Positions 1-64,000 of a stretch of 64,000 nt of DNA are shown here, piece by piece. Numbering within the stretch: the stretch's first letter is position 1; each line of letters opens with the position of its first letter. Under the pieces are notes generated by a model, which was not told the DNA's origin, made no database searches, and saw nothing but the letters and a program-made list of their open reading frames with translations. Source of the stretch: Rhizorhabdus histidinilytica (lineage in GTDB: Bacteria; Pseudomonadota; Alphaproteobacteria; Sphingomonadales; Sphingomonadaceae); NCBI RefSeq assembly GCF_900167915.1, contig NZ_FUYM01000003.1:62001-126000 (forward strand), written 5' to 3'. Position numbers and translations under genes: made by a program.

Positions 1-498
1 GCTGCGATCGAGTTGCACGGGCTGCACGGCGTGCTCGGCTCGCCGCCGCCCGACAGCTTCACCCCTCCGCCGACCGCGATGCTCGCCAGCCGCTTCGGGA
101 CGGGCACGGTCCAGGCGTTCGGCGCCAAGCTCGACGGCAATGGCGAGGGCTATCGCTTCCGCGGCTCGTTCGATTTCTGGCACATCTTCCCGAACTTCTT
201 CGTGGGGCTGCTCAACGGGCTGTTCTTCACCTTCAACATCTGGCCGCAGGCGGTCGATCGCAGCGTGTGGGAGATCAAGGGCTATTATCCGCCGGTGAAG
301 ACCGCCGGCGAGCTGTTCGCCCGCGAATATTCGAAGGTCGGCCTGCGCGACCCGATGATGGAGGACTGCTTCACCCACGAGCTGATCTGCGCGCAGCTCA
401 AGTCGGGCGCCAAGCAGCACATCTTCTTCCAGGACGAGGAGATGCTCGCCCGTCACCTGAGCAACGGCGTCGATCGCTGCGTGCGCGGCCTCGCCTGA
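1..498 (+). CDS. Rieske aromatic ring-hydroxylating dioxygenase alpha subunit, C-terminal part (5' end outside window)
   Basis: The reading frame is open at the left edge, so only about the last 165 codons are present. The visible part resembles the C-terminal SRPBCC-type catalytic domain of Rieske non-heme iron oxygenase large subunits, which hydroxylate aromatic rings; the ending with KSGAKQHIFFQDEEMLARHL is typical of that domain. The N-terminal Rieske [2Fe-2S] cluster domain and the 2-His iron site must lie upstream. The gene runs toward the catechol ortho-cleavage operon and ends next to the convergent LysR gene, so it could supply a dihydroxylated ring to that pathway. This functional link is inference from position. 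The exact substrate class is unknown. Confidence 0.75.
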   Translation, partial: AAIELHGLHGVLGSPPPDSFTPPPTAMLASRFGTGTVQAFGAKLDGNGEGYRFRGSFDFWHIFPNFFVGLLNGLFFTFNIWPQAVDRSVWEIKGYYPPVKTAGELFAREYSKVGLRDPMMEDCFTHELICAQLKSGAKQHIFFQDEEMLARHLSNGVDRCVRGLA

Positions 499-515
499 CC
501 GGCGGCCGCGCCGGC

Positions 516-1415
516 CTACCCCTCCCTGTGGCTCGCGTGCAGCTCGCAGCTTATCTCGATGAGCCGGACGAGCTCGGCCGAGATGTCGCCGGCGCGGTGG
601 ATCATCATGATCGGGGAATGGGCCGCCTTCTCGGCGATCGGCAGATAGGCGACGTCGTCCCGCTTCAGCCGCTGCACCGATTCGGGGACGATCGAAAGCC
701 CGGTATGGGCCGCGACCAGGCCGATCGCGGTCTGCAGCTCGCGCACCTCCTGCACCATTTCGGGCTGGAGGCCGAGGTCATGGAAGATGCTCAATATCTG
801 GTCGGCGTAGCTCGGCCGCGCCGGCCGCGGATAGATGATCAGCGGCTCCTCCATCAGCTCGGCGAGGTGGAGCGGGCGGCCCACCTGGGTCAGCGGATGA
901 TCGACCGGCACCACCGCGACGAGCGGCTCCTCCATCAGCACGATCCGGCGGATCGCCGCGTCCTCGAAGCGCAGGCGGCCGAAGCCGACGTCGATCCGCC
1001 CTTCCTTGAGCGCGGCGATCTGCTCGACCGTCGAGCATTCGATCACCGACACCTCGACATGGTCGGCGGTGGCGCGAAAGCGGCGGATCACCTCGGGCAG
1101 CAGCCCGAACAGGGTCGACCCGACGAAGCCGATGACGAAGCGCCGCCGTCCCTTGCCGGCATGGTCGCGCATCATGCCGCGAAGTTGATCGACCCCGGCG
1201 AGGACGTGGACGGCATGCTCGTAGAGCAGCCGCCCCGCCTCGGTCAGCCGCAGCGGGCGGGCGTCGCGGTCGAACAGCTCGGCCGCCACCTCCTCCTCGA
1301 GCTGGCGGATCTGGCGGCTCAGCGGCGGCTGGGCGATGTTGAGCACCTCCGCCGCGCGCGTGAAATTGCGCTCGTTGGCGACGGCGACAAAGTAGCGAAG
1401 GTGGCGCAGTTCCAT
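516..1415 (-). CDS. LysR-family regulator of the catechol operon (CatR/CatM-like)
   Basis: This is a 299-residue LysR-type regulator. The N-terminal winged helix-turn-helix reads MELRHLRYFVAVANERNFTR and continues through PPLSRQIRQLEEE; a periplasmic-binding-protein-like effector domain follows. The ATG at 1415 (MELRHL) is preferred over the upstream in-frame TTG at 1436, because LysR proteins normally begin a few residues before this helix. It is divergent from catB across about 100 bp that contain an ATAC-N7-GTAT box. From the CatM/BenM/CatR family it probably activates catBCA-pcaD in response to cis,cis-muconate and represses itself. The effector is inferred, not shown. Confidence 0.85.
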   Translation of the reverse strand: MELRHLRYFVAVANERNFTRAAEVLNIAQPPLSRQIRQLEEEVAAELFDRDARPLRLTEAGRLLYEHAVHVLAGVDQLRGMMRDHAGKGRRRFVIGFVGSTLFGLLPEVIRRFRATADHVEVSVIECSTVEQIAALKEGRIDVGFGRLRFEDAAIRRIVLMEEPLVAVVPVDHPLTQVGRPLHLAELMEEPLIIYPRPARPSYADQILSIFHDLGLQPEMVQEVRELQTAIGLVAAHTGLSIVPESVQRLKRDDVAYLPIAEKAAHSPIMMIHRAGDISAELVRLIEISCELHASHREG

Positions 1416-1417
1416 AT

Positions 1418-1434
1418 GATACTTGACGAGTATC
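1418..1434. promoter_or_regulatory. LysR-type operator, ATAC-N7-GTAT (CatM/BenM-like)
   Basis: GATACT-N5-AGTATC is a perfect inverted repeat just upstream of the LysR start codon. It contains ATAC-N7-GTAT (1419-1433), the consensus reported for BenM and CatM, and also satisfies the general T-N11-A rule. Its position suits a recognition site that both represses the regulator gene and activates catB. Confidence 0.7.
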
Positions 1435-1450
1435 AAACCGGACCGAAACA

Positions 1451-1472
1451 GTCCTGTGCTATCGCATAGGAC
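1451..1472. promoter_or_regulatory. Second inverted repeat in the catB promoter region
   Basis: GTCCTGTGC-TATC-GCATAGGAC pairs in 8 of 9 positions. It lies between the LysR box and catB (start 1518), where LysR regulators usually have an activation site near the -35 element. It could be that site, or a hairpin in the catB leader; the sequence alone does not decide. Confidence 0.4.
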
Positions 1473-1517
1473 CGACCTAGGAACTCACTGCATTTGAAGC
1501 GAACCATAAGAGAGAGC

Positions 1518-2681
1518 ATGCCCTTCAAGGTCGAGAAGATTGATACCTGGATCGTCGATATACCGACGATTCGGCCGCATGTCCTGTCCATGATCGCGAT
1601 CAACAAGCAGGTCATGGTGATCGTGCGCGTCCATTGCTCCGACGGAATCGTCGGGACGGGCGAAGGCACGACGATCGGCGGGCTCAGCTATGGGGACGAG
1701 AGTCCCGAGGGCATGAAGCTGACGATCGACGACTATATGGCGCCCCTGCTGATCGGTCGCGAGGCGACGAACACCGCATCGCTGATGACGCTGGTCCGCC
1801 AATATGTCGTCGGCAATCATTTCGCGAAGAACGCGGTGGAGACCGCGCTGCTCGACGCCGAGGCGCAACGCGCCGGCGTGCCGCTCAGCGAATTGCTCGG
1901 TGGCCGGCTGCGCGATCGCCTGCCGGTGCTGTGGACGCTCGCCAGCGGCGACACCGGCCGCGACATCGAGGAAGCCGAGGAGATGCTGGCGCAGCGCCGC
2001 CACGACGTCTTCAAGCTCAAGATCGGCAAGCGCGCCCTGGCCGACGATGTCGCTCATGTCGCCGCTATCAAGCGGGCGATGGGCGACCGCGCCTCGGTCC
2101 GGGTCGACGTCAACCAGGCCTGGGACGAGCCGACCGCGCGCCGCGGCGCCCATATGCTCGCCGACGCCGGGGTCGACCTGATCGAGCAGCCGCTGCCCCG
2201 CGCCGACCGCGAGGGGATGCGCCGGCTGACCGCCTATTCGCCGATCGCGATCATGGCCGACGAGGCGCTGCGCGGCCCGTCCGACGCGCTCGATTTCGCG
2301 CGCAATCGGGGCGCCGACGCCTTCTCGATCAAGCCGCCCCAGGCCGGTGGCCTGTTCGCTGGCGGGCAGCTCGCGGCGATCGCCGAGGCCGGGCATATCG
2401 GCGTCTATGGCGGCACGATGCTCGAAGGCAGCGTCGGCACCATCGCCTGCGCCCATCTCTACGCAACCTTCGCCAAGCTCGAATGGGGCACCGAGCTGTT
2501 CGGTCCGCTGCTCCAGACCGAGGAGATCCTGACCGAGCCCCTCGCTTTCCGCGAATTCGGCCTCGATCTTCCCACCGGACCGGGCCTCGGCGTTGCGCTC
2601 GACATGGACAAGGTCCACCATTTCCGCCGCGACGGGCCCAGCCGCACCGTCGTCGGCCAGCCGCTCAAGGAGTCCGCCTGA
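1518..2681 (+). CDS. catB: Muconate cycloisomerase
   Basis: This 387-residue enolase-superfamily enzyme converts cis,cis-muconate to muconolactone in the ortho branch of catechol degradation. All expected active-site residues are present, one position earlier than in the Pseudomonas putida enzyme: K166 and K168 (FKLKIG), metal ligands D197, E223 and D248 (VRVDVNQ, LIEQP, MADEA), K272 and E326. The start is the ATG at 1518 behind a purine-rich AGAGAG; an in-frame TTG lies at 1494. The stop codon overlaps the start of catC by one base, which suggests translational coupling. The divergent LysR regulator and its box lie upstream. Confidence 0.95.
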   Translation: MPFKVEKIDTWIVDIPTIRPHVLSMIAINKQVMVIVRVHCSDGIVGTGEGTTIGGLSYGDESPEGMKLTIDDYMAPLLIGREATNTASLMTLVRQYVVGNHFAKNAVETALLDAEAQRAGVPLSELLGGRLRDRLPVLWTLASGDTGRDIEEAEEMLAQRRHDVFKLKIGKRALADDVAHVAAIKRAMGDRASVRVDVNQAWDEPTARRGAHMLADAGVDLIEQPLPRADREGMRRLTAYSPIAIMADEALRGPSDALDFARNRGADAFSIKPPQAGGLFAGGQLAAIAEAGHIGVYGGTMLEGSVGTIACAHLYATFAKLEWGTELFGPLLQTEEILTEPLAFREFGLDLPTGPGLGVALDMDKVHHFRRDGPSRTVVGQPLKESA

Positions 2682-2971
2682 TGCTCTTTCAGGTCCATAT
2701 GCACGTCAACGTGCCGACCCATATCCCCGCCGCCGAGTTCGACGAGATCAAGGCGCGCGAGAAGGCCTATTTCCAGGAACTCCAGAAGGCGGGCAAATGG
2801 CGCCACATCTGGCGCCATGTCGGCCAATATTCGAACACCAGCATCTTCGACGTGGAGAGCAACGCGGCGCTCCACGACCTGCTCATGGGGCTTCCCCTGT
2901 ACCCGTTCATGGACATCGAGGTCATTCCGCTCTGTCGGCATCCCTCGTCCATCCATGACGACGACCGCTGA
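2681..2971 (+). CDS. catC: Muconolactone delta-isomerase
   Basis: This 96-residue protein matches the usual size and sequence of CatC, a small ferredoxin-fold enzyme that isomerises muconolactone to 3-oxoadipate enol-lactone. Recognisable stretches are MLFQVHMHVNVPTHIP at the N-terminus and WRHVGQYSNTSIFDVES in the middle, then LPLYPFMDIEV. Its ATG overlaps the catB stop by one base. catA follows after 29 bp with its own purine-rich ribosome-binding site (AAGGAGAGAC). The order B-C-A is the common arrangement in proteobacterial cat operons. Confidence 0.95.
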   Translation: MLFQVHMHVNVPTHIPAAEFDEIKAREKAYFQELQKAGKWRHIWRHVGQYSNTSIFDVESNAALHDLLMGLPLYPFMDIEVIPLCRHPSSIHDDDR

Positions 2972-3000
2972 ACGACATTCATTTCCCAAGGAGAGACGTG

Positions 3001-3933
3001 ATGGCATCCGAACTGGTGCAAAGCCCTGAAATCCAAGCCTATCTCGATCGCATTTCCGGTCTCGACCAGCCCGGCGGCGATCAGCGCATGAAGCAGATTC
3101 TCCGCCGCATCGTGTCGGACCTGTTCACCACCATCGACGATTTCGACGTGAGCGCCGAGGAATTCTGGGCAGCGCTGCACTTCATGCAGCAGGGCGCGCC
3201 CGAGTTCGGGCTGATCGCGCCGGGCCTCGGCTTCGACCATTTCCTCGACGTCCGCATGGACATCGCCGACAAGAAGGCCGGCACCACCGGCGGCACCCCG
3301 CGCACCATCGAGGGCCCGCTCTACATCCCCGGCGCGCCGATCGAGAAGGGCCGCGCCCGCCTCGACGACGGCGAGGACACCGGCGAGGTGCTGATCATGC
3401 GCGGCACCGTGAAGGACCTCGACGGCAAGCCGATTGCCGGCGCGATCGTCGACGTCTGGCACGCCAACACCAAGGGCGGCTATTCGGGCTTCGACCCGTC
3501 GCAGAAGCCCTATAACAACCGCCGCCGCATCGAGACCGCAGCCGACGGCAGCTATGTGTTCCGCAGCGTCGTCCCCTCGGGCTATTCGGTTCCGCCGCAG
3601 GGCAGCACCGATCGCCTGCTCCAGTCGGTCGGCCGCCACGGCAACCGCCCGGCGCACATCCACTTCTTCGTGTCGGCGCCGGGCTATCGCCATCTGACGA
3701 CGCAGATCAACATCGACGGCGACCCCTATCTGCACGACGACTTCGCCTTCGCGACCCACAACGACCTCATCCCCGAAGTCGTCCGCCAGGAGGACCCGGA
3801 GCAGATCCGCGCCGAGCAGCTCAACGGGCCGTTCAGCCAGATCGATTTCGACTTCACTCTGCAGAAGGCGGCCGACGCGGCCGACACCGAAGTCATGGCC
3901 CGCAACCGGGCTCCGGCGCCCGCCGGCGCCTGA
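3001..3933 (+). CDS. catA: Catechol 1,2-dioxygenase
   Basis: This 310-residue intradiol dioxygenase cleaves catechol to cis,cis-muconate using a non-heme Fe(III). The four iron ligands are visible: Y161 (GGYSGFD), Y195 (SGYSVPP), H219 and H221 (RPAHIHFF). An N-terminal helical dimerisation and lipid-binding domain of about 100 residues precedes the catalytic beta-sandwich, as is usual for catechol dioxygenases. The ATG at 3001 is chosen; a GTG directly before it (2998) is also possible. AAGGAGAGAC upstream is a good ribosome-binding site. This protein differs clearly from the second intradiol dioxygenase at 37471-38319. Confidence 0.95.
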   Translation: MASELVQSPEIQAYLDRISGLDQPGGDQRMKQILRRIVSDLFTTIDDFDVSAEEFWAALHFMQQGAPEFGLIAPGLGFDHFLDVRMDIADKKAGTTGGTPRTIEGPLYIPGAPIEKGRARLDDGEDTGEVLIMRGTVKDLDGKPIAGAIVDVWHANTKGGYSGFDPSQKPYNNRRRIETAADGSYVFRSVVPSGYSVPPQGSTDRLLQSVGRHGNRPAHIHFFVSAPGYRHLTTQINIDGDPYLHDDFAFATHNDLIPEVVRQEDPEQIRAEQLNGPFSQIDFDFTLQKAADAADTEVMARNRAPAPAGA

Positions 3934-3961
3934 CGACCGGGACCGACCTCTCATCACCTTT

Positions 3962-3989
3962 GCGGGCGGGTCCTCATCGACCCGCCCGC
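3962..3989 (+). terminator. GC-rich hairpin between catA and pcaD
   Basis: GCGGGCGGGTC (3962-3972) pairs perfectly with GACCCGCCCGC (3979-3989) around a 6-nt loop, followed shortly by TTTT. It looks like an intrinsic terminator or attenuator inside the operon and could lower pcaD expression relative to catBCA. Confidence 0.6.
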
Positions 3990-4016
3990 GGCATTTTCGC
4001 GAAGAGTGAAACGACC

Positions 4017-4805
4017 ATGACCGACCAGGGATTCGCCAGTGTTGGCGATGGCTGCCGCATCGCCTGGCGGCTCGACGGGCCTGCGGACGCCCCCGTGCTG
4101 ATGCTCTCCAACTCGCTCGGCACCACAATGGACATGTGGCTGCCGCAGCTTCCCGCGCTGACCGAACGGTTCCGCGTGCTGCGCTACGATCAGCGCGGTC
4201 ACGGCGCTTCGGATGCGCCGGCCGGCGGCTACAGCCTCGACCGGCTCGGCCGGGACGCGGTCGAACTGCTCGACGCGCTGGGTTTGGAGACGGTCGATTA
4301 TTGCGGCCTGTCGCTCGGCGGCATGACTGGCCAGTGGCTGGGTGTCCACGCGCCGGATCGCTTCCGGCGCATCGTCCTCGCCAACACCGCTGCCTATATG
4401 GGCCCGCCCTCGGGCTGGCAGGCGCGGATCGGCGTGGTGCTCGACAAGGGCATGGGGGCGATCGCCTCGGCGGTGCTCGAACGCTGGTTCACCCCCGAAT
4501 TCCTGCCGGCATCGCCCGAGGTCCAGACGACGGTCGAGGCCTGGCTGCTCGCCACCAGCCCCGGCGGCTATGCCGGCTGCTGCGCCGCGATCCGCGACAT
4601 GGACCTGCGCCCCGTCATCGGCCTGATCCGCACGCCGGTGCTGGTGATCATCGGCGGCCGCGACCCCGCCACCCCGCCCGCCCAGGGCGAGGAGATCGTC
4701 GCCGCGATCCCGGGCGCCAAGAGCGTGACCTTCGACGCCGCCCACCTGTCCAATATCGAACAGCCGGAGAAATTCGCGGCGGCCCTGCTGGACTTCCTGG
4801 CCTGA
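4017..4805 (+). CDS. pcaD: 3-oxoadipate enol-lactonase
   Basis: This 262-residue alpha/beta hydrolase is expected to open 3-oxoadipate enol-lactone to 3-oxoadipate, the last step specific to the ortho pathway. The catalytic triad is S99 in GLSLGG, D216 in IGGRDPATP and H243 in AAHLSN. The ATG at 4017 is chosen; in-frame sequence upstream runs through the hairpin and is unlikely to be coding. It is the fourth gene in line after catB, catC and catA. No CoA-transferase (PcaIJ/CatIJ) or thiolase gene is visible nearby, so the lower pathway must be encoded elsewhere. Confidence 0.92.
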   Translation: MTDQGFASVGDGCRIAWRLDGPADAPVLMLSNSLGTTMDMWLPQLPALTERFRVLRYDQRGHGASDAPAGGYSLDRLGRDAVELLDALGLETVDYCGLSLGGMTGQWLGVHAPDRFRRIVLANTAAYMGPPSGWQARIGVVLDKGMGAIASAVLERWFTPEFLPASPEVQTTVEAWLLATSPGGYAGCCAAIRDMDLRPVIGLIRTPVLVIIGGRDPATPPAQGEEIVAAIPGAKSVTFDAAHLSNIEQPEKFAAALLDFLA

Positions 4806-4819
4806 CCCATTGCTGGGGG

Positions 4820-4836
4820 CGGCTGATCGTCAGCCG
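4820..4836. terminator. Hairpin between convergent pcaD and hydrolase-OsmC genes
   Basis: CGGCTGA-TCG-TCAGCCG is a perfect 7-bp stem with a 3-nt loop between two convergent genes, overlapping the stop codon of the minus-strand gene. A bidirectional terminator role is plausible, but there is no strong T-run. Confidence 0.4.
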
Positions 4837-6086
4837 GCGCTTTCCACCAGCCCCTCGACCGCGGTCATATGCGCCCCGATCGGCTCGGCCGCGGCGGGCG
4901 GCCCGCCGAGGCTTGTCTCGACCCGCGCGCTCGCCTCGAGGGTGCGATGCACCGGGCAGCGATCGGCGATCTCCAGCAGCCGCGCCCGCCGCTCCGCGTC
5001 GACCTCGCCGCCGAAGTCGATCCGCCGTGTGAACAGGTCGGCCGGCACCTCGCCCTTGCGCTTGGCGTGGCCGACCGCGGTGCGGATGCGGCCGATCTCC
5101 CAACCCTTCTGGTCGGCATACATCCGCAGCGTCATCGTCGTGCAGGCGGCGAGCCCCGCCGACAGCAGATCGTAGGGCGTAGGCCCCGATCCCAACCCGC
5201 CGACCGCCGCCGGCTCGTCGGCCAGGAAGCGGATGCCGCCCGCCTGGATCGCGACCTGGAAACGGCCGGCGCCGGTCTCTTCGGCAACGACGTCGGCCTC
5301 CCCTTCGTCGCGGGTCGGCTCGGGGCGCGGCAGATAGGGTGCGGCCCAGGCGGCGACCAGCGCCGCGACCTGCTCGGCCTGCCCCGCACCGGTCAGCAGG
5401 TGATCGGCCCTGTCGAGCGAGACGAAGCTCTTGGGGTGGCGCGCGGCGAGGAAGATGCGGGTCGCATTCTCGATGTCGACCACTTCGTCAAACGGCGCGT
5501 GGAGGATCATCAGCGGCCGGTGCAGCGCCTCGATCCGGGCGCCCTGGTCGTGCCGGCGCAGGTCGTCGACGAAGGCCTTGCCGATGCGGAAGGTCCGGCC
5601 GGCCAGCACGACCTCGGCCTCGCCCTCGCGCTCGATCGTCTCGACCGCGGCCGGATCGAAATGGCGCAGGACGTGCGCGACGTCGAACGGCGCGGCGATC
5701 GTCGCCACCGCCTTGATCGACGGCATGTCCCCGGCGGCGGCGAGCGCGGCGGCACCGCCGAAGCTGTGGCCGACGAGCAACGACGGCGCATGGCCCGCCG
5801 CCGCCATCGCCTCGGCGGCGGCGATCAGGTCGCGGCGGTCGGCGGCGAAGCTGCTCTTAGCCAGCGATCCTTCGCTGCCGCCGATCCCGGCGAAGTCGAA
5901 GCGCAGCGTGCCGATCCCCTGCGCCGCGAGCGCCCGCGCGATCCGCACCGCCACCCGCTGGTCCTTCCCGCAGGTGAAGCAATGAGCGAAGATCGCCCAG
6001 CCCCGCGCGGTCCCCTCGGGCCGTTCGAGCCGGCCGGCTAGGCGATGCTCGCCGCCACCGGCGAAGTCGAAGGTCTCGGTTGGCAC
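4830..6086 (-). CDS. Bifunctional alpha/beta hydrolase - OsmC family protein
   Basis: The 418-residue protein fuses two domains. Residues about 1-255 form an alpha/beta hydrolase with the nucleophile elbow VGHSFGG. The rest is an OsmC/Ohr domain with both redox cysteines, in LAACTTMTLRMYA and ADRCPVHRT. OsmC-type domains reduce organic hydroperoxides; the hydrolase partner may act on esters or lactones, but the substrate of such fusions is not known to me. The GTG at 6086 (VPTETF) has GGAG about 7 nt upstream and fits the normal N-terminus. A standalone relative of the OsmC domain is encoded at 9876-10259. Confidence 0.88.
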   Translation of the reverse strand: MPTETFDFAGGGEHRLAGRLERPEGTARGWAIFAHCFTCGKDQRVAVRIARALAAQGIGTLRFDFAGIGGSEGSLAKSSFAADRRDLIAAAEAMAAAGHAPSLLVGHSFGGAAALAAAGDMPSIKAVATIAAPFDVAHVLRHFDPAAVETIEREGEAEVVLAGRTFRIGKAFVDDLRRHDQGARIEALHRPLMILHAPFDEVVDIENATRIFLAARHPKSFVSLDRADHLLTGAGQAEQVAALVAAWAAPYLPRPEPTRDEGEADVVAEETGAGRFQVAIQAGGIRFLADEPAAVGGLGSGPTPYDLLSAGLAACTTMTLRMYADQKGWEIGRIRTAVGHAKRKGEVPADLFTRRIDFGGEVDAERRARLLEIADRCPVHRTLEASARVETSLGGPPAAAEPIGAHMTAVEGLVESAG

Positions 6087-6159
6087 GGCGGGTCTCCATC
6101 GAAACAGGGGGGATGCCCCTGGATAGCCGATTCGTCCGCCGGCGTAACCGGGGCGGCCC

Positions 6160-7170
6160 TCAGTTGAGCTTGCGCAGCGTCTCCGATGGGAGTTCCCCAA
6201 ACAGCCGGCGATATTGGGCGGCGAAGCGCCCGAACTGGTAGAAGCCCCAGCGGCAGGCGATCTCCGTCACCGTTTCCCCCGGCAGCGCGTTGCGCAGGTC
6301 GTCGCGCGCGCGTTCGAGGCGGACCGACTTGAGGAATACCATCGGTGACGTGCCCCGGAAGCGTCGGAAACCGTCGAACAGCGCCCGCGCGCTGACGCCG
6401 CTCACCTCGACGAGCTGCTCCAGGGTGATCGGACGATCGGCATGGGCGATGATATATTGCTCGACCTTGCGGACATGCTGAGGCGCGATCTTGCACCGCT
6501 GCGGCCGGAGCTGGTCGGAATAGTTGCTGGGGTGGCTTTCGAGCAGCTTGAGGATCAACAGCGTTTCGAGGCTGTCGATCACCGCCTGCCCCTGGGCCTC
6601 GGCCGAAACCTCCAGGCAGAGGAGCGATGCGTAATGCCACCAGTCGGCGTCCCCCGCGCCGACCGGCATATCGGCGGCGAAGCGCAGCTTCCGGCTGAGC
6701 GGACGGCCGATCATCATCGTCGCATGACGGTCGAGCACCGCGTTGCTGATCTGCACGACCCGCTGCACGCAATCCTCCGACCAGCGCATCCGGCGCAGCT
6801 CGCCCGTGTCGACCACCGAGGCGCGCCGCGCATGGCTGTCGATCGTCTCCACCGCCGTGCCGATCTCGGCCGCGCCGGCGGTCGGGTGCATGAGGAGCAG
6901 CATGTCCTGGTCCTCGATCCGCTCGATCGCCACCTCGGCCCCATAGGCCATCGCCCCGATGCCGAGCTTGGCGAGCCGCCGGTGATTGAGCCAGGCGTCG
7001 AGCGCATCGCCCCGCCGGGCCACGGCCAGGTCGTGCGGGCAATAGGTCTGCGCGATATGCTCGCGCACCTCGAAGATGTCCTCGGACGCGAACGCCGCAA
7101 AGCCGGCCCTCATCTCGCGAGGCCGCTGTGCCGCACCGGCGGGCATGCCGAGAGTGGGATCGCCGGCCAC
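6160..7170 (-). CDS. AraC-family transcriptional regulator
   Basis: A 336-residue regulator with an N-terminal AraC-binding-like domain of about 200 residues and a C-terminal double helix-turn-helix (ITLEQLVEVSGVSARALF, then VTEIACRWGFYQFGRFAAQY). The GTG start at 7170 has AGGAGG at ideal spacing. The gene lies between the hydrolase-OsmC fusion and a TonB-dependent receptor, all on the minus strand, so either may be its target. The effector is unknown. A second AraC protein of the same broad type is encoded at 12765-13727. Confidence 0.85.
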   Translation of the reverse strand: MAGDPTLGMPAGAAQRPREMRAGFAAFASEDIFEVREHIAQTYCPHDLAVARRGDALDAWLNHRRLAKLGIGAMAYGAEVAIERIEDQDMLLLMHPTAGAAEIGTAVETIDSHARRASVVDTGELRRMRWSEDCVQRVVQISNAVLDRHATMMIGRPLSRKLRFAADMPVGAGDADWWHYASLLCLEVSAEAQGQAVIDSLETLLILKLLESHPSNYSDQLRPQRCKIAPQHVRKVEQYIIAHADRPITLEQLVEVSGVSARALFDGFRRFRGTSPMVFLKSVRLERARDDLRNALPGETVTEIACRWGFYQFGRFAAQYRRLFGELPSETLRKLN

Positions 7171-7302
7171 CGTTCCTCCTGATCCTTCGGACCGGGATGA
7201 TCCGTCCGGCCACCCGGGGAGTCAATCGTCCGCCGGTCGCAGCCGCGCCGCCGCCGCGCTATGCTGCGCGGAAGGGACATCGCCCGCACTGTCCTGCCAT
7301 CG

Positions 7303-9720
7303 TCACAGCGCCCAGCGGACGCCAGCCGACCATTCGCGCGGCCGGGCGTACATATGCTCGAACAGCCCGAAGGACGATCCGTAGACGCCGGTCTGCAGAT
7401 AGGTCTTGCTGGTCAGGTTGTTGACCGCCGCGAACAGCGAGATCGCATCGCCGGGCAGGTTGTAGGTCAGGTTCGCGTTGAACAGGCTGTAGCCCGACTG
7501 ATAGAGCTGGGGCGAGTTGAGCGCGTCCATGAAGGCGCCCGACCGATAGGACCAGTCGATCCGGCCGACGATGTTGCCGCCATTGGCCAGGCCGATGCGC
7601 TTGGACAGCGATCCGCTGAGCGTCCATTTCGACACCCGCTCGAACTTCGACGCGCGGGTGATCTCGGTCGCGGCTGGATCGACCTTGGTGAACTTCGGAT
7701 CGAGATAGCCGAGGCTGGCTTCGAGGAACCAGCCGTCACCCGCCGAGAAGCGCCCTTCCAGTTCCGCGCCCCGGATCTCGGCCGACGCGGCGTTCTTCGT
7801 CACCGGCGCGATCCCGGTGAAGACCTGTACCTGCAGGTCGTCATAGCGGGTCAGGAAGATCGCGCCGTTGAGCGTCAGTCGCCGGTCGAACAGGCGCGAC
7901 TTGAAGCCGAGTTCATAGGCTTCCGCCTTCTCGGCGCCGAATTCGGGCACCGTCGCCTGCGCCGGGAAGACGCGCTGCACGAAGCCGCCGCTCTTGAACC
8001 CCTTGGAGAAGGACGCATAGGCGAGGACGTCGTCGGCCGCCTTCCAGGCGAGGTTGACGCTGGGCGTGACCGCCTCCTCGACGCGCTTCACCGTGGCGAA
8101 GGGCAGCACCCGCGTTTGCGGCGTGTTAGGGCTGGCCGCGATCAGCGCCCCGCCGGTCTTGTCGACCAGTATCTCCTGATCGGGCAGGAAGGATTTGCGA
8201 TCCCGGGTGTAGCGCAGGCCGACCGTCAGATCGACGACCGACAGCGGTGACCAGGTCGTCTGGCCGAAGGCGGCATAGCTTTCGGTGTCGAAGCGGCCGC
8301 CCGAGCGGAACATCACCGGGGTGAAGTCCAGCGTGTTGATGTTGTTGCCCTTTTCCCGGAAATAATAGGCGCCGAGGACATATTTGAGCGACCGGTCCGC
8401 CGTCGCGCCCAGCAGTTGCACCTCCTGGCTGAACTGCTTCTGCTCCAGCACGTCGGCGAAATGCAGGATGGTGAAGGGCGAATGATCGCCGTCGCGGGCA
8501 TATGTTCCGTTGACCTCGCGATAGGCGGTGATCGACTTGAGCTGGACCGGCCCCACGTCCCAGTCGACGATCGCCTGGGTGCCCCACAGGTCGTTCCTGG
8601 AATATTGCGCGCCGGTTCCCGCATCGGCCTTCCGTCCGACGATGAAGCGGTCGCCGAAGCAGGCGGCGGCGCTGCCCTGTGGGCTGTAAGGCGCGAAGCC
8701 CAGGCAGGGCTGGCCACCCAGCAGCGTGGCGAAATAATTGTGGAGCAAGGTGAAATTATCGGTCGGGGCATCGAACGGCGGGTTCAGCACATAGGCGCCG
8801 GGCGTCGCCGGGCTGCCCGGCGGGAGCATCGGCAACTGGCCGGGGTTGAAGATCGCCGATCCGTAATTGACCCCGGCAAGGACGAGCGCCGGCCCGTTCG
8901 ACCGGTCGCGCGTCCCCTCCACCGCCAGGTTGATCTCCAGCCCGTCGCCCGCCAGCCAGCGCAGGTCGAGCCGTCCGGTCAGCGTGTCGACATTGCCAAG
9001 CTTGCGGCCGTCGGACAGGTGACGGACATAGCCGTCGCGGTTGAACGAGGCCACCGAGAGCTTGGTGAAGAGCGTCTCCGTCAGCGGAAGATTGCCCACC
9101 GCCTTCACGTCGATCCGGCTGTAGCGGCCGGTGGTGAGCTGGACATTGGCATAGGGCCGGTCGCCCGGCTTGCGGGTGGTGATGCTGATCGCGCCGCCGA
9201 TCGTGTTACGGCCGAACAGCGTCCCCTGCGGCCCGCGCAATATCTCGACCCGGTCGATGTCGACCAGATCGAGCAGCGCCCCCACCGACCGGGCGACATA
9301 GACGCCGTCGACATAGACGCCGACGCCGGGTTCGGTGGTCGGCAGGAACTCCTTCTGTCCGATGCCGCGGATATAGATGGCCGCCGACGACCCTGCCCCG
9401 CCGAAGCTGGGATTGTTCTGGAAGGTCATGTTGGGGGTGAAGCCGGCGAGGCCGTCGATCTTCTGGATGCCGCGGGCCTCGATCGATTCCGCCGAGAAGG
9501 CGGAGATGGCGAGCGGAACGCTCTGCGCCGTCTCGGTCCGCCGCCGCGCGGTCACGACGATGTCGTTCATCAGCGGATCGGCGCCCGCGTTCCCCTCGGA
9601 CGCCCCGTCGCCGGGCTGGGCGGTCTGCGTCTGTGCCTGCGCCGTCACCGGCAAGGCGATCGAGGCGCACAAGGTGGCGATGATCGCCATGCGGCGCGCG
9701 GTTCCGGTCGAATTCGTCAT
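7303..9720 (-). CDS. TonB-dependent outer-membrane receptor
   Basis: The 805-residue protein starts with a Sec signal peptide ending near VTAQAQ, followed by a TonB-box-like DIVVTARRR, a plug domain (VDIDRVEILRGPQGTLFGRN) and a long beta-barrel ending in an aromatic-rich strand. Receptors of this type energise uptake of a ligand across the outer membrane using TonB. In sphingomonads many serve organic substrates, not iron. GAGGGGA precedes the ATG. The neighbours are an AraC regulator downstream and the pirin-OsmC pair upstream; the ligand cannot be inferred. Confidence 0.92.
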   Translation of the reverse strand: MTNSTGTARRMAIIATLCASIALPVTAQAQTQTAQPGDGASEGNAGADPLMNDIVVTARRRTETAQSVPLAISAFSAESIEARGIQKIDGLAGFTPNMTFQNNPSFGGAGSSAAIYIRGIGQKEFLPTTEPGVGVYVDGVYVARSVGALLDLVDIDRVEILRGPQGTLFGRNTIGGAISITTRKPGDRPYANVQLTTGRYSRIDVKAVGNLPLTETLFTKLSVASFNRDGYVRHLSDGRKLGNVDTLTGRLDLRWLAGDGLEINLAVEGTRDRSNGPALVLAGVNYGSAIFNPGQLPMLPPGSPATPGAYVLNPPFDAPTDNFTLLHNYFATLLGGQPCLGFAPYSPQGSAAACFGDRFIVGRKADAGTGAQYSRNDLWGTQAIVDWDVGPVQLKSITAYREVNGTYARDGDHSPFTILHFADVLEQKQFSQEVQLLGATADRSLKYVLGAYYFREKGNNINTLDFTPVMFRSGGRFDTESYAAFGQTTWSPLSVVDLTVGLRYTRDRKSFLPDQEILVDKTGGALIAASPNTPQTRVLPFATVKRVEEAVTPSVNLAWKAADDVLAYASFSKGFKSGGFVQRVFPAQATVPEFGAEKAEAYELGFKSRLFDRRLTLNGAIFLTRYDDLQVQVFTGIAPVTKNAASAEIRGAELEGRFSAGDGWFLEASLGYLDPKFTKVDPAATEITRASKFERVSKWTLSGSLSKRIGLANGGNIVGRIDWSYRSGAFMDALNSPQLYQSGYSLFNANLTYNLPGDAISLFAAVNNLTSKTYLQTGVYGSSFGLFEHMYARPREWSAGVRWAL

Positions 9721-9875
9721 GCGGTCCCCTCCGTCCTGAACGGCCGGCGGGCTCTACCCGTCCGGCCCGTCGGAGGCGCATCACGCCACGGCTCAGCGAC
9801 CGCTGATATTCAGATGCTGCATGGACTGTGTCGTTCCTGCCGAATTGCGACGGACCCGCCGCTTCCCGCGCCCGG

Positions 9876-10259
9876 TCAGGCCAGGCTGGTGTCGATGGCG
9901 ATGCCCGATTTGAGCGTCAGCGTGACGGGGGTCCGCTCGGCAATGTCGGCGAGGCGGGCGGCCTGTTCGGCGTCGAGCCCCCTGGGTGCGATCGTCCGGA
10001 TGATGCGACGCTCGTCGGGCCCGCCGGTGAGGCGCAGCGAAACCTCGACCGATTCGAGCGGCCATTGTTTGCGATCGGCATACATGCGCAGCGTGATCGC
10101 GGTGCAGGCGCCCAGGCTGGCGAGCAGCAGGTCGTAGGGCGCGGGGCCCGCATTGGCGCCGCCCAGCTTCTCGGGCTCGTCGGCGGTGATGGCGTGGCCG
10201 CTCGCGTCGATCCGGGTGGCATAGCGATCGCGGCCAATGGTGGCGGTGGCGTGGGTCAT
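9876..10259 (-). CDS. OsmC family protein lacking the second redox cysteine
   Basis: A 127-residue standalone OsmC-fold protein. The first conserved cysteine is present (C52 in LGACTAITLRMYA), but the position of the second, which reads CPVHRT in the fused paralogue at 4830-6086, is T110 here (RTPVTLT). OsmC/Ohr peroxidases use both cysteines, so classical hydroperoxide reductase activity is doubtful. It follows the pirin gene by 15 bp, probably in one operon. Confidence 0.85.
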   Translation of the reverse strand: MTHATATIGRDRYATRIDASGHAITADEPEKLGGANAGPAPYDLLLASLGACTAITLRMYADRKQWPLESVEVSLRLTGGPDERRIIRTIAPRGLDAEQAARLADIAERTPVTLTLKSGIAIDTSLA

Positions 10260-10274
10260 GCGGCGGCCTCTCTT

Positions 10275-11195
10275 TCAGGGATAGCGGACGGGCTTGGGTT
10301 CCTCGGGGAGCGGGATGAACTCATGCTCGCCGGGCACCGGGGCGAAGCGCTGCCCGCGCCAATCCTCCTTCGCCTGCTCGATGCGGTCGCGCGAGGAGGA
10401 GACGAAGTTCCAGTAGATGTTGCGTCCCTCCGGAAAGGGTTCGCCGCCGACCAGCATCAGCCGCGCCGCGCCTTTCGCCTTGAGGACGATCTCCGCCCCC
10501 GGTTTGAACACGACCAGCTCGCCGGTCGCGAAACCGCCCGCCTGGCCGATCACCTCGATCTCGCCGCCGACGACATAGACCGCGCGTTCGACATGCTCGG
10601 CCTTGAGCTGGTAGCGCGCGCCGTCGGCCAGGACGATGTCGGCATAGACGATGTCCGAGTGGGCCTTCACCGGCGATCGGAGGCCGTCCGAGGTGCCGAC
10701 GATCAGGGTCAGCGTCGTGCCCTCCGCCTCGGTGGTCGGAATCTCGCCGGCCTTGTGGTGGATAAAGGAAGGATCGATCTCTTCCTTGTCGGTCGGCAGC
10801 GCGACCCAGGTTTGCAGGCCGAACAGGCTGCCACCGGTCGCGCGGAGCGCATCGGGGGTCCGCTCCGAATGGACGATGCCTGATCCGGCCGTCATCCAGT
10901 TCACCTCGCCGGGACGGATCGGCTGGACCGACCCGACCGAGTCGCGGTGCATGATCTCGCCGTCGAGCAGATAGGTGATCGTCGCCAGGCCGATATGCGG
11001 ATGCGGGCGGACGTCGAGCCCCTCGCCGCCTCTGAAGGCTGCCGGGCCCATCTGGTCGAAGAAGATGAACGGGCCGACCATCCGGCGATGCACCGACGGC
11101 AGCGCGCGGCGGACCTGGAAGCCGTCGCCCAGGTCACGAACCGGGGGGAGGATCACCATGTCGACGCCGTCGACCTCGCTCGTGCGCATGCTCAT
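10275..11195 (-). CDS. Pirin family protein (bicupin)
   Basis: The 306-residue protein is a pirin-type double cupin. Metal ligands appear in the first cupin as HPHIGLATITYLLDGEIMHRD, followed by the typical MTAGSGIVHSE. Some pirins have quercetin 2,3-dioxygenase activity and others are regulatory. The ATG at 11195 (MSMRTSEV) has AAGGAGACG upstream and removes a 35-residue extension that does not look coding. It sits upstream of an OsmC-family gene in a likely two-gene operon. Confidence 0.88.
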   Translation of the reverse strand: MSMRTSEVDGVDMVILPPVRDLGDGFQVRRALPSVHRRMVGPFIFFDQMGPAAFRGGEGLDVRPHPHIGLATITYLLDGEIMHRDSVGSVQPIRPGEVNWMTAGSGIVHSERTPDALRATGGSLFGLQTWVALPTDKEEIDPSFIHHKAGEIPTTEAEGTTLTLIVGTSDGLRSPVKAHSDIVYADIVLADGARYQLKAEHVERAVYVVGGEIEVIGQAGGFATGELVVFKPGAEIVLKAKGAARLMLVGGEPFPEGRNIYWNFVSSSRDRIEQAKEDWRGQRFAPVPGEHEFIPLPEEPKPVRYP

Positions 11196-11324
11196 CTTCG
11201 TCTCCTTGTATGGGAGTGCCGCAGCCCCCTTGAAGGGGAAACGGCCCGGCTGCAGCCGGTCGGATGGAAGCATCCTTTGCCGACCGGGCGCAAGGTTCAA
11301 GAGCCCGGCGGGCGCGCCTTTGCC

Positions 11325-11963
11325 TCAGCCGGCCTTGACGGCGACCGCCCCCGCGCATTTCTCGTTGGTTTCCTTCGCCCCGCCGCCCAGCAGGGCGATG
11401 GCGAGGAAGCCCGCGACCACCAGCACCGCGAAGGCGGCAGTCACCTTGCCGAGATGCGCGTCGATCACCGCCTTGATCGGCCGGCCGAACAGACGGAACA
11501 GGACGCCGACGATCATGAAGCTGATCGACCGCGAGATGATCGAGGCGCCGATGAATACCAGCAGGTTCATGCCGATGAAGCCCGCCGTGATCGTCAGCAG
11601 CTTGAAAGGGATCGGCGTCGCGCCCTTCACGACGATGATCTCCGCGCCATAGTCGCGCAGGTAGCAGGCCGCCTTGGGGAAGCTCTCCGCGAGGCCCAGC
11701 GCGCGCAGCAGCGCCTCGCCAAACGCCTCATAGGCGAAATGGCCGATCGCATAGCCGAGCAGCCCGCCCGCCACGGAGGCGAGTGTCGCCACGGCGGCGA
11801 AGCGGATCGCCTTCTTCGGCTCGGCCAGGCACATCAGCCCCAGCAGCGGGTGCGGCGGCACCGGGAAGAAGCTCGCCTCCATGAAGGCGAAAGCGGCCAG
11901 CCACCATTCGGCGTGGCGGTGCGCCGCCTTGGCCATCGTCCAGTCGTACAGGCGGCGCAGCAT
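11325..11963 (-). CDS. YqaA/DedA-like membrane protein
   Basis: A 212-residue inner-membrane protein with several hydrophobic segments, resembling the YqaA branch of the SNARE-associated/DedA superfamily. Characteristic stretches are FMEASFFPVPPHPLLGLMCL near the N-terminus and KGATPIPFKLLTITAG in the middle. DedA-type proteins act in membrane lipid transport and proton-dependent homeostasis; the role of YqaA itself is not established. The ATG at 11963 (MLRRLYDW) is chosen because the upstream frame runs into an intergenic repeat. Confidence 0.8.
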   Translation of the reverse strand: MLRRLYDWTMAKAAHRHAEWWLAAFAFMEASFFPVPPHPLLGLMCLAEPKKAIRFAAVATLASVAGGLLGYAIGHFAYEAFGEALLRALGLAESFPKAACYLRDYGAEIIVVKGATPIPFKLLTITAGFIGMNLLVFIGASIISRSISFMIVGVLFRLFGRPIKAVIDAHLGKVTAAFAVLVVAGFLAIALLGGGAKETNEKCAGAVAVKAG

Positions 11964-12018
11964 GGGGTCCCCTCGGCAAGATCGCGCCCCGATTGGAGCA
12001 TCGTGCGGCTTATATGGA

Positions 12019-12119
12019 CCGCTCATCCTGAGGAGCCATTGAGCGAAGGCGAAATGCCGTCTCGAAGAATCCTTCGAGACGGCCTTCGCCAAGGCTCAGT
12101 CCCTCCTCAGGGTGAGCGG
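12019..12119. repeat. REP-like long inverted repeat
   Basis: The outer arms CCGCTCATCCTGAGGAG (12019-12035) and CTCCTCAGGGTGAGCGG (12103-12119) pair with one G-T wobble. A perfect inner hairpin, GCCGTCTCGAAG with CTTCGAGACGGC, sits in the middle. About 100 nt would fold into one long stem. Such intergenic palindromes are common in alphaproteobacterial genomes. Confidence 0.7.
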
Positions 12120-12199
12120 ACGCGGATGCGTCAAATTAGGCGTACGACGCTCTAGAGGGCACGCGGCCGGACCGCAATCACCTCCGTCGGCCGTCGTGC

Positions 12200-12673
12200 T
12201 CAGACCGCGGTCAACGGCAGCTCGGTGGTCGACTTGATCTCCGACAGCGCGACGATCGAGTTGATCTCCTGCACCCCCGGCACGCGCGACAGCTTGTCGA
12301 AGAAGAAGCGCTCATAGGCGTCGATGTCGGCGGCGACGATCCGCAGCAGGAAGTCGGTCGGCCCCATGGTGACATAGCAATCGAGCACCTCGGGAAAGCC
12401 GCGTATCGCATCGCTGAACTCCTCCAGGTGCGACCGACCGTGCGCGTTGAGCTTTACCTGCGCGAACACCTGCGTGTTCAGCCCGATCTTGCGCCGGTCG
12501 ACCAGCGCCACCTGCGCCTTGATATAGCCTTCCTCGCGGAGCCGCTGGATGCGCCGCCAGCAAGGCGACGGCGACAGGCCGACCGCCTCGGATATCTCTG
12601 CGGTCGACTGGTCGGCATTCTCCTGGAGCAGCGCCAATATCTTGCGATCGAACGCATCGAGTTCCGCCGCCAT
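12200..12673 (-). CDS. Lrp/AsnC-family transcriptional regulator
   Basis: A 157-residue feast/famine regulator. The N-terminal helix-turn-helix begins FDRKILALLQENADQSTAEI and contains VGLSPSPCWRRIQRLREEG; the C-terminal RAM ligand domain contains DCYVTMGPTDFLLRIVA. GGAGGTG precedes the ATG at 12673. Proteins of this family usually sense amino acids. It sits alone between an intergenic repeat and the AraC gene of the aldoxime/nitrile module, so its target is unknown. Confidence 0.9.
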   Translation of the reverse strand: MAAELDAFDRKILALLQENADQSTAEISEAVGLSPSPCWRRIQRLREEGYIKAQVALVDRRKIGLNTQVFAQVKLNAHGRSHLEEFSDAIRGFPEVLDCYVTMGPTDFLLRIVAADIDAYERFFFDKLSRVPGVQEINSIVALSEIKSTTELPLTAV

Positions 12674-12764
12674 GCCTCACCTCCGATTATGGCAAAACCA
12701 TATTCTCGGAGGCGACTTATGCGCAAGAATTTCCCTCATCCGCGCATAAGATCGGAATTTTTCG

Positions 12765-13727
12765 TCAGTTGTGCCGCAGTCCCGCGCTGTTGCGCCATTC
12801 GCGCGGCGACATGCCGAAGCGCGAGCGGAAGGCCCGGCTGAAATGAGCGGCATCCTTGAAGCCGACATCGAAGCCGATCGCCGTGACCGAGACATGGGCG
12901 AGCAGCGGATCGGCAAGATCCGCCTTGGCCTGTTCGAGCCGACGCGACCAGATCCAGTCGGACACCGTCGTCGACGAGGATTCAAAGATCTTGCGCAGAT
13001 AGCGCTGCGATATGCCGTGCGCCGCGGCGATCCCCTCGCAGGTCAGGCGATGGTCACCCAGGTTGCGGTCGATGAAGGCGCAGACCCGCTGGCGGATGAT
13101 CGCCTGCCCTTCGTTGGTCCGCGCCTGGCCGCCGGTCTGCTCCGCGAGCGCGGTCGCCATCAGGTCGACCGCATTGGCCTGGAGCCGGCCGAGGCTGAGA
13201 TCGTCGATGTCCGCGCGCTGCTCGTGGAGCTGGCGGATGAAGCTCGACGCCAGCAGGCCGACGCCGCGCTGCCCGTCGATCCGCCGCGCGGTCAGCATAT
13301 GGCTGTCGATCAGCCGCCCGGTCACCGTCTCGCGCGGCAGCCGCAGGACGACCTGCGAGAAGCTGTCGTCGAAGCGCAGCTCATAGGGCCGGGTTGAATC
13401 GTAGAGCGCGAAGTCGCCGGGCGAGAGCTTGGCGACCCGGCTGTCCTGGCAGACCGCGCCGGTGCCGCGCAGTTGCAGGCTCAGCAGGAAATGGTCACGG
13501 GTCGATCCGGCGATGCGGCTGCGCGTGCGGCGGACCCGTTGCGCGACCGACTCCACCATCGATATCTGGATCGCGCCGAACGCGATGTTGCGTAGCTCGC
13601 CGGAAAAGCTGTCGGATTCCCGGCTCTCGCAGTCGAGCTCCACGAAGGTGTCGCACACCAGGTCGCACCAATAGGGTAATCGTTCCTTCGCGCGGACCGT
13701 ATCGGTGCTCAGCAGATGTTCGGACAT
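12765..13727 (-). CDS. AraC-family regulator of the nitrilase/aldoxime dehydratase genes
   Basis: A 320-residue regulator with an N-terminal AraC-binding-like sensor domain (FSGELRNIAFGAIQISMVES, then DHFLLSLQLRGTG) and a C-terminal AraC helix-turn-helix pair (LTCEGIAAAHGISQRYLRKI, VTAIGFDVGFKDAAHFSRAF). The ATG at 13727 (MSEHLL) is preferred over an in-frame ATG at 13754 because GGGGGA lies upstream at good spacing. It is divergent from nitrilase across 179 bp. AraC activators are known beside nitrilase and aldoxime dehydratase genes in other bacteria, so it probably activates this module in response to an aldoxime or nitrile; that is inference. Confidence 0.85.
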   Translation of the reverse strand: MSEHLLSTDTVRAKERLPYWCDLVCDTFVELDCESRESDSFSGELRNIAFGAIQISMVESVAQRVRRTRSRIAGSTRDHFLLSLQLRGTGAVCQDSRVAKLSPGDFALYDSTRPYELRFDDSFSQVVLRLPRETVTGRLIDSHMLTARRIDGQRGVGLLASSFIRQLHEQRADIDDLSLGRLQANAVDLMATALAEQTGGQARTNEGQAIIRQRVCAFIDRNLGDHRLTCEGIAAAHGISQRYLRKIFESSSTTVSDWIWSRRLEQAKADLADPLLAHVSVTAIGFDVGFKDAAHFSRAFRSRFGMSPREWRNSAGLRHN

Positions 13728-13906
13728 GGCAACGTCCCCCTGAACCCGGAGCATAGATCACTCCAAACTCGATTGCATTGCCGATTTGGGGGCCATGCCG
13801 CTCGCGACAAAGGCCGGGACCCGTGGAGCAAAGACGGCCGCGATCCAACCGTGGATGTTCCGGGCATCGCCGATCGGCGGAATGGGTGTTCCAGGGAGAA
13901 GATTGC

Positions 13907-14944
13907 ATGTCGGATGGTCCGTTCAAGGTCGCCGCGGTCCAGGCCGCCCCGGCCTTCCTCGATCTCGAGGCCGGGGTGGAGAAGGCGATCGGCCTGATCC
14001 GCGAGGCGGCGGCGCAGGGCGCCCGGCTGATCGCCTTCCCCGAATGCTGGCTGCCCGGCTATCCTTGGTGGGCATGGCTGGATTCGCCAGCCTGGGGGAT
14101 GCAGTTCGTCACCCGTCACTTCGCCAACTGCATGACCGCCGACGGACCCGAGGCGCAACGGCTCGCCGCCTGCGCGCGGGAGAACGGCATCCGCGTCGTC
14201 ATGGGCTATTCCGAGCGCGCCGCCGGCAGCCTCTACATCGCCCAGCTCATCATCGCCCCGGACGGCACGATCACCCCGCGCCGCAAGCTCAAGTCGACCC
14301 ATGTCGAGCGGACCATCTTCGGCGAAGGCGACGGCAGCGACCTCGCCGTCCATCCGACCGAGATCGGCAATCTCGGTGCGCTGTGCTGCTGGGAGCATCT
14401 CAACCCGCTCAACCGCTACGCCATGTACGCGCAGGACGAGCAGGTCCATGTCGCGTCCTGGCCCAGCTTCTCGCTCTATCCGGGCAAGGCCTATGCGCTG
14501 GGCCCCGAGGTCAACCTGGCGGCGAGCCGGATGTACGCGGTCGAGGGACAATGCTTCGTCATCGCCTCCTGTGGGATCATCTCGCCCGAGATGATCGAGC
14601 TGATGTGCGACAGCGACGCGAAGCGCGAGCTGCTCGCTCCGGGCGGCGGCCATGCGATGATCTTCGGTCCCGATGGACGGCCGCTGTGCGATCCGATCCC
14701 CGAGGACCAGGACGGGCTGCTCTATGCCGAGATCGACTTGTCGATGATCGCCTATGCCAAGACGGCGGCCGACCCGACCGGCCATTATTCGCGGCCCGAC
14801 GTCGCCCGGCTGCTATTCAACCCGCACCGCAGCCGACCGGTCCAGCATTTCGGCCAGGATTTCGGCCGGGATTTCGGAACGCCGCAGGATGCGCCCGTCT
14901 CGCAAGTCACGTTCGAGGATATCGGCGAGACGGCCGCTTCCTAA
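13907..14944 (+). CDS. Nitrilase
   Basis: The 345-residue protein has the nitrilase-superfamily catalytic triad: E46 in FPECWLPGYPWW, K127 in RRKLKSTHVERTIFGEGDG and C161 in GALCCWEHLNPL. The CWEH context and the length place it with true nitrilases (nitrile to carboxylic acid and ammonia), not amidases. The C-terminal tail has a repeated GQDFGRDFG stretch. The start at 13907 follows AGGGAGAAGATTGC. The aldoxime dehydratase gene begins 39 bp downstream, so the two likely work in series and are co-transcribed. Confidence 0.92.
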   Translation: MSDGPFKVAAVQAAPAFLDLEAGVEKAIGLIREAAAQGARLIAFPECWLPGYPWWAWLDSPAWGMQFVTRHFANCMTADGPEAQRLAACARENGIRVVMGYSERAAGSLYIAQLIIAPDGTITPRRKLKSTHVERTIFGEGDGSDLAVHPTEIGNLGALCCWEHLNPLNRYAMYAQDEQVHVASWPSFSLYPGKAYALGPEVNLAASRMYAVEGQCFVIASCGIISPEMIELMCDSDAKRELLAPGGGHAMIFGPDGRPLCDPIPEDQDGLLYAEIDLSMIAYAKTAADPTGHYSRPDVARLLFNPHRSRPVQHFGQDFGRDFGTPQDAPVSQVTFEDIGETAAS

Positions 14945-14983
14945 ACCGGAAGATCGCGGGCAGGATCATCGCAGGGAGGCATC

Positions 14984-16021
14984 ATGGACTCGTCGATCAC
15001 TCCGCACCTCGCCTGTCCGCGGTCGCGTCCGCGGCGGATCGCCGACGATTATGCTCCGCCCTATCCCGCCTGGTCGGCGCGGATCGATCCCGCGATCGGG
15101 CAGGTGGTGATGGCGAGCTACGGCGTGCAATGGCGCGGGCCCGGCGACGCTGATGCGGCGCTGGCGCATGTCGGCGCCCTGCGTGCGACGCTCGACGCCG
15201 CCAGCGGCGCCCGCCATGTCGACCTCGCCCGCTATGTCGACGAGGCCGGCTACGACACGCTGGTCCTCCAGCCCTATTGGACCGATCCCGCCGTTTTCCG
15301 CCGCTGGGAAGGCCGCACCGACGTCGCCGCTCTCCTAGCCGCCGATACCGGCCTCGGCCATTTCCGCGAGATACTGACCCCAACCGCCGAACGGCTGGAG
15401 ACGCTCTACAGCACGGAGGACGAGATGGAGGGGCTGGGCCGCGCGCTCGAACGGCGCAGCCCGCCGGTGCAGGAACATGCCTATTGGGGATCGGCGCGCG
15501 ACCGTTTCCCGATCGCGCAGACCGACGCGCTGGAGCCCACCGGCCAGCTCGGCTTCGCGGCCGACGGCGCCGGCCGCGTCACGGTGCGCGGGCACGACAA
15601 TATCGCGATCATCCGCTCGGGCCAGGACTGGGGCCCCACCGGCGGCGAGGAACGCCGCCTCTACCTTGCCGAGATCGAGCCGGTGCTGCGCGCGGGCATG
15701 GATTTCCTGCGCGACCGGGGTGGAGAATGCGGCTGCTACCTCAACCGCTATATGCGCATCGTCGACCTGGACGGCACGCCACAGGAGAAGAGCTTCGGCT
15801 GGAGCTACTGGCGCTCCCTCGGCGACATGGAGACATGGTCGGAGGCGCATCCCTCCCATCTCGCCATCTTCGGCACCTTCATGCGGATCGTGCAGCAGCT
15901 CAATTTCGACCTGAAGCTGCGCCTGTGGCACGAGGTCTATGTCGTCACTTCCGACCAGCAGCTCTACGACTATCGCAACTGCCACCCGGATACCGGTTTC
16001 CTGAAACAGATGCCGCGCTGA
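14984..16021 (+). CDS. Heme-containing aldoxime dehydratase
   Basis: The 345-residue protein resembles phenylacetaldoxime/alkylaldoxime dehydratases, which use heme to remove water from an aldoxime and form a nitrile. Candidate heme-binding and catalytic histidines are H292 (HPSHLAIFG) and H316 (LRLWHEVYV), in the two most conserved C-terminal motifs of the family. N-terminal motifs YGVQW and LVLQPYWTDPAVFRRW also fit. Placed 39 bp after nitrilase, it would produce the nitrile that nitrilase hydrolyses. Its natural aldoxime is unknown; plant-derived indole or phenylacetaldoxime are plausible. Confidence 0.9.
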   Translation: MDSSITPHLACPRSRPRRIADDYAPPYPAWSARIDPAIGQVVMASYGVQWRGPGDADAALAHVGALRATLDAASGARHVDLARYVDEAGYDTLVLQPYWTDPAVFRRWEGRTDVAALLAADTGLGHFREILTPTAERLETLYSTEDEMEGLGRALERRSPPVQEHAYWGSARDRFPIAQTDALEPTGQLGFAADGAGRVTVRGHDNIAIIRSGQDWGPTGGEERRLYLAEIEPVLRAGMDFLRDRGGECGCYLNRYMRIVDLDGTPQEKSFGWSYWRSLGDMETWSEAHPSHLAIFGTFMRIVQQLNFDLKLRLWHEVYVVTSDQQLYDYRNCHPDTGFLKQMPR

Positions 16022-16041
16022 GGCCGGCTTCCTCTCTCCAT

Positions 16042-16133
16042 CGTCATCCTGGCGAAAGCCAGGATCCCCCTGCCTTTGCGCGCTTCGGGCGGGGACGAAG
16101 AACAGCGAGCTTCTGACTTTCGTCAGGATGACG
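16042..16133. repeat. REP-like inverted repeat
   Basis: CGTCATCCTG (16042-16051) pairs with CAGGATGACG (16124-16133), and CCTGGC-GAAA-GCCAGG (16048-16063) forms a perfect tetraloop hairpin at the left end. This is a second, unrelated family of intergenic palindrome, lying between the aldoxime dehydratase gene and a TonB receptor gene. Confidence 0.65.
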
Positions 16134-16239
16134 GCTCGATGGACGCCGCACCGAACAAAGCATCGCTCCGGTGCAAGCAAGAACCCCGCGCCCATCGGCA
16201 TACACTCGGCTTCGAAACCAAAAGCACAGGGAGATCATC

Positions 16240-18585
16240 ATGAAGCCATTCCTCACATCGGGTTCGAGCGATCGAGCGATCGGCCTCGCGCTGGCCGGCG
16301 CGGCGCTGTTCGCGACCGCCGGTCCCGCGGTCGGGCAGGAGGCCACCGGAAGCTCTGACACGATCGAAGAAATCGTCGTCACTGCCCAGAAAAGAAACGA
16401 GAATATGCAGTCGACGCCGATCGCGATCTCGGCCTTCACCGCCGACGCGATCAGCCGCAAGGGCCTGTCGGATATCCAGCAGGTGTCGCGCCTCGCGCCG
16501 AACGTCTCGTTCGACTTCACCTCCCCGATCAGCGGCGCATCGAACGCGGCGTCGGTGTTCATCCGCGGCATCGGCCAGCAGGATTTCGCGCTGACCACCG
16601 ATCCCGGCGTCGGCACCTATGTGGACGGCGTCTATGTCTCGCGCTCGGTGGGCGGCGTGCTCGACGTGCTCGACATCGAGCGGATGGAGATCCTGCGCGG
16701 GCCGCAGGGCACGCTGTTCGGCCGCAACACGATCGGCGGCGCCATCTCGATCATCTCGAAGATGCCGGAGAAGGAATTCGGCGGCTCGCTCGAAGCCTCG
16801 CTCGGCAATTATGGCCGCCGCTATCTGCGCGGCTCGATCAGCCTGCCGCTCGGCCCCGACACGGCGGTCCGTATATCCATTTCCTCCAAGGATAAGAATG
16901 GTTTCGTCAAGTCTGCTTATACACCGCAGCAGAAGTCGCTGCTCCGCGGAACGCCGCTGACGGACCTCGGCAACGAGAACCGGCAGGCCGCGCGGATGGT
17001 GCTGGTCCATGATTTCTCGGATCGGTTCAAGGCGACCCTGTCGGGCGACTATAGCCGCCTGCGCGAGAACAACGCCGCCGACCGGCTCGCCGGGATCACC
17101 GGCACGCTGGCCGATGGTCCGCTGGTGTTCGCCTACAACAGCTTCGGGTCGACGCCTTCGATCATCCCGGTGATCGGCAACGACCGCTACACCCCGGCCA
17201 ATTACATCACCGGCCGCGACCGGACCTATTCGACCGGCCCGAACGGCAGCAGCATCGACGCATGGGGCACCGCGCTGACGCTCGATTTCGAGGCGAGCGA
17301 GAGCCTGTCGATCAAGTCGATCACCGCCTATCGCAAGACCACCGGATCATTCAACCGCGACGCCGACGGATCGCCGCTGGTGATCACCGAGACCTCCAAC
17401 TACGGCTATCGCCACAAGCAGTTCACCCAGGAATTACAGGCGGTCGGCGACGTCGCCGACGGCGCGGTCAAATATGCCGCCGGCCTGTTCTATTTCGACG
17501 AGAAGGGATCGGATCCGCTGGTCGTCCGCCTGCCGGAGGTGGTCGGCACCATCTACCAGGATGTCGCCGACGTCCGGAACAAGAGCTACGCCGCCTATGC
17601 CCAGGCGACCTGGACGATCGTCGACGGCCTCTCGCTGACCGCGGGCGGCCGCTACACCAAGGACAAGAAGCGCTTCGTCTCCGACCAGTATATCGTCACC
17701 GGCTCGGCCTCGCCGTTCCTGTTCGGCGGTGCGCCGGCCGGCACGCTGATCCCGCTCGTGCCCCGCAACTCGGTCACCACCCAGTCGTTCGAGAAATTCT
17801 CGCCGCGCGCGAGCGTCGACTGGCGGATCGGGGACATGCTGGTCTACGGTTCCTACAGCAAGGGCTTCAAGAGCGGCGGCTTCAACCTGCGCTACGTCGC
17901 GCCGCGCCCGTCGGTGCTGTCGTTCGGCCCGGAAAACGCCACCACCTTCGAGATCGGCACCAAGATCGACGCGTTCGACCGCAAGGTCCGCCTCAACCTC
18001 GCCGCCTTCACCACCGACTATAAGGGCATCCAGGTCACCGTGTTCGAGAATCTCGGCGCGCCGGTGACGCTCAACGCCGGCGACGCGCGGATCAAGGGGT
18101 TCGAGGCGGAACTGACCGCCATTCCCCTCCCCGGCCTCGAACTCACCGCCAATCTCGGCTATCTCGACAGCCATTACACCGCGATCCGCGCCAACCCGGC
18201 GCTGGTCAGCACGCCCGAGCAGATCATCAGCCGCTCGACCCGCCTGCCCAAGGCCCCCGAATGGCAGGGGACGATCAGCGCCGCCTACACCTACGCGCTG
18301 GGCAACGACGCGAAGCTCGACGCGCGGGCCGATGTCCACTTCTCGTCGCGCTATGCCAACGACGCCGTCAATTCGCGCTTCCTGAACCAGAAGGCCTATC
18401 AGACGCTTGGCCTGTCGGCAGGCTACACCGCGCCTGACCGCCGCTGGTCGCTCCGCCTGTTCGTCGACAACGTCACGGACGAGCGTTACATCGTCTCGGG
18501 CGACAGCAACTACGGCATCGGCTTCCACGAGGCCAACTACAACCGCCCCCGCGAATGGGGCGCTACGCTGGGCTTCAACTTCTGA
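16240..18585 (+). CDS. TonB-dependent outer-membrane receptor beside the aldoxime/nitrile genes
   Basis: A 781-residue receptor with a signal peptide (MKPFLTSGS... to about GPAVGQE), TonB-box-like EEIVVTAQKR, plug (IERMEILRGPQGTLFGRN) and C-terminal barrel ending ATLGFNF. The ATG at 16240 has CAGGGAG at good spacing; an upstream in-frame TTG at 16171 is rejected because it would precede the signal peptide. The gene lies in the same direction after nitrilase and aldoxime dehydratase, separated by a REP-like element. It may import the aldoxime, nitrile or a parent conjugate. It is related to but clearly distinct from the receptors at 7303 and 50066. Confidence 0.9.
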   Translation: MKPFLTSGSSDRAIGLALAGAALFATAGPAVGQEATGSSDTIEEIVVTAQKRNENMQSTPIAISAFTADAISRKGLSDIQQVSRLAPNVSFDFTSPISGASNAASVFIRGIGQQDFALTTDPGVGTYVDGVYVSRSVGGVLDVLDIERMEILRGPQGTLFGRNTIGGAISIISKMPEKEFGGSLEASLGNYGRRYLRGSISLPLGPDTAVRISISSKDKNGFVKSAYTPQQKSLLRGTPLTDLGNENRQAARMVLVHDFSDRFKATLSGDYSRLRENNAADRLAGITGTLADGPLVFAYNSFGSTPSIIPVIGNDRYTPANYITGRDRTYSTGPNGSSIDAWGTALTLDFEASESLSIKSITAYRKTTGSFNRDADGSPLVITETSNYGYRHKQFTQELQAVGDVADGAVKYAAGLFYFDEKGSDPLVVRLPEVVGTIYQDVADVRNKSYAAYAQATWTIVDGLSLTAGGRYTKDKKRFVSDQYIVTGSASPFLFGGAPAGTLIPLVPRNSVTTQSFEKFSPRASVDWRIGDMLVYGSYSKGFKSGGFNLRYVAPRPSVLSFGPENATTFEIGTKIDAFDRKVRLNLAAFTTDYKGIQVTVFENLGAPVTLNAGDARIKGFEAELTAIPLPGLELTANLGYLDSHYTAIRANPALVSTPEQIISRSTRLPKAPEWQGTISAAYTYALGNDAKLDARADVHFSSRYANDAVNSRFLNQKAYQTLGLSAGYTAPDRRWSLRLFVDNVTDERYIVSGDSNYGIGFHEANYNRPREWGATLGFNF

Positions 18586-18626
18586 ACGGGTCCCGGCCGG
18601 TCCCAAGCGGATCGGCCGCACCATTC

Positions 18627-18650
18627 GTTCCACACGGGAACAACTCTTTT
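18627..18650 (+). terminator. Short hairpin with T-run after the TonB receptor gene
   Basis: GTTCC-ACACG-GGAAC is followed by AACTCTTTTT. The 5-bp stem is short, so this is a weak candidate intrinsic terminator for the receptor gene. Confidence 0.35.
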
Positions 18651-18729
18651 TCGATCATATCCTCTACCGCAAAAATAGCCCGCCCGATAAGACCGTTGCG
18701 GAGTCGGCGGCGGGGGTGGATGATCGAGC

Positions 18730-20223
18730 ATGACGTTGAAGATGCCGACACCGGACGAGGCCGTGCTCGCCCGCCGCGCGGAGATCGTCGCGGCGCTGCG
18801 GGCGATCGTGTCCGGCGAGGGCGTGATCGACGATGCCGACGAGCTTCGCCCCTATGAGAGCGACGGGCTGACCGCCTATCGCCAGCCGCCGATGGCCGTC
18901 GTCCTGCCGGAGACGGTCGACCAGGTCGCGGCGGTGCTGCGCTGGTGCCACGCCAACGGCGTGCGGGTCGTGCCGCGCGGCGCGGGCACGTCGCTGTCGG
19001 GCGGGGCGCTGCCGCTGGCCGACGCGGTGCTGCTCGGCATGGCGCGCTTCAACCGCATCCTCGCCATCGACTATGCCGACCGGATCGCGGTGGTGCAGCC
19101 CGGCGTCACCAACCTCGCCATCACCCGCGCGGTCGAGGAGGAGGGCTTCTACTACGCCCCCGACCCGTCGAGCCAGATCGCCTGCACGATCGGCGGCAAC
19201 GTCGCCGAGAATTCGGGCGGGGTGCATTGCCTGAAATATGGCCTGACCACCAACAACGTCCTCGGCGTCGAGTTGGTGACGATCGAGGGTGAGGTGCTGC
19301 GCCTCGGCGGCCGTCATCTCGATCCGGCCGGGCTCGACCTGCTCGGCGTCGTCGTCGGGTCGGAAGGGCTGCTCGGCGTCGTCACCGAGGTGACGGTCCG
19401 CATCCTGCCCCGGCCCGAGACCGCGCGCGCCGCGCTGATCGGCTTCCCGACCGTCGAGAGCGCCGGCCAGTGCGTGGCCGACGTGATCGCCGCCGGCATC
19501 ATCCCGGCCGGGATGGAGATGATGGACCGCCCCGCCATCCACGCCGCCGAGGCGTTCGTCCAGGTCGGCTATCCGCTCGACGTCGAGGCGCTGCTGATCG
19601 TCGAGATGGACGGCCCCGCCGCCGAATGCGACCATCTGGTCGACGAGGTGGCGCGGATCGCCGACGCCAACGGCGCGGTATCCCTGCGCGTCTCCAACGA
19701 CGATGCCGAGCGGCTGGCCTTCTGGGCGGGCCGCAAGGCCGCCTTCCCCGCCGTCGGCCGGATCGCGCCCGATTATTATTGCATGGACGGCACCATCCCG
19801 CGCCGCCGCCTGCCCGAGGTGCTGCGCCGCATGTCCGAGCTGGCCGCGCATCACGGGCTGGGCGTCGCCAACGTCTTCCATGCCGGCGACGGCAATCTCC
19901 ACCCGCTGATCCTCTACGACGCACACAAGCCCGGCGACCTGGAGCGTGCCGAAGAATTCGGCAACGACATCCTGCGCCTGTGCGTCGAGGTGGGCGGGGT
20001 GCTGACCGGCGAGCATGGCGTCGGCGTCGAGAAGCGCGACCTGATGCCGGCGATGTTCAGCGACATCGACCTCAAACAGCAGCAGCGGGTCAAATGCGCC
20101 TTCGACCCGGCCTCGCTGCTCAACCCGGGCAAGGTCTTCCCGACGCTGCACCGCTGCGCCGAGCTGGGGCGGATGCACGTCCATGGCGGCGCGCTGCCCT
20201 TCCCCGACCTGCCGCGCTTCTGA
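18730..20223 (+). CDS. glcD: Glycolate oxidase FAD subunit GlcD
   Basis: The 497-residue protein is an FAD-linked oxidase of the VAO/PCMH fold. The FAD-binding region shows PRGAGTSLSGGALPL and CTIGGNVAENSGGVHCLKYG; the C-terminal substrate/FAD cap region contains HAGDGNLHPLIL and TGEHGVGVEKR. With GlcE and GlcF it oxidises glycolate (or D-lactate) to glyoxylate and passes electrons to the respiratory chain. Its stop overlaps the ATG of glcE. No glcC regulator or malate synthase gene is adjacent. An in-frame ATG at 18742 is an alternative start. Confidence 0.93.
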   Translation: MTLKMPTPDEAVLARRAEIVAALRAIVSGEGVIDDADELRPYESDGLTAYRQPPMAVVLPETVDQVAAVLRWCHANGVRVVPRGAGTSLSGGALPLADAVLLGMARFNRILAIDYADRIAVVQPGVTNLAITRAVEEEGFYYAPDPSSQIACTIGGNVAENSGGVHCLKYGLTTNNVLGVELVTIEGEVLRLGGRHLDPAGLDLLGVVVGSEGLLGVVTEVTVRILPRPETARAALIGFPTVESAGQCVADVIAAGIIPAGMEMMDRPAIHAAEAFVQVGYPLDVEALLIVEMDGPAAECDHLVDEVARIADANGAVSLRVSNDDAERLAFWAGRKAAFPAVGRIAPDYYCMDGTIPRRRLPEVLRRMSELAAHHGLGVANVFHAGDGNLHPLILYDAHKPGDLERAEEFGNDILRLCVEVGGVLTGEHGVGVEKRDLMPAMFSDIDLKQQQRVKCAFDPASLLNPGKVFPTLHRCAELGRMHVHGGALPFPDLPRF

Positions 20224-21395
20224 TGACCGTCCATCATCCGACCACGCCCGAGGATCTGGAAAGGCTGTTCGCCGACGCCGTCGGCCACGGTGGCAAGCTG
20301 GAACTGCGCGGCGGCGGCAGCAAGACGGCGATCGGCGCCGCGCGCGACGCCGAGATCGTCGACCTGCGCGGCTTCGCCGGCGTGGCCGACTATGATCCGC
20401 CCGAACTGGTGCTGACCGTCCGCCCCGGCACCCCGCTGGCCGACGTCGAGCGGCTCGTCGCCGAACAGGGCCAGATGCTCGCCTTCGAGCCCTTCGACCA
20501 TGGCCCGTTGTTCGGTCAGGCCCCCGGCACGGCGACGATCGGCGGCGTGGTCGCGGCCGGCACCGCGGGCAGCGGGCGGCTGACGGCCGGCGGCGCGCGC
20601 GATCATCTGCTCGGCTTCACCGCCGTCTCGGGGCGCGGCGAGCGCTTCGTCGCGGGCGGCAAGGTGGTCAAGAACGTCACTGGCTACGACCTGCCCAAGC
20701 TGATCGCCGGAAGCTGGGGCCGGCTCGCCGCAATCACCGAGCTGACCCTCAAGGTGCTGCCGCGCCCCAGGGTCGTCCGCACCATGGCGATCGAGGGGCT
20801 CGGCGCGGAGGCCGCGCAGGCGGCGATGGCCGACGCGATGGGCGGCCCGGCCGAGATCGCCGCCGCCGCGCACCGCCCGGCGCTCGACGGCCGCGCCGCC
20901 GTCACCCTGTTCCGGGTGCAGGGCTTCGCGCCCTCGGTCGAGGCGCGCTGCGCCGCCCTGCCCCACCTGCTCGAACGCCACGGCCGGACGGTCGAGCTGC
21001 CCGCCGACGAGGCCGCGCCGCTCTGGACGTCGATCGGCCGGGCCGGGGCACTCGCCGATGCCGAAACCCTGTGGCGCGTCGCCCTGCCCCCCTCCGCCGC
21101 GCCGGGCTTCGTCGCGGCGTTCGATCCGCTCGGCGGCCGCTGGCTGCTTGACTGGGCCGGCGGACTGGTCTGGCTCGGCTTCGACGGCGATCCCGCCCTG
21201 GTCCGTAGCACGGCCGAGGCGGCGGGCGGCCACGCCATGCTGCTGCGCGGTCCCGCCGAGCTGCGCGACCGCGTGCCGATGCAGCATCCGCGCGCGGCCG
21301 GCGTGATGGCGCTCGAGGAGCGCGTCCGCCGCGCCTTCGACCCCGCCGGCATCTTCGAGACCGGCCGCTTCCTGGACCACGCGCATGCGCACTGA
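20223..21395 (+). CDS. glcE: Glycolate oxidase FAD-binding subunit GlcE
   Basis: This 390-residue protein is a shorter FAD-binding homologue of GlcD, as expected for GlcE: RGGGSKTAIG near the N-terminus, PGTATIGGVVAAGTAGSGR in the FAD-binding region and GGKVVKNVTGYDLPKL at the end of that domain. Its ATG overlaps the glcD stop, and its last codons overlap the glcF start by 11 bp, so the three subunits are probably translationally coupled and made together. Confidence 0.92.
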   Translation: MTVHHPTTPEDLERLFADAVGHGGKLELRGGGSKTAIGAARDAEIVDLRGFAGVADYDPPELVLTVRPGTPLADVERLVAEQGQMLAFEPFDHGPLFGQAPGTATIGGVVAAGTAGSGRLTAGGARDHLLGFTAVSGRGERFVAGGKVVKNVTGYDLPKLIAGSWGRLAAITELTLKVLPRPRVVRTMAIEGLGAEAAQAAMADAMGGPAEIAAAAHRPALDGRAAVTLFRVQGFAPSVEARCAALPHLLERHGRTVELPADEAAPLWTSIGRAGALADAETLWRVALPPSAAPGFVAAFDPLGGRWLLDWAGGLVWLGFDGDPALVRSTAEAAGGHAMLLRGPAELRDRVPMQHPRAAGVMALEERVRRAFDPAGIFETGRFLDHAHAH

Positions 21396-22680
21396 TTTCT
21401 CGCCCGAACAACTCGCCGATCCCGCGACGGCGGTCGCCGAGGCGGTGATCCGCAAATGCGTCCATTGCGGCTTCTGCACCGCGACCTGCCCGACCTATGT
21501 GCTGCTCGGCGACGAGCTCGATTCCCCGCGCGGGCGCATCTACCTGATCCAGAACATGCTGGAGAAGGAGGCGGAGCCGACGCCCCAGGTCGTCCGCCAT
21601 GTCGACCGCTGCCTGTCCTGCCTGTCGTGCATGACGACCTGTCCATCGGGCGTGAACTACATGCACCTGGTCGATCATGCCCGCGCCTATATCGAGCGGC
21701 ACTATCGCCGCCCGCTGGCCGAGCGGCTGATCCGCAGCCTGCTCGCGGCGGTATTGCCTCATCCCGGCCGCTTCCGCCTCGCCCTCGCGCTCGCCCGGCT
21801 CGCCCGCCCGACCGCGCCGCTGCTCGCCCGGATCGGATGGGCCCGGCCGCTCGCCGCGATGCTCAGCCTCGCGCCTCGCAACGGCGCTGGCACGGCGACA
21901 CACGACACGCCGCGCCCGACCGCCCCGGTCGGCCGCGTCGCGCTGCTCCAGGGTTGCGCCGAACCGGTGCTCAAGCCCGAGGTCCGCGCCGCGACGATCC
22001 GCCTGCTCGGCCGGCTCGGCTATCAGGCGGTGCTCGCGCCCGGCGAGGGCTGCTGCGGTGCGCTGGTCCACCATATGGGCCGCGAGGAGGCCGCCCGCGA
22101 CGCCGCCCGGCGCAACGTCGACGCCTGGAGCCGCCAGATCGACGAGGCCGGCGGGCTCGACGCGATCCTGATCACCGCGTCGGGCTGCGGCACCACGATC
22201 AAGGACTATGGCTTCCTGCTACGCGACGACCCGGTCTATGCCGATCGCGCCGCCCGGGTCTCGGCGCTCGCGAAGGACGTCAGCGAGTTCCTCGACACGC
22301 TCGACCTGCCGGCCGGCGACGGGCGCGGGCTGACCGTCGCCTATCACCCGGCCTGCTCGCTCCAGCACGGCCAGAAGATCACCGAGGCGCCGAAGCGGCT
22401 GCTCGCCCGGATGGGCTATCGGGTGAAGACCCCGGCCGAGGCGCATCTCTGCTGCGGTTCGGCAGGGACCTACAACATCCTCCAGCCCGAGCTCGCGGGC
22501 AAGCTCGGCGACCGCAAGGCCGCCGCGATCGACCGGCTCGGCGCCGACGTGATCGCCACCGGCAATATCGGCTGCGCGATGCAGATCGGGATGCGCAGCG
22601 CCACCCCGCTCGCCCATGTCGTCGAACTGGTCGACTGGGCCAGCGGCGGCCCCGCCCCCGAAAGCCTCAGCCGCCGCTAG
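21385..22680 (+). CDS. glcF: Glycolate oxidase iron-sulfur subunit GlcF
   Basis: The 431-residue protein has two ferredoxin-type [4Fe-4S] motifs near the N-terminus (CVHCGFCTATCP and CLSCLSCMTTCP) followed by two cysteine-rich CCG domains (EGCCGALVHH, HLCCGSAGTY) found in GlcF and heterodisulfide-reductase-like subunits. It passes electrons from the flavin subunits to the membrane quinone pool. The end of the gene overlaps the end of the convergent hydrolase gene by 14 bp. Confidence 0.93.
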   Translation: MRTDFSPEQLADPATAVAEAVIRKCVHCGFCTATCPTYVLLGDELDSPRGRIYLIQNMLEKEAEPTPQVVRHVDRCLSCLSCMTTCPSGVNYMHLVDHARAYIERHYRRPLAERLIRSLLAAVLPHPGRFRLALALARLARPTAPLLARIGWARPLAAMLSLAPRNGAGTATHDTPRPTAPVGRVALLQGCAEPVLKPEVRAATIRLLGRLGYQAVLAPGEGCCGALVHHMGREEAARDAARRNVDAWSRQIDEAGGLDAILITASGCGTTIKDYGFLLRDDPVYADRAARVSALAKDVSEFLDTLDLPAGDGRGLTVAYHPACSLQHGQKITEAPKRLLARMGYRVKTPAEAHLCCGSAGTYNILQPELAGKLGDRKAAAIDRLGADVIATGNIGCAMQIGMRSATPLAHVVELVDWASGGPAPESLSRR

Positions 22681-23524
22681 GCAGGTGGCGTTCGAGAAAG
22701 GCGATCATCCCCGCGCTGAAGGGATCGTTCATGTCGCCGGCCACCATATGGCCGGCGCCGGGCACGTCGAACACCTCGGTCTGCGGCACCAGTCGCACCA
22801 TCTCCGCCACGCCCGCGTCGTCGACGATGTCGCTCTTGCCTCCGCGCACGAGCAAGGTCGGCAGCGTGACCTTCGGCGCCAGCATCGCAAGGGTCTCGAA
22901 CGGTCCGGGCGGCTCTGCGCGCTGACCCATGTCGAGGATGCGGGGGTCCCAATGCCAGCGGAAGCGGCCGTCCTCGCGCAGCCGCAGATTCTTGCGCAAC
23001 CCGCTCACGTCCTTCGGGCGCGGCCGCTCCGGATAATAAGCGGACACGGCGTCGGCGGCCTCCTCGACCGACGCGAAGCCGTCGGGATAGGCCCGCATGA
23101 ACGCCTGAATCCGCTTGGCCCCTGCCTCGGCGGGCTTGAGGACGATGTCGACCATCACCAGCGCGTCGGCGATCGGGCGATCGCTGCTGCCGATCGCGTG
23201 GAAGGCGGTCATGCCGCCCATCGACGCCCCGACCAGCGCGACCGGCTGCCCGAGCGTAGCGAGCACCATCCGCAGGTCCTGCGCCATGTCCGACAGACGA
23301 TAGCTGCCGTCGGGCGCCCAGTCGCTCTCGCCATGGCCGCGGGCGTCAAGGTTGATCACCCGATAGCCTTGGGCGATGAGCCGCTGCATCGTGCCCGCCC
23401 AGCTGTGCCGGGTCTGCCCCCCGCCGTGCAGCAACACGACCGCGGGCGCACCTTCGGGGCCGCCGACATCACCGACCAGGGTCAGGCCATGGGCGGCGAA
23501 CCGCCGGGTTTCGATCTCGCTCAT
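22667..23524 (-). CDS. Alpha/beta hydrolase
   Basis: A 285-residue cytoplasmic alpha/beta hydrolase. It has an oxyanion motif LLHGGGQTRHSW, nucleophile elbow VGASMGGMTA, and a C-terminal acid and histidine (RGGKSDIVDD, VPGAGHMVAGD). The ATG at 23524 with GGAAGG upstream is preferred to the GTG at 23530. The substrate is not predictable. It converges on glcF with a 14-bp overlap. Confidence 0.85.
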   Translation of the reverse strand: MSEIETRRFAAHGLTLVGDVGGPEGAPAVVLLHGGGQTRHSWAGTMQRLIAQGYRVINLDARGHGESDWAPDGSYRLSDMAQDLRMVLATLGQPVALVGASMGGMTAFHAIGSSDRPIADALVMVDIVLKPAEAGAKRIQAFMRAYPDGFASVEEAADAVSAYYPERPRPKDVSGLRKNLRLREDGRFRWHWDPRILDMGQRAEPPGPFETLAMLAPKVTLPTLLVRGGKSDIVDDAGVAEMVRLVPQTEVFDVPGAGHMVAGDMNDPFSAGMIAFLERHLPSGG

Positions 23525-23572
23525 CCCCACCGCCTTCCACGGCGGCGCGGGGAAATCAACCGGTTCCGCCGA

Positions 23573-23971
23573 TCACCAATAGGGCAGCGGACCATAGGGT
23601 CCGTAATATTCGAAGATGCGCTGGTCGTAATGGCGGATGCTGGCGCCGCCCAGTTCGACCAACTCGTCGCGCCCATAATGGGGTGCATTTTCGAGCGCGG
23701 ATCGATCGAGCGGTACGACATAGCCGTCATGCTCGACATCATAGTCGAGCAGCGACCAGGGGAGCGGGTGGAATTTCTCCCCGATCCCCAGGAAGCCACC
23801 GAACGACATGATCGCATAGACGACGCGGCCGGTACCGCGCTCGATCGACAGATCGTCGACATGGCCGATGCGCTCGCCTTCCTTGCTGAACACGGGCGTG
23901 CCGTTCACCCGGCTGCCCAAAATCAGCCGATGGCTGGTCTCCACCGGCGTGCCTGAAACGGCTTGGTTCAT
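23573..23971 (-). CDS. PRC-barrel domain protein
   Basis: A 132-residue protein with one PRC-barrel domain: residues about 15-60 include GSRVNGTPVFSKEGERIGHV and VVYAIMSFGGFLGIGEKFHP, a pattern also found in photosynthetic reaction centre H subunits and RimM. The short tail is rich in Tyr, Gly and Pro (YYGPYGPLPYW). Small PRC-barrel proteins in alphaproteobacteria are often stress-related; the function is unknown. The ATG at 23971 has CAGGAGAG upstream. Confidence 0.85.
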   Translation of the reverse strand: MNQAVSGTPVETSHRLILGSRVNGTPVFSKEGERIGHVDDLSIERGTGRVVYAIMSFGGFLGIGEKFHPLPWSLLDYDVEHDGYVVPLDRSALENAPHYGRDELVELGGASIRHYDQRIFEYYGPYGPLPYW

Positions 23972-24201
23972 GGCGTCTCTCCTGTCCGCCCACGGGGCGA
24001 TGCTAGGATTCAACCGAAGCCGGCCCGGATCGTTCCCGGATCCGCGCTTCGGCCGTCATTGTCCCACATAACGGGTCCGGCGGAAAGCGCGGACGGCTTC
24101 CATAATGCGTTGCTGCAAGCCTATGGCATCAAGCAAGACTCCTGGACCGCGACGGCGGGTCGTCGCTGGCCGGGGCTCGAGCCGGCACGGGGATGAGGAT
24201 C

Positions 24202-24963
24202 ATGAGCGACATCAGGACCGAAAGCGCCAACCGGGTGCTGTCCATCATATTGGACCGGCCGGCGAAGAAGAACGCGATCACCGACGCGATGTACGGCGAC
24301 ATAGCCACCGCGCTGGCCCGCGCGGCCGACGATCCCGAGACCGGCGCGGTCCTGATCCGCGGTGAAGGGCCCGATTTCTGCGCGGGCAACGACATATCGA
24401 TGTTCGCCGCCGCCGCCGCGGGCGAGCAGAACATCCTTGCCTCGAACATCGGCCCCTTCCTTGAGGCGATCAGCACCTTTCCCAAGCCGCTGGTGGCCGC
24501 CGTCACCGGCCAGGCGATCGGCATCGGCGTTACGATGCTGCTCCATTGCGACCTCGTTTATATCGCGGGGGATGCCGAGCTGCGGACACCGTTCATCGAC
24601 CTCGGACTCGTCCCCGAGGCGGCGTCGGCGCTGATGCTGCCCGAGCGGATCGGCCATGTCCGTTCCTTTGCGCTGTTCGCGCTGGGCGAGCCGCTGAGCG
24701 GCGCCGAGGCCGCGACAATCGGCATAGCCAACCGCGCGCTTCCCGCCGACGAGGTGGAACGAGCAGCCGAGCTGGCGGCACGCACGCTGGCGGGCAAGCC
24801 CTTGTCGGCGCTGGTGGCCACCAAGGCATTGATGCGCAATGCCGAAGCGATCGCGGCCGCGCTCGACGCCGACCAGAAGGCATTCGCCGCGCAGATCCAG
24901 ACCCCCGAGGCGGCGGCGGCCTTCGCCGCCTTCGCCGCGCGCAAGGGCCCGCCGGCGTCATGA
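24202..24963 (+). CDS. Enoyl-CoA hydratase/isomerase family protein
   Basis: A 253-residue crotonase-fold protein. Oxyanion-hole segments are visible: FCAGNDISMF and the later GQAIGIGVTMLLHCDL. The usual first catalytic glutamate region reads DLGLVPEAASALMLPERIG. It probably hydrates or isomerises an enoyl-CoA; PaaG/EchA-type roles cannot be separated by eye. The ATG at 24202 with GAGGATC upstream is chosen over the ATG at 24193. It is a single gene converging on the large exported protein that follows. Confidence 0.85.
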   Translation: MSDIRTESANRVLSIILDRPAKKNAITDAMYGDIATALARAADDPETGAVLIRGEGPDFCAGNDISMFAAAAAGEQNILASNIGPFLEAISTFPKPLVAAVTGQAIGIGVTMLLHCDLVYIAGDAELRTPFIDLGLVPEAASALMLPERIGHVRSFALFALGEPLSGAEAATIGIANRALPADEVERAAELAARTLAGKPLSALVATKALMRNAEAIAAALDADQKAFAAQIQTPEAAAAFAAFAARKGPPAS

Positions 24964-24981
24964 GCCGGCCGAAGAGGCTCC

Positions 24982-27387
24982 CTATCCCGTAACCAGCACC
25001 ACCGGCTCGTCGGGCGCGTCGCGCAAGCGGAGCTGGAGGCGACCGCCTTGCGGGGCCGGCACCCTCAGCGATGCGCCGGTGAAGCCTTCGGGCACGCGCA
25101 CCGGCTGAGCGTTGCCCGAGACCGGCGCGATGCTGTCGATCAGGAACAGGCCTTCGCCCTCCATCCGGCAGCGGGCGGCACCCTTGTCGCACTGAACGTG
25201 GGTGATTGTGGGGAGCCGGGCAAGCACCGCCAGTGGTTGCCAGCCGCTCGTCACGTCGCCTTGGTGGAGACGAAAGCGGAGCGGACCGAAGGCCGAGGAC
25301 CCGAGCACCGCCGGGTCGAGAGTCGCCACCAGCACGTCGCGCCCCTGGAAGCGCAGTTCGGGCCCGTTCGACAGCGTCGCGTGCGACTCGCCATCCACGG
25401 TCGCGACCTCGATGCTGTCGGCGGGAGACAGGCGGGTGCCCGGCGCGGCACGCAACGAAAAAACCAGCCGCGCGCTGTCGGGCAGCAACGCCTGTCCCTT
25501 GGTTTCGAGCGCCAGGCCGCGCCGCGCCTGCTTGGGAGCGAGGCTGCGTTCGATCAGGGTGACGCCCGGTCGCGGCGCCGCCACCGTCACCGGCAGGCTC
25601 AGCACCCGCCCGTCCTGAAGGGTGATGCGCGCGGTCGGCGATCCGGGAGCGATCCCCTCGCCCGTGCCTTCGGCGTCGAGCTGGAGACGATCGACGTCGC
25701 CCTCGCGCGTCAACCCGGCGGGCAATAGCGTAAGGCCGGCCAGCTCGACGCGAGCGACCTGGTCGAGCCGCTGGCCCGACAGCAGCGCCGATCGGTCGCC
25801 GGCATGGATCGCAAGCCCGTCGAGTCGACTTGCCTGGGCGCGGGCGCGCAAGGAAACGGTGGCGGGCTCGGCGACGCCCTGCTGGCGTATCTCCAACACC
25901 ACCTCGCCGGGGCGGCTGTCCTTGAGCGGAACGGTGACGGCGACGTCGCCATCGTCGTTCAGCTTCGCGGCGAGCGGCTGTGGGCCCGACCCGGTACGCA
26001 TTGCGACGCTGGTAACGCAGGCCGGTGCCGGCCCGGTCAGCGCGATCGGATTGTCACGTCGCGTCACCAGGCTCGACACGCCGCCCGCCGCCGCCCAATC
26101 GCCCTCGGCCGGGAATTGCAGCACGAAGCGCGGCCCCTCGAAACGGTCGAAGCCCCATTGGCCGAGGATCTGCGCCTCGACCTTGCCCTTCAGGTCGGCC
26201 GGCATGGCGCCGGCGACGACATAGCCTCCGCGATCGGCGCGCGGCACGAGCGGAAGCTCGATCGTCCTCGACCCGGCGGTCAACCGAAGCCGGGCGTCGT
26301 GCAGATAGTCGGTGGCGTAGATCAGCGGCGCGCCGTCGACCGGCAGGACGAGGCCCGGCCGCGCGCCGCATAGCGGCCCGTCGACCGCAGCCCGCAGGCG
26401 CGGCGGGCTGTTCGCTTCGATCGCCGGCATCGCGGTGACCAGCACCGAACGCGGCTTGTCGAAGGACGGCGCGGCGTTGAGCAGCAGCGACACGCCCTCT
26501 CCGTGCCGCAGGCTGAGGCTCGGCAGATAGTCGAGCTGCGGATTGCTGAACGCCCCGAACACGCGGGCGATGTCGCGGATGACGCCGATATAGGGGCTGT
26601 AATAGCCCATCCCCGCCTCGCGGGTCGAACTGAGCTGCATCGCCAGATCGACCGGCGCACCCGACAGCGTCTCGGTCAGCGACGAGGTGTGGACGTCGGC
26701 GAGCACGAGCGTGTCGCGATGCTCGAGCAGGCAGGCCGCCTGGAGCTCGATCACCTTGCCGAGGCATTCCTCGTTGAGCTTCATCGACAGGCTGCGCGCA
26801 AGCGTCGGCGCGACGCTGCGCAGATATTCGGGGTGGCTGTTCTCCTGCGCACGGATCGCCGCCAGGAAGCCGTCGAGGCGAGCGCGGTCGAGCGAGGCCT
26901 GGTTGAGGTCCTGGCTGGCGCGGACGAATTCGCCCGGTCTACCGCGCACCGCATCGGCGATCGCCCCGGCTGCGCCGCCTGTGGCGGGGACCAGGAACAG
27001 CACGAGCTGGCGTGCGCCCTTGGGCACGACGAGGTCGAGCTGGCGGTCCTTCTCCTTCTTCTTCCAGGGTTCGGCGGTCCGAATCCAGTCCTTGGGCGGC
27101 GGATTGGTCGCACCCTGGAGGAAGGTCGACACCAGCAGGAAGCGGGCGCGCTGGTCCTCCGGGAAATCGGCACGGATCACCAGCCGGTCGCCCTCGGCGA
27201 GACTCGGCACCCGGTCGATCGGCAGGGTGACCTCGCCGCGACTGACGCTGATGCGGAGGCCCGGACCCGGCAGGTCGAAGGGTGCCGGATCGGCGGCGTG
27301 CAGCGGCAGGGGCGCGAACGAGGCACCCGCCAGCGCCATGACCGCGACAGCCCGCAACAGGCGGGAAGGAAAGGACTTCGCCATCAT
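24982..27387 (-). CDS. Large exported protein of unknown function
   Basis: An 801-residue protein I do not recognise. It starts with a clear Sec signal peptide (MMAKSFPSRLLRAVAVMALA, cleavage near LHAAD). The rest is rich in beta-strand-like segments with no membrane helix, suggesting a periplasmic or surface protein of stacked beta domains. Seven or so cysteines occur as loose pairs (C...C in NEECLG/AACLLE and VQCDKGAARC), which fits disulfide formation. AGAAGG precedes the paired ATGs. A membrane protein gene lies 48 bp upstream on the same strand, so the two are likely one operon. Confidence 0.8.
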   Translation of the reverse strand: MMAKSFPSRLLRAVAVMALAGASFAPLPLHAADPAPFDLPGPGLRISVSRGEVTLPIDRVPSLAEGDRLVIRADFPEDQRARFLLVSTFLQGATNPPPKDWIRTAEPWKKKEKDRQLDLVVPKGARQLVLFLVPATGGAAGAIADAVRGRPGEFVRASQDLNQASLDRARLDGFLAAIRAQENSHPEYLRSVAPTLARSLSMKLNEECLGKVIELQAACLLEHRDTLVLADVHTSSLTETLSGAPVDLAMQLSSTREAGMGYYSPYIGVIRDIARVFGAFSNPQLDYLPSLSLRHGEGVSLLLNAAPSFDKPRSVLVTAMPAIEANSPPRLRAAVDGPLCGARPGLVLPVDGAPLIYATDYLHDARLRLTAGSRTIELPLVPRADRGGYVVAGAMPADLKGKVEAQILGQWGFDRFEGPRFVLQFPAEGDWAAAGGVSSLVTRRDNPIALTGPAPACVTSVAMRTGSGPQPLAAKLNDDGDVAVTVPLKDSRPGEVVLEIRQQGVAEPATVSLRARAQASRLDGLAIHAGDRSALLSGQRLDQVARVELAGLTLLPAGLTREGDVDRLQLDAEGTGEGIAPGSPTARITLQDGRVLSLPVTVAAPRPGVTLIERSLAPKQARRGLALETKGQALLPDSARLVFSLRAAPGTRLSPADSIEVATVDGESHATLSNGPELRFQGRDVLVATLDPAVLGSSAFGPLRFRLHQGDVTSGWQPLAVLARLPTITHVQCDKGAARCRMEGEGLFLIDSIAPVSGNAQPVRVPEGFTGASLRVPAPQGGRLQLRLRDAPDEPVVLVTG

Positions 27388-27435
27388 GCCGCCTTCTAAC
27401 GCAACAAGGCGGCGAAGGGTCAACCCGTCGGCTCG

Positions 27436-28752
27436 CTATCGCCCCGGCCGGTAATATTCGCCGAGATCGGGAACGCCGTCCTTCACCTCGAAGGGCTCAT
27501 AGCCGCGATAGTCCCGTGGATTGAGGATGATCGCCTGATCGGCCTTCTCGCGCAGCAGCAGGCTCATCAGCGGATAAGCCCAGATCCAACCATAGCGGGC
27601 GAGCCGGCCGTCGAGCAGCCGGGTATCCTCCACCGCAACCAACCCCGAGCGCGAGCGGACCTCGTTCCGGAACAGCGCGAGATAGGCGCGATAGTCGAGC
27701 GAATAGGCCATGTTCGACACCGCGAGCGCAACGAAGAACAGCAGCGCGACGATCGGCGCCCGGCGATCGACGCGGACCAGCGCCGGCCAGCGTGCGATCG
27801 CGACGAAACGGAGCGCGAGCAGACCGCCCAGCCCGAACAGGGCGAGGCCGACCAGCGTCCGCGCCTCATAATGCTGGTGCGGCAGTGACCAGTTGGCGGG
27901 CAGCACGAGCCCGACCAGGCAGGCGATGGCGAGGAAGAAGCCGCCGCGCCGCAGCCAGGCGACCGGCGTCGACAGAGCGATCCAGCCGATCGCGAAGGCG
28001 ACCGACAAGGCGAGCAGCCGGTTATGCATCGCGGCGAAGAACGCCATCGCCGCGGCGAGCTGTTCGGGATGGCCCGGGTTGACCACGAAACAGACCGCCA
28101 CGCCCGTCCCCGCCGCATAGGCGAGGATCCCGAACAGCAACAGGGCGCGAACGGCGGGCAGCTCGCTCCGTTTCCACAGGCGCAGGACGCCGGTGAGGAC
28201 GAGCAGCGGGCCGAGATAGAGCATCGCCTCATAGGCGGCGAGCAGGCCAAGGCCGGCAAGCAGCGCTACGACCGCCCAACCGAGCCCGATCCGCGCCTTG
28301 CCCGTCAGGATCGCCAGCGCCAGCGCGACCAGCGCATAAGCGAGATTATATTCCCCGATCGCGAAGAAGCCGACGTTGAAATAGACGATGCAGAACAGCA
28401 GGAAGGCGAGCCAGAAGGCGGGATCGCGATGGAGCCGCGCGAGCGCCAGCACCCACAAGGCCACCGGCATCAGCACCAGCGTCGCCGAGTGCAGCAGGAT
28501 CAACGCCGGCAGGTCGACGACGCCGGCGCGCAGCGCGAGCACCACCGGGAACTGCGTCAGCCATTCGGTGCACAGTCGCGACGGATTGGCGTGGACGAAA
28601 TCCTTCGTCCTGAGCAGATGATAGAGGAAATTCGAACCGTCGCCGTAGAGGCCCCGCAGGCTGGACGCGTCGAACAGCGCGACAACGACGATCATCAGCA
28701 TGGCGGCGAGTTGCGCGATGTCGCGTCGATCGGTCGCCTGATCGCCCGTCAT
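27436..28752 (-). CDS. Polytopic membrane protein of unknown function
   Basis: A 438-residue protein with about ten hydrophobic segments (for example LMIVVVALFDASSLRG, LALAILTG, RAPIVALLFFVALAVSNMAY). The first loop, with LYGDGSNFLYHLL, and the overall layout recall GT-C-type membrane glycosyltransferases or uncharacterised sphingomonad membrane proteins, but I cannot assign it. The ATG at 28752 (MTGDQATD) is chosen because the upstream frame lacks hydrophobic or typical coding character. It precedes the exported 801-residue protein and is divergent from the formylglycine-generating enzyme gene. Confidence 0.75.
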   Translation of the reverse strand: MTGDQATDRRDIAQLAAMLMIVVVALFDASSLRGLYGDGSNFLYHLLRTKDFVHANPSRLCTEWLTQFPVVLALRAGVVDLPALILLHSATLVLMPVALWVLALARLHRDPAFWLAFLLFCIVYFNVGFFAIGEYNLAYALVALALAILTGKARIGLGWAVVALLAGLGLLAAYEAMLYLGPLLVLTGVLRLWKRSELPAVRALLLFGILAYAAGTGVAVCFVVNPGHPEQLAAAMAFFAAMHNRLLALSVAFAIGWIALSTPVAWLRRGGFFLAIACLVGLVLPANWSLPHQHYEARTLVGLALFGLGGLLALRFVAIARWPALVRVDRRAPIVALLFFVALAVSNMAYSLDYRAYLALFRNEVRSRSGLVAVEDTRLLDGRLARYGWIWAYPLMSLLLREKADQAIILNPRDYRGYEPFEVKDGVPDLGEYYRPGR

Positions 28753-28883
28753 GTCCTGCTGGCCCCGCCCGTCCTCCCGATCGCGGAGGCCCGTCCAGTT
28801 TGCGGCTTTTGCCGCAATGCGCAAGACAGGAAGCGGACGGGCGCGAGGTTGTGAGTTATCCTGTTCGCTGGCAAAGGGTGACT

Positions 28884-29846
28884 GTGTCAGAACCTTCTCG
28901 CCTCCTCGCCGCCGATCAGGCCCCAGCCGGCATGGTGTTCGTGCCGGGCGGCGTCTTCACCATGGGATCGGACCGCTTCTATCCGGAGGAAGCGCCGGCG
29001 CGGAAAGTGCGCGTCGATCCCTTCTTCATCGACGAGACGCCCGTCACCAACGCAGACTTCGCCCGCTTCGTCGCCGCGACCGGGCATGTCACCTGCGCCG
29101 AGATTCCGCCCGACCCGAAGGACTATCCCGGCATGCTGCCCGAACTGGCCCATGCCGGATCGGCGGTGTTCACCCGGACCGCCCATCCCGTCGACACCCG
29201 CGATCCGTCGCAATGGTGGCGGTTCGTCCTGGGCGCGGACTGGCGCCACCCCTGCGGCCCCGACAGCTCGATCGACGGGCTTGACGATCATCCTGTCGTT
29301 CATGTCGCCTGGGCCGATGCGGAAGCCTATGCGCGCTGGGCGGGCAAGGCGCTGCCGACCGAGGCCGAATGGGAATTCGCGGCGCGCGGCGGGCTGGAGA
29401 ATGCCGACTATGCCTGGGGTGACGAACTGGCGCCGGGTGGACGGATGATGGCGAATTACTGGCAGGGCCTGTTCCCCTATGCCAACACCCTCGACGATGG
29501 CTGGGAGCGAACGTCGCCGATACGCAGCTTCCCGTCCAACGGCTTCGGCCTCTACGACATGATTGGCAATGTCTGGGAATGGACCAGCGACTGGTACGCC
29601 CCGCCGAAGATCGAGCGCAAGGCCCGGGGCAGTTGTTGCATTCCTGCCAACCCGCGCGGCGCGCGCAAGCATGACAGCTTCGATCCCCAGTCGCCCGCGC
29701 GGATTCCGCGCCGGGTGCTGAAAGGGGGATCGCACCTCTGCGCCTCCAATTACTGCCAGCGCTACCGCCCCGCCGCGCGCCACCCCGAGGCGATCGACAC
29801 GAGCACCAGTCATATCGGCTTCCGCTGCATCGTACGGATCGGATGA
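28884..29846 (+). CDS. Formylglycine-generating enzyme family protein
   Basis: A 320-residue SUMF1/FGE-type protein. It opens with MVFVPGGVFTMGSDRFYPEE and contains ALPTEAEWEFAARGG, GNVWEWTSDWY and the C-terminal GSHLCASNYCQRYRPAAR. The last motif keeps both copper-binding active-site cysteines, C286 and C291, as in true FGEs that convert a sulfatase cysteine to formylglycine. The GTG at 28884 with AAAGGGTG upstream is the best start. No sulfatase gene is present in the window, so its client lies elsewhere or is unusual. It is divergent from a membrane protein/exported protein pair. Confidence 0.9.
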   Translation: MSEPSRLLAADQAPAGMVFVPGGVFTMGSDRFYPEEAPARKVRVDPFFIDETPVTNADFARFVAATGHVTCAEIPPDPKDYPGMLPELAHAGSAVFTRTAHPVDTRDPSQWWRFVLGADWRHPCGPDSSIDGLDDHPVVHVAWADAEAYARWAGKALPTEAEWEFAARGGLENADYAWGDELAPGGRMMANYWQGLFPYANTLDDGWERTSPIRSFPSNGFGLYDMIGNVWEWTSDWYAPPKIERKARGSCCIPANPRGARKHDSFDPQSPARIPRRVLKGGSHLCASNYCQRYRPAARHPEAIDTSTSHIGFRCIVRIG

Positions 29847-29970
29847 CGACCTACTGAGGTTCAGAGCTAAGGCATAGCGAAACGCGGCTCGACACCAGCT
29901 CGCCGCCGGCGGCTGTCGCGGAGGTTGCTCGCAAGCGCGCTCCTGCCGGGCGGCTCGGCGAGCCTGACCG

Positions 29971-30579
29971 CTATTGCAGATCGACGATCGCGCGGGCCGT
30001 TCGCCTCAGCACCAGCTTGAAGTTCGCGACTTCGGCCGGGTCTTCGGGCCGATAGGGGCGCTCGTCGCCCAACTGCTCCGGGTTGCAGACATAATGAAGG
30101 ATGCTCCCGCTGAGCAGGTTGACGAGGTGCATCGAGCTGTTTTCCGCAAAGCGGCCACTGGCGACGCCCTCGCTGATGATGTCGCGCATCATCTGCAGCG
30201 CGCTGCCCGAAAAGGTCGGGGAATAGTCCTCGGGGTGCGCGGCATTGGCGCAATTGCGAAGGATCAGCCGCGCCGCGGTCGGATGGGCCACCATATAGTC
30301 GACCCAGCCGTCGACGAGCAGCATGAGCTTCTCCCAGGGGTCGTCGGCTCCGGCGAGCCGCTCCTTGCTATGCCGGATCAGGCTTTCGTGGATATGGGCG
30401 AAGACGTCGCCGTAAAGCTCCTTCTTGCTCCTGAAATAATAGAAGATGGCAGCCCGCTTGATGCCGATCGCCTCGCCGATGGCTTCGAGCCGCGCCGCCT
30501 CATAGCCCAGTTCGGCAAAATCCTTCTGGGCCGTCTCAAGGATGTTCTGACGCGTGACCTCGCCCTTGTTGAGCTTCAT
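29971..30579 (-). CDS. TetR-family transcriptional regulator
   Basis: A 202-residue TetR-type repressor. The N-terminal helix-turn-helix reads TRQNILETAQKDFAELGYEA followed by IGEAIGIKRAAIFYYFRSKK; the C-terminal ligand domain includes a TetR_C-like segment from about residue 85. It is divergent from the sulfotransferase/DUF1214 genes. A perfect 12-bp inverted repeat lies 62 bp upstream of its start. It probably represses itself and the divergent operon until an organic ligand binds. Confidence 0.9.
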   Translation of the reverse strand: MKLNKGEVTRQNILETAQKDFAELGYEAARLEAIGEAIGIKRAAIFYYFRSKKELYGDVFAHIHESLIRHSKERLAGADDPWEKLMLLVDGWVDYMVAHPTAARLILRNCANAAHPEDYSPTFSGSALQMMRDIISEGVASGRFAENSSMHLVNLLSGSILHYVCNPEQLGDERPYRPEDPAEVANFKLVLRRTARAIVDLQ

Positions 30580-30641
30580 TCCGATCCGGCACCCGTTCCG
30601 CGATTACGCAGCGCCTCGTCTGCCAGCCGGGCTGGAACATG

Positions 30642-30669
30642 TCAATTTACTTACCAATAAGTAAATTGA
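30642..30669. promoter_or_regulatory. TetR operator, perfect 12-bp inverted repeat
   Basis: TCAATTTACTTA (30642-30653), a 4-nt spacer CCAA, and TAAGTAAATTGA (30658-30669) form a perfect palindrome in the divergent region of the TetR gene. The length and AT-rich character are typical of TetR operators. A close copy of the left arm and spacer occurs at 41842-41857. Confidence 0.75.
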
Positions 30670-30790
30670 GCGGGTGAGAGATGCGAGATAAATTATATAA
30701 ATAATCTTTTATATTCTGATATTTATCTAGAATTTTTGGGATTTCTCATCAGCATTCATATTATTGCTTTCCGTTGAATGGGAGAAAAAA
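30670..30790. other. AT-rich divergent promoter region
   Basis: This stretch between the TetR operator and the sulfotransferase leader is strikingly AT-rich for this genome. It contains a second, looser inverted repeat, AGATAAAT (30686-30693) with ATTTATCT (30721-30728). Promoters for the divergent genes are expected here, but no single -35/-10 pair stands out. Confidence 0.45.
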
Positions 30791-30912
30791 CGACTTGCAA
30801 GTAAGTTTAGTCCGGGTGCATCCCAGCACCGTTCAGGGGCTGGCACGGCGCCACGGACATCCGATGCGCGAGGCCGGGAAAACCAAATGCCCGGTCCACG
30901 AATTGGGAGAGG

Positions 30913-31020
30913 ATGATGGCGAAGAAAGCGGATTACGGCATGGGCGAATTGCCCGTTCGCTCGCGCGAATCCCGTCTCCGGGCCGATCGCAAATATCGAA
31001 ACCGAGCAATGACGACATGA
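30913..31020 (+). CDS. Possible 35-residue basic leader peptide coupled to the sulfotransferase gene
   Basis: This short ORF begins ATGATGGCGAAG directly after a strong Shine-Dalgarno-like GGGAGAGG and ends in an ATGA overlap with the sulfotransferase ATG at 31017. The predicted peptide starts MMAKKADYGMGELPVRSRES and continues with many Arg residues; it is strongly basic and has no membrane segment. The ribosome-binding site plus overlap suggest real translation, either as a small protein or to couple ribosome entry into the next gene. No family is recognised. Because the sulfotransferase has little Shine-Dalgarno of its own, the coupling idea is attractive but unproven. Confidence 0.5.
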   Translation: MMAKKADYGMGELPVRSRESRLRADRKYRNRAMTT

Positions 31021-32273
31021 CCGACACCACCCACCGACCGGTTGCATGGAGCCCGCCGCCACGGCCCGAATGGCTGGCGCGCTTTCTGGAGGAAACGCGC
31101 GCCTGGGACGCGGCGACCGTCGCACCGCTCGATGCCGACGAACTCATCACCACCGCGACGCGCAACACCGGGCTTTCGGATTTCGGCCCCGACGATTGGC
31201 GCGAACCCTTCGATATCCTGGTGCGCGCGATCGAAGAGGAGGCGGAGCTCCACCTGTTCGGTCGGCTGTGGAGCCGGCAGGACCTGCTGCTCTTCCTCGA
31301 GACCCGACTGAGGATCGAAGAGACCTACCGGCAGCATCCCGAAATAGAGGACGAGGTCATCTCGCAGCCCGTCTTCGTCACCGGCCTGCCGCGTTCGGGA
31401 ACCTCGATCCTGTTCGAGCTGCTGGCCCAGGACGGGCAATTCCTGGCTCCCGCCAATTGGGAGCTGGTGCTCCCCTGCCCGCCGCCCGAAGCGGCGACCT
31501 ACCGGGACGATCCGCGCGTACCGCGTGCGCACGACCTGATCACGCAGATGGGACGAGTCGCGCCGACCTATCAGGCGATGCACGAGATGGGTGCCTGGAT
31601 TCCCAACGAATGCGGCGTCGCCTTCCGGATGAGCTTCCGTTCGCAGCATCTCGCCGCCGGATTTCAGGTGCCGAGCTACTCGCAATGGCTGTTCGCGGCC
31701 GACCAGAAACCGGCCTATGCCTATTACAAGCGGCTGCTCAAACTCCTGCAATGGAAGAACCCGCGGGCGCACTGGCTGTTGAAGACGCCCGAGCACCAAT
31801 CCTTCCTGCCGACCCTGTTCGACATATTTCCCGATGCCCGCGTTATCATGACGCACCGCGATCCGGTGAAGGCGCAGGGTTCGGTGACGAACCTGCTCGG
31901 CACGATCTACTGGATGCGCAGCGACAAGCCCTTCGACGCGGCGGCCTTCGAGCAACTGCTGACGCCCGAAGGCACCGCCGCTCGCCTGGACCAGGTCATC
32001 GAATGGATCGAGACCGGCGTGGTCCCGCGCGAACAGGTGATCCATTCGCTCTACGCCGATCTGGTCGAGGCGCCTCTCGACGCGCTGGAGCAGCTCTACG
32101 CGCGGATGGGACTTCGCTTCGACGACAGCGCGCGGGCGGCGGTGGCCCAGTACCTGGCCGGCAAGCCCCAGGGAAAGTTCGGCGCGCATCGCTACGCCGT
32201 CGACCGCGACGATCGCACGCGCGGGCTGTTCGCGGCCTATCAGCGCTACTTCAACGTGCCGCAGGAGGACTGA
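31017..32273 (+). CDS. Sulfotransferase family protein
   Basis: A 418-residue protein with the PAPS-binding signatures of sulfotransferases: the 5'-phosphosulfate loop VTGLPRSGTSILFELLAQDG (residues about 121-140) and the 3'-phosphate motif RVIMTHRDPVKAQGSV. An N-terminal region of about 110 residues is helical. Sulfotransferases move sulfate from PAPS to an alcohol, phenol or amine. The start at 31017 overlaps the stop of a possible 35-codon leader; a longer in-frame ATG at 30774 would add 81 atypical residues. It is 4 bp from the DUF1214 gene, so the two are co-transcribed and probably act on the same compound. Confidence 0.85.
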   Translation: MTDTTHRPVAWSPPPRPEWLARFLEETRAWDAATVAPLDADELITTATRNTGLSDFGPDDWREPFDILVRAIEEEAELHLFGRLWSRQDLLLFLETRLRIEETYRQHPEIEDEVISQPVFVTGLPRSGTSILFELLAQDGQFLAPANWELVLPCPPPEAATYRDDPRVPRAHDLITQMGRVAPTYQAMHEMGAWIPNECGVAFRMSFRSQHLAAGFQVPSYSQWLFAADQKPAYAYYKRLLKLLQWKNPRAHWLLKTPEHQSFLPTLFDIFPDARVIMTHRDPVKAQGSVTNLLGTIYWMRSDKPFDAAAFEQLLTPEGTAARLDQVIEWIETGVVPREQVIHSLYADLVEAPLDALEQLYARMGLRFDDSARAAVAQYLAGKPQGKFGAHRYAVDRDDRTRGLFAAYQRYFNVPQED

Positions 32274-32277
32274 CGGA

Positions 32278-33456
32278 ATGCAAGCACATGACATCGCGCT
32301 GCGTGACGCGTGGGGCCGCTTCTGCGACGAGTTGAAGGCCAAGGGCGACATCATCTTCCGCGAGACGGCCGCGAGCAACCCGGTCGACCGGGCGGCGGGA
32401 ATCCGCCTGCTCTCCCGCAACATAGCACTCGCGCTCGCCTTCGAGATGGAGAATGCGGACCCCCAGCACCCCGAGGTCATGCATTATTTCGATCCGATGC
32501 GGAAACAGGGCGGCGACAACACCGACGCCCTCTATGTCGGCGCGCCGATCAATGGCACGGACACCTACCGCGTCACCGGCCATCGCGGCAGTGCCCGCTA
32601 TTTCAGCGTAACGGTGGTCGAGCGCGGCGACACGCCCTGGGGCGGCGCCGTCGCCGCCACCCTGTTCGGCGACCAGATCGAGGTCGCTCCCGATGGAAGC
32701 TTCGAGCTCTGGCTAAGCCCCGATCCCCAACCGGGCAACTGGATCAAGACGACACCGGAGACCTTCCGGCTCACTTTCCGCCAGTTCTTCGCCGACTGGG
32801 AAAACGAAAAGCCGATGGAAGCGCGCATCGACCGCCTGACCGGCGACGGGGCGCCCCCGCAGCTGACGCCGGAAACGGTGACCGGCGGACTTGCCGCCGC
32901 GGCCCATTGGATCGGCTGGTCGGTGACCTATTGGGCGGACATGATCGACAAATGGAAGGTCCGACCCAACCAATTCCTTTCCTATCGCCAGCTCGACGAC
33001 AACAAGATCGACGCCACGCCGGGCGGAGAGCCGCTGATCGCCTATTGGATCCTGCCGCCCGACGAGGCGCTGATCATAAGGGTCCGCCCCCCACAGGCAC
33101 AATATTGGGCGGTCGAGTTCGGCAATTACTGGTGGGAGACGATGGATTACCGCTACCGGCTCGCCAATACCAACTGCCACTATGCGGCCTTGGAGGAGGA
33201 TGGCGAGCTGATCGTCGTGGTCAGCCATGACGACCCCGGCCTCCCCAACTGGCTGGACCCTTCGGGGCATAGCGAGGGCTATGTCACCTATCGCTGGATG
33301 CTGGCCGACCATTATCCGGTGCCGCAATGCCGACAGGTCAAGCGCGCCGAGCTGTTCGATCATCTGCCCGAAGGGGTCAGGCGCATCTCGCGGGAGGAGC
33401 GCGCCGAGCAACTGGCCGGCCGCCGGCGCGGAATCGTCAGCCGCTTCAAATGGTAA
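32278..33456 (+). CDS. DUF1214 domain-containing protein
   Basis: A 392-residue protein with a C-terminal DUF1214 domain (about residues 240-350; FGNYWWETMDYRYRLANTNC is typical) and an N-terminal helical part. No signal peptide or membrane segment is seen. The biochemical function of DUF1214 is unknown to me. It begins 4 bp after the sulfotransferase stop and is controlled by the same TetR-type region. Recurrence of TetR, sulfotransferase and DUF1214 together in other genomes would be a useful test of a shared function. Confidence 0.85.
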   Translation: MQAHDIALRDAWGRFCDELKAKGDIIFRETAASNPVDRAAGIRLLSRNIALALAFEMENADPQHPEVMHYFDPMRKQGGDNTDALYVGAPINGTDTYRVTGHRGSARYFSVTVVERGDTPWGGAVAATLFGDQIEVAPDGSFELWLSPDPQPGNWIKTTPETFRLTFRQFFADWENEKPMEARIDRLTGDGAPPQLTPETVTGGLAAAAHWIGWSVTYWADMIDKWKVRPNQFLSYRQLDDNKIDATPGGEPLIAYWILPPDEALIIRVRPPQAQYWAVEFGNYWWETMDYRYRLANTNCHYAALEEDGELIVVVSHDDPGLPNWLDPSGHSEGYVTYRWMLADHYPVPQCRQVKRAELFDHLPEGVRRISREERAEQLAGRRRGIVSRFKW

Positions 33457-33498
33457 AGCCCGCGAGGCTGAAACGCTTCGCGATCTCCGCCAACGACC

Positions 33499-33523
33499 CG
33501 AGGCGCGCCGCGAGCGCGCCTCG
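33499..33523. terminator. Bidirectional terminator hairpin
   Basis: CGAGGCGCGC (33499-33508) pairs perfectly with GCGCGCCTCG (33514-33523) around a 5-nt loop, followed by CCTGTTT. It lies between the convergent DUF1214 and Mo-hydroxylase genes and probably ends transcription from both sides. Confidence 0.6.
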
Positions 33524-33570
33524 CCTGTTTCGGCCCTCGCCCTAGGGGGCACGCCCCCACTCACTTCAGC

Positions 33571-35790
33571 TTATTGCCGCCCTTGGTGGGTCAAGACGAC
33601 GCCGGGGACGATATCGCCGTCGCGCTGCTCAAGCTCGGCTTTCAACGGCAGACGGGTTCGCCACTCACCGGTGGCGTCATGGATCGCGTTGACGATCGCC
33701 GGGCCCACACAGATCACCCCTGGCTCACCGACCCCCCCCGGCGCAGCGGTGGATTGCATCACATGCACCTCGACCTCGGGCATCTCGTGGATACGCGTCG
33801 GTTCATAGGCGTCGAAATTGCGCTGCTCGATCTCGCCGTCCTTCAGCGTGATCCGATTGCGCAGCACCGCCGACAGCATGAAGCCCGTGCCGCCTTCGAA
33901 CTGGGCGCGGATATTGTCGGGGTTGATAGGGATACCGCAATCGACCGCGACGACGATGCGCTCGACCTTCACCAGGCCGCGCTCGACTTTCACCTCCGCA
34001 ACCACCGCGAACATCGAACGATGCGATGCATGGACGGCGATCCCCCGTCCGCGCCCCTTGCCCAGCGGTCGTCCCCAATCGCTCTTTTCCGCGGCCAACT
34101 TCATTGTCGCGACGAGTCGCGGGTCCTTCTCGATCAGCCGGGTCCGATAAGCGACGGGGTCGACCTTGGCGAGATGGGCAAGCGCGTCGATCATCACTTC
34201 GACGACATGCGCCGTGTGCGAATGGGCGACCGAACGCCACCAGGTCACCGTCACCTGCTCGTCGCTCTGATACGCAAGGGTTCTGAAATTGGGCGCCGTA
34301 TAGGGATGATCGATCAGCCCGCTGACCGTCGTCACGTCGAGCCCGTCGTGGATGGTGTGGGGCGCATAGGCCGTTCCCTTGGTGATCGACTTGCTGACCA
34401 CCACATGGTCCCACGCCGTGATCTCGCCGGCAGCCCCTATGCCGACGCGGGCCTTGTGATAGCTCATCGGGCGAAAGAGACCGGCCTCGAAATCATTCTC
34501 CCGGGTACGGAAGACCAGGATCGGCTTGTCGCCGCCATAGGCCTTCAGCACCTCCGCCGCCTCCACCACATAGTCGGAAAGGGGATCCGACCGCCGACCG
34601 AAGGAACCGCCGGCCAGCAGCGTGTTGATGATCACCCTGGCCGGGGGAACACCCATGATCCCCGCGACCGCATATTGATCGAGCGATTGCGACTGACTGG
34701 CCGTCCATAGCTCGATCTCGCCGCCCGCCCGACGTTGGATCACCGTTGCCAGCGGCTCCAGGGGAGCATGGGCGAGATAGGGGAATTCGAATTCGAACTC
34801 GATGGTCTTCGTTGCATCCGCGAAGCCCGCCGCCACGTCGCCCCGCTCCGCCGCCTTCAACGTGGCGGTAGCGGCGGCCGCCTTGAAATCGGTCATGATC
34901 TGGTCGGTCGAACGATTTTCGGCGGCGCTGAAGTCCCATTGCGCGGAGATAGCCTTTTGACCCTTGATCGCTGCCCAACTGTTGCTGGCGATGACGGCTA
35001 TCCCCATCGGGACCGCCAGCACGTCGATCACGCCCCTGACCTTGCGAGCCGCCTCGGCATCGAAGGAGGCCAGCTTGCCACCGAAGCGTGGCGAACGTTG
35101 TACCGTCGCGAAAAGTTGGCCCGGCTGGCGCATATCCAGCGTGTAGACCGCCTTGCCGTTCGTCTTGTCGGCAACATCCAACCGCCGCAGGTCCTGCCGG
35201 CCGATCAGGGTAAAGGCGCGGACATCCTTCAGGACAGGCTGCTCCGGCACCGGAAGGCGGGCCGCCGCCACCGCGACCTCGCCGAAACCGACGCTGCGCC
35301 CTCCGGCACGGTCGACGATCCGTCCACCACGCACCTCTATCGCCTCCGGGGCGGTACCCCAGGCGGCAGACGCAGCAGCGACGAGCATGGCACGCATCGC
35401 CGCCGCCGCGCGACGCAGTTGCATCCAGCTATTCGACGTCGAGTTGGACTCGCCGGTGCCCTGCAGCGGCCCGAAGAAGAGATTGTTATAGAGCTTGCCG
35501 TTGGCCGGTGCGAAGGCGAAGCGCATCTGCGCCCAATCGGCGTCGAGTTCTTCGGCCACGATCGTGCACAGGCCAGTGGCGACCCCCTGCCCCATTTCCA
35601 GATGCTTGATCTGGACGGTGACCGTACCGTCATCGGCAATCGAGATGAAGGTGTTGGGCTGAGGCGCAGCGGGCGGCGGCCCATGCTCGACCTGCGCCGG
35701 CGCCGGATCGAACGGAAGATAGGTCGCAAGGACGAAGGCTCCCGCCGACTTGAGGAAACCGCGCCTGCTCGTCGCTGCCGTCATGCCCAT
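33571..35790 (-). CDS. Molybdopterin-binding hydroxylase large subunit (isoquinoline 1-oxidoreductase beta / IorB type)
   Basis: A 739-residue xanthine-oxidase-family large subunit with a twin-arginine signal (TSRRGFLKSAG, residues 7-17), so it is probably exported folded to the periplasm. It has the molybdopterin-binding domains of the IorB class (MGQGVATGLCTIVAEELDAD, GGSFGRRSDP, and the GGVGEPGVICVGPAIVNA loop with the expected catalytic Glu). IorB-type enzymes hydroxylate N-heterocycles or oxidise aldehydes. It is the last gene of a likely operon with the dioxygenase, SDR and BKACE. No Fe-S partner is adjacent; the only one seen is 19 kb away at 54764-55228. Confidence 0.88.
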   Translation of the reverse strand: MGMTAATSRRGFLKSAGAFVLATYLPFDPAPAQVEHGPPPAAPQPNTFISIADDGTVTVQIKHLEMGQGVATGLCTIVAEELDADWAQMRFAFAPANGKLYNNLFFGPLQGTGESNSTSNSWMQLRRAAAAMRAMLVAAASAAWGTAPEAIEVRGGRIVDRAGGRSVGFGEVAVAAARLPVPEQPVLKDVRAFTLIGRQDLRRLDVADKTNGKAVYTLDMRQPGQLFATVQRSPRFGGKLASFDAEAARKVRGVIDVLAVPMGIAVIASNSWAAIKGQKAISAQWDFSAAENRSTDQIMTDFKAAAATATLKAAERGDVAAGFADATKTIEFEFEFPYLAHAPLEPLATVIQRRAGGEIELWTASQSQSLDQYAVAGIMGVPPARVIINTLLAGGSFGRRSDPLSDYVVEAAEVLKAYGGDKPILVFRTRENDFEAGLFRPMSYHKARVGIGAAGEITAWDHVVVSKSITKGTAYAPHTIHDGLDVTTVSGLIDHPYTAPNFRTLAYQSDEQVTVTWWRSVAHSHTAHVVEVMIDALAHLAKVDPVAYRTRLIEKDPRLVATMKLAAEKSDWGRPLGKGRGRGIAVHASHRSMFAVVAEVKVERGLVKVERIVVAVDCGIPINPDNIRAQFEGGTGFMLSAVLRNRITLKDGEIEQRNFDAYEPTRIHEMPEVEVHVMQSTAAPGGVGEPGVICVGPAIVNAIHDATGEWRTRLPLKAELEQRDGDIVPGVVLTHQGRQ

Positions 35791-35826
35791 GGTCGTCCCT
35801 TTTCGCTTCCTCCCGCCACCCGCCCG

Positions 35827-36723
35827 CTACGCGAGCCCCAGGATCGCACGCGCTTCAGCGGGCTTCGCGACACGGCTGCCCAGCGCTTCGACGATGATTC
35901 GTGCCCTTTCGACCAGGGCGGCGTTGGAGGGGGCCAGCACGCCACGATCCAGATAGACCGAGTCCTCAAGACCGACACGCACATGCCCGCCCGCCAGCAA
36001 GGACTGCGCCACGGCCGGATAGGCCGCGCGGCCGATGCCGAACGCCGTGAACGCACTCCCGGCCGGTAGCAGCCCCCGCGCGTAGAGAATGGTTTCCGGG
36101 CTCGGCTGGAAGCCGTACTTCACCCCCATCACGAAGGAACAGAGCGGCGCCGGCTCCAGCGTTCCGTCGGCCACCAGATCCGCCAGCAGCGCGATATCGC
36201 CGGAATCGAACAGCTCGATCTCGGGTTTGACGCCGGCTTCCCGGATTACCCTAGCCATCCGCCTGATGTTGGCGGGGGTGTTGATCACCACTGCCCTGCC
36301 GGAGTTCATCGTATTGAGATCCAGCGTGCAGATCTCGGGCCGGAGTTCACCGATATGCTCGACCCGTAGTTCCGGCCGCAGCAATGTCGTCCCCGGCCCG
36401 GCACGCGCCGGGTCATCCTCCGAAGGGACATAGCGCCCGCCGGGCCCGGTGGTGACGTTCAGGATCAGGTCTGGATTGGCTTGGCGAATGCGGTCGACCG
36501 CCTCGCTATAATGAGCCAGTTCCATCGATGGCGCGCCGGTGTCGGGATGGCGAACATGGAGATGGACGATGGCGGCGCCGGCGCTTGCCGCTTCCAGCGC
36601 GGACTCGGCGATCTGCTTCGGCGTGATCGGCAGATATGGCGTCTGGTCGGGCGTGGTCAGGTTGCCGGTGACGGCACAGGTGACGATCGCCGGCGTCTGG
36701 ATATCGAAGGATCGACCGCTCAT
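35827..36723 (-). CDS. Beta-keto acid cleavage enzyme (BKACE) family protein
   Basis: A 298-residue (beta/alpha)8 protein of the 3-keto-5-aminohexanoate cleavage enzyme family. The Zn-binding motif VHLHVRHP and the C-terminal Glu in VGLEDSVYL are present; NVTTGPGGRY is typical. BKACE enzymes react a beta-keto acid with acetyl-CoA to give acetoacetate and a new CoA ester. In this operon, after a hydroxyquinol-type dioxygenase and an SDR, 3-oxoadipate is the obvious candidate substrate, which would yield succinyl-CoA directly. That assignment is inference. The start overlaps the SDR stop (ATGA); the upstream frame inside the SDR is not coding. Confidence 0.88.
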   Translation of the reverse strand: MSGRSFDIQTPAIVTCAVTGNLTTPDQTPYLPITPKQIAESALEAASAGAAIVHLHVRHPDTGAPSMELAHYSEAVDRIRQANPDLILNVTTGPGGRYVPSEDDPARAGPGTTLLRPELRVEHIGELRPEICTLDLNTMNSGRAVVINTPANIRRMARVIREAGVKPEIELFDSGDIALLADLVADGTLEPAPLCSFVMGVKYGFQPSPETILYARGLLPAGSAFTAFGIGRAAYPAVAQSLLAGGHVRVGLEDSVYLDRGVLAPSNAALVERARIIVEALGSRVAKPAEARAILGLA

Positions 36724-37460
36724 AGCGCCCGCCCGCCGTCGACCTGGACGATGTGCCCGGTCGAATAGGTCAGGTGCGTACAGCAGGCAATGATCGCACG
36801 CGCCACCTCCTCGGCGGACGCGACCCGCCCCAGTGGAGTGTTCGCTGCCACCTTGGCCGAGAAATCCGCGCCGCGACCGGGCACGAAGCTGGTATCCACC
36901 ACGCCGGGCGAGACCGCCAGCACCCGCACCTCGGGCGCCAGGACGCGCGCAAGCGCCTTGGTCATCACATCTATGCCGGCTTTCGCGGCGCAATAGGCGA
37001 TGTTCGACCCTATCCCCGTGAAGGCGGCTATCGAGGACAGCGATACCACCACGGCGTCGCCGGATTTGCGCAGCAACGGCGCCATCGTCCGGATCGTCGA
37101 GAACTGCGCACGCCAGTTGGTCTGCATCATCGAGTCGATGATCTCATCGGTCAGGGCATCGAGATCGGCATGCGGGATGGAATGGGTGAAACCCGCGGCG
37201 TTGATCAGGACGGCGATCCCACGCGGATCGTCCGCCAGCCGGTCGCGCAGCGCTTCGAGCGCGGCACTGTCGGTGATCTCCAGCCCGCTGAAGCCATGCC
37301 GCCCGGGCAGGCTACGGATCAGGGCCTCGCCCCGCTCGCGGGCCTGTTCGCGATCGACCAGATGGATATCGGCACCGAGCGCGGCGAGTTGCTTGGCGGT
37401 TTCGCTGCCGATGGCGCCGGTGGCGCCGAAGACGATCGCGACCTTGCCTTCGAGAGTCAT
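36720..37460 (-). CDS. SDR-family oxidoreductase
   Basis: A 246-residue classical short-chain dehydrogenase/reductase. It has the nucleotide-binding motif VFGATGAIGSETAK, NAAG, catalytic Ser-Tyr-Lys in SLSSIAAFTGIGSNIAYCAAK, and ends in VDGGRAL. The acidic residue after strand 2 (VDREQ) suggests NAD(H) preference. In the operon it lies between the ring-cleavage dioxygenase and the BKACE gene, so it may reduce maleylacetate or a related keto acid, or oxidise a hydroxy intermediate. Its stop overlaps the BKACE start. Confidence 0.88.
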   Translation of the reverse strand: MTLEGKVAIVFGATGAIGSETAKQLAALGADIHLVDREQARERGEALIRSLPGRHGFSGLEITDSAALEALRDRLADDPRGIAVLINAAGFTHSIPHADLDALTDEIIDSMMQTNWRAQFSTIRTMAPLLRKSGDAVVVSLSSIAAFTGIGSNIAYCAAKAGIDVMTKALARVLAPEVRVLAVSPGVVDTSFVPGRGADFSAKVAANTPLGRVASAEEVARAIIACCTHLTYSTGHIVQVDGGRAL

Positions 37461-37470
37461 GTCCGGTCCT

Positions 37471-38319
37471 TCATTCGATGGGGGGGGTCGGCAGGATCGC
37501 TTCGCCGGGAACGAGGACGAAACGGCGATGGAGGCGGAAGCCGGCGTCGGGATGATCCGGATCGATCGGGCGATAGCCGCCGACCAGCGCAGGTTTCACG
37601 CCGAACACGGCGTCACTGGCCAGATACTCGTCGTCATCGACGAACATCTGGGTGATAAGCGTCGTCCTGCCGGGCTTGTACAGCATGATGTGGAGATGCG
37701 CCGGCCGCATCGGGTGGCGGCCGAGCGCCCGAAGCAGTCCGCCTACCGGCCCATGGGTCGGCACCGGATAGCCTGCCGGCATGATGGAGTGAAAAGCGAA
37801 ACGGCCCTGGACATCCGTCATGAAGCGGCCGCGCAGGTTCATCTCTGCCTGATCGGGGTCCTGGTTTTCGTAGAGTCCGACGGGCGAGGCCTGCCAGACA
37901 TGCACCTCGACGCCTTCTATGGGCCCGCCGTCGGGATCGACGGCCTCGCCCTCGACGTAGAGCGGTACGCCACCCGTGCCCGTCTGATCGATGGTGGCGC
38001 CGTTCGCCAACAATGGCGCGCCCATCCGCCAGAAGGGACCGAGCAGCGCCTCGTCGTCATATTGGCTTTCGCTGCAGACCAGCGACGACAGGCCGAGCAC
38101 GTCGGAGAGGAGGACAGTTTCGTTATGCGTCGCGCTGTTGGTCGCGACGACCGCGTTCAGGAATTCGATTCCGACATGCATTTCCTCGGGCGTCAACCGG
38201 ACGTCGCGTGCGAAATCATGCAGGTGCCGCACCAGCGAAGTCATGACCTCGCGCAGCCGCCCATCATCGCCACCGAATGTCGCGAGCACGGCCTTCGTTA
38301 TATCGGTTTCCAAGATCAT
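37471..38319 (-). CDS. Intradiol ring-cleavage dioxygenase, hydroxyquinol 1,2-dioxygenase-like
   Basis: A 282-residue intradiol dioxygenase with all four Fe(III) ligands: Y150 (GLYENQDP), Y184 (AGYPVPTHGPV), H208 and H210 (RPAHLHIML). The pattern GPVGGLLRALGRHPMRPAHL, and the later ASDAVFGVK, resembles hydroxyquinol 1,2-dioxygenases more than catechol dioxygenases such as catA at 3001. The expected reaction is 1,2,4-trihydroxybenzene to maleylacetate. The ATG at 38319 has GTAGGAC upstream. A LacI-type operator lies 29 bp upstream. It heads the operon dioxygenase-SDR-BKACE-IorB. Confidence 0.88.
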   Translation of the reverse strand: MILETDITKAVLATFGGDDGRLREVMTSLVRHLHDFARDVRLTPEEMHVGIEFLNAVVATNSATHNETVLLSDVLGLSSLVCSESQYDDEALLGPFWRMGAPLLANGATIDQTGTGGVPLYVEGEAVDPDGGPIEGVEVHVWQASPVGLYENQDPDQAEMNLRGRFMTDVQGRFAFHSIMPAGYPVPTHGPVGGLLRALGRHPMRPAHLHIMLYKPGRTTLITQMFVDDDEYLASDAVFGVKPALVGGYRPIDPDHPDAGFRLHRRFVLVPGEAILPTPPIE

Positions 38320-38348
38320 CGTCCTACTCGCCTCAAAGTGCCGACAAC

Positions 38349-38364
38349 CAACAATCGATTGCAG
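38349..38364. promoter_or_regulatory. LacI-type operator G, upstream of the dioxygenase operon
   Basis: CAACAATCGATTGCAG matches the regional palindrome TTGCAATCGATTGCAA at 12 of 16 positions, with a perfect CAATCGATTG core. It lies 29 bp upstream of the dioxygenase start codon on the minus strand, in the only gap of that operon large enough for a promoter. Confidence 0.7.
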
Positions 38365-38384
38365 ATTCTCCGAAAAACGATCGT

Positions 38385-38879
38385 TCACGCAAGTGGGACC
38401 AGCCATGCGGCAACGATCGCGCCCAGGAAGAAACCGCATCCGAAGACGAAATGCGCCATCAGCGTCATGATTCGAATACGACCGGGAAACGGCGTTTTCG
38501 CCGCCGCTATGCCATGGCCCAGCGCAGGCATGATCACGAACCAGGCGAAGACGACGGTGCTCAACCCCATCGTCAGCGCCGGCAGCGGAGTCGGCCGCTC
38601 CGCCCAGTCGCGCCCCATGATCAACAGCAACGCGCCCGCGAAGACGATGCCGGTGATATAATGCGCGGTGGTACCCAGCAGCCGCTCACCCGTGCCGAAC
38701 GTCGGCGGCCCCGGCTGAGCGGGCACCGGTCGTTCGACAAACGGCGTCAGCCAGCGGCCCAGGATCGCCCAGTTGGGTGCGCGGACGCCGAAGAACCGCT
38801 CCAGCGCCCAACCCCACAGGTCGAACAGCAGCACGGCAACCACGCCCACCACGATGGCGCGCGCCACGATATCCCCCAT
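38385..38879 (-). CDS. DUF2938-like small membrane protein
   Basis: A 164-residue protein with four hydrophobic segments (AIVVGVVAVLLFDLWGWALE, TAHYITGIVFAGALLLIM, LSTVVFAWFVIMPALGHGIA, LMAHFVFGCGFFLGAIVAAW), the layout of the DUF2938 membrane family. The function is unknown. The ATG at 38879 has AAGGA upstream at 8 nt; the ATG at 38888 is an alternative. It lies between the LysR gene and the dioxygenase operon on the same strand, with the LacI-type operator just beyond its stop codon. Confidence 0.75.
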   Translation of the reverse strand: MGDIVARAIVVGVVAVLLFDLWGWALERFFGVRAPNWAILGRWLTPFVERPVPAQPGPPTFGTGERLLGTTAHYITGIVFAGALLLIMGRDWAERPTPLPALTMGLSTVVFAWFVIMPALGHGIAAAKTPFPGRIRIMTLMAHFVFGCGFFLGAIVAAWLVPLA

Positions 38880-38910
38880 GATCATCATCCTTGCGCCGCC
38901 CGGCGCGGCT

Positions 38911-39813
38911 TCAGGCCAGGGTGAAATCCCGGCCGGTTTCGGAAAGCATCTCGACGAAGCTCTGGGTGGCGGGCGACAGCGTCCGCCGCGCCGGCGTGAT
39001 CACCGAGATGGTGAAGCGCGCGGGTGGATCGACCAACGGGCGCGCCACGACGTTGAAGGCCGGCAATATCCGCGTCGCCCAGGATGGCCAGATAGCCACC
39101 CCCAACCCCGCGCCAACCATGCCGAGCGAGGTGAACATCTGCCGCACCTCGATAGCCGGCGGCACATGGACGCCGGCCAGCCGCAGCCGCACGTCCAGGG
39201 ACCGCCGCACGTCTGGCGATCCCGCCAGTCCGACGATCGAAACGTCGCGCAAGTCCTGCGACCGTATCTCCCTGCGCTGCGCCAACGGGTGGGTCGACGG
39301 ACAGATCAGCACCAGTTCCTCGTCGATCAGCCGCCTGCTGTGGACATCTTTCAGCTCGCCGGCGAAGGTGCCGAGCCCGCAGTCCGCCTGGCCCGATGCC
39401 ACCCGCGCGACGATCTCCTGCGGCGTGATGTCCTCCACCATCACCACGATGTTCGGATAGGTAGCGCGGAAGCGGGCGATCACCGACGGGAGCATCAGTG
39501 CCGCCACCACCGGCGGCGCCGCGACCGTCACACGTCCCCGCTTGCGCGCGACCAGTTCGTCCGCGCTCGTCAGCGCATTCTCCACCTCGATGAGAATCCG
39601 ACGGGCGTGCGCCATGAACTCCTCGCCCGCCTCGGTGAGCTGAACGGTCCGCGTCGTCCGCTCCAGCAGGCGGACGCCCACCGCGGTCTCCAACTCGCGC
39701 ATCAGCACCGACAACGACGATTGGGTCGAATTGACCGCCGTCGCGGCCGCGGTGAAGCTGCCGGTGTCGACGATCGCCACGAAGGCCCGGATCTGCTTGA
39801 GCGTCACGTTCAT
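38911..39813 (-). CDS. LysR-family transcriptional regulator
   Basis: A 300-residue LysR regulator with an N-terminal helix-turn-helix (MNVTLKQIRAFVAIVDTGSF, then STQSSLSVLMRELE) and the usual effector-binding domain. The ATG at 39813 fits family N-termini. It lies between the amidohydrolase gene and a membrane protein gene, all on the minus strand, and may regulate the dioxygenase operon together with the LacI regulator. That would allow two signals, one for the parent compound and one for the ring-cleavage substrate; this is inference. Confidence 0.88.
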   Translation of the reverse strand: MNVTLKQIRAFVAIVDTGSFTAAATAVNSTQSSLSVLMRELETAVGVRLLERTTRTVQLTEAGEEFMAHARRILIEVENALTSADELVARKRGRVTVAAPPVVAALMLPSVIARFRATYPNIVVMVEDITPQEIVARVASGQADCGLGTFAGELKDVHSRRLIDEELVLICPSTHPLAQRREIRSQDLRDVSIVGLAGSPDVRRSLDVRLRLAGVHVPPAIEVRQMFTSLGMVGAGLGVAIWPSWATRILPAFNVVARPLVDPPARFTISVITPARRTLSPATQSFVEMLSETGRDFTLA

Positions 39814-39867
39814 CGCAGCCAATCCTAGCGCCCTTTGACGCCAGCGTTAAACGCGGATGTTCACCGC

Positions 39868-41259
39868 TCAGCAGCATGCGATCCTCGCTTCGATCGCCGG
39901 GGTATATTCCGCCTCGGCAAGGATGCGCTCGATCGACTGGAGCAGTTGCTCCCGACGCCGGGCGAGGGTGGTTTCCGAATAGAGCAGCCTGCCGCCGCGC
40001 TTGCGCAGTTGTCCGCCGACGAACACCGTATCGACGTTCGATGGTGCGGATTGCCACACCACTGACTGCACCGGCTCATGCACCGGGAACATGTTCATCG
40101 CGTTGGCGTCGATCAGGATGACGTCAGCCTGCTTGCCGGGCGTCAAACTGCCGATCCGATGCTCCATGCACAACGCGCGCGCGCCGCCGATCGTGGCATA
40201 GCGCAGGATATCCTCGGACGGCACCGGCAGCTTCGTCAACGGTGGCAAGCCTTGCGCCTCGTTGATCCGATGCTCCATTGCACGCTGGAACAGCATCGAC
40301 AGCCGCATTTCGCTGAACATGTCGCCATTGGCGATCGGGATGCTGTCCACGCCCAGCGACGGCATCGCCCCCAAGGTGCGCAGCCGGCCGGTCAACGGAT
40401 CCGCGGCATGGACATGCAGTTCGATCATCGACGTGACGGTGACCGACGCCCCCGAATCGACGACGATCTTCAGCTCTTCCTCGTCCAGATAATTGCCGTG
40501 GACGACGTTGTGGGTCGCATCGAGCAGACCAAGCCGCGCCGGGATACGGAAGCCCTCGGGCGATAGCCGATCCTTCAGCCGCCGCGCCGCATGCGAGCTG
40601 GACATCAGCCCCAGCTCCTTGACCATTCGGAAATCATGCTCGACCACCTCGGGCACCGAGAATTGCGGCCCCAGGATCGCGGCGGCCAGCGTCACCAGCC
40701 GATCGTCGGAGGTGAACCGCCCGCGGCGCAACGCCTCCAGCCGCTCGCGCGGATGGGGCTTGTGGGTGAAGGGGATGCCATCCTCGCCCGTCATCGGCTT
40801 GGCCGAACCATGGCCGAATACCGCGCGGATTCCGACCTCCTCCAGTGCATCGACCGAACGTTCGGCATGCTCCAGACTGGTGATGTCGTGGCACCAGTCG
40901 AAGATAGTCGTCACGCCGCCGTTGAGCTGTTCGAGCGCACCGAACAACGTACCGATATAATTGTCTTCCGGCTGGAAACGGGTGGCAAGGTTGCCGTGCA
41001 TGACCCGGTGATAGTCGGGGCCGGTCCAACCTCCCCCGATCGACCGCAACCCGCTCTGCCAGCTATGGAGATGCGCGTTGATCAGACCGGGCATCACGAT
41101 CATGCCCCGAGCATCGACCACCTCGGCATCCCCCGCCTCGACATGGGGGCCAACCGCCACGATCCGCTCGCCCTCGATCAGGACGTCGCCCTTCGGCAAC
41201 ACGCCGATCGCGGAATCGACGCTGACGATGACACCGCCACTGATGAGGGTCCGGCTCAT
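39868..41259 (-). CDS. Amidohydrolase of the TRZ/ATZ (SsnA-like) family
   Basis: A 463-residue cytoplasmic metal-dependent hydrolase. The N-terminal metal motif is PGLINAHLHSW; later metal and catalytic residues are expected near HGNYLDE and IANGDMFSE. The family removes amino groups or halogens from heterocycles (cytosine, atrazine, guanine, adenosine analogues). The C-terminal half keeps the family segment YATIGGARALCMEHRIGSLT followed by PGKQADVILI. The substrate is unknown but is likely to carry an exocyclic amine or similar leaving group. The start overlaps the stop of the SnoaL-like gene upstream (ATGA). Confidence 0.88.
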   Translation of the reverse strand: MSRTLISGGVIVSVDSAIGVLPKGDVLIEGERIVAVGPHVEAGDAEVVDARGMIVMPGLINAHLHSWQSGLRSIGGGWTGPDYHRVMHGNLATRFQPEDNYIGTLFGALEQLNGGVTTIFDWCHDITSLEHAERSVDALEEVGIRAVFGHGSAKPMTGEDGIPFTHKPHPRERLEALRRGRFTSDDRLVTLAAAILGPQFSVPEVVEHDFRMVKELGLMSSSHAARRLKDRLSPEGFRIPARLGLLDATHNVVHGNYLDEEELKIVVDSGASVTVTSMIELHVHAADPLTGRLRTLGAMPSLGVDSIPIANGDMFSEMRLSMLFQRAMEHRINEAQGLPPLTKLPVPSEDILRYATIGGARALCMEHRIGSLTPGKQADVILIDANAMNMFPVHEPVQSVVWQSAPSNVDTVFVGGQLRKRGGRLLYSETTLARRREQLLQSIERILAEAEYTPAIEARIACC

Positions 41260-41777
41260 GCAAGGCTCGCGAAATGGGCGTAGGAGGGATCGTCGCGCAA
41301 CACATCGGCGGCATGGACATATTCGACCTGGGCATCGAATTCCTCGCGGCCCATCACCCTGATCCGGCGATGGTCCTTCAACGTGAGACGGTTGACCAGG
41401 CCCCAGCGGCCATCGCGACGCTCCCAATTGTCGAGATAGCGCGAATGGGTGTCGCGATCCTCGACCTGGCCATCCGCCCGGCCCACGATCAGATGCGCGG
41501 TGGCAGTCGTCTCGCTCACCGCCCTGTCGCCCTTCACCTCGATCAGGACGTTGCCGATCGTGTGGCGGTTGTAGAGCATGTCGGTGTGCGCCTTCATCAG
41601 CCAGGCGACGAAATCGTCCCAGCTACCGTCGAACATGCCGAGGAATTTCATCGTCGCGCCGGGATGGGCGATCGAGCGCAACAGATCGGGATCAAGCCGA
41701 TCGAGCCCCCGCGGATAGCTATAGATGAGATCCCTGACCGCCGCCTTCGCGATCAACTGCTCCAAGACCTCGCCCAT
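41256..41777 (-). CDS. SnoaL/NTF2-like family protein
   Basis: A 173-residue protein of the NTF2-like fold with the SnoaL_4-type pattern: AKAAVRDLIYSYPRGLDRLD near the N-terminus, RHTIGNVLIEVKGDRAVSET in the middle and DNWERRDGRWGLVNRL later. Such proteins act as small dehydratases, isomerases or ring-hydroxylase helpers in aromatic and steroid degradation. It is the first gene of a minus-strand group and shares an ATGA overlap with the following amidohydrolase. The promoter must lie in the 187-bp AT-rich gap before ridA. Confidence 0.82.
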   Translation of the reverse strand: MGEVLEQLIAKAAVRDLIYSYPRGLDRLDPDLLRSIAHPGATMKFLGMFDGSWDDFVAWLMKAHTDMLYNRHTIGNVLIEVKGDRAVSETTATAHLIVGRADGQVEDRDTHSRYLDNWERRDGRWGLVNRLTLKDHRRIRVMGREEFDAQVEYVHAADVLRDDPSYAHFASLA

Positions 41778-41841
41778 GTAATGCTCCCGTCATGCCGCCG
41801 CGTGCCGATCCGCGGCCATTGCGACAGGAGGCTAAGCCTGC

Positions 41842-41857
41842 TCAATTTATTTAACAA
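41842..41857. promoter_or_regulatory. Possible second site for the TetR regulator
   Basis: TCAATTTATTTAACAA matches the left arm and spacer of the TetR operator at 30642 in 14 of 16 positions. The right arm is poorly conserved. It lies 64 bp upstream of the SnoaL-like gene in an AT-rich gap. Confidence 0.35.
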
Positions 41858-41941
41858 ATGAATGATTATAAATATGATATCGTTTTTCACTATTAATTAC
41901 CTTTGCATCTGTACGATGGGCCGCGCCCACACTAAGCTGGA

Positions 41942-41957
41942 TAGCAATCGATTGTAG
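41942..41957. promoter_or_regulatory. LacI-type operator A, upstream of ridA
   Basis: TAGCAATCGATTGTAG matches the palindrome TTGCAATCGATTGCAA at 13 of 16 positions with a perfect core. It abuts the ridA ribosome-binding site (AGGAG), so a bound repressor would block transcription elongation or initiation very close to the gene. Confidence 0.75.
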
Positions 41958-41964
41958 GAGATAT

Positions 41965-42354
41965 ATGGCCGTGCATGAGCGCATCCAACCAGAAGGCGTG
42001 TTCGAACCGGTGAAGGGCCTCTATTCCCAGATCATCGTCACCGAGGCCACCAAACGCTACGAAATCGCCGGCACGCTCGCCTATGATGCCGACGGCAATC
42101 TTCCGGACGGGCTTGCGGATCAGTGCCGCAATGTCATGGAGAATATCGACATCTCGCTGAAGGCGGTGGGATTGACCCCGGCCAATGTCATACGGATGCG
42201 CATCTACACGCTGGATATGGACGCCTTTCTGAAGGAGGCGATCGGCATCGTGTTCGGCTATTTCGGCGACACCCGTCCGACCTCCACGCTGGTCGAGATC
42301 AAGCGGCTCGCCAATCCCAGGATGCTGGTCGAGATCGATCTGACCGCCGCCTGA
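41965..42354 (+). CDS. RidA family protein
   Basis: A 129-residue RidA/YjgF/YER057c/UK114 protein. Family members hydrolyse reactive enamines or imines to ketones; some, in aminophenol and nitrobenzoate pathways, are 2-aminomuconate deaminases. The C-terminal region, RPTSTLVEIKRLANPRMLVE, is typical, including the conserved Arg-Pro and the Glu near the end. GGAG lies just before the ATG, directly after a LacI-type operator. It leads the operon ridA - exported amidohydrolase - CocE-type hydrolase. Its presence suggests a nitrogen-containing intermediate. Confidence 0.88.
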   Translation: MAVHERIQPEGVFEPVKGLYSQIIVTEATKRYEIAGTLAYDADGNLPDGLADQCRNVMENIDISLKAVGLTPANVIRMRIYTLDMDAFLKEAIGIVFGYFGDTRPTSTLVEIKRLANPRMLVEIDLTAA

Positions 42355-42394
42355 CCGCGCGGCGCCGCCCCCTTTTTCCGACAGGAGACCGAAT

Positions 42395-43498
42395 ATGAGC
42401 TGTGCCTGCCCGCCGCGTCGCGATTTCCTCCAGACCGTCGCCGCGGCCGCCGGCGTCGCCATCGCCGCGGGCAGCTCCGCTGCGGCCGCCGCCAAACCCG
42501 AAGAGCATGCCGGCCACGCCCTGGCATCGCCGGCCGGCAGGGCCGCCGCGATCGACACCCATGCCCATCTCTGGCCGACCGAATATCTCGACGAGCTCGA
42601 ACGGTTGGGTGACAAGAGCACCGCCATCGCCCGCAACATGCGCGCCACCGACAGCGAGGCCGATCTGGCGCACCGGCTGGCCAATATGGATGCCGCCGGT
42701 GTGCGCACCCAGTTGCTGTCACCGACGCCGCAAGTGCCGCAGATGGGCGACCCCGCCGACGCGGCCAAGGTCGCTCGAATGATCAACGACGTCTATGCCG
42801 GCCTGATCCGCAAATATCCGGGCCGGTTCCTGGCCTATGGCGCGGTGCCGCTGCCACATGTCGACGAGGCGATCAGGGAAGCGCGCCGCTCGATCACCGA
42901 ATTGGGCTTCAAGGGCGTCGCGATCAACACGCTGACGGCAACGAGGATCTCCGTCGCCGACCCCGCTTTCCTCCCATTTTACGAGGAGATGAACCGGCTG
43001 GGGGCAATCGTCTACATCCACCCCACCGGCTGCGCCGCCAACAGCTCGATGATGAAGGACTTTCGCCTGGAATGGGTGGTCGGCGCTCCGATCGAGGACA
43101 GCCTCGCCGCGCTCCACCTGTTGAAGGCCGATATCCCCCACAAATTCCCGAACATCCGCTTCCATGTCGCCCATCTGGGTGGGGCGCTTGCCTTCATGAT
43201 GCAGCGGATCGAGGATAATTTCACCGACTGGAAGGCGTTCCCGCGCAGCCCCTGGGCGGAGTTGCGGAAATTCTGGTTCGACACCGCCAACTTCCACGTG
43301 CCGGCGCTGCTGTGCATGGATCAGACCTTCAGTTCGGACCGCCTGCTGCTGGGCAGCGATTTTCCCTATTTCCAAGATGAAAAATACACCCGTGCGGTGA
43401 GCTACGTGCAGAAATCGGGCCTGTCGCCGGATAAGGTTCGCGCAATCCTGAGCGGCAACGCCGCGAAGCTGCTGGGTCTCGGCGCCAAACACGGATGA
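42395..43498 (+). CDS. Exported amidohydrolase (ACMSD/resorcylate-decarboxylase-like, Amidohydro_2)
   Basis: A 367-residue protein with a twin-arginine-like signal (PPRRDFLQTVAAAAGVAIAA), unusual for this superfamily. The metal site includes H56 and H58 (DTHAHLW), IYIHPTGC, FHVAHLGGAL and the catalytic Asp in LLGSDFPYF. Relatives include aminocarboxymuconate-semialdehyde decarboxylase and non-oxidative aromatic acid decarboxylases, as well as hydrolases. The reaction here is not predictable. Its stop overlaps the start of the CocE-type gene (ATGA). Confidence 0.85.
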   Translation: MSCACPPRRDFLQTVAAAAGVAIAAGSSAAAAAKPEEHAGHALASPAGRAAAIDTHAHLWPTEYLDELERLGDKSTAIARNMRATDSEADLAHRLANMDAAGVRTQLLSPTPQVPQMGDPADAAKVARMINDVYAGLIRKYPGRFLAYGAVPLPHVDEAIREARRSITELGFKGVAINTLTATRISVADPAFLPFYEEMNRLGAIVYIHPTGCAANSSMMKDFRLEWVVGAPIEDSLAALHLLKADIPHKFPNIRFHVAHLGGALAFMMQRIEDNFTDWKAFPRSPWAELRKFWFDTANFHVPALLCMDQTFSSDRLLLGSDFPYFQDEKYTRAVSYVQKSGLSPDKVRAILSGNAAKLLGLGAKHG

Positions 43499-45312
43499 AC
43501 CGAGCGATGCAGCCGCTGCTCGACCGGCGGTCCGTGCTGGGCGGTATCGCGGCCGGCGCGGCACTGCTCGGCGCGAGCCGCGTCGGTGCGACCGAGGAGA
43601 TCGACGTCGCCACCAACCTGTCGGTCGCGATGCGCGACGGCACGCTGCTGCGCGCCGACCTCTATCGGCCGGCAGGCCCGGGCCCCTTCCCCACGCTGAT
43701 CCAGCGCACACCCTACAACAAGGACATGTTCGCGGGATTGGGTCGCATCTTCGCGGCGCGCGGCTTCCTGACGGTGATCCAGGACATGCGCGGCCAGTTC
43801 GCTTCCGAGGGCCGCTTCCTGCCCTGGGTCCATGAAGGCGACGACGGCTATGACAGCATCGAATGGGCGGCGCGTCTGCCGCAGTCCAACGGTCGGGTCG
43901 GCACCTTCGGCGCCTCCTATTCAGGTTTCTGCCAATGGCAGGCGGCACTCCGCCGGCCACCGCATCTCGCCGCCATGGCGGTACAGGTCGCCCCAGCCGA
44001 TCTCTATGAGCAATGGGTCTATCCGGGCGGCGCGTTCGCCCTGTCGTTCAACGAGACCTGGTTGCTCCATAACGTCGCGGCCTCCGCCGCGGCGCGTCTG
44101 CCCGACGGAAAGGCGATTCAGGCAGGCATGGCGCGCGACTATGCGGCGCTGCGTGATCATTGGTACGATCACCTGCCGCTCGACGATTTTCCGCCGCTGC
44201 TGCCGGACCGCCCGGAGCTGACCGGCTATTATTTCGACTGGCTGAAGCACCACCCGACACGAGACGACTATTGGCAGGCGCTCAGCCTCCGCGGTCGTCA
44301 CGGCCGCATTTCCGTGCCGGTGCTAAACTTCGCCGGATGGTACGACGTCTTCCTGGCCGGCACGATCGAGAATTACCAAGCGATGCGCGATCACGGCGGC
44401 AGTCGGGTTGCGCGCCGCAACAGCTCACTCGTCATCGGCCCCTGGGCGCACCTCAACTGGGGAACAAGGCTCGGCGACGTCGATTTCGGCGCTGCGGCCG
44501 TCAGCCCCTTCGTCGACATGACCGCCGCCTGGTTCGATCGCTGGTTGCGGAACCATGGCAACGCCGGCCCGGCCGACGAGGCACCGATCCATTATTTCAT
44601 GATGGGCGAGAATCGCTGGCGCACCGCATCCAATTGGCCGCCCGGCCCGCCACGGCCGGTCCCCTATCATCTCGCAAGCGGCGGCCGGGCCAATTCCCTG
44701 GCCGGGGACGGACGGCTCGATACCGCCCCACCTGCACCTCGATCCAAGCCCGACAGATTCGTCTATGATCCCGCCACCCCGGTGCCCAGCATCGGGGGCC
44801 ATAGCTGTTGCTACGGCCCGGAATCGCCGATGGGCCCCTATGACCAGCGCCCGGTCGAATCCCGCTCGGACGTGCTCGTCTATACGAGCGACGCGCTTCC
44901 CGCCGAGCTCGCGATCGCCGGCCCGGTGACGGTCGAACTCTGGGCGGCGACCAGCGCGCCGGACACCGATTTCACCGCCAAGCTGGTCGCAGTGGAACCC
45001 GATGGACGCGCGATCAACCTGTCCGACGGGATCATCCGTGCGCGTTATCGCAACGGCTTCGAGCATCCCGAGCCGGTCCAACCCGGCACAGCGCACCGCT
45101 ATCGCATCACGCTCAACCCCACTGCCCACCTCTTCAAGGCGGGACATCGCATTCGGGTCGAGATTTCGAGCAGCAACTTTCCGACCTATGATCGCAATCC
45201 GAACAGCGGCGATCCCATCGGCCGCTCCATACGGATGATGCCGGCCCAACAGGTCGTCTTTCACGACGAGAGCCATCCATCGGCGCTGATCCTGCCCGTG
45301 CAGGTCCATTGA
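43495..45312 (+). CDS. Exported CocE/NonD-family hydrolase
   Basis: A 605-residue serine hydrolase of the X-Pro dipeptidyl-peptidase/cocaine esterase type. It has a twin-arginine-like signal (DRRSVLGGIAAGAALLGASR), the nucleophile elbow FGASYSGF (S141) and a C-terminal jelly-roll domain from about residue 420 (PVTVELWAATSAPDTDFTAK). Relatives cleave aryl or alkyl esters, amides and beta-lactam side chains. Its export suggests that it acts on the incoming substrate in the periplasm. It is the third gene of the ridA operon. Confidence 0.88.
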   Translation: MNRAMQPLLDRRSVLGGIAAGAALLGASRVGATEEIDVATNLSVAMRDGTLLRADLYRPAGPGPFPTLIQRTPYNKDMFAGLGRIFAARGFLTVIQDMRGQFASEGRFLPWVHEGDDGYDSIEWAARLPQSNGRVGTFGASYSGFCQWQAALRRPPHLAAMAVQVAPADLYEQWVYPGGAFALSFNETWLLHNVAASAAARLPDGKAIQAGMARDYAALRDHWYDHLPLDDFPPLLPDRPELTGYYFDWLKHHPTRDDYWQALSLRGRHGRISVPVLNFAGWYDVFLAGTIENYQAMRDHGGSRVARRNSSLVIGPWAHLNWGTRLGDVDFGAAAVSPFVDMTAAWFDRWLRNHGNAGPADEAPIHYFMMGENRWRTASNWPPGPPRPVPYHLASGGRANSLAGDGRLDTAPPAPRSKPDRFVYDPATPVPSIGGHSCCYGPESPMGPYDQRPVESRSDVLVYTSDALPAELAIAGPVTVELWAATSAPDTDFTAKLVAVEPDGRAINLSDGIIRARYRNGFEHPEPVQPGTAHRYRITLNPTAHLFKAGHRIRVEISSSNFPTYDRNPNSGDPIGRSIRMMPAQQVVFHDESHPSALILPVQVH

Positions 45313-45326
45313 CGGACGGAAAGCAG

Positions 45327-45362
45327 TTGACAATCGCGAGCGTAGATTACAAACGATTGCAA
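45327..45362 (+). promoter_or_regulatory. Promoter with LacI-type operator B, upstream of the MDR-cupin operon
   Basis: A perfect -35 TTGACA (45327-45332) is followed 14 nt later by the operator TTACAAACGATTGCAA (45347-45362; 14 of 16 matches), which would cover the -10 position. The same TTGACA-N14-operator geometry occurs at 47978. The operator sequence is identical to site F. Confidence 0.7.
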
Positions 45363-45463
45363 AGAGTGGAGATCGATATCTTTCCGCTCATCCGAAAAGA
45401 TTCCCGAGCACGTCTCGTGACGCGGCCGGAGAGACTGGATCTGACTTCAAAAGGACAAATTTA

Positions 45464-46465
45464 ATGGGGGCTTCCAACGGGCCGCAACGCAGGCTGCGTA
45501 TTCATGAGCGAGCAACGACGGTCGAGGATGTCCGCCTGACGGTGGAAGAAGGTGGGATCGGGGGGCTGAGCGATCCCGAGCTGATCGTCGAGGTCGCCTG
45601 CGCGGGGGTCAATCCCAGCGACGCCAAGGCCGCTATCGGGATGATGCCCTATGCTGTTTGGCCGCGCACGCCGGGCCGCGATTTTGCGGGCCGCGTCGTC
45701 GATGGCCCAAGCGACCTGCTTGGCCGCGAAGTGTGGGGATCGAGCGGCGACCTCGGCATCCGTTGCGACGGTACCCATGCCACGCATATCGGTCTCCGCC
45801 GCGACTGCGTTGCCTTCAAACCCAGCACCGTCTCGCTGATCGAGGCGGGAGCGGCGGGTGTGCCCTTCGTCACCGCCTGGGAAGCGCTGTCGCGCATGAC
45901 CCTGCCGACCAGGGGAGAGACCGTGCTGGTGTTCGGTGCCAACGGCAAGGTCGGCCAGGCCGCCATCCAGATGGCAACGATGCTGGGAGCCCGTGTCATC
46001 GGCGTGGCGCGCGGCGATGAAGGCTATATTGGCCATGCCAACAGCCCGATCGAGATGATCCATTCCGATAATGAGGACGTGCCAGAGCGGGTGAAGGAAC
46101 TCACCGGCGGCATCGGCGCTCCTATCGTTTTCAATACCGTCGGCAGTCCCTATTTCGCCGATGCCGCGCTATGCTTGGCGAAGCATGGCCGGCTGATGAT
46201 GATCGGCACGATCGACCGGGTGGTACCCTTCGACATCCTGCAATTCTACCGCGGCCAGCACCGCTATTTCGGCATCGACACGCTGGCCCTCGACACCAGG
46301 ACGACGATCGGGGTGCTCGCCACGCTGACCCCGCATTTCGAGGCCGGGCTACTCAAACCCTTCCCGGTGGTCGATCGGGCGATCTTCGGGCTCGAGGACG
46401 CTGCCGAAGCCTATGCCAAGGTGCTGCGATCGGATCGCGATCGGGTCGTGCTGGTGCCGCGCTGA
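45464..46465 (+). CDS. Zinc-free MDR-family oxidoreductase (quinone oxidoreductase-like)
   Basis: A 333-residue medium-chain dehydrogenase/reductase. It has the N-terminal GroES-like fold (CAGVNPSDAK, TPGRDFAGRVV) and a nucleotide-binding GANGKVGQAAIQ motif. The catalytic zinc cysteine and structural zinc cysteines are absent, which points to the quinone oxidoreductase/enoyl reductase branch. It probably reduces a conjugated double bond or quinone with NADPH. A LacI-type operator/promoter lies 100 bp upstream, and a cupin gene follows by one base. Confidence 0.88.
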   Translation: MGASNGPQRRLRIHERATTVEDVRLTVEEGGIGGLSDPELIVEVACAGVNPSDAKAAIGMMPYAVWPRTPGRDFAGRVVDGPSDLLGREVWGSSGDLGIRCDGTHATHIGLRRDCVAFKPSTVSLIEAGAAGVPFVTAWEALSRMTLPTRGETVLVFGANGKVGQAAIQMATMLGARVIGVARGDEGYIGHANSPIEMIHSDNEDVPERVKELTGGIGAPIVFNTVGSPYFADAALCLAKHGRLMMIGTIDRVVPFDILQFYRGQHRYFGIDTLALDTRTTIGVLATLTPHFEAGLLKPFPVVDRAIFGLEDAAEAYAKVLRSDRDRVVLVPR

Positions 46466-46466
46466 C

Positions 46467-46811
46467 ATGCATCTGAGGCGCTTCGCGGACGCCCTCCCCT
46501 ATCAGGCGGTCGGACATGAAGGGATGCGCTGCCTGCGCCTCCAGGGCATGGACGCAGGGCCCATGGACAATTTCTGGATGGCCGCCTCGGTGATCGAACC
46601 GGGCGGCCGGATCCTGCCGGGCGCGTCGCCGCTCGAAAAGGCCTATGTCGTTCTGGAAGGGGAGGTGACGATCAGCGGTGCCGAAGGCCCGATGATCCTG
46701 TCACTCTGGGACAGTTGCCGGATCGCCCCGCACGAGACCCGCGCCGTGCACAACCATGCCGAGGACCGCGCGGTTCTCATGCTGGTGATGGCGACGCCGC
46801 CGTCCACCTGA
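46467..46811 (+). CDS. Cupin-domain protein
   Basis: A 114-residue single-domain cupin with the pattern PGGRILPGASPLEKAYVVLE, followed by HETRAVHNHAEDRAVL. The first cupin motif is degenerate, because the usual HxH is missing, so metal binding may rely on the second motif only. Small cupins in catabolic operons are often isomerases or accessory dioxygenases, or sensors. The ATG at 46467 lies one base after the MDR stop, so the two genes are co-expressed. A hairpin follows before the convergent lacI gene. Confidence 0.8.
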   Translation: MHLRRFADALPYQAVGHEGMRCLRLQGMDAGPMDNFWMAASVIEPGGRILPGASPLEKAYVVLEGEVTISGAEGPMILSLWDSCRIAPHETRAVHNHAEDRAVLMLVMATPPST

Positions 46812-46812
46812 A

Positions 46813-46844
46813 GCCTGGCCGACGGCGGCCATGCCGTCTCAGGC
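46813..46844. terminator. Hairpin between convergent cupin and lacI genes
   Basis: GACGGC-GGCCAT-GCCGTC forms the inner stem and GCCTG/CAGGC an outer stem, all between two convergent genes. A bidirectional terminator is the simplest reading; there is no clear T-run. Confidence 0.5.
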
Positions 46845-46860
46845 CCGGGGATGCGGTAAA

Positions 46861-47910
46861 CTATCGGATCTTGCGCGGCGGCGCGGTGGATTCCCGCACG
46901 ATCAGCGACGGCGTCAACACCACGTTGCGCTGGACCGTCTCATCGCCCTGGATGCGCGACAGCAACAGGCTGGCCGCCTGCCGGCCGATCTCCTGATGGC
47001 TGATCCGCACGGTGGTGAGGGGGGGCGAGATCATGTCGACCAGCGGCATGTCGTTATGCCCGATCACGGAGATATCGCGGGGGCAGTTGACACCCTTCTC
47101 GCGAAGGATGTCGTAAACCCCCAGCGCGAGCAGATCATTGGCGGCGACGATCGCGGTTACCCGATCGTTGCCCGCCAGCAGTTTCTCAGCCGCCCGAGCC
47201 CCCTCTTCCCGGGAATATGACTTCGTGGGTTCGATCGACGGCTCGATGCCCAGCTTGTGCGAGTTGATCGCCTGGGTGAAGCCCAGCCGGCGCAGATGGC
47301 CGGTCGATGTCGTCTCCGGACCCGCGACATGGGCGATATGCTTGTGGCCGAGTTCGACGAGATGCTCGACGGCCAACTGCATTGCGAGACCGTCATCGGA
47401 GACCACCGCCGACAAACGCCGCTTCTCCTCGGCACGGTTGACGAGCACGGCCGGCAGTTCCTGCTCGACGCAGAAGGCGACCAGCGGGTCATCGCGCCGG
47501 ACGGTCGCAAGGATCAGCCCGTCGATTCGCCGCGCGACGAATTGCCGGGTCAGTTCGAGCTGGCGCGCCGGCTCGTCGCCGACGTCGGCGATCACCAGCG
47601 AATAGCCGGCGCTTGCCAGCCGCTCGGCCGCACCGCTCAGGATCATGGAGAACAGCGTGTTGGAGATGTTCGGGATCAACGCCCCGATCAGGCGCGAACG
47701 CCCGGTTCGCAGCGCCGCTGCCAGAAGATTCGGCCGATAACCCAGATCCTGGGCCACCTGCAGCACGCGCGCGACGACATCGTCAGCCACCAGCGATCGG
47801 GTCGCCGGGTTCAGCGCGCGCGATACGGTCGAAGGATGGACCCCTGCTTCGCGCGCCACATGCTTGAGGGTGAGGTTGGATCCGGGGCCAGCCTTGCTTC
47901 TGCCGTTCAT
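46861..47910 (-). CDS. LacI-family repressor of the catabolic block
   Basis: A 349-residue LacI/GalR-type regulator. It has an N-terminal helix-turn-helix and hinge (LKHVAREAGVHPSTVSRAL, then LGYRPNLLAAALRTG) and a periplasmic-binding-protein-like sensor domain with GLILATVRRDD and DISVIGHNDMP. The ATG at 47910 with GCGAGGA upstream is chosen; a 74-residue upstream extension is not LacI-like. Eight palindromes near TTGCAATCGATTGCAA, centred on a CG as expected for LacI-family sites, lie in front of the surrounding transcription units, including one upstream of this gene. It is the obvious candidate to bind them. Confidence 0.92.
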   Translation of the reverse strand: MNGRSKAGPGSNLTLKHVAREAGVHPSTVSRALNPATRSLVADDVVARVLQVAQDLGYRPNLLAAALRTGRSRLIGALIPNISNTLFSMILSGAAERLASAGYSLVIADVGDEPARQLELTRQFVARRIDGLILATVRRDDPLVAFCVEQELPAVLVNRAEEKRRLSAVVSDDGLAMQLAVEHLVELGHKHIAHVAGPETTSTGHLRRLGFTQAINSHKLGIEPSIEPTKSYSREEGARAAEKLLAGNDRVTAIVAANDLLALGVYDILREKGVNCPRDISVIGHNDMPLVDMISPPLTTVRISHQEIGRQAASLLLSRIQGDETVQRNVVLTPSLIVRESTAPPRKIR

Positions 47911-47940
47911 TCCTCGCCCAATCGTAAAGTGCCTTATTCG

Positions 47941-47956
47941 TACCAAGCGTTTGCAA
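47941..47956. promoter_or_regulatory. LacI-type operator C', upstream of lacI
   Basis: TACCAAGCGTTTGCAA matches the regional palindrome at 12 of 16 positions, 30 bp upstream of the lacI start codon. It suggests autoregulation. The stronger site C lies 57 bp further along, so one repressor tetramer or two dimers could span both. Confidence 0.5.
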
Positions 47957-47977
47957 CCCGTATAGAGCAATAGTTGA

Positions 47978-48013
47978 TTGACATCCTCTTTCAATAACTG
48001 CAATCGATTGCTA
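47978..48013 (+). promoter_or_regulatory. Promoter with LacI-type operator C, upstream of the PQQ-type dehydrogenase
   Basis: TTGACA (47978-47983) is followed after 14 nt by CTGCAATCGATTGCTA (47998-48013; 14 of 16 matches). GCAATCGATTGC is a perfect 12-bp palindrome within it. The spacing from TTGACA to the operator is identical to that of site B. Confidence 0.75.
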
Positions 48014-48094
48014 TCCAAGACATCCCCGATGTGGCGGAGCAGAAACGGATCGTCGGCCGACCGGCGCGACCGACCGAGCATAGGAGGCCGTGCC

Positions 48095-49699
48095 GTGAAC
48101 ATCCGCCCAACCGCGGCCCTAGCCGCCGCCATCCTGCTGGCCGGCCATGCGCCATCCTATGGCGGCGCTCCACAGAAGGCGACGACGACGGCCGATTGGC
48201 CAAGCTACAATGGCTCGCTGACGTCCGAACGGTTTTCGCCCCTCGATCAGATCGACGTCAACAACGTCGGCAACCTCAAACGCCTCTGCGCCTATGATAC
48301 CGGCGAGACGACAAGCTTCGAGACCGGCCCGATCGTGATTGGCGGTGTCGCCTACATCACCACCGACAGCACCACCTTCGCGATCGACGCGACGACCTGC
48401 CGGTTGAAATGGCGCCGCACCGTCGACTACCCCGCCCCCTCGGCGATGCGCGGCCAACGCGGCGCAGCCTATGCGGACGGGCGGATATTTCGTGGCAATG
48501 GCAACGGCCACGTCTATGCCCTCGACGCCGCCACCGGGGAGATGCTGTGGGACACCGCCATCGGGGATCCCCGGCGCGGCGAAACCGCGCCGGCGGCCCC
48601 GATCACCTGGAACGGCCTGGTCTTCACAGGCACCGCCGGCGGCGGCATGTATGGCGTCAGCGGCACGGCGACGGCGCTCGATGCGCGCACCGGCAAGCCG
48701 GTGTGGACGTTCCGCCTGGTTCCCGGCATCGGCGAAGGGCCGCCCGAAGTCGAGAAGAGCTGGCAGGCGCCCGGCGTGCCCCGCGGCGGCGCAGGGAGCT
48801 GGACCTCCTTCACCCTCGATCCGCGTAGCGGCCGGCTCTACATACCGACCGGCAATCCATCGCCCATCTTCACCGCCCCCTTGCGTCCGGGCGACAATCT
48901 CTATGCCAATTCGATCGTCGTGCTCGATGCGATGACCGGCCGCTATATCGATCACAAGCAGCTCATCCCCAACGACACGCATGATTGGGACGTCTCGGCG
49001 ACGCCCGCGCTGATCACCACGGCCAGGGGTGCCGAGCTCACCGTCGCCGGGATCAAGGATGGCCATGTCTACGCCATCGATCGCGCCAGCAACGCGATCC
49101 GTTACCGGACGGCGGTAACGCACGTGGAAAATGCCGATCAGCCGATCGTCGCGGCAGGCACCCGCTTTTGCCCGGGCGTGCGCGGCGGCGTCGAATGGAA
49201 TGGTCCGGCCTTCTCACCGAAGCTCAACAGCATCTTCGTCGGATCGGTCGATTGGTGCACCACCGTCAGCGTCGCCGCCGCGGACGAAGTCATGAAAAGC
49301 GCGAAGATCGGCCGCCCCTGGACCGGCGAGCCCGCCGGCGGACCGATATATGGCGTGCAGGACAGGGAGTGGGGTGGCTTCCTTACCGCGATCGACGCCG
49401 ATACCGGAGCGATCCGCTGGCAGCATCGCATGCCGACGCCGATGGTCGGCGCCACGCTCGTCACCGCCGGCGGCATCGTCCTGACGGGCGATCTCAACGG
49501 AACGATCCAGGCCTGGGACGCCGCATCCGGCGCTGAGCTGTGGCACCATGCCGGCGACGATCCCGTCGGCGGCGGCATCGTCACCTACACCGTCGGACAG
49601 CGCCAATATGTCGCGGTGGCAGCCGGATCGCGCGCCATGCTCTGGCCGACTGGCAAAGGCGATACCGCGAAGCTGCTCCTTTTCTCATTGCCAAGCTAA
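48095..49699 (+). CDS. Periplasmic PQQ-type dehydrogenase (beta-propeller quinoprotein)
   Basis: A 534-residue protein with a Sec signal peptide (VNIRPTAALAAAILLAGHAP) and an eight-bladed PQQ-binding beta-propeller. Blade motifs such as HVYALDAATGEMLWDTAIGD, ATALDARTGKPVWTFRLVPG and GTIQAWDAASGAELWHH are clear. There is no CxxCH, so no fused cytochrome c domain. Quinoprotein dehydrogenases of this class oxidise alcohols or aldehydes in the periplasm. The GTG at 48095 has AGGAGG at ideal distance. No pqq biosynthesis gene is in the window. Operator C lies 81 bp upstream. Confidence 0.88.
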   Translation: MNIRPTAALAAAILLAGHAPSYGGAPQKATTTADWPSYNGSLTSERFSPLDQIDVNNVGNLKRLCAYDTGETTSFETGPIVIGGVAYITTDSTTFAIDATTCRLKWRRTVDYPAPSAMRGQRGAAYADGRIFRGNGNGHVYALDAATGEMLWDTAIGDPRRGETAPAAPITWNGLVFTGTAGGGMYGVSGTATALDARTGKPVWTFRLVPGIGEGPPEVEKSWQAPGVPRGGAGSWTSFTLDPRSGRLYIPTGNPSPIFTAPLRPGDNLYANSIVVLDAMTGRYIDHKQLIPNDTHDWDVSATPALITTARGAELTVAGIKDGHVYAIDRASNAIRYRTAVTHVENADQPIVAAGTRFCPGVRGGVEWNGPAFSPKLNSIFVGSVDWCTTVSVAAADEVMKSAKIGRPWTGEPAGGPIYGVQDREWGGFLTAIDADTGAIRWQHRMPTPMVGATLVTAGGIVLTGDLNGTIQAWDAASGAELWHHAGDDPVGGGIVTYTVGQRQYVAVAAGSRAMLWPTGKGDTAKLLLFSLPS

Positions 49700-49721
49700 G
49701 TCGGACTTCCCCTTCGGGATT

Positions 49722-49737
49722 GGCGACGGAAGTCGCC
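49722..49737 (+). terminator. Tetraloop hairpin after the PQQ-type dehydrogenase gene
   Basis: GGCGAC-GGAA-GTCGCC is a perfect 6-bp stem with a GNRA-type tetraloop 22 bp after the stop codon. No T-run follows, so this is only a possible terminator or 3'-end stabiliser. Confidence 0.35.
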
Positions 49738-49773
49738 TCCGGCCGTTCGCGACTCGCCATCGCTCTCCGCCTC

Positions 49774-49789
49774 AAACAATCCATTGCAT
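49774..49789. promoter_or_regulatory. LacI-type operator D (weak)
   Basis: AAACAATCCATTGCAT matches the palindrome at 11 of 16 positions, with one core mismatch. It may be an auxiliary site for the stronger operator E. Confidence 0.45.
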
Positions 49790-49974
49790 AATTTCAATGA
49801 CTTCCCTGAGATTCGGCATATCAATCACGACCTGACCGAAACGTGTCATCATGCCTGCCTGCAACGGCGAGATTTATATAAACTTCTGATAAATCATATC
49901 AATTTTCCGAAACTAAAAATCGCCGTCCTATTTTTCGCTTCATCCTGACAAGCGCAATCTCTTCCGCGCACTTT

Positions 49975-49990
49975 AAACAATCGATTGCAA
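49975..49990. promoter_or_regulatory. LacI-type operator E, upstream of the TonB receptor operon
   Basis: AAACAATCGATTGCAA matches the palindrome at 13 of 16 positions with a perfect core, 75 bp upstream of the TonB receptor start. Confidence 0.72.
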
Positions 49991-50065
49991 AACTGTCTGA
50001 TTTGATGAATATCAAGCTGCGTCGATCATCTGTGATTCGCTAAACCAACAAAAAGGGGAAATGAC

Positions 50066-52297
50066 GTGTCGACTTTCGGGGGATTGAAATCGCTGTTGCT
50101 TCTGTCGGCCGGAACGCTTGCCTGGGTCGCCTCGGCCGCCCAGGCCCAGGAAGCACCCGCTTCCTCCGGAGGGCTCGACGACATCGTCGTCACAGCCCAG
50201 AAGAAATCGGAGCGGCTGCAAGACGTTCCACTTTCCGTTAGCGCCTTCGGCTCGGACTTCCTGACGAAGGGACGCGTCGACAATGTCGGCGAACTCTCCG
50301 CCGTCACGCCCAATTTCCGCTTCAACCAGTTCAGCGTCGGTCGCGTCGACATCTTCATCCGAGGCATCGGCTCCGACTTCGGCAGCATCGGATCCGACAA
50401 TTCGGTCGGCTCGTTCATCGACGATGTCTATGTCACCCGCGGCAGCGGCGTCGCCGCCAACATCTTCGACCTCGAGCGCGTCGAGATCATCCGCGGGCCG
50501 GCCGGCGCGCTATACGGCAAGAACACGATCGGCGGCGCGATCAACTTCATCACCAACAAGCCTTCGCAGAAGGAAGATGCCCAGCTGCGGATCGACGTCG
50601 GCAATTACCGCTTCCTGAGCGCGGCAGGCTTCATCAACGCCCCGCTCACCGACACCATTGCAGGCCGCCTCGCCTTCTCCGCACAGGGCCGCAATGGCTA
50701 CGCGTTCAACACCTTCACCGGCCATGACGTGGAGAACGACAATAACCTCAACGTCCGCGGCTCGATTCTGGCCGACGACGGAGGTTCGCTCCGCGTTCTG
50801 CTGACCGGCGACTTCGGCCGTCGACGCGCCACCGGCGGCTGGCGTCACCAACAGCCCGTCACTCCGCGCAACCTCCCCTTCGTCAGCCCCGACCCGCGCC
50901 GCGGCGCGAGCAATGACGATGGCCGGCAGACCGCCGACAATGCGGGCATCTCGCTGCGGCTGGACTATGAATCGAGCATCGGCGACCTGACCTCGATCTC
51001 GGCCTATCGCTATAACGCTTATTCCTACCTGGAGAACGTGTCGGGCTTCTATGTCAGCCTGACCAATCCGCCCCGGCCCGATCTCGCCAAGCCCAACCCC
51101 GACCTGCTCTTCTTCAACGACGTGAATGAGAAGTCGCGGGCCTGGTCGCAGGAATTCCGCCTGGCCAACAAGGCGTTCGACGACAAGCTGGAATATACGA
51201 TAGGCGTCTACGGCCTGCTCGAGAAGGCCAAGCTGTTCGATAGCACCCGCTTCATCTTCCCCGATCTGAACAACTTCGTCGGCGGCGAGACCGGCGACAT
51301 GGACCAGACGGTGAAGACCTTCTCGGCCTTCGCCGAGGCGACCTACCATCCGGTCAGCACGATCGACATCACCGCCGGTCTGCGCTGGAGCCACGACGAC
51401 AAGGACTTCAAGATCACCAAGGGCGGCATTCCGACCACCCGAGTCTATAATACTCCGACCGGCGCGGGTTTCACCGTCGGGCGGGATGCATCCTGGTCGG
51501 CCTTCACCCCGCGCGTGTCGGTGAAATGGCACCCGACCTCGACGCAAACCTATTATGCCGCGGTATCACGCGGCTATAAGAGCGGCGCGTTCGACGGCTC
51601 GCGTGCGACCAGCCCGCAGGCCGCCCAGACGCCCGTCGATCCCGAATTTGCGTGGAATTACGAGATCGGTGCGAAAACCGAATGGTTCGACCGCCGCCTC
51701 CGCCTGAACCTGACGGCCTTCTACACCGACTATACCGACCTTCAGACGCAGCAGCTGCTGCTGATCGACCCCGCCATCCCGCCGCAGCGCATCCTGGTGA
51801 ACGCCGGCAAGGTGGTATCGAAGGGCATTGAGGTCGAAGCCTCGCTCGCGGTCGCCGGCCCGTTCCGCATCGACGCGAATTACGGCTATCTCCATTCGCG
51901 CTTCGCATCGGACCTGATCGTCAACAATGTGAACCTGAAAGGCTTCCACACCCGCCGCTCGCCCGAGCACCAGGGCAGCATCTCGCTGAACATGGACCAG
52001 GAATTCGCTTCCGGTGCGCGACTGACCGGCCGGGCTTCCTATGAATATACCTCGTCCTTCTTCTTCGACAACAACAACAGCCCGGTGACCAGGGTCCATT
52101 CCTATGAGCTGGTGAACGCCAACCTGGACTTCACGCCGGCGGGCAGCAGCTGGACCTTCTCGCTCTGGGGCAAGAATTTGACCGACGAGCTGTATGTTCG
52201 GCACACCACCGCAGTGTTCAACACGGGCTACGTCCTTTACGGCGCGCCTCGTACCTACGGCGTCGCGGTCACATGGAAGATGGGAGGCGGCCGCTAA
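50066..52297 (+). CDS. TonB-dependent outer-membrane receptor of the catabolic block
   Basis: A 743-residue receptor with a signal peptide (MSTFGGLKSLLLLSAGTLAW, cleavage near AAQAQE), TonB-box-like DDIVVTAQKK, plug (LERVEIIRGPAGALYGKN) and barrel. The GTG at 50066 has AAAAGGGGAA upstream. It is the first gene of an operon with an exported esterase-like protein 12 bp downstream and a serine hydrolase, behind two LacI-type operators. It is the likely outer-membrane entry route for the substrate of this regulon. Confidence 0.92.
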   Translation: MSTFGGLKSLLLLSAGTLAWVASAAQAQEAPASSGGLDDIVVTAQKKSERLQDVPLSVSAFGSDFLTKGRVDNVGELSAVTPNFRFNQFSVGRVDIFIRGIGSDFGSIGSDNSVGSFIDDVYVTRGSGVAANIFDLERVEIIRGPAGALYGKNTIGGAINFITNKPSQKEDAQLRIDVGNYRFLSAAGFINAPLTDTIAGRLAFSAQGRNGYAFNTFTGHDVENDNNLNVRGSILADDGGSLRVLLTGDFGRRRATGGWRHQQPVTPRNLPFVSPDPRRGASNDDGRQTADNAGISLRLDYESSIGDLTSISAYRYNAYSYLENVSGFYVSLTNPPRPDLAKPNPDLLFFNDVNEKSRAWSQEFRLANKAFDDKLEYTIGVYGLLEKAKLFDSTRFIFPDLNNFVGGETGDMDQTVKTFSAFAEATYHPVSTIDITAGLRWSHDDKDFKITKGGIPTTRVYNTPTGAGFTVGRDASWSAFTPRVSVKWHPTSTQTYYAAVSRGYKSGAFDGSRATSPQAAQTPVDPEFAWNYEIGAKTEWFDRRLRLNLTAFYTDYTDLQTQQLLLIDPAIPPQRILVNAGKVVSKGIEVEASLAVAGPFRIDANYGYLHSRFASDLIVNNVNLKGFHTRRSPEHQGSISLNMDQEFASGARLTGRASYEYTSSFFFDNNNSPVTRVHSYELVNANLDFTPAGSSWTFSLWGKNLTDELYVRHTTAVFNTGYVLYGAPRTYGVAVTWKMGGGR

Positions 52298-52309
52298 GGC
52301 CGGAACGAC

Positions 52310-53317
52310 ATGACGATCACGAACCTCACGGCCGGCCACCTCTTCATGCAGTGTCGTTCGGCAATGCGGAAGAACGGCCTGGGGTTCGCCCTGTCGATAG
52401 CGCTGGCGCCGATCCTGGCGGCGCCGGCGCTTCCCGCGCATGCCGCGCCTCGCACGGCGGCAACGGCGGGTATCATCCGGACGACGATCTCGTCGCTCGA
52501 CGGCCATGATGTCCCGGCCACCATCTACAAGGCGCCGGGCGGCAAGCCGGCGCCCGTGCTCATCGCCGTGCATGGCGGCGGATGGCGTGTCGGCGATGCT
52601 GGCATGTACAAGGAATGGGGTCCATTTCTCGCCGCCAAGGGCTATACGGTCGTCGCCATCGACTATCGGCTCGCCAAGCCGGGCGCCGGCAGTTGGCCAG
52701 GCGCCGCCTATGACGTGCTGGCCGCCATCGCCCATGTCCGCAGCCACGCCAAGGAACTGGGCATCGATCCGGACCGTATCGCGATGATCGGAGATTCGGC
52801 GGGCGCCCATCTGAGCGCCCTCGCGGCGCTCAATCCCGAGGGCCTGCTCGAAAAGGCGGCAAAGGACGAAGCGAAGTTCGCGTCCCATTCCGCAAGGCCC
52901 GAGGATTACAAGGTGAGGGCCGTTGTCGGCCTCTACGGGGTCTATGACCTCGCCGCCCAGTGGACCACCGACAACGCCACCCGCGTCCTTCCCGGGCGCA
53001 TCTCTGAGATATTCATGGGCCGCTCGGTCCTCGACGACCGCATGGCCTATATCGAGGCCTCGCCGATCAGCTATCTCGACAGCCGCCATCGTTCGGTTGC
53101 CTTCCTGATCGTCTATGGCGACCGGGACGACGTCGTCGATCCCGAGCGCCAATCCCGCGCCTTTGCCGCCGTCGCGCGGATGGCCGGCAACTACACCCGT
53201 TCAATCGTCCTTCCCGGCGCGGGCCATTATTGGCTCACCGAGTCTCCCACCGCCGAACATAGTTGGTCGGCCGAAGCAGCGCCGCGGATTCTCGATTTCC
53301 TGTCCGATATTCTCTGA
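52310..53317 (+). CDS. Exported alpha/beta hydrolase (BD-FAE/carboxylesterase-like)
   Basis: A 335-residue esterase-like protein. A signal peptide begins around MRKNGLGFALSIALAPILAA and ends near PAHA, so the true start may be the in-frame ATG at 52364; the ATG at 52310 would give a longer N-terminus. It has the oxyanion motif VHGGGWR, nucleophile motif IGDSAGAHLSA and a C-terminal GAGHYW histidine. Related enzymes remove feruloyl or other acyl groups from plant material. It follows the TonB receptor gene by 12 bp. Confidence 0.85.
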   Translation: MTITNLTAGHLFMQCRSAMRKNGLGFALSIALAPILAAPALPAHAAPRTAATAGIIRTTISSLDGHDVPATIYKAPGGKPAPVLIAVHGGGWRVGDAGMYKEWGPFLAAKGYTVVAIDYRLAKPGAGSWPGAAYDVLAAIAHVRSHAKELGIDPDRIAMIGDSAGAHLSALAALNPEGLLEKAAKDEAKFASHSARPEDYKVRAVVGLYGVYDLAAQWTTDNATRVLPGRISEIFMGRSVLDDRMAYIEASPISYLDSRHRSVAFLIVYGDRDDVVDPERQSRAFAAVARMAGNYTRSIVLPGAGHYWLTESPTAEHSWSAEAAPRILDFLSDIL

Positions 53318-53356
53318 GAGACGGTCCGATTGCGCCGATAGCGAAAGGAACGGCAA

Positions 53357-54673
53357 TTGGCTGGTCAGCTTCCGATGTCGCGCTTCATGAAGGGAATAGT
53401 CGCGCCAGCCATCATGCTGGCATCGATCCCCCAACCAGTGCTTGCCTATTCGCTGGGCCACTCCGATCCCAAGGCGACGGGCTTCTCGGCCGCTGGCCTC
53501 GATCGGGTGACGGATTTCTTTGAGGATGAAGTCCGGACCGGGCGTATCCCCGGCGCCATCGTCCTGATCCAGCGCAACGACAAGGCCGCCTATTTCGAAG
53601 GCTTTGGCGTCCGGGATCCCGCCACCAAGACGCCGATGACCCCGGACACGATCTTCCGCATCTATTCGATGACGAAGCCGGTGGTCTCGGTTGCCGCGAT
53701 GATGCTGGTCGAGGAAGGCAGGCTGGCCCTGGATGAACCCTTGTCCACCTACATTCCGTCCTTCGCCAATATGAAGGTCGGCGTCGAAAGAAAGGGCGTC
53801 GACGGGAAGATCGAACTGGAGTTGGTCGAGGCCGATCGGCCGATCACGATCCAGGATCTAATGCGCCATACCTCAGGCATCGTCTACGGCTTCTTTGGTG
53901 CCGATACCGTCAACAAGATGTATCTGCGCGCGGGCCTGTTCGACCCATTGACCCTCAGCAACGAAGAATATGTGGAGCGCGTCGCGAAGCTGCCGTTGCG
54001 CAACCAGCCGGGAACCACCTGGGACTACGGCTATGGCACCGACGTGCTCGGCCGCGTAGTGGAAATCGTCTCCGGGCAATCGCTCTACGGCTTCCTCAAG
54101 GACCGGCTGTTCGATCCGCTCGGCATGAACAGCACCAGCTTCTATGTCGCCGACCAGGCCAAATTCCCTATGGTCGCCGAGCCCTTTCCCAAGGATCGCT
54201 TCGTCAGCGCCACCACCGGCATGAATGATCCGCGCGAGCCCCGGAAATGGGAGTCGGCCGGTGGCGGTCTGGTTTCGACGCCGGTCGACTATCTACGCTT
54301 CGCACAAATGCTGCTTCATGGCGGCGCCCTGGACGGGAAGCGTTATCTCAGTCCCAAGACGGTCGCCTTCATGACCAGCAACCACATCGGTCCGTCGACG
54401 AACATCAAACCCAATGCAGCTACGCAGAACGCACTCATGGGCGTCGGCTACGGCTTCGGCCTGGGGTTCGCCGTGCGTACAGATCCCGGCGACAGTCCGA
54501 AGATCGGTTCTGTCGGCGAATTCTCCTGGCTGGGCTTCGCCGGCACCGAATTCTGGGTCGATCCCAAGGAGGGCATGATCGCGATCATGATGACGCAGAC
54601 CATGTCCGGGCAGCAGCGAATCCGTATGCGCCAGCGCTTTCACAATCTCGTCTACGGTGCCTTCGAGAAATAG
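53357..54673 (+). CDS. Exported serine hydrolase (class C beta-lactamase/EstB type)
   Basis: A 438-residue penicillin-binding-protein-like esterase. The SxxK motif is S104-M-T-K107 (RIYSMTKPVV); the Tyr motif is near WDYGYGTD. A signal peptide (about residues 8-30, ending VLAY) sends it to the periplasm. The TTG at 53357 has AAAGGA at good spacing; the ATG at 53375 lacks one. Relatives in catabolic loci are esterases, not beta-lactamases. It is the third gene of the TonB receptor operon, and the second of three exported esterase-type enzymes in the regulon when CocE is counted. Confidence 0.85.
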   Translation: MAGQLPMSRFMKGIVAPAIMLASIPQPVLAYSLGHSDPKATGFSAAGLDRVTDFFEDEVRTGRIPGAIVLIQRNDKAAYFEGFGVRDPATKTPMTPDTIFRIYSMTKPVVSVAAMMLVEEGRLALDEPLSTYIPSFANMKVGVERKGVDGKIELELVEADRPITIQDLMRHTSGIVYGFFGADTVNKMYLRAGLFDPLTLSNEEYVERVAKLPLRNQPGTTWDYGYGTDVLGRVVEIVSGQSLYGFLKDRLFDPLGMNSTSFYVADQAKFPMVAEPFPKDRFVSATTGMNDPREPRKWESAGGGLVSTPVDYLRFAQMLLHGGALDGKRYLSPKTVAFMTSNHIGPSTNIKPNAATQNALMGVGYGFGLGFAVRTDPGDSPKIGSVGEFSWLGFAGTEFWVDPKEGMIAIMMTQTMSGQQRIRMRQRFHNLVYGAFEK

Positions 54674-54763
54674 CGACGACGTGCCCGCCCTTTCAGGCCG
54701 GCTCAATCCTCGCGCTTGCCACCGCAATATCCGCCGATTCGAAAATCGCGATTCAACAAAAAG

Positions 54764-55228
54764 CTAGAGCGGCCGAACCAGCGCTCGGGCGGCATCGTGG
54801 ATCGCCGCGCGAATGCGGACATATGTGCCGCAACGGCAGATATTGCCCGCCATCGCCAGATCGATGTCATGATCGCCGGGCGTCGGATTTTCGCGTAGGA
54901 GCGCAACCGCGCTCATGATCTGGCCCGACTGGCAATAGCCGCATTGCGGTACATCGCGGGCGACCCAGGCCTCGCGCACCCGTTCCGCCTCGGGCCCCTC
55001 CACCCGTTCGATTGTCGTCACCTCGCCCTGCACATCTGCGACGGGGATCGAGCAGGCACGGATCGGCTGTCCTTCGATATGGACCGTGCAGGCGCCACAC
55101 ATCGCGATACCGCAGCCATATTTGGTGCCCATCAGCCCAAGCTCATCGCGTAGCACCCACAGGAGCGGCGTATCGGCTTCGGCATCGACTTCATGGACGC
55201 TGCCGTTGACCTTGATCGAATAGCTCAT
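54764..55228 (-). CDS. [2Fe-2S] subunit of a Mo hydroxylase (isoquinoline 1-oxidoreductase alpha / IorA type)
   Basis: A 154-residue protein with the two [2Fe-2S] clusters of xanthine-oxidase-type small subunits: a plant-type cluster (C39, C44, C47, C59) and a C-terminal cluster (C96, C99, C131, C133). IorA has the same size. There is no signal peptide, so it may be exported together with the twin-arginine large subunit. The matching large subunit is at 33571-35790, 19 kb away, instead of adjacent as usual. A LacI-type operator lies 41 bp upstream, shared with the divergent MFS gene. Confidence 0.9.
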
Positions 55229-55269
55229 CGTACCCTTCCAAGCCCCCGCCAACATTATGCGGATTTTTA

Positions 55270-55285
55270 TTACAAACGATTGCAA
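55270..55285. promoter_or_regulatory. LacI-type operator F, between the Fe-S subunit and MFS genes
   Basis: TTACAAACGATTGCAA is identical to operator B. On the minus strand it falls between a TTGCCA (55295-55290) and a TAATAA (55272-55267), 17 bp apart, a plausible promoter for the Fe-S subunit gene. It can serve both divergent genes. Confidence 0.72.
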
Positions 55286-55334
55286 TCCATGGCAACCATA
55301 CACTGCCCCAAGTCCGGAAGAAGGCGGTGATGCG

Positions 55335-56801
55335 ATGATTGAACAGCGGCGATGGATATTGATAGCGGCGATCTTCCTCGGGAGCTTCGTCGTCATGCTC
55401 GACGTGTCGATCGTGAACGTCGCCCTGCCGACGATCGAGCATTCGCTGAAGAGCGACATCGCCGGACTGCAATGGGTCGTAAGCGCCTACACATTGTGCC
55501 TGTCCGCCTTCCTGCTCACCGCCGGTGCCCTGGGCGACCGTTATGGACGCCGCAGGGTCTGGACGCTGGGCCTGGCCACCTTCATCATCGGCTCGGCGAT
55601 CTGCTCCTTCGCGGCCGACATGCCGGCCCTGATCGGCGGCCGCGTGGTCCAGGGGATAGGCGGCGCCCTGCTGATCCCGGGCCCGCTTTCGATCCTGTCC
55701 CGGGCTTTCCCGGATCGGGAACAACGCGCGCACGTCATCGGCGCCTGGTCGTCCTTCAGCGGCATATCGCTGATCACCGGCCCGCTGATCGGCGGCTTCC
55801 TGATCGCGCATTTCGGCTGGCACAGCATCTTCCTGATCAACCTGCCGGTTGGCTTGATCACGCTCATTCTCGGCATCATCTCGATCCCGGAAAGCGCCGA
55901 CCCCGCCCACACGTCGCTCGACCCGGTCGGGCAGGTCCTGTCCGTGCTCGGGCTCGCGGGCCTGTCCTATGGCCTGATCCGGGGCGGCGACATCGGCTGG
56001 TCGGACCCGGTCACGCTGGGGCTGCTCGGGGGCGCCCTGCTGCTGTTCGGGGTCTTCATCGCTGCCGAACGTCGAATCGAGGCACCGATGCTGCCGATCG
56101 AGCTGTTCCGCATCTCTGCTTTCCGGGCCTGCATCTTCGGCTCCTTCGTGATCGGTTTCGCGGCATTCAGCTCGCCTTTCTTCCTCTCCCTCTATTTCCA
56201 GCAGGTCCAGGGTCTGTCGGTGGCCGAGACGGGCCTGCGCCTCACCCCCCAGTTCGCGGCGCTGGCCTTGGTCTCCTCCATTTCGGGCAGGCTCGTCGCG
56301 CGCATCGGGGCCTGGCGGAATCTGTTCGTCGGGTTTCTGGGCATGACGCTGTCGCTGGGCGCGATGATCTTCTGGTCGGTCGACCTTGACTTCGTCATGA
56401 CGTTGCCCTGGTTGCTGCTACTGGGTGCCGGCATGGGCATGACCGTACCGACCACCAGCACATTGGCGATGAGCGCCGCCCCGCCGACACGCACCGGAAC
56501 CGCCTCGGCGACGATCAACGTCGCCCGCCAAGCCGGCCTTTCTGTGGGGATAGCACTGATCGGCGCGATTATGAGCACCGCCGCCATCCAGGCTCTCGCC
56601 GCACAGATTGGCTCGGCGGTGCAAGCGGCCAACCTCGTAAAGGCGCCGTCGGCCACCACCGCGATAAGCCAGGCCGCCCTGTTCGATCTTCGCCTGCGGC
56701 CTGAAGCGCTGCTAACCGGCTTCCACTGGGCGGCCGGCACCGCCTGCATCGCCGCGGCCGCCGTTGCGCTGTTCATCCCGCTGCGTGCCCGTCGAAGCTG
56801 A
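55335..56801 (+). CDS. MFS transporter, DHA2 (EmrB/QacA) type
   Basis: A 488-residue protein with about 14 transmembrane helices. The first helix holds the family motif [13 protein letters not shown], and [13 protein letters not shown] is motif A. DHA2 members are mostly drug/H+ antiporters, but some in catabolic clusters carry aromatic compounds. Control by operator F, with the Mo-hydroxylase subunit opposite, suggests that it moves the pathway substrate or a toxic intermediate. The direction of transport cannot be told from sequence. Confidence 0.9.
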
Positions 56802-57005
56802 ATCCATCATCAGGGCATCGACACGGATTGGTTTTGATGACGGCAGTGCCCCTTCCAGAATGGGCATCAGCACATGAATGCGATTCTGGATCGAAGATCG
56901 ATCGTCTCAATTTCGATCGATGTTTCACCCGGAACGTTCCCGAACCCGGGAGGAGCGAGCACTTGACACGCAGCCAGCCCCTAACGGGTTGAATCTAAGA
57001 AAAAA

Positions 57006-57080
<75 letters not shown>

Positions 57081-57206
57081 ACTGCCAGCGTTCCGCGGGC
57101 ATGCCGGAGAGGTGAACTCCGGCGGTGTGGCGCGCCTATGGACAATGCTGCGGCCCACGTCAAGGCGGCTTGCCGATCATCTTTCGATAAGTCTATCGAT
57201 CGTGCG

Positions 57207-57389
57207 ATGAAGAAGGCCGAACCCCAGCCCACCAACGCCAAGTCCGCCGACGCCAACCCCGCCGACGCCCGCGCCGCGCGGCTGGCGCAGGCACTGCGCG
57301 CGAACCTCCACCGCCGCAAGGCGCAGGCTCGGGCGATCGACGATGGTGCGGGTGGCGGGCAGCACGACACCGGGAAGCCGGGTCAGTAA
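57207..57389 (+). CDS. Small conserved basic protein
   Basis: A 60-residue protein starting MKKAEPQPTNAKSADANPAD and containing RAARLAQALRANLHRRKAQA, an Arg-rich amphipathic helix. I recall similar short proteins with this helix in other sphingomonads, but not a function. The ATG at 57207 is preferred because a longer upstream frame would run through the tRNA gene. It overlaps the convergent CAP-domain gene by 7 bp. Confidence 0.7.
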   Translation: MKKAEPQPTNAKSADANPADARAARLAQALRANLHRRKAQARAIDDGAGGGQHDTGKPGQ

Positions 57390-57922
57390 GGTTTCTCGCC
57401 GATAACGTTGCCGCCCTCCAGATAGCGGCAGACCAGCACCTCGTCCTCCTCGCTCGCCGCGATCGCGCAACCGACCTCGGTCGTCGACCGCCAGATGAGT
57501 TGGGTATAATGGCCGACATCGCGCCATTGGCCGGTGGTGCTGTTGCGCGGGAACGGACCGTTGACGAAGATCTTCCGCTCGTCGACCCACAGGTTCACCA
57601 TCTGCTCGGGGGTGTAATAGCCCTTGGTCCCGCGCCAGAGATTCTCGCCCTCCTCGCCGTCGGTCGGGTCGATATAATCGGCGGTGTCGCTATGCTCCAA
57701 CCCCTCGACCTGGGCGAGCTGCCGTGCCCATTCGAGCGACTGGCGGGCGAGCTTGTCGCTCCACTTCAACGGCGGGATGCCGAGCCTCGCCCGCTCGGCA
57801 TTATGAGCGGCGAGCAGGCGCTGACTGAGGTCCTGCGGGGTCCAGAGCGGCACGGCGCCATGCGCGGCGGTGCAGGCCGCCGCGGTGAGAAGGCCCGTCA
57901 TGATCCGGCGTAGCGGCTGCAT
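57383..57922 (-). CDS. Exported CAP/SCP-domain protein
   Basis: A 179-residue protein with a signal peptide (MQPLRRIMTGLLTAAACTAA) followed by one CAP (SCP/PR-1) domain: LLAAHNAERARLGIPPLKWS, GENLWRG, and GHYTQLIWRSTTEVGCAIA. CAP proteins are secreted and in some cases bind sterols or metals or have protease-like activity; bacterial roles are unclear. The ATG at 57922 is chosen because upstream sequence lacks signal-peptide character. Confidence 0.87.
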   Translation of the reverse strand: MQPLRRIMTGLLTAAACTAAHGAVPLWTPQDLSQRLLAAHNAERARLGIPPLKWSDKLARQSLEWARQLAQVEGLEHSDTADYIDPTDGEEGENLWRGTKGYYTPEQMVNLWVDERKIFVNGPFPRNSTTGQWRDVGHYTQLIWRSTTEVGCAIAASEEDEVLVCRYLEGGNVIGEKPY

Positions 57923-58010
57923 CTCGCCCGTCGCCTGTTTCCCCTGCCCCGACGCCGAAAACCATGCCCCGGCCAGTGGCAGGCCCGACTCATCGCAACG
58001 GCGATGAACC

Positions 58011-59816
58011 TTAAGATCGGCTATCGCCGCTTTCAAGCAAGGGCGTGGTCTGCCGCCGCAGCCAGACCGCGGCGTCGCCGTCGAGTTGCGGGCCGACCAC
58101 CGCGCGCACCTGGGCATGATAGGCATCGATCCAGGCGATCTCGCCCGCATCGAGCATCGAGGTATCGATCAGCGCGCGCTCATAGGGTGCGAAGGTCAGC
58201 GTCTCGAAGCCGAGCATCTCCTTCTCCGCCCCCTCGATCGCCATCGGCACCGTGAGGATCAGATTCTCGATCCGGATGCCATATTCGCCGGCCTTGTAAT
58301 AGCCGGGCTCGTTCGAGAGGATCATGCCGGGCTGGAGCGGCTCGTCGCCGCCGCCGAAGGTGGCGATCCGCTGCGGCCCCTCGTGCACCGACAGATAGGC
58401 GCCGACGCCGTGGCCGGTACCGTGCGCATAGTCGAGCCCCGCCGCCCACAGATATTGCCGCGCGAGGATGTCGAGCTGCCCGCCACGCGTCCCATGAGGG
58501 AAAACCGCGCGGGCGATCGCGACATGGCCCTTGAGCACACGAGTATAGCGGTCGCGCATCTCCTGTGTCGGCGTGCCGATCGCGACGGTGCGGGTCACGT
58601 CGGTGGTGCCGTCCTGATATTGCCCGCCCGAATCGACCAGATAGAGCGAATTGGGCTCCAGCACCCGCTTGGTCTCGTCGCTGGCGCGGTAATGGACGAC
58701 CGCACCGTTGGGCCCGGCGCCGGAGATGGTGTCGAACGACAGATCCTTGAGCAGGCCGCCTTCGGCGCGCAACGCCTGCAGCTTGTCGGAGGCCTGGATC
58801 TCGTCGAGTCCGCCCTTGGGCGCCTCGACCGACAGCCAGTGGAGGAAGCGGCTGAGCGCCGCCCCGTCGCGCGCCTGCGCGGCCTTGTGCCCGGCGATCT
58901 CGACCGGGTTCTTGATCGCCTTGGGCAGGACGACCGGATCGCGTTCCTCGATCAGCCGGGCACCGCCGGCCTCCAGCGCCTCGAAGATCGCCGCGACAGC
59001 CCGTTCGGGATCGGCGGCGACGGTCTTGCCGTCGAGCGCCCTGAGCGCGGATTCGAACGCGGCGCGATCGTGCAGCCGCACCCCATTGCCGAGATGCGCG
59101 CGCACCGCGTCGTCGATCTTGTCGGGGGCGACATAGAGGTCGGCGGTCGCGTCGTCATGGACGACGGCATAGGCCAGCGCCACCGGCGTCCGGTCGACGT
59201 CCTGGCCGCGAATGTTGAATGCCCAGGCGATCGAATCGAGCGCGGAGAGCACCGCCGCGTCGGCACCCTTCGCGGTCAGCCAGTCGGCGATGTCGGCGCG
59301 CTTGGCGGCCGAGGACTTGCCGGTCAGCTCGTCGGGCTGCACCACCAGCCGAGCCTTGGACGGCGCCGGCCGGTCGGGCCAGATGGCGTCGACCGGATTG
59401 GTGTCGACCGCGACCAGCTCGGCGCCCTTCGCCGCAAGCGCCTTGCGCGCCGCCGTCACCCAGCCCTTGGTGTGCAGCCAGGGATCATAGCCGATCCGCC
59501 CGCCGCCGGGGGCGTGCTCCTCCAGCCAGGCGGCAACGCTGGTCTGCGGCACCGACTGGTAGCTCCAATGCTTGCCGTCGACCTGCTCGCGCACCTGCAG
59601 CGTGTAGCGCCCGTCGACGAAGATCGCCGCCTCGGCCGGCAGCACGACCGCCGAGCCGGCCGACCCCTGGAAGCCGGTCAGCCAGGCGAGCCGCTGCGCA
59701 TAGGCGCCGACATATTCGCTCATATGCTCGTCGGTCAGCGGCACGACGAAACCGTCCAGCTTCCGGCGCGCCAGTTCCTCGCGGAGCGCCTTGAGCCGAT
59801 CTTCATGGGTGGACAT
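58011..59816 (-). CDS. pepP: Xaa-Pro aminopeptidase family M24B (PepP-like)
   Basis: A 601-residue aminopeptidase P. It has two creatinase-N domains (about residues 1-300) and a C-terminal M24 metallopeptidase. Metal ligands are visible: Asp pair in LVDSGGQYQDGTTDVTRT, His in HGTGHGVGAYLSVHEGP, and Glu in LSNEPGYYKAGEYGIRIENL. It removes an N-terminal residue preceding proline. The ATG at 59816 (MSTHEDRL) is chosen over a longer frame. It probably lies outside the upstream hemB operon, from which it is separated by 88 bp. Confidence 0.92.
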   Translation of the reverse strand: MSTHEDRLKALREELARRKLDGFVVPLTDEHMSEYVGAYAQRLAWLTGFQGSAGSAVVLPAEAAIFVDGRYTLQVREQVDGKHWSYQSVPQTSVAAWLEEHAPGGGRIGYDPWLHTKGWVTAARKALAAKGAELVAVDTNPVDAIWPDRPAPSKARLVVQPDELTGKSSAAKRADIADWLTAKGADAAVLSALDSIAWAFNIRGQDVDRTPVALAYAVVHDDATADLYVAPDKIDDAVRAHLGNGVRLHDRAAFESALRALDGKTVAADPERAVAAIFEALEAGGARLIEERDPVVLPKAIKNPVEIAGHKAAQARDGAALSRFLHWLSVEAPKGGLDEIQASDKLQALRAEGGLLKDLSFDTISGAGPNGAVVHYRASDETKRVLEPNSLYLVDSGGQYQDGTTDVTRTVAIGTPTQEMRDRYTRVLKGHVAIARAVFPHGTRGGQLDILARQYLWAAGLDYAHGTGHGVGAYLSVHEGPQRIATFGGGDEPLQPGMILSNEPGYYKAGEYGIRIENLILTVPMAIEGAEKEMLGFETLTFAPYERALIDTSMLDAGEIAWIDAYHAQVRAVVGPQLDGDAAVWLRRQTTPLLESGDSRS

Positions 59817-59904
59817 GGAATGGGACCTCGATGCGGATATGCGGCCAAGATAGGCGCGGGCGATGGTGGCGGCAACGCCTTCCCCCTTCCCGCCGGGGAC
59901 GGCG

Positions 59905-60456
59905 CTATTCCGCCGGTTGCGCCTCGGCCAGCGCCTTGCGGTGCTTGCGGGCCTCGACGACATAGGCGGCGACGCCCTTCTGGTTGCCGGCCATTTCCTC
60001 GGGCGACAGGTCGCGCATGTAGCGCGCCGGGCGGCCGCTCCAGAGCTGGCCGCTCGGGATGCGCTTGCCCGGCGTCAGCATCGCGCCGGCGGCGAGCATC
60101 GCGTCCGATTCGATCACGCAGCCGTCCATCACCACCGCGCCGAAGCCGACGAACGAGCGGTCGTGCAGCGTGCAGCCATGGACCATCGCCATATGGCCGA
60201 TCAGCACGTCGTCGCCGATCACGGTCGGATGGGTGTGGGCGGATATATGGATGACGCTGCCGTCCTGGACGTTGGTCCGCGCGCCGATGCGGATGTAATT
60301 GCCGTCGCCGCGCACGACGACATTGTACCACAGGCTCGATTCCGCCCCGATCACGACGTCGCCGATCACCCGCGCGCCGGGCGCGACGAAGGCGCTGGCG
60401 TCGATCGTCGGGGTGATGCCCTCATAGGTCAGGATGGTGGGTGCGTCGCTCATCAT
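59905..60456 (-). CDS. Gamma-carbonic anhydrase family protein
   Basis: A 183-residue left-handed beta-helix protein with hexapeptide repeats. The zinc histidines are expected in HISAHTHPTVIG and IGHMAMVHGC, as in gamma-type carbonic anhydrases (YrdA/CaiE/PaaY group). It may hydrate CO2 or act on a CoA thioester as PaaY does. Its start overlaps the stop of the GNAT gene (ATGA), so it is translationally coupled to it. Confidence 0.9.
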   Translation of the reverse strand: MMSDAPTILTYEGITPTIDASAFVAPGARVIGDVVIGAESSLWYNVVVRGDGNYIRIGARTNVQDGSVIHISAHTHPTVIGDDVLIGHMAMVHGCTLHDRSFVGFGAVVMDGCVIESDAMLAAGAMLTPGKRIPSGQLWSGRPARYMRDLSPEEMAGNQKGVAAYVVEARKHRKALAEAQPAE

Positions 60457-60983
60457 GGTCTTTCGATGCTGTAGGTGACATGGGCTTTCAGCCGCTCCTC
60501 GAGGCCAGGGAGCGGATGATCGAAGTCGAGATCGTGGCGCCGGCTCATGCCCAGCCGCTCCATCAGCCCCCAGGAACGGACATTGGCGGGCACGGTGATC
60601 GCCCAGACGGCGTCGGCGTCGAGATGGCGCCAGGCCCAGTCGAGCGACGCCTGCGCCGCCTCGCGCGCATAGCCCTGCCCCCAATAGGCCCGGGCGAGCC
60701 GCCAGCCGGTCTCGATCCGGCCCTCGATCGGCGTTCCCGCCGCCCCCGGCTTCAATCCGCAAAAGCCCATGAAGGCGCCGTCGTCGCGCCGCTCGATCGC
60801 CCAGAAGCAATAGCCGTGCGCGTCGAGGAAGGCGTTCTGGCGCTCGATCGCCTGCGCGACATCGTCGGCCGTCATCGGCGGGCCGAGAAACTCCATCACC
60901 GCCGGGTCGTTGCCCATCGCGGCGAAGGGCGCGGCGTCGCTTTCTCGCCAGCCGCGCAGGACCAGCCGGTCGGTCGCGATCAT
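60453..60983 (-). CDS. GNAT-family N-acetyltransferase
   Basis: A 176-residue RimJ/RimL-type acetyltransferase: LVLRGWRESDAAPFAAMGND at the N-terminus, ETGWRLARAYWGQGYAREAA as the acetyl-CoA-binding motif and ANVRSWGLMERLGMSRRHD near the C-terminus. The substrate may be a protein N-terminus or a small amine. Its start overlaps the hemB stop and its stop overlaps the carbonic-anhydrase-like gene start, so the three form a tight operon. Confidence 0.9.
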   Translation of the reverse strand: MIATDRLVLRGWRESDAAPFAAMGNDPAVMEFLGPPMTADDVAQAIERQNAFLDAHGYCFWAIERRDDGAFMGFCGLKPGAAGTPIEGRIETGWRLARAYWGQGYAREAAQASLDWAWRHLDADAVWAITVPANVRSWGLMERLGMSRRHDLDFDHPLPGLEERLKAHVTYSIERP

Positions 60984-61972
60984 GCGCCCATCAGGCGCGC
61001 CGCGTGCAGCGCATGGTAGCTCAGCACGCCCGACGCGCCGGCCCGCTTGAACGCCATCAGCGTCTCCAGCACCATCGCGTCGCGATCGGCGGCGCCGGCG
61101 GCGACCGCCAGCTCGATCATCGCATATTCGCCGGACACCTGATAGGCGAACACCGGCACCTCGAACCGCTCCTTCACCAGGCGGACGATGTCGAGATAGG
61201 GCAGGCCCGGCTTCACCATCACGCTGTCGGCGCCCTCGGCTAGGTCGAGCGCTACCTCGCGCAGCGCCTCCTCGGCATTGGCGGGGTTCATCTGGTACCC
61301 CTTCTTGTCGCCCTTGAGCAGACCGCGCGTGTCGACCGCGTCGCGGAACGGGCCGTAGAAGGCGGAGGCATATTTGGCCGCATAGGCCATGATCTGCACG
61401 TCGACATGGCCGCCGGCCTCGAGCGCTTCGCGGATCGCGCCGACCCGGCCGTCCATCATGTCCGACGGGGCGACGATGTCGCTGCCCGCCTCGGCCTGGA
61501 CCAGCGCCTGGCCGACCAGCACTTCCTTGGTCGGGTCGTTGAGGACATGCCCCTCGGCGTCGACCAGGCCGTCATGGCCATGGGTGGTGTAGGGATCGAG
61601 CGCGACGTCGGTCAGCACGCCGATGTCGGGCACCGCGTCCTTGATCGTGCGGATCGCCCGGCACATCAGATTGTCGGGGTTGAGCGCCTCGCGCCCGTCG
61701 TCGCTGCGCCGGTCGCGCGGCGTGTTCGGGAACAGCGCCAGGCAGGGAATGCCGGCGTCGCGCGCCTCCTCCGCCCGCGCCGCGATCTGCGCCAGCGGCC
61801 ACCGCGACACGCCCGGCAGCGACGCGATCGGCTCGACCTCGTCGCCATTGGCGATGAACAGCGGCCAGATCAGGTCGGCGGGGGTGAGGACATTCTCGGC
61901 GAAGAGCGCGCGGCTCCAGCCATGGCGGCGCGGGCGGCGCAGGCGGAGTGCGGGAAAGGCGGGCTGAGTCAT
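60980..61972 (-). CDS. hemB: Delta-aminolevulinic acid dehydratase (porphobilinogen synthase)
   Basis: A 330-residue HemB, which joins two 5-aminolevulinate molecules to porphobilinogen in heme synthesis. Active-site lysines are in YAAKYASAFYGPFRDA and MVKPGLPYLD; the family segment PSDMMDGRVGAIR is present. The metal-binding loop TDVALDPYTTHGHDG lacks the Cys triad of zinc enzymes, which indicates a Mg-type enzyme. The ATG at 61972 (MTQPAFP) is chosen over a longer frame at 62050. It heads the operon hemB - GNAT - carbonic anhydrase-like. Confidence 0.95.
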   Translation of the reverse strand: MTQPAFPALRLRRPRRHGWSRALFAENVLTPADLIWPLFIANGDEVEPIASLPGVSRWPLAQIAARAEEARDAGIPCLALFPNTPRDRRSDDGREALNPDNLMCRAIRTIKDAVPDIGVLTDVALDPYTTHGHDGLVDAEGHVLNDPTKEVLVGQALVQAEAGSDIVAPSDMMDGRVGAIREALEAGGHVDVQIMAYAAKYASAFYGPFRDAVDTRGLLKGDKKGYQMNPANAEEALREVALDLAEGADSVMVKPGLPYLDIVRLVKERFEVPVFAYQVSGEYAMIELAVAAGAADRDAMVLETLMAFKRAGASGVLSYHALHAARLMGA

Positions 61973-62082
61973 GGGCGCTGCTTTAGCGGGTGGGGCGAGC
62001 CGGTGCAAAGGCGTGACGTCCCCTTTTGCATGACGAGCGAGGCTATGCATCCGAAACGATCGTGGCGCGTTGATCCTTCCGC

Positions 62083-62985
62083 ATGACCCAACCGGCCTCC
62101 CCGCCCCGCCCCGCGATCCTGATCGTCAATGCCCTGTCGCGACAGGGGCGCAAGCAGTTCGACGTCGCGCGCGACAAGCTGCGCGCGGCGGGGATCGAGC
62201 TGACCGACGCGGTCGCGATCGATCGGCCCGGCACGCTGGAGACGGTCGTCGCCGAGGCGATGGCGAAGAAGCCGGCGATGCTGATCGTCGGCGGCGGCGA
62301 CGGATCGCTGTCCTGCGCGGTCGACCATCTGGTCGGCACCGACACGATCTTCGCGCCGCTGCCGCTCGGCACCGCGAACAGCTTCGCCCGGTCGCTGGAG
62401 ATCCCGCTCGATCTCGACGGCGCGATCGACGTGATCGCGAACGGGGTTCCGCGCCGCATCGATCTCGGCATGATCGACGACGACTATTACTGCAACTGCG
62501 CCGCGATCGGCCTGTCGACCAAGATCGGCGGACAGATTCCACCGCTGCTCAAGAAGAGCCTCGGCCGGCTCGGCTATCTGATCTGGGCGACCTGGCAGTC
62601 GATGAAGTTCAAGTCCTTCCGGCTGGTCGTCACCCATGACGGCGTGCGCGAGGAGCTGGACGTGCTGGAGGTGCGGATCGCCAACGGGCCCTATCATGGC
62701 GGGGTCGAGCTGGTCGACGCGGCGGATCCGCAGAGCGGCGAGATCGTCGTGCAGGCGGTGGTCGGCCGCTCACCCGCGCAGCTCGGCTGGAGCTGGTTCA
62801 CCAGCTGGCTGCGGCTGCGTGCGCGCAAGGACACTACGGTCGAATATCGCGGCCGTGCGATCGGCGTCGAGACGACCCCGCCGCAGAAGGTCTCGATCGA
62901 CGGCGAGGTGCTGGCGCGGACGCCGTTCACCGCGCGGATAGCAGCCGGCGCCGTGCAGGTGATGACACCCCGCACGACGGGATGA
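62083..62985 (+). CDS. Diacylglycerol kinase/sphingosine-kinase-like lipid kinase
   Basis: A 300-residue protein of the DAGK catalytic domain family. The nucleotide-binding motif is VGGGDGSLSCAVDHLVGTDT followed by PLGTANSFARSLEIP. The C-terminal half is a beta-rich lipid kinase domain. The family phosphorylates diacylglycerol or long-chain bases; sphingomonads make sphingolipids, so a sphingoid-base role is possible. It is divergent from hemB and convergent with the MATE gene, which ends 8 bp away. Confidence 0.9.
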   Translation: MTQPASPPRPAILIVNALSRQGRKQFDVARDKLRAAGIELTDAVAIDRPGTLETVVAEAMAKKPAMLIVGGGDGSLSCAVDHLVGTDTIFAPLPLGTANSFARSLEIPLDLDGAIDVIANGVPRRIDLGMIDDDYYCNCAAIGLSTKIGGQIPPLLKKSLGRLGYLIWATWQSMKFKSFRLVVTHDGVREELDVLEVRIANGPYHGGVELVDAADPQSGEIVVQAVVGRSPAQLGWSWFTSWLRLRARKDTTVEYRGRAIGVETTPPQKVSIDGEVLARTPFTARIAAGAVQVMTPRTTG

Positions 62986-62992
62986 CGGCGCT

Positions 62993-64000
62993 TCAGGCCG
63001 TGGCGTGCTCGGCGCGTTCGGCCTGCTCGACCAGCGCGCTCTTCTTCCAGCCGCCCTGTCGATAATAGGCCCAGGTCAGCGCGGTGGAGACGATCGATCC
63101 GACCGGAAAGGCCCACCACAGCGCGTCGAAATGCAGCCAGGGCTGCGCGAACAGGGCGAAACCGAGCCTGCAGACGAACAGGCCGACGATCATGATGATC
63201 AGCGGCATCAGCACGATGCCGTTCGCCCGGATGGTGCCGAGCAGCACCATCGTCGCGCCGGAGAAGAGGAAGCTCCAGCTCGCCAGCAGATGGATGCGCT
63301 CCGCCACCCCGATCGCCGGGCTCCCCGCACCGAGGAACAGGCCCAGCACATGATCGTCGACCAGCGTCAGCAACGCGATCAGGACGCCGGTCATCAGGAA
63401 ATTGTAGAGCAGGCCGATATTGGTGATCGATCCCAGCCGGTCCCAGCGCCCGGCGCCGATATTCTGCGCCGCCATCGCGCTGACCGCCGACGCCACCGCC
63501 ATCGACGGCATCTGGATATAGTTCCAGAGCTGGAAGGCGACGCCATAGGCGGCGGTCACGATCACGCCGGCCTGGTTGACCAGCCCGACCATCACCAGCG
63601 CCGCGGCGGTGAGCACGAACATCTGCAGGCCCATCATCATGCCCTTGCCGAAGATCAGGCGGATGAGCGCGGGGCCGGGCAGCAGATAGGCGAGCTCGCG
63701 GCCGCGCAGGCGGATCGGCAGGTCGCGCCAATAGACGACGGCCAGCATGCCGATCGTCGAGACCGCGTTGGCGATCAGCGTCGCCATCGCCGACCCGACG
63801 ATCCCCATTTCGGGGAAGGGACCGATCCCGGCGATGAAGAAGGGATTGAGCCCGGCATCGAGGATGATGCCGACGATCATGAACCAGAGTGGCGTCATCG
63901 CATCGCCGATGCCCCGCAGGGTCATCATCAACAGCACCATGATCGCACTGAACGGCAGGCTCCAGAACATCATCTTGAGATAGGCCGAGGCGAGCGGCGC
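62993..64000 (-). CDS. MATE-family efflux transporter, partial (5' end outside window)
   Basis: The frame is open at the right edge of the window, leaving about 335 C-terminal codons of a transporter that is usually 450-480 residues. The visible part has about nine transmembrane helices and the MATE features GIGDAMTPLWFM, IVGSAMATLIAN and NQAGVIVTAAYGVAFQLWNY. MATE pumps export cationic drugs or other small molecules using Na+ or H+ gradients. The remaining N-terminal helices lie beyond the window. Confidence 0.9.
   Translation of the reverse strand, partial: APLASAYLKMMFWSLPFSAIMVLLMMTLRGIGDAMTPLWFMIVGIILDAGLNPFFIAGIGPFPEMGIVGSAMATLIANAVSTIGMLAVVYWRDLPIRLRGRELAYLLPGPALIRLIFGKGMMMGLQMFVLTAAALVMVGLVNQAGVIVTAAYGVAFQLWNYIQMPSMAVASAVSAMAAQNIGAGRWDRLGSITNIGLLYNFLMTGVLIALLTLVDDHVLGLFLGAGSPAIGVAERIHLLASWSFLFSGATMVLLGTIRANGIVLMPLIIMIVGLFVCRLGFALFAQPWLHFDALWWAFPVGSIVSTALTWAYYRQGGWKKSALVEQAERAEHATA

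Follow-up and report, generated by a model that had tools for sequence, protein, structure and literature searches.

The use of a β-keto acid cleavage enzyme (BKACE) to end the β-ketoadipate route is already in print for other gene clusters (PMC8963497, PMC12379598, PMC6449761). In Methylobacterium, kce lies between pcaG and pcaB, and its BKACE product is proposed to act on β-ketoadipate (PMC8963497). A CatM-regulated COG3246 protein of R. eutropha H16 is likewise proposed as a BKACE of the β-ketoadipate route (PMC6449761). The use proposed for these enzymes, and for those of the curated 3-oxoadipate BKACE model NF053568, is the conversion of β-ketoadipate and acetyl-CoA to succinyl-CoA and acetoacetate, standing in for PcaIJ and PcaF. 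Among the literature matches listed, none treated an SDR and a BKACE in combination with a dioxygenase of the hydroxyquinol type. The window analyzed here, a whole DNA stretch of 64,000 nucleotides, carries this combination. With moderate confidence, and on the basis of sequence comparison, we consider the trio to be the heart of a conserved lower pathway that would convert rings with the 1,2,4-trihydroxybenzene pattern to a β-keto C6 diacid and then to a C4-diacid-CoA and acetoacetate.

The three genes lie on the minus strand at 35827-38319, tightly packed as the first-pass annotation had described. P0003 (37471-38319, 282 aa; PF00775, 135 bits; PF04444, 77 bits) is an intradiol ring-cleavage dioxygenase that is hydroxyquinol-like and belongs to its own clade. 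A gap of 10 bp separates it from P0002 (36720-37460, 246 aa; PF13561, 141 bits; PF00106), a classical SDR oxidoreductase. The SDR stop and the start of P0001 share the plus-strand tcat at 36720-36723, which corresponds to the ATGA overlap noted before. P0001 (35827-36723, 298 aa) is a BKACE (DUF849) of a long-loop branch and matches PF05853 with 325.9 bits against a cut-off of 24.8. An IorB-like molybdopterin dehydrogenase subunit gene with an RRGF signal-like start (33571-35790, minus strand; PF02738, PF20256) begins 36 bp past the BKACE stop and is perhaps the last operon gene in this genome; the first-pass annotation did not include it. IorB or IorA homologues lie near other cassettes (L153, L189, L269, L270, L236, and L249), and the 16 kb covered at the G008 locus contain no such homologue.

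On the other side of the trio, the minus strand encodes a DUF2938 membrane protein (38385-38888; PF11158), found at the same position in G008/L112 with 52% identity, a LysR-type regulator (38911-39813; PF00126/PF03466; L112 homologue 56%), the amidohydrolase AMH1, and a SnoaL-like protein (41256-41777; PF13577; L112 homologue 66%). AMH1 (39868-41259) belongs to the TRZ/ATZ-like NF006056/PRK08204 subfamily, with 547.6 bits against a cut-off of 391, and is represented in 9 of the 43 cassette loci if the window is counted, the L188 homologue being 26% identical. The plus strand follows with a RidA-family protein (41965-42354; PF01042) and an amidohydrolase-2 protein with a twin-arginine-like start (42395-43498; PF04909; L112 homologue 65%). 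RidA-family genes also occur a few kb from the cassette in L112, L236, L249, and L258. Further genes of the conserved set, absent from the first-pass annotation, are located apart from the trio at 45464-47910. They encode an MDR-superfamily reductase of the PIG3/quinone-oxidoreductase-like type (45464-46465, plus strand; PF00107; best match TIGR02824, below its cut-off) and a small cupin that lacks an HxH metal motif (46467-46811, plus strand; PF07883, weak and below its cut-off), both core genes, and a LacI-family regulator (46861-47910, minus strand; PF00356, PF13377).

All three genes, for the dioxygenase, SDR, and BKACE, are present at 43 distinct loci of Alpha- and Betaproteobacteria, window included; at 41 of these they adjoin one another on one strand and follow the order seen in the window. 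The exceptions are L188, in which two genes are inserted, and L250, in which the BKACE gene lies 5.4 kb off. These loci were chosen by similarity to the window BKACE or dioxygenase and counted only with all three genes, and thus are not a random sample; they comprise 18 loci from the first set and 27 of 40 later fetched loci, minus two repeats dropped before the count (L252, the same plasmid region as L109, and L254, the same contig as L052). No identical proteins are shared between any two of the 43 loci, and about 10 loci of the G445 family have BKACEs at least 95% alike. These data support the trio as a conserved unit, and the 43 loci led us to reject a chance neighborhood. The MDR gene is present in 41 loci, a count that excludes the L052 MDR (36-37%, opposite strand), the cupin gene in 39, and a LacI homologue in 33. 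Outside the 43, L251 and L272 have all three genes in the locus, moved or cut. Loss of the SDR gene in L272 was rejected, as part of this gene is present on the far side of the LacI gene, truncated by the end of the stretch. L047 and L064 were left uncounted: in both, 8 kb separate the dioxygenase from a BKACE of 33-34%, and an SDR match is absent.

The best solved relatives of P0003 are PnpC (3n9t) and the hydroxyquinol dioxygenases 8r2x and 1tmx. The iron ligands Tyr150, Tyr184, His208, and His210, together with Asp73 and the ALLGPFxR motif, are invariant in all 43 cassette members. Asp73 corresponds to Asp83 of 1tmx, which we take to have a role in hydroxyquinol dioxygenases; the equivalent residue is Gly in the hpaH-linked sister rows and Pro in the catechol dioxygenase of the window. 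Differences from 1tmx are seen at Val107, Phe108, Val113, Ile199, and His237. At Val107, Phe108, and Ile199, presumably hydroxyquinol dioxygenase pocket residues, all 43 members carry Leu92, Leu93, and Val186, and Leu at position 108 is also found in two of five solved relatives (8r2v and 8r2w). In the trees of the dioxygenase and BKACE, which include 18 of the 43 loci with repeat rows omitted, the cassette and sister dioxygenases form a 31-row clade apart from the seven rows of the HQD group (99/99), and the cassette dioxygenases are not one clade (three changes; AU p 0.07 for one clade). Arg98 is invariant in the cassette dioxygenases and shared with the sister clade, which is linked to hpaH/hpaI and, in two plasmids, to tetrahydrofolate one-carbon genes. 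The earlier description as hydroxyquinol 1,2-dioxygenase-like thus holds in the broad sense of type, through the Asp73 equivalence, but P0003 belongs to a separate clade and differs at the residues listed above.

In P0001, the residues that we take to be the BKACE zinc ligands, an HxH motif and a Glu, are kept as His54 and His56 in all 42 covering rows and as Glu253 in 43 of 43. All 43 cassette members have Phe172 in place of the Tyr (Tyr145 of 2y7d) that is regarded as the catalytic residue of canonical BKACEs. Phe also occupies this position in 41 of 45 non-cassette rows chosen by likeness to P0001, or in 30 of 34 distinct ones after removal of 11 rows that were genes fetched twice, and one Phe-bearing relative adjoins an L-carnitine dehydrogenase gene, so Tyr may not define the whole BKACE family. 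Phe172 alone was therefore rejected as a bar to BKACE chemistry. Arg97 is likewise invariant (43/43) and may recognize a distal negative charge. Its Asp variant in L134 adjoins a gene for L-carnitine dehydrogenase (461.8 bits against 414), which makes it plausible that residue 97 reads the charge of the distal group. The best solved relative of P0001 is BsfD (9zsc), which nests in the clade of the 18 cassette BKACEs, grouping with four of them at 96/91, the whole 23-row clade having 99/95. In BsfD, Arg91, the equivalent of Arg97, comes near the phosphonate (PMC12871164). The exchange of the catalytic Tyr for Phe172 and the divergent chemistry reported for BsfD, inside the clade of P0001, speak against our preferred reading.

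Classical YxxxK SDRs typically carry out carbonyl/alcohol chemistry on C=O or CH-OH groups. The catalytic set of the cassette SDR (Asn115, Ser143, Tyr156, and Lys160) is invariant in 43 of 43 members, and the residues following β-2 vary among the aligned members. In the MDR, GVNP[SA]D and GRD stand at what we take to be the zinc-ADH ligand motif positions (15 rows aligned), and the protein lacks zinc ligands. The MDR is a candidate for C=C reduction that fits at least as well as the SDR, which is thus not the sole candidate reductase. The proposal that the SDR reduces maleylacetate is therefore weakened by the classical Asn-Ser-YxxxK set and by the MDR. Dke1 is a diketone-cleaving enzyme, and Dke1-like cleavage by the cupin was rejected as unlikely since none of 15 aligned cupins has an HxH motif.

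The first-pass annotation had seen no iron-dependent maleylacetate reductase here, and this was borne out: P0002 is an SDR, and the genome of the window gave no match to the L108 maleylacetate reductase in a search confined to E ≤ 1e-30. It counts against our preferred reading that, of the 10 whole cassette genomes searched, 4 encode a maleylacetate reductase at another site, the other 6 giving no match, and that all five plasmid records have one too, in one case as a weak 31% match. In its favor, G008 has two clusters of maleylacetate reductase, dioxygenase, and CoA-transferase on C3 and a cassette lacking the reductase on C1, and a dioxygenase and an annotated maleylacetate reductase of L108 are encoded within about 4 kb of a BKACE (66%) that belongs to the clade of P0001.

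In the reading that we prefer, the dioxygenase would open the ring between two adjacent hydroxyls, and the hydroxyl at position 4 would make the product a β-keto C6 diacid, maleylacetate or a substituted relative. A substrate for BKACE arises only from a hydroxyl β to the new carboxyl. The SDR, the MDR, or both would adjust C=C or C=O bonds, and BKACE would then move the acetyl end of the β-keto diacid onto acetyl-CoA to give acetoacetate and a C4-dicarboxylyl-CoA, which would be succinyl-CoA if the BKACE substrate is 3-oxoadipate. Acetoacetate would then enter metabolism in the ordinary way, through a 3-oxoacid CoA-transferase and a thiolase. The gene unit, families, active-site conservation, clades, and absence of a match to a known-type maleylacetate reductase are observed; every reaction, the substrate, and the order and working directions of the SDR and MDR are inferred.

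Genes near some cassettes fit acetoacetate and a C4 acid as products: L005 and L105 each encode DctA, malic enzyme, and both subunits (A and B) of a 3-oxoacid-type CoA-transferase, while L052 has a malic enzyme gene and L188 an annotated PEP carboxykinase. Transporters near cassettes include the carboxylate families DctA, TRAP, and TTT, and ABC types in others. Against this, just 3 of the 43 loci have a malic enzyme neighbor and 2 a CoA-transferase neighbor, none being among the 25 later loci, and a γ-carbonic-anhydrase-like partner is absent from 30 of 43. The proposed BKACE conversion of 3-oxoadipate and acetyl-CoA to succinyl-CoA and acetoacetate accordingly has some support from context (CoA-transferase, malic enzyme, and DctA in L005 and L105), but P0001 scores 183.8 bits on NF053568, below the cut-off of 350. 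To call this ending CoA-transferase-free, as had been suggested, is misleading. The genome encodes a PcaI-type protein (C11:365087-365746, 385 bits, cut-off 128.5) and PcaF (C11:366616-367815, 671.5 bits, cut-off 597), so that plain 3-oxoadipate would not need BKACE, and acetoacetate itself requires a CoA-transferase and thiolase, which makes the net balance that of the classical route.

The exact route first proposed, from hydroxyquinol to maleylacetate by the dioxygenase, to 3-oxoadipate by the SDR, and to succinyl-CoA and acetoacetate by BKACE, with the MDR as a hydroxybenzoquinone reductase, is possible but doubtful. The SDR gene lies directly between the other two in 41 of 43 loci, 6 of 10 genomes searched lack a maleylacetate reductase match, the predicted products are substrates of the CoA-transferase kind adjoining the cassette in L005 and L105, and the related BKACE of L108 has a dioxygenase and a maleylacetate reductase nearby; yet the usual C=O/CH-OH chemistry of classical SDRs, the fit of the MDR to C=C reduction, the PcaI and PcaF genes, the NF053568 score, and the position of the dioxygenase outside the HQD group all weigh against it. 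The two reductases of the set (SDR in 43 of 43 loci by the counting rule, MDR in 41) would also suit a shift of roles that we regard as unlikely, in which the MDR reduces C=C, the SDR reduces a second keto group derived from a ring with a fourth oxygen or carboxyl, and BKACE forms malyl-CoA or another substituted C4-CoA. The Arg98 shared with the hpaH/hpaI- and one-carbon-linked sister dioxygenases is consistent with such a ring, as are malic enzyme, PEP carboxykinase, or hexapeptide (γ-carbonic-anhydrase/PaaY-like) neighbors in some loci, but C4-to-C3 enzymes fit succinate too. More speculative, and decidedly unlikely in our estimate, is a novel route of ring fission, acting on compounds such as tetrahydroxybenzene or trihydroxybenzoate whose ring bears one more oxygen or carboxyl than hydroxyquinol. 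Here, the Arg98 dioxygenase clade would yield a dioxo C6 diacid, the C=C bond and the second keto group of this diacid would be reduced by the MDR and SDR, and the Arg97 BKACE would release acetoacetate and malyl-CoA or another substituted C4-CoA; BsfD would have been recruited from this BKACE clade, its Arg kept for phosphonate instead of carboxylate.

The SDR could alternatively act upstream, where it would form the triol by oxidizing an alicyclic alcohol or a dihydrodiol, or would oxidize a β-hydroxy acid to a β-keto acid as in deoxyribonate catabolism, with no role between ring cleavage and BKACE. In L261-L264 and L267, which lack the dioxygenase, a BKACE gene (60-62%) has an SDR relative (43-45%) close by on the opposite strand, an arrangement that also speaks against our preferred reading; in L008, a shikimate/quinate-dehydrogenase-like gene is located about 3 kb from a lone cassette-type dioxygenase gene; and the deoxyribonate route offers a precedent for SDR with BKACE (PMC6365646). 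However, the genes upstream of the cassette differ between loci, whereas the SDR is present wherever a cassette-type dioxygenase and a more than 50% identical BKACE co-occur (the 43 loci and also L251 and L272, in which genes have moved). This constancy fits a lower-pathway step better, and an upstream SDR seems unlikely. Very improbable is chemistry of the BsfD type, acetyl transfer without cleavage to a β-diketone, which would make the operon biosynthetic or the source of a dead-end detoxification product. Phe172 and Arg97 are common to P0001 and BsfD, which nests among the cassette BKACEs, but Phe in 30 of 34 distinct relatives is not a marker of this chemistry, many cassettes adjoin uptake systems, and no Dke1-like diketone cleavage is evident in a cupin without metal ligands.

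Our preferred reading, a conserved lower pathway ending in BKACE, can be set against the known systems. P0003 shares with the hydroxyquinol 1,2-dioxygenases (1tmx, PnpC 3n9t, and 8r2v/w/x) the two-domain intradiol family, the Fe ligands, and the Asp83 equivalent; it differs in having LLGPFxR instead of VFGPF/VLGPF, Val for Ile199, Arg for Val113, and Gln for His237, and its operon lacks a maleylacetate reductase gene. The clusters of maleylacetate reductase, dioxygenase, and CoA-transferase, such as the two on C3 of G008, presumably share the task of bringing a hydroxyquinol-type ring into central metabolism, but they use the iron-dependent reductase and CoA-transferase where the cassette has SDR/MDR and BKACE. 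In the deoxyribonate route, an SDR also makes a β-keto acid for proposed BKACE cleavage and an IorAB-like dehydrogenase acts upstream, whereas the substrate is a sugar acid and no ring-cleavage dioxygenase is involved (PMC6365646). Compared with kce and COG3246, P0001 is placed with a hydroxyquinol-like dioxygenase and an SDR rather than with pca or cat genes; it falls below the NF053568 cut-off and belongs to the long-loop branch that carries Phe. The flavophos enzyme BsfD (9zsc) resembles P0001 in Arg91/Arg97, Phe166/Phe172, and the long loop; it differs in its phosphonate substrate, its biosynthetic cluster, and a reported lack of BKACE cleavage (PMC12871164). Our reading also suggests that long-loop BKACEs use Arg97 to sense the charge at the tail of the substrate, and that this catabolic clade gave rise to an enzyme of phosphonate antibiotic synthesis.

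The window, positions 62001-126000 of contig C36 of genome G000, carries genes for an intradiol dioxygenase (P0003, 37471-38319), an SDR (P0002, 36720-37460) and a beta-keto acid cleavage enzyme (BKACE; P0001, 35827-36723), all on the minus strand and each well over the Pfam cut-off. Their tight packing, described in the first-pass annotation, was borne out: the dioxygenase and SDR genes are 10 bp apart, and the SDR and BKACE genes overlap in ATGA. An IorB-like molybdenum dehydrogenase gene (33571-35790) starts 36 bp past the BKACE stop. Upstream of the trio, the minus strand also carries DUF2938, LysR and SnoaL-like genes and an amidohydrolase gene of the PRK08204 subfamily. Next, on the plus strand, come genes for RidA, another amidohydrolase, a CocE-like hydrolase, an MDR reductase and a cupin; the LacI regulator gene beyond the cupin (46861-47910) is again on the minus strand. 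The sole NCBIfam match of the cupin (46467-46811) is NF050094, below cut-off; the name of this 113-position model, beta-D-galactosidase, seems misplaced for such a short cupin. The IorB-like gene and an IorA-like [2Fe-2S] subunit gene (54764-55255, minus strand) are separated by about 19 kb, and no IorB-like neighbour was noticed beside the latter.

The cassette is real and conserved. A dioxygenase scan of genome contigs gave 134 relatives, and 5 of the 80 kept have an SDR and a BKACE immediately behind. Adding plasmid records, relatives and further genomes raised the loci with all three genes to 18, the window included. BKACE was found at E <= 1e-100 in 41 of 394 genomes of the G443 family and 68 of 398 of the G445 family, and 27 of the 40 loci fetched from these matches (25 once two repeats were removed) carry all three genes. 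The total is 43 distinct loci, counted by the presence of dioxygenase, SDR and BKACE; no pair has identical proteins, and about ten G445-family loci are close kin. Gene order and strand are preserved, with small gaps, in 41 of the 43. The companions are MDR (41/43), cupin (39/43), LacI (33/43) and AMH1-type amidohydrolase (9/43), some of the loci being truncated at contig or stretch ends. Except for L251 and L272, in which the whole trio lies within the stretch but is moved or cut, the remaining 13 of the 40 fetched loci are without the set. A second dioxygenase of genome G443 (L272 8918-9622) reads in two frames.

BKACE occurs at E <= 1e-70 in 68 of 385 genomes of the class sample, and the cassette in 3 of 14 loci fetched from this sample and the genus search. 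A search of 14 genomes of the genus at E <= 1e-60 gave BKACE in 5; the window's genome and G008 carry the cassette, and the fetched stretches of G003, G009 and G013 show no dioxygenase next to BKACE. At E <= 1e-100, BKACE was found in 1 of 399 genomes evenly sampled from the order of G447 (G447 itself) and, for the order of G187, in 4 of 23 genomes, two of them new.

The nearest solved relatives of P0003 are PnpC and hydroxyquinol dioxygenases, and no NCBIfam model reached its cut-off with this protein. When aligned to the hydroxyquinol dioxygenase 1tmx, all 43 cassette dioxygenases share the Fe ligands and the Asp83 equivalent with these enzymes but differ at five other positions, Val107, Phe108, Val113, Ile199 and His237 being replaced by Leu, Leu, Arg, Val and Gln. 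In the tree, a 31-row clade (99/99), separate from seven hydroxyquinol dioxygenases, unites the cassette enzymes with "sister" dioxygenases; the cassette rows are not monophyletic, since sisters branch among them (three changes), and a single cassette clade has an AU p of 0.07. The Asp position is Gly in most sisters and Asp in L006 and L008. Three plasmid sisters adjoin hpaH and hpaI-like genes (with hpaH-type hydratase and aldolase genes at L190 8986-11447, L191 8001-10492 and L192 6986-9792), two of them near formyl- or methylene-tetrahydrofolate genes; these are perhaps intradiol-type enzymes for gallate- or pyrogallol-like rings. In L008 (4086-8879), a dioxygenase of cassette type, with neither SDR nor BKACE, lies near a shikimate/quinate-dehydrogenase-like gene and, judged by eye, apparent TRAP transport genes.

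Asn115, Ser143, Tyr156 and Lys160 of the SDR are present in 43/43. The top match of the MDR is TIGR02824 (quinone oxidoreductase PIG3), below cut-off, and the zinc-ligand motifs of alcohol dehydrogenases are absent from it in 15 aligned rows. The set thus holds two reductases, and a C=C reduction step may belong to the MDR.

The first-pass annotation read the trio as a possible CoA-transferase-free end of the beta-ketoadipate route. The general frame is sound, but the route is too specific, and "CoA-transferase-free" should be dropped because acetoacetate itself needs a CoA-transferase and a thiolase, so that the net balance equals that of the classical route. The L108 neighbourhood, where some 4 kb separate a 66% BKACE from a 41% dioxygenase and a gene annotated as maleylacetate reductase, mildly favours 3-oxoadipate as the beta-keto acid. 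An Fe-ADH close to the L111 cassette is 52% to that reductase. The two reductases of the set, together with PcaI and PcaF above cut-off on C11 of the window's genome, mildly favour a relative more oxidised than 3-oxoadipate. P0001 scores far under the curated 3-oxoadipate BKACE model (183.8 vs 350). No maleylacetate reductase was found in the window's genome at E <= 1e-30; four of the ten whole cassette genomes searched and all five plasmid records have this enzyme, the match in the record W03 being 31% only. In G008 the cassette is on C1, and C3 has two clusters of maleylacetate reductase, dioxygenase and CoA-transferase (1934-4560 and 176926-179621).

The window also holds catB-catC-catA-pcaD (1518-4805; TIGR02534, TIGR03221, TIGR02439 and TIGR02427 over cut-off), an ordinary catechol ortho-cleavage cluster with no CoA-transferase gene seen beside it. 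In L005 and L105 the cassette adjoins genes for CoA-transferase A and B, DctA and malic enzyme; L052 has the last of these beside its cassette and L188 an annotated PEP carboxykinase, and TRAP or TTT transport genes lie beside some other cassettes. Among the 25 later loci, none matched malic enzyme or CoA-transferase, and 12 have a TTT-type binding protein.

The cassette is probably catabolic and, as far as the literature searched shows, unstudied; no paper on this combination was among the matches listed. Two papers that cite Bastard 2014 suggest, for pca clusters of Methylobacterium, that BKACE possibly ends the beta-ketoadipate route (PMC8963497, PMC12379598). The same possible role is given to a gene under CatM control in R. 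eutropha H16 (PMC6449761), beta-ketoadipate is listed among the G3 substrates of PMC4922564, and an SDR together with a BKACE is proposed for deoxyribonate (PMC6365646).

In L261-L264 and L267, a BKACE 60-62% to P0001 has an SDR homologue (43-45%) nearby on the opposite strand, with TTT transport and IorA/IorB-like genes and no dioxygenase; this is another uncharacterised BKACE neighbourhood.

The best solved relative of P0001 is 9zsc, BsfD of flavophos biosynthesis, in which Phe166 replaces the canonical BKACE Tyr, and Arg91, on a loop insertion, comes near the phosphonate only once the molecule flips (PMC12871164). The corresponding Phe172 and Arg97 of P0001 are present in 43/43 cassette members. 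Among non-cassette rows, all selected for likeness to P0001, Phe occurs in 41/45 and Arg in 37/45 (30/34 and 26/34 without 11 repeats, all with both residues). The BKACE of L134, an exception with Asp at position 97, adjoins an L-carnitine dehydrogenase (461.8 bits against a cut-off of 414) as well as a stretch resembling the thioesterase part of carnitine 3-dehydrogenase; position 97 therefore seems to match the charge of the substrate tail. PMC12871164 states that Tyr is found in all BKACE sequences and that only BsfD has Arg91; our alignment contradicts both statements for this branch, whose cassette clade as a rule has Phe and Arg. BsfD shares both residues with the cassette BKACEs and nests within their clade, which has 23 rows (99/95) and includes the 18 cassette rows used, grouping with four cassette members (96/91), as in a separate quick tree.
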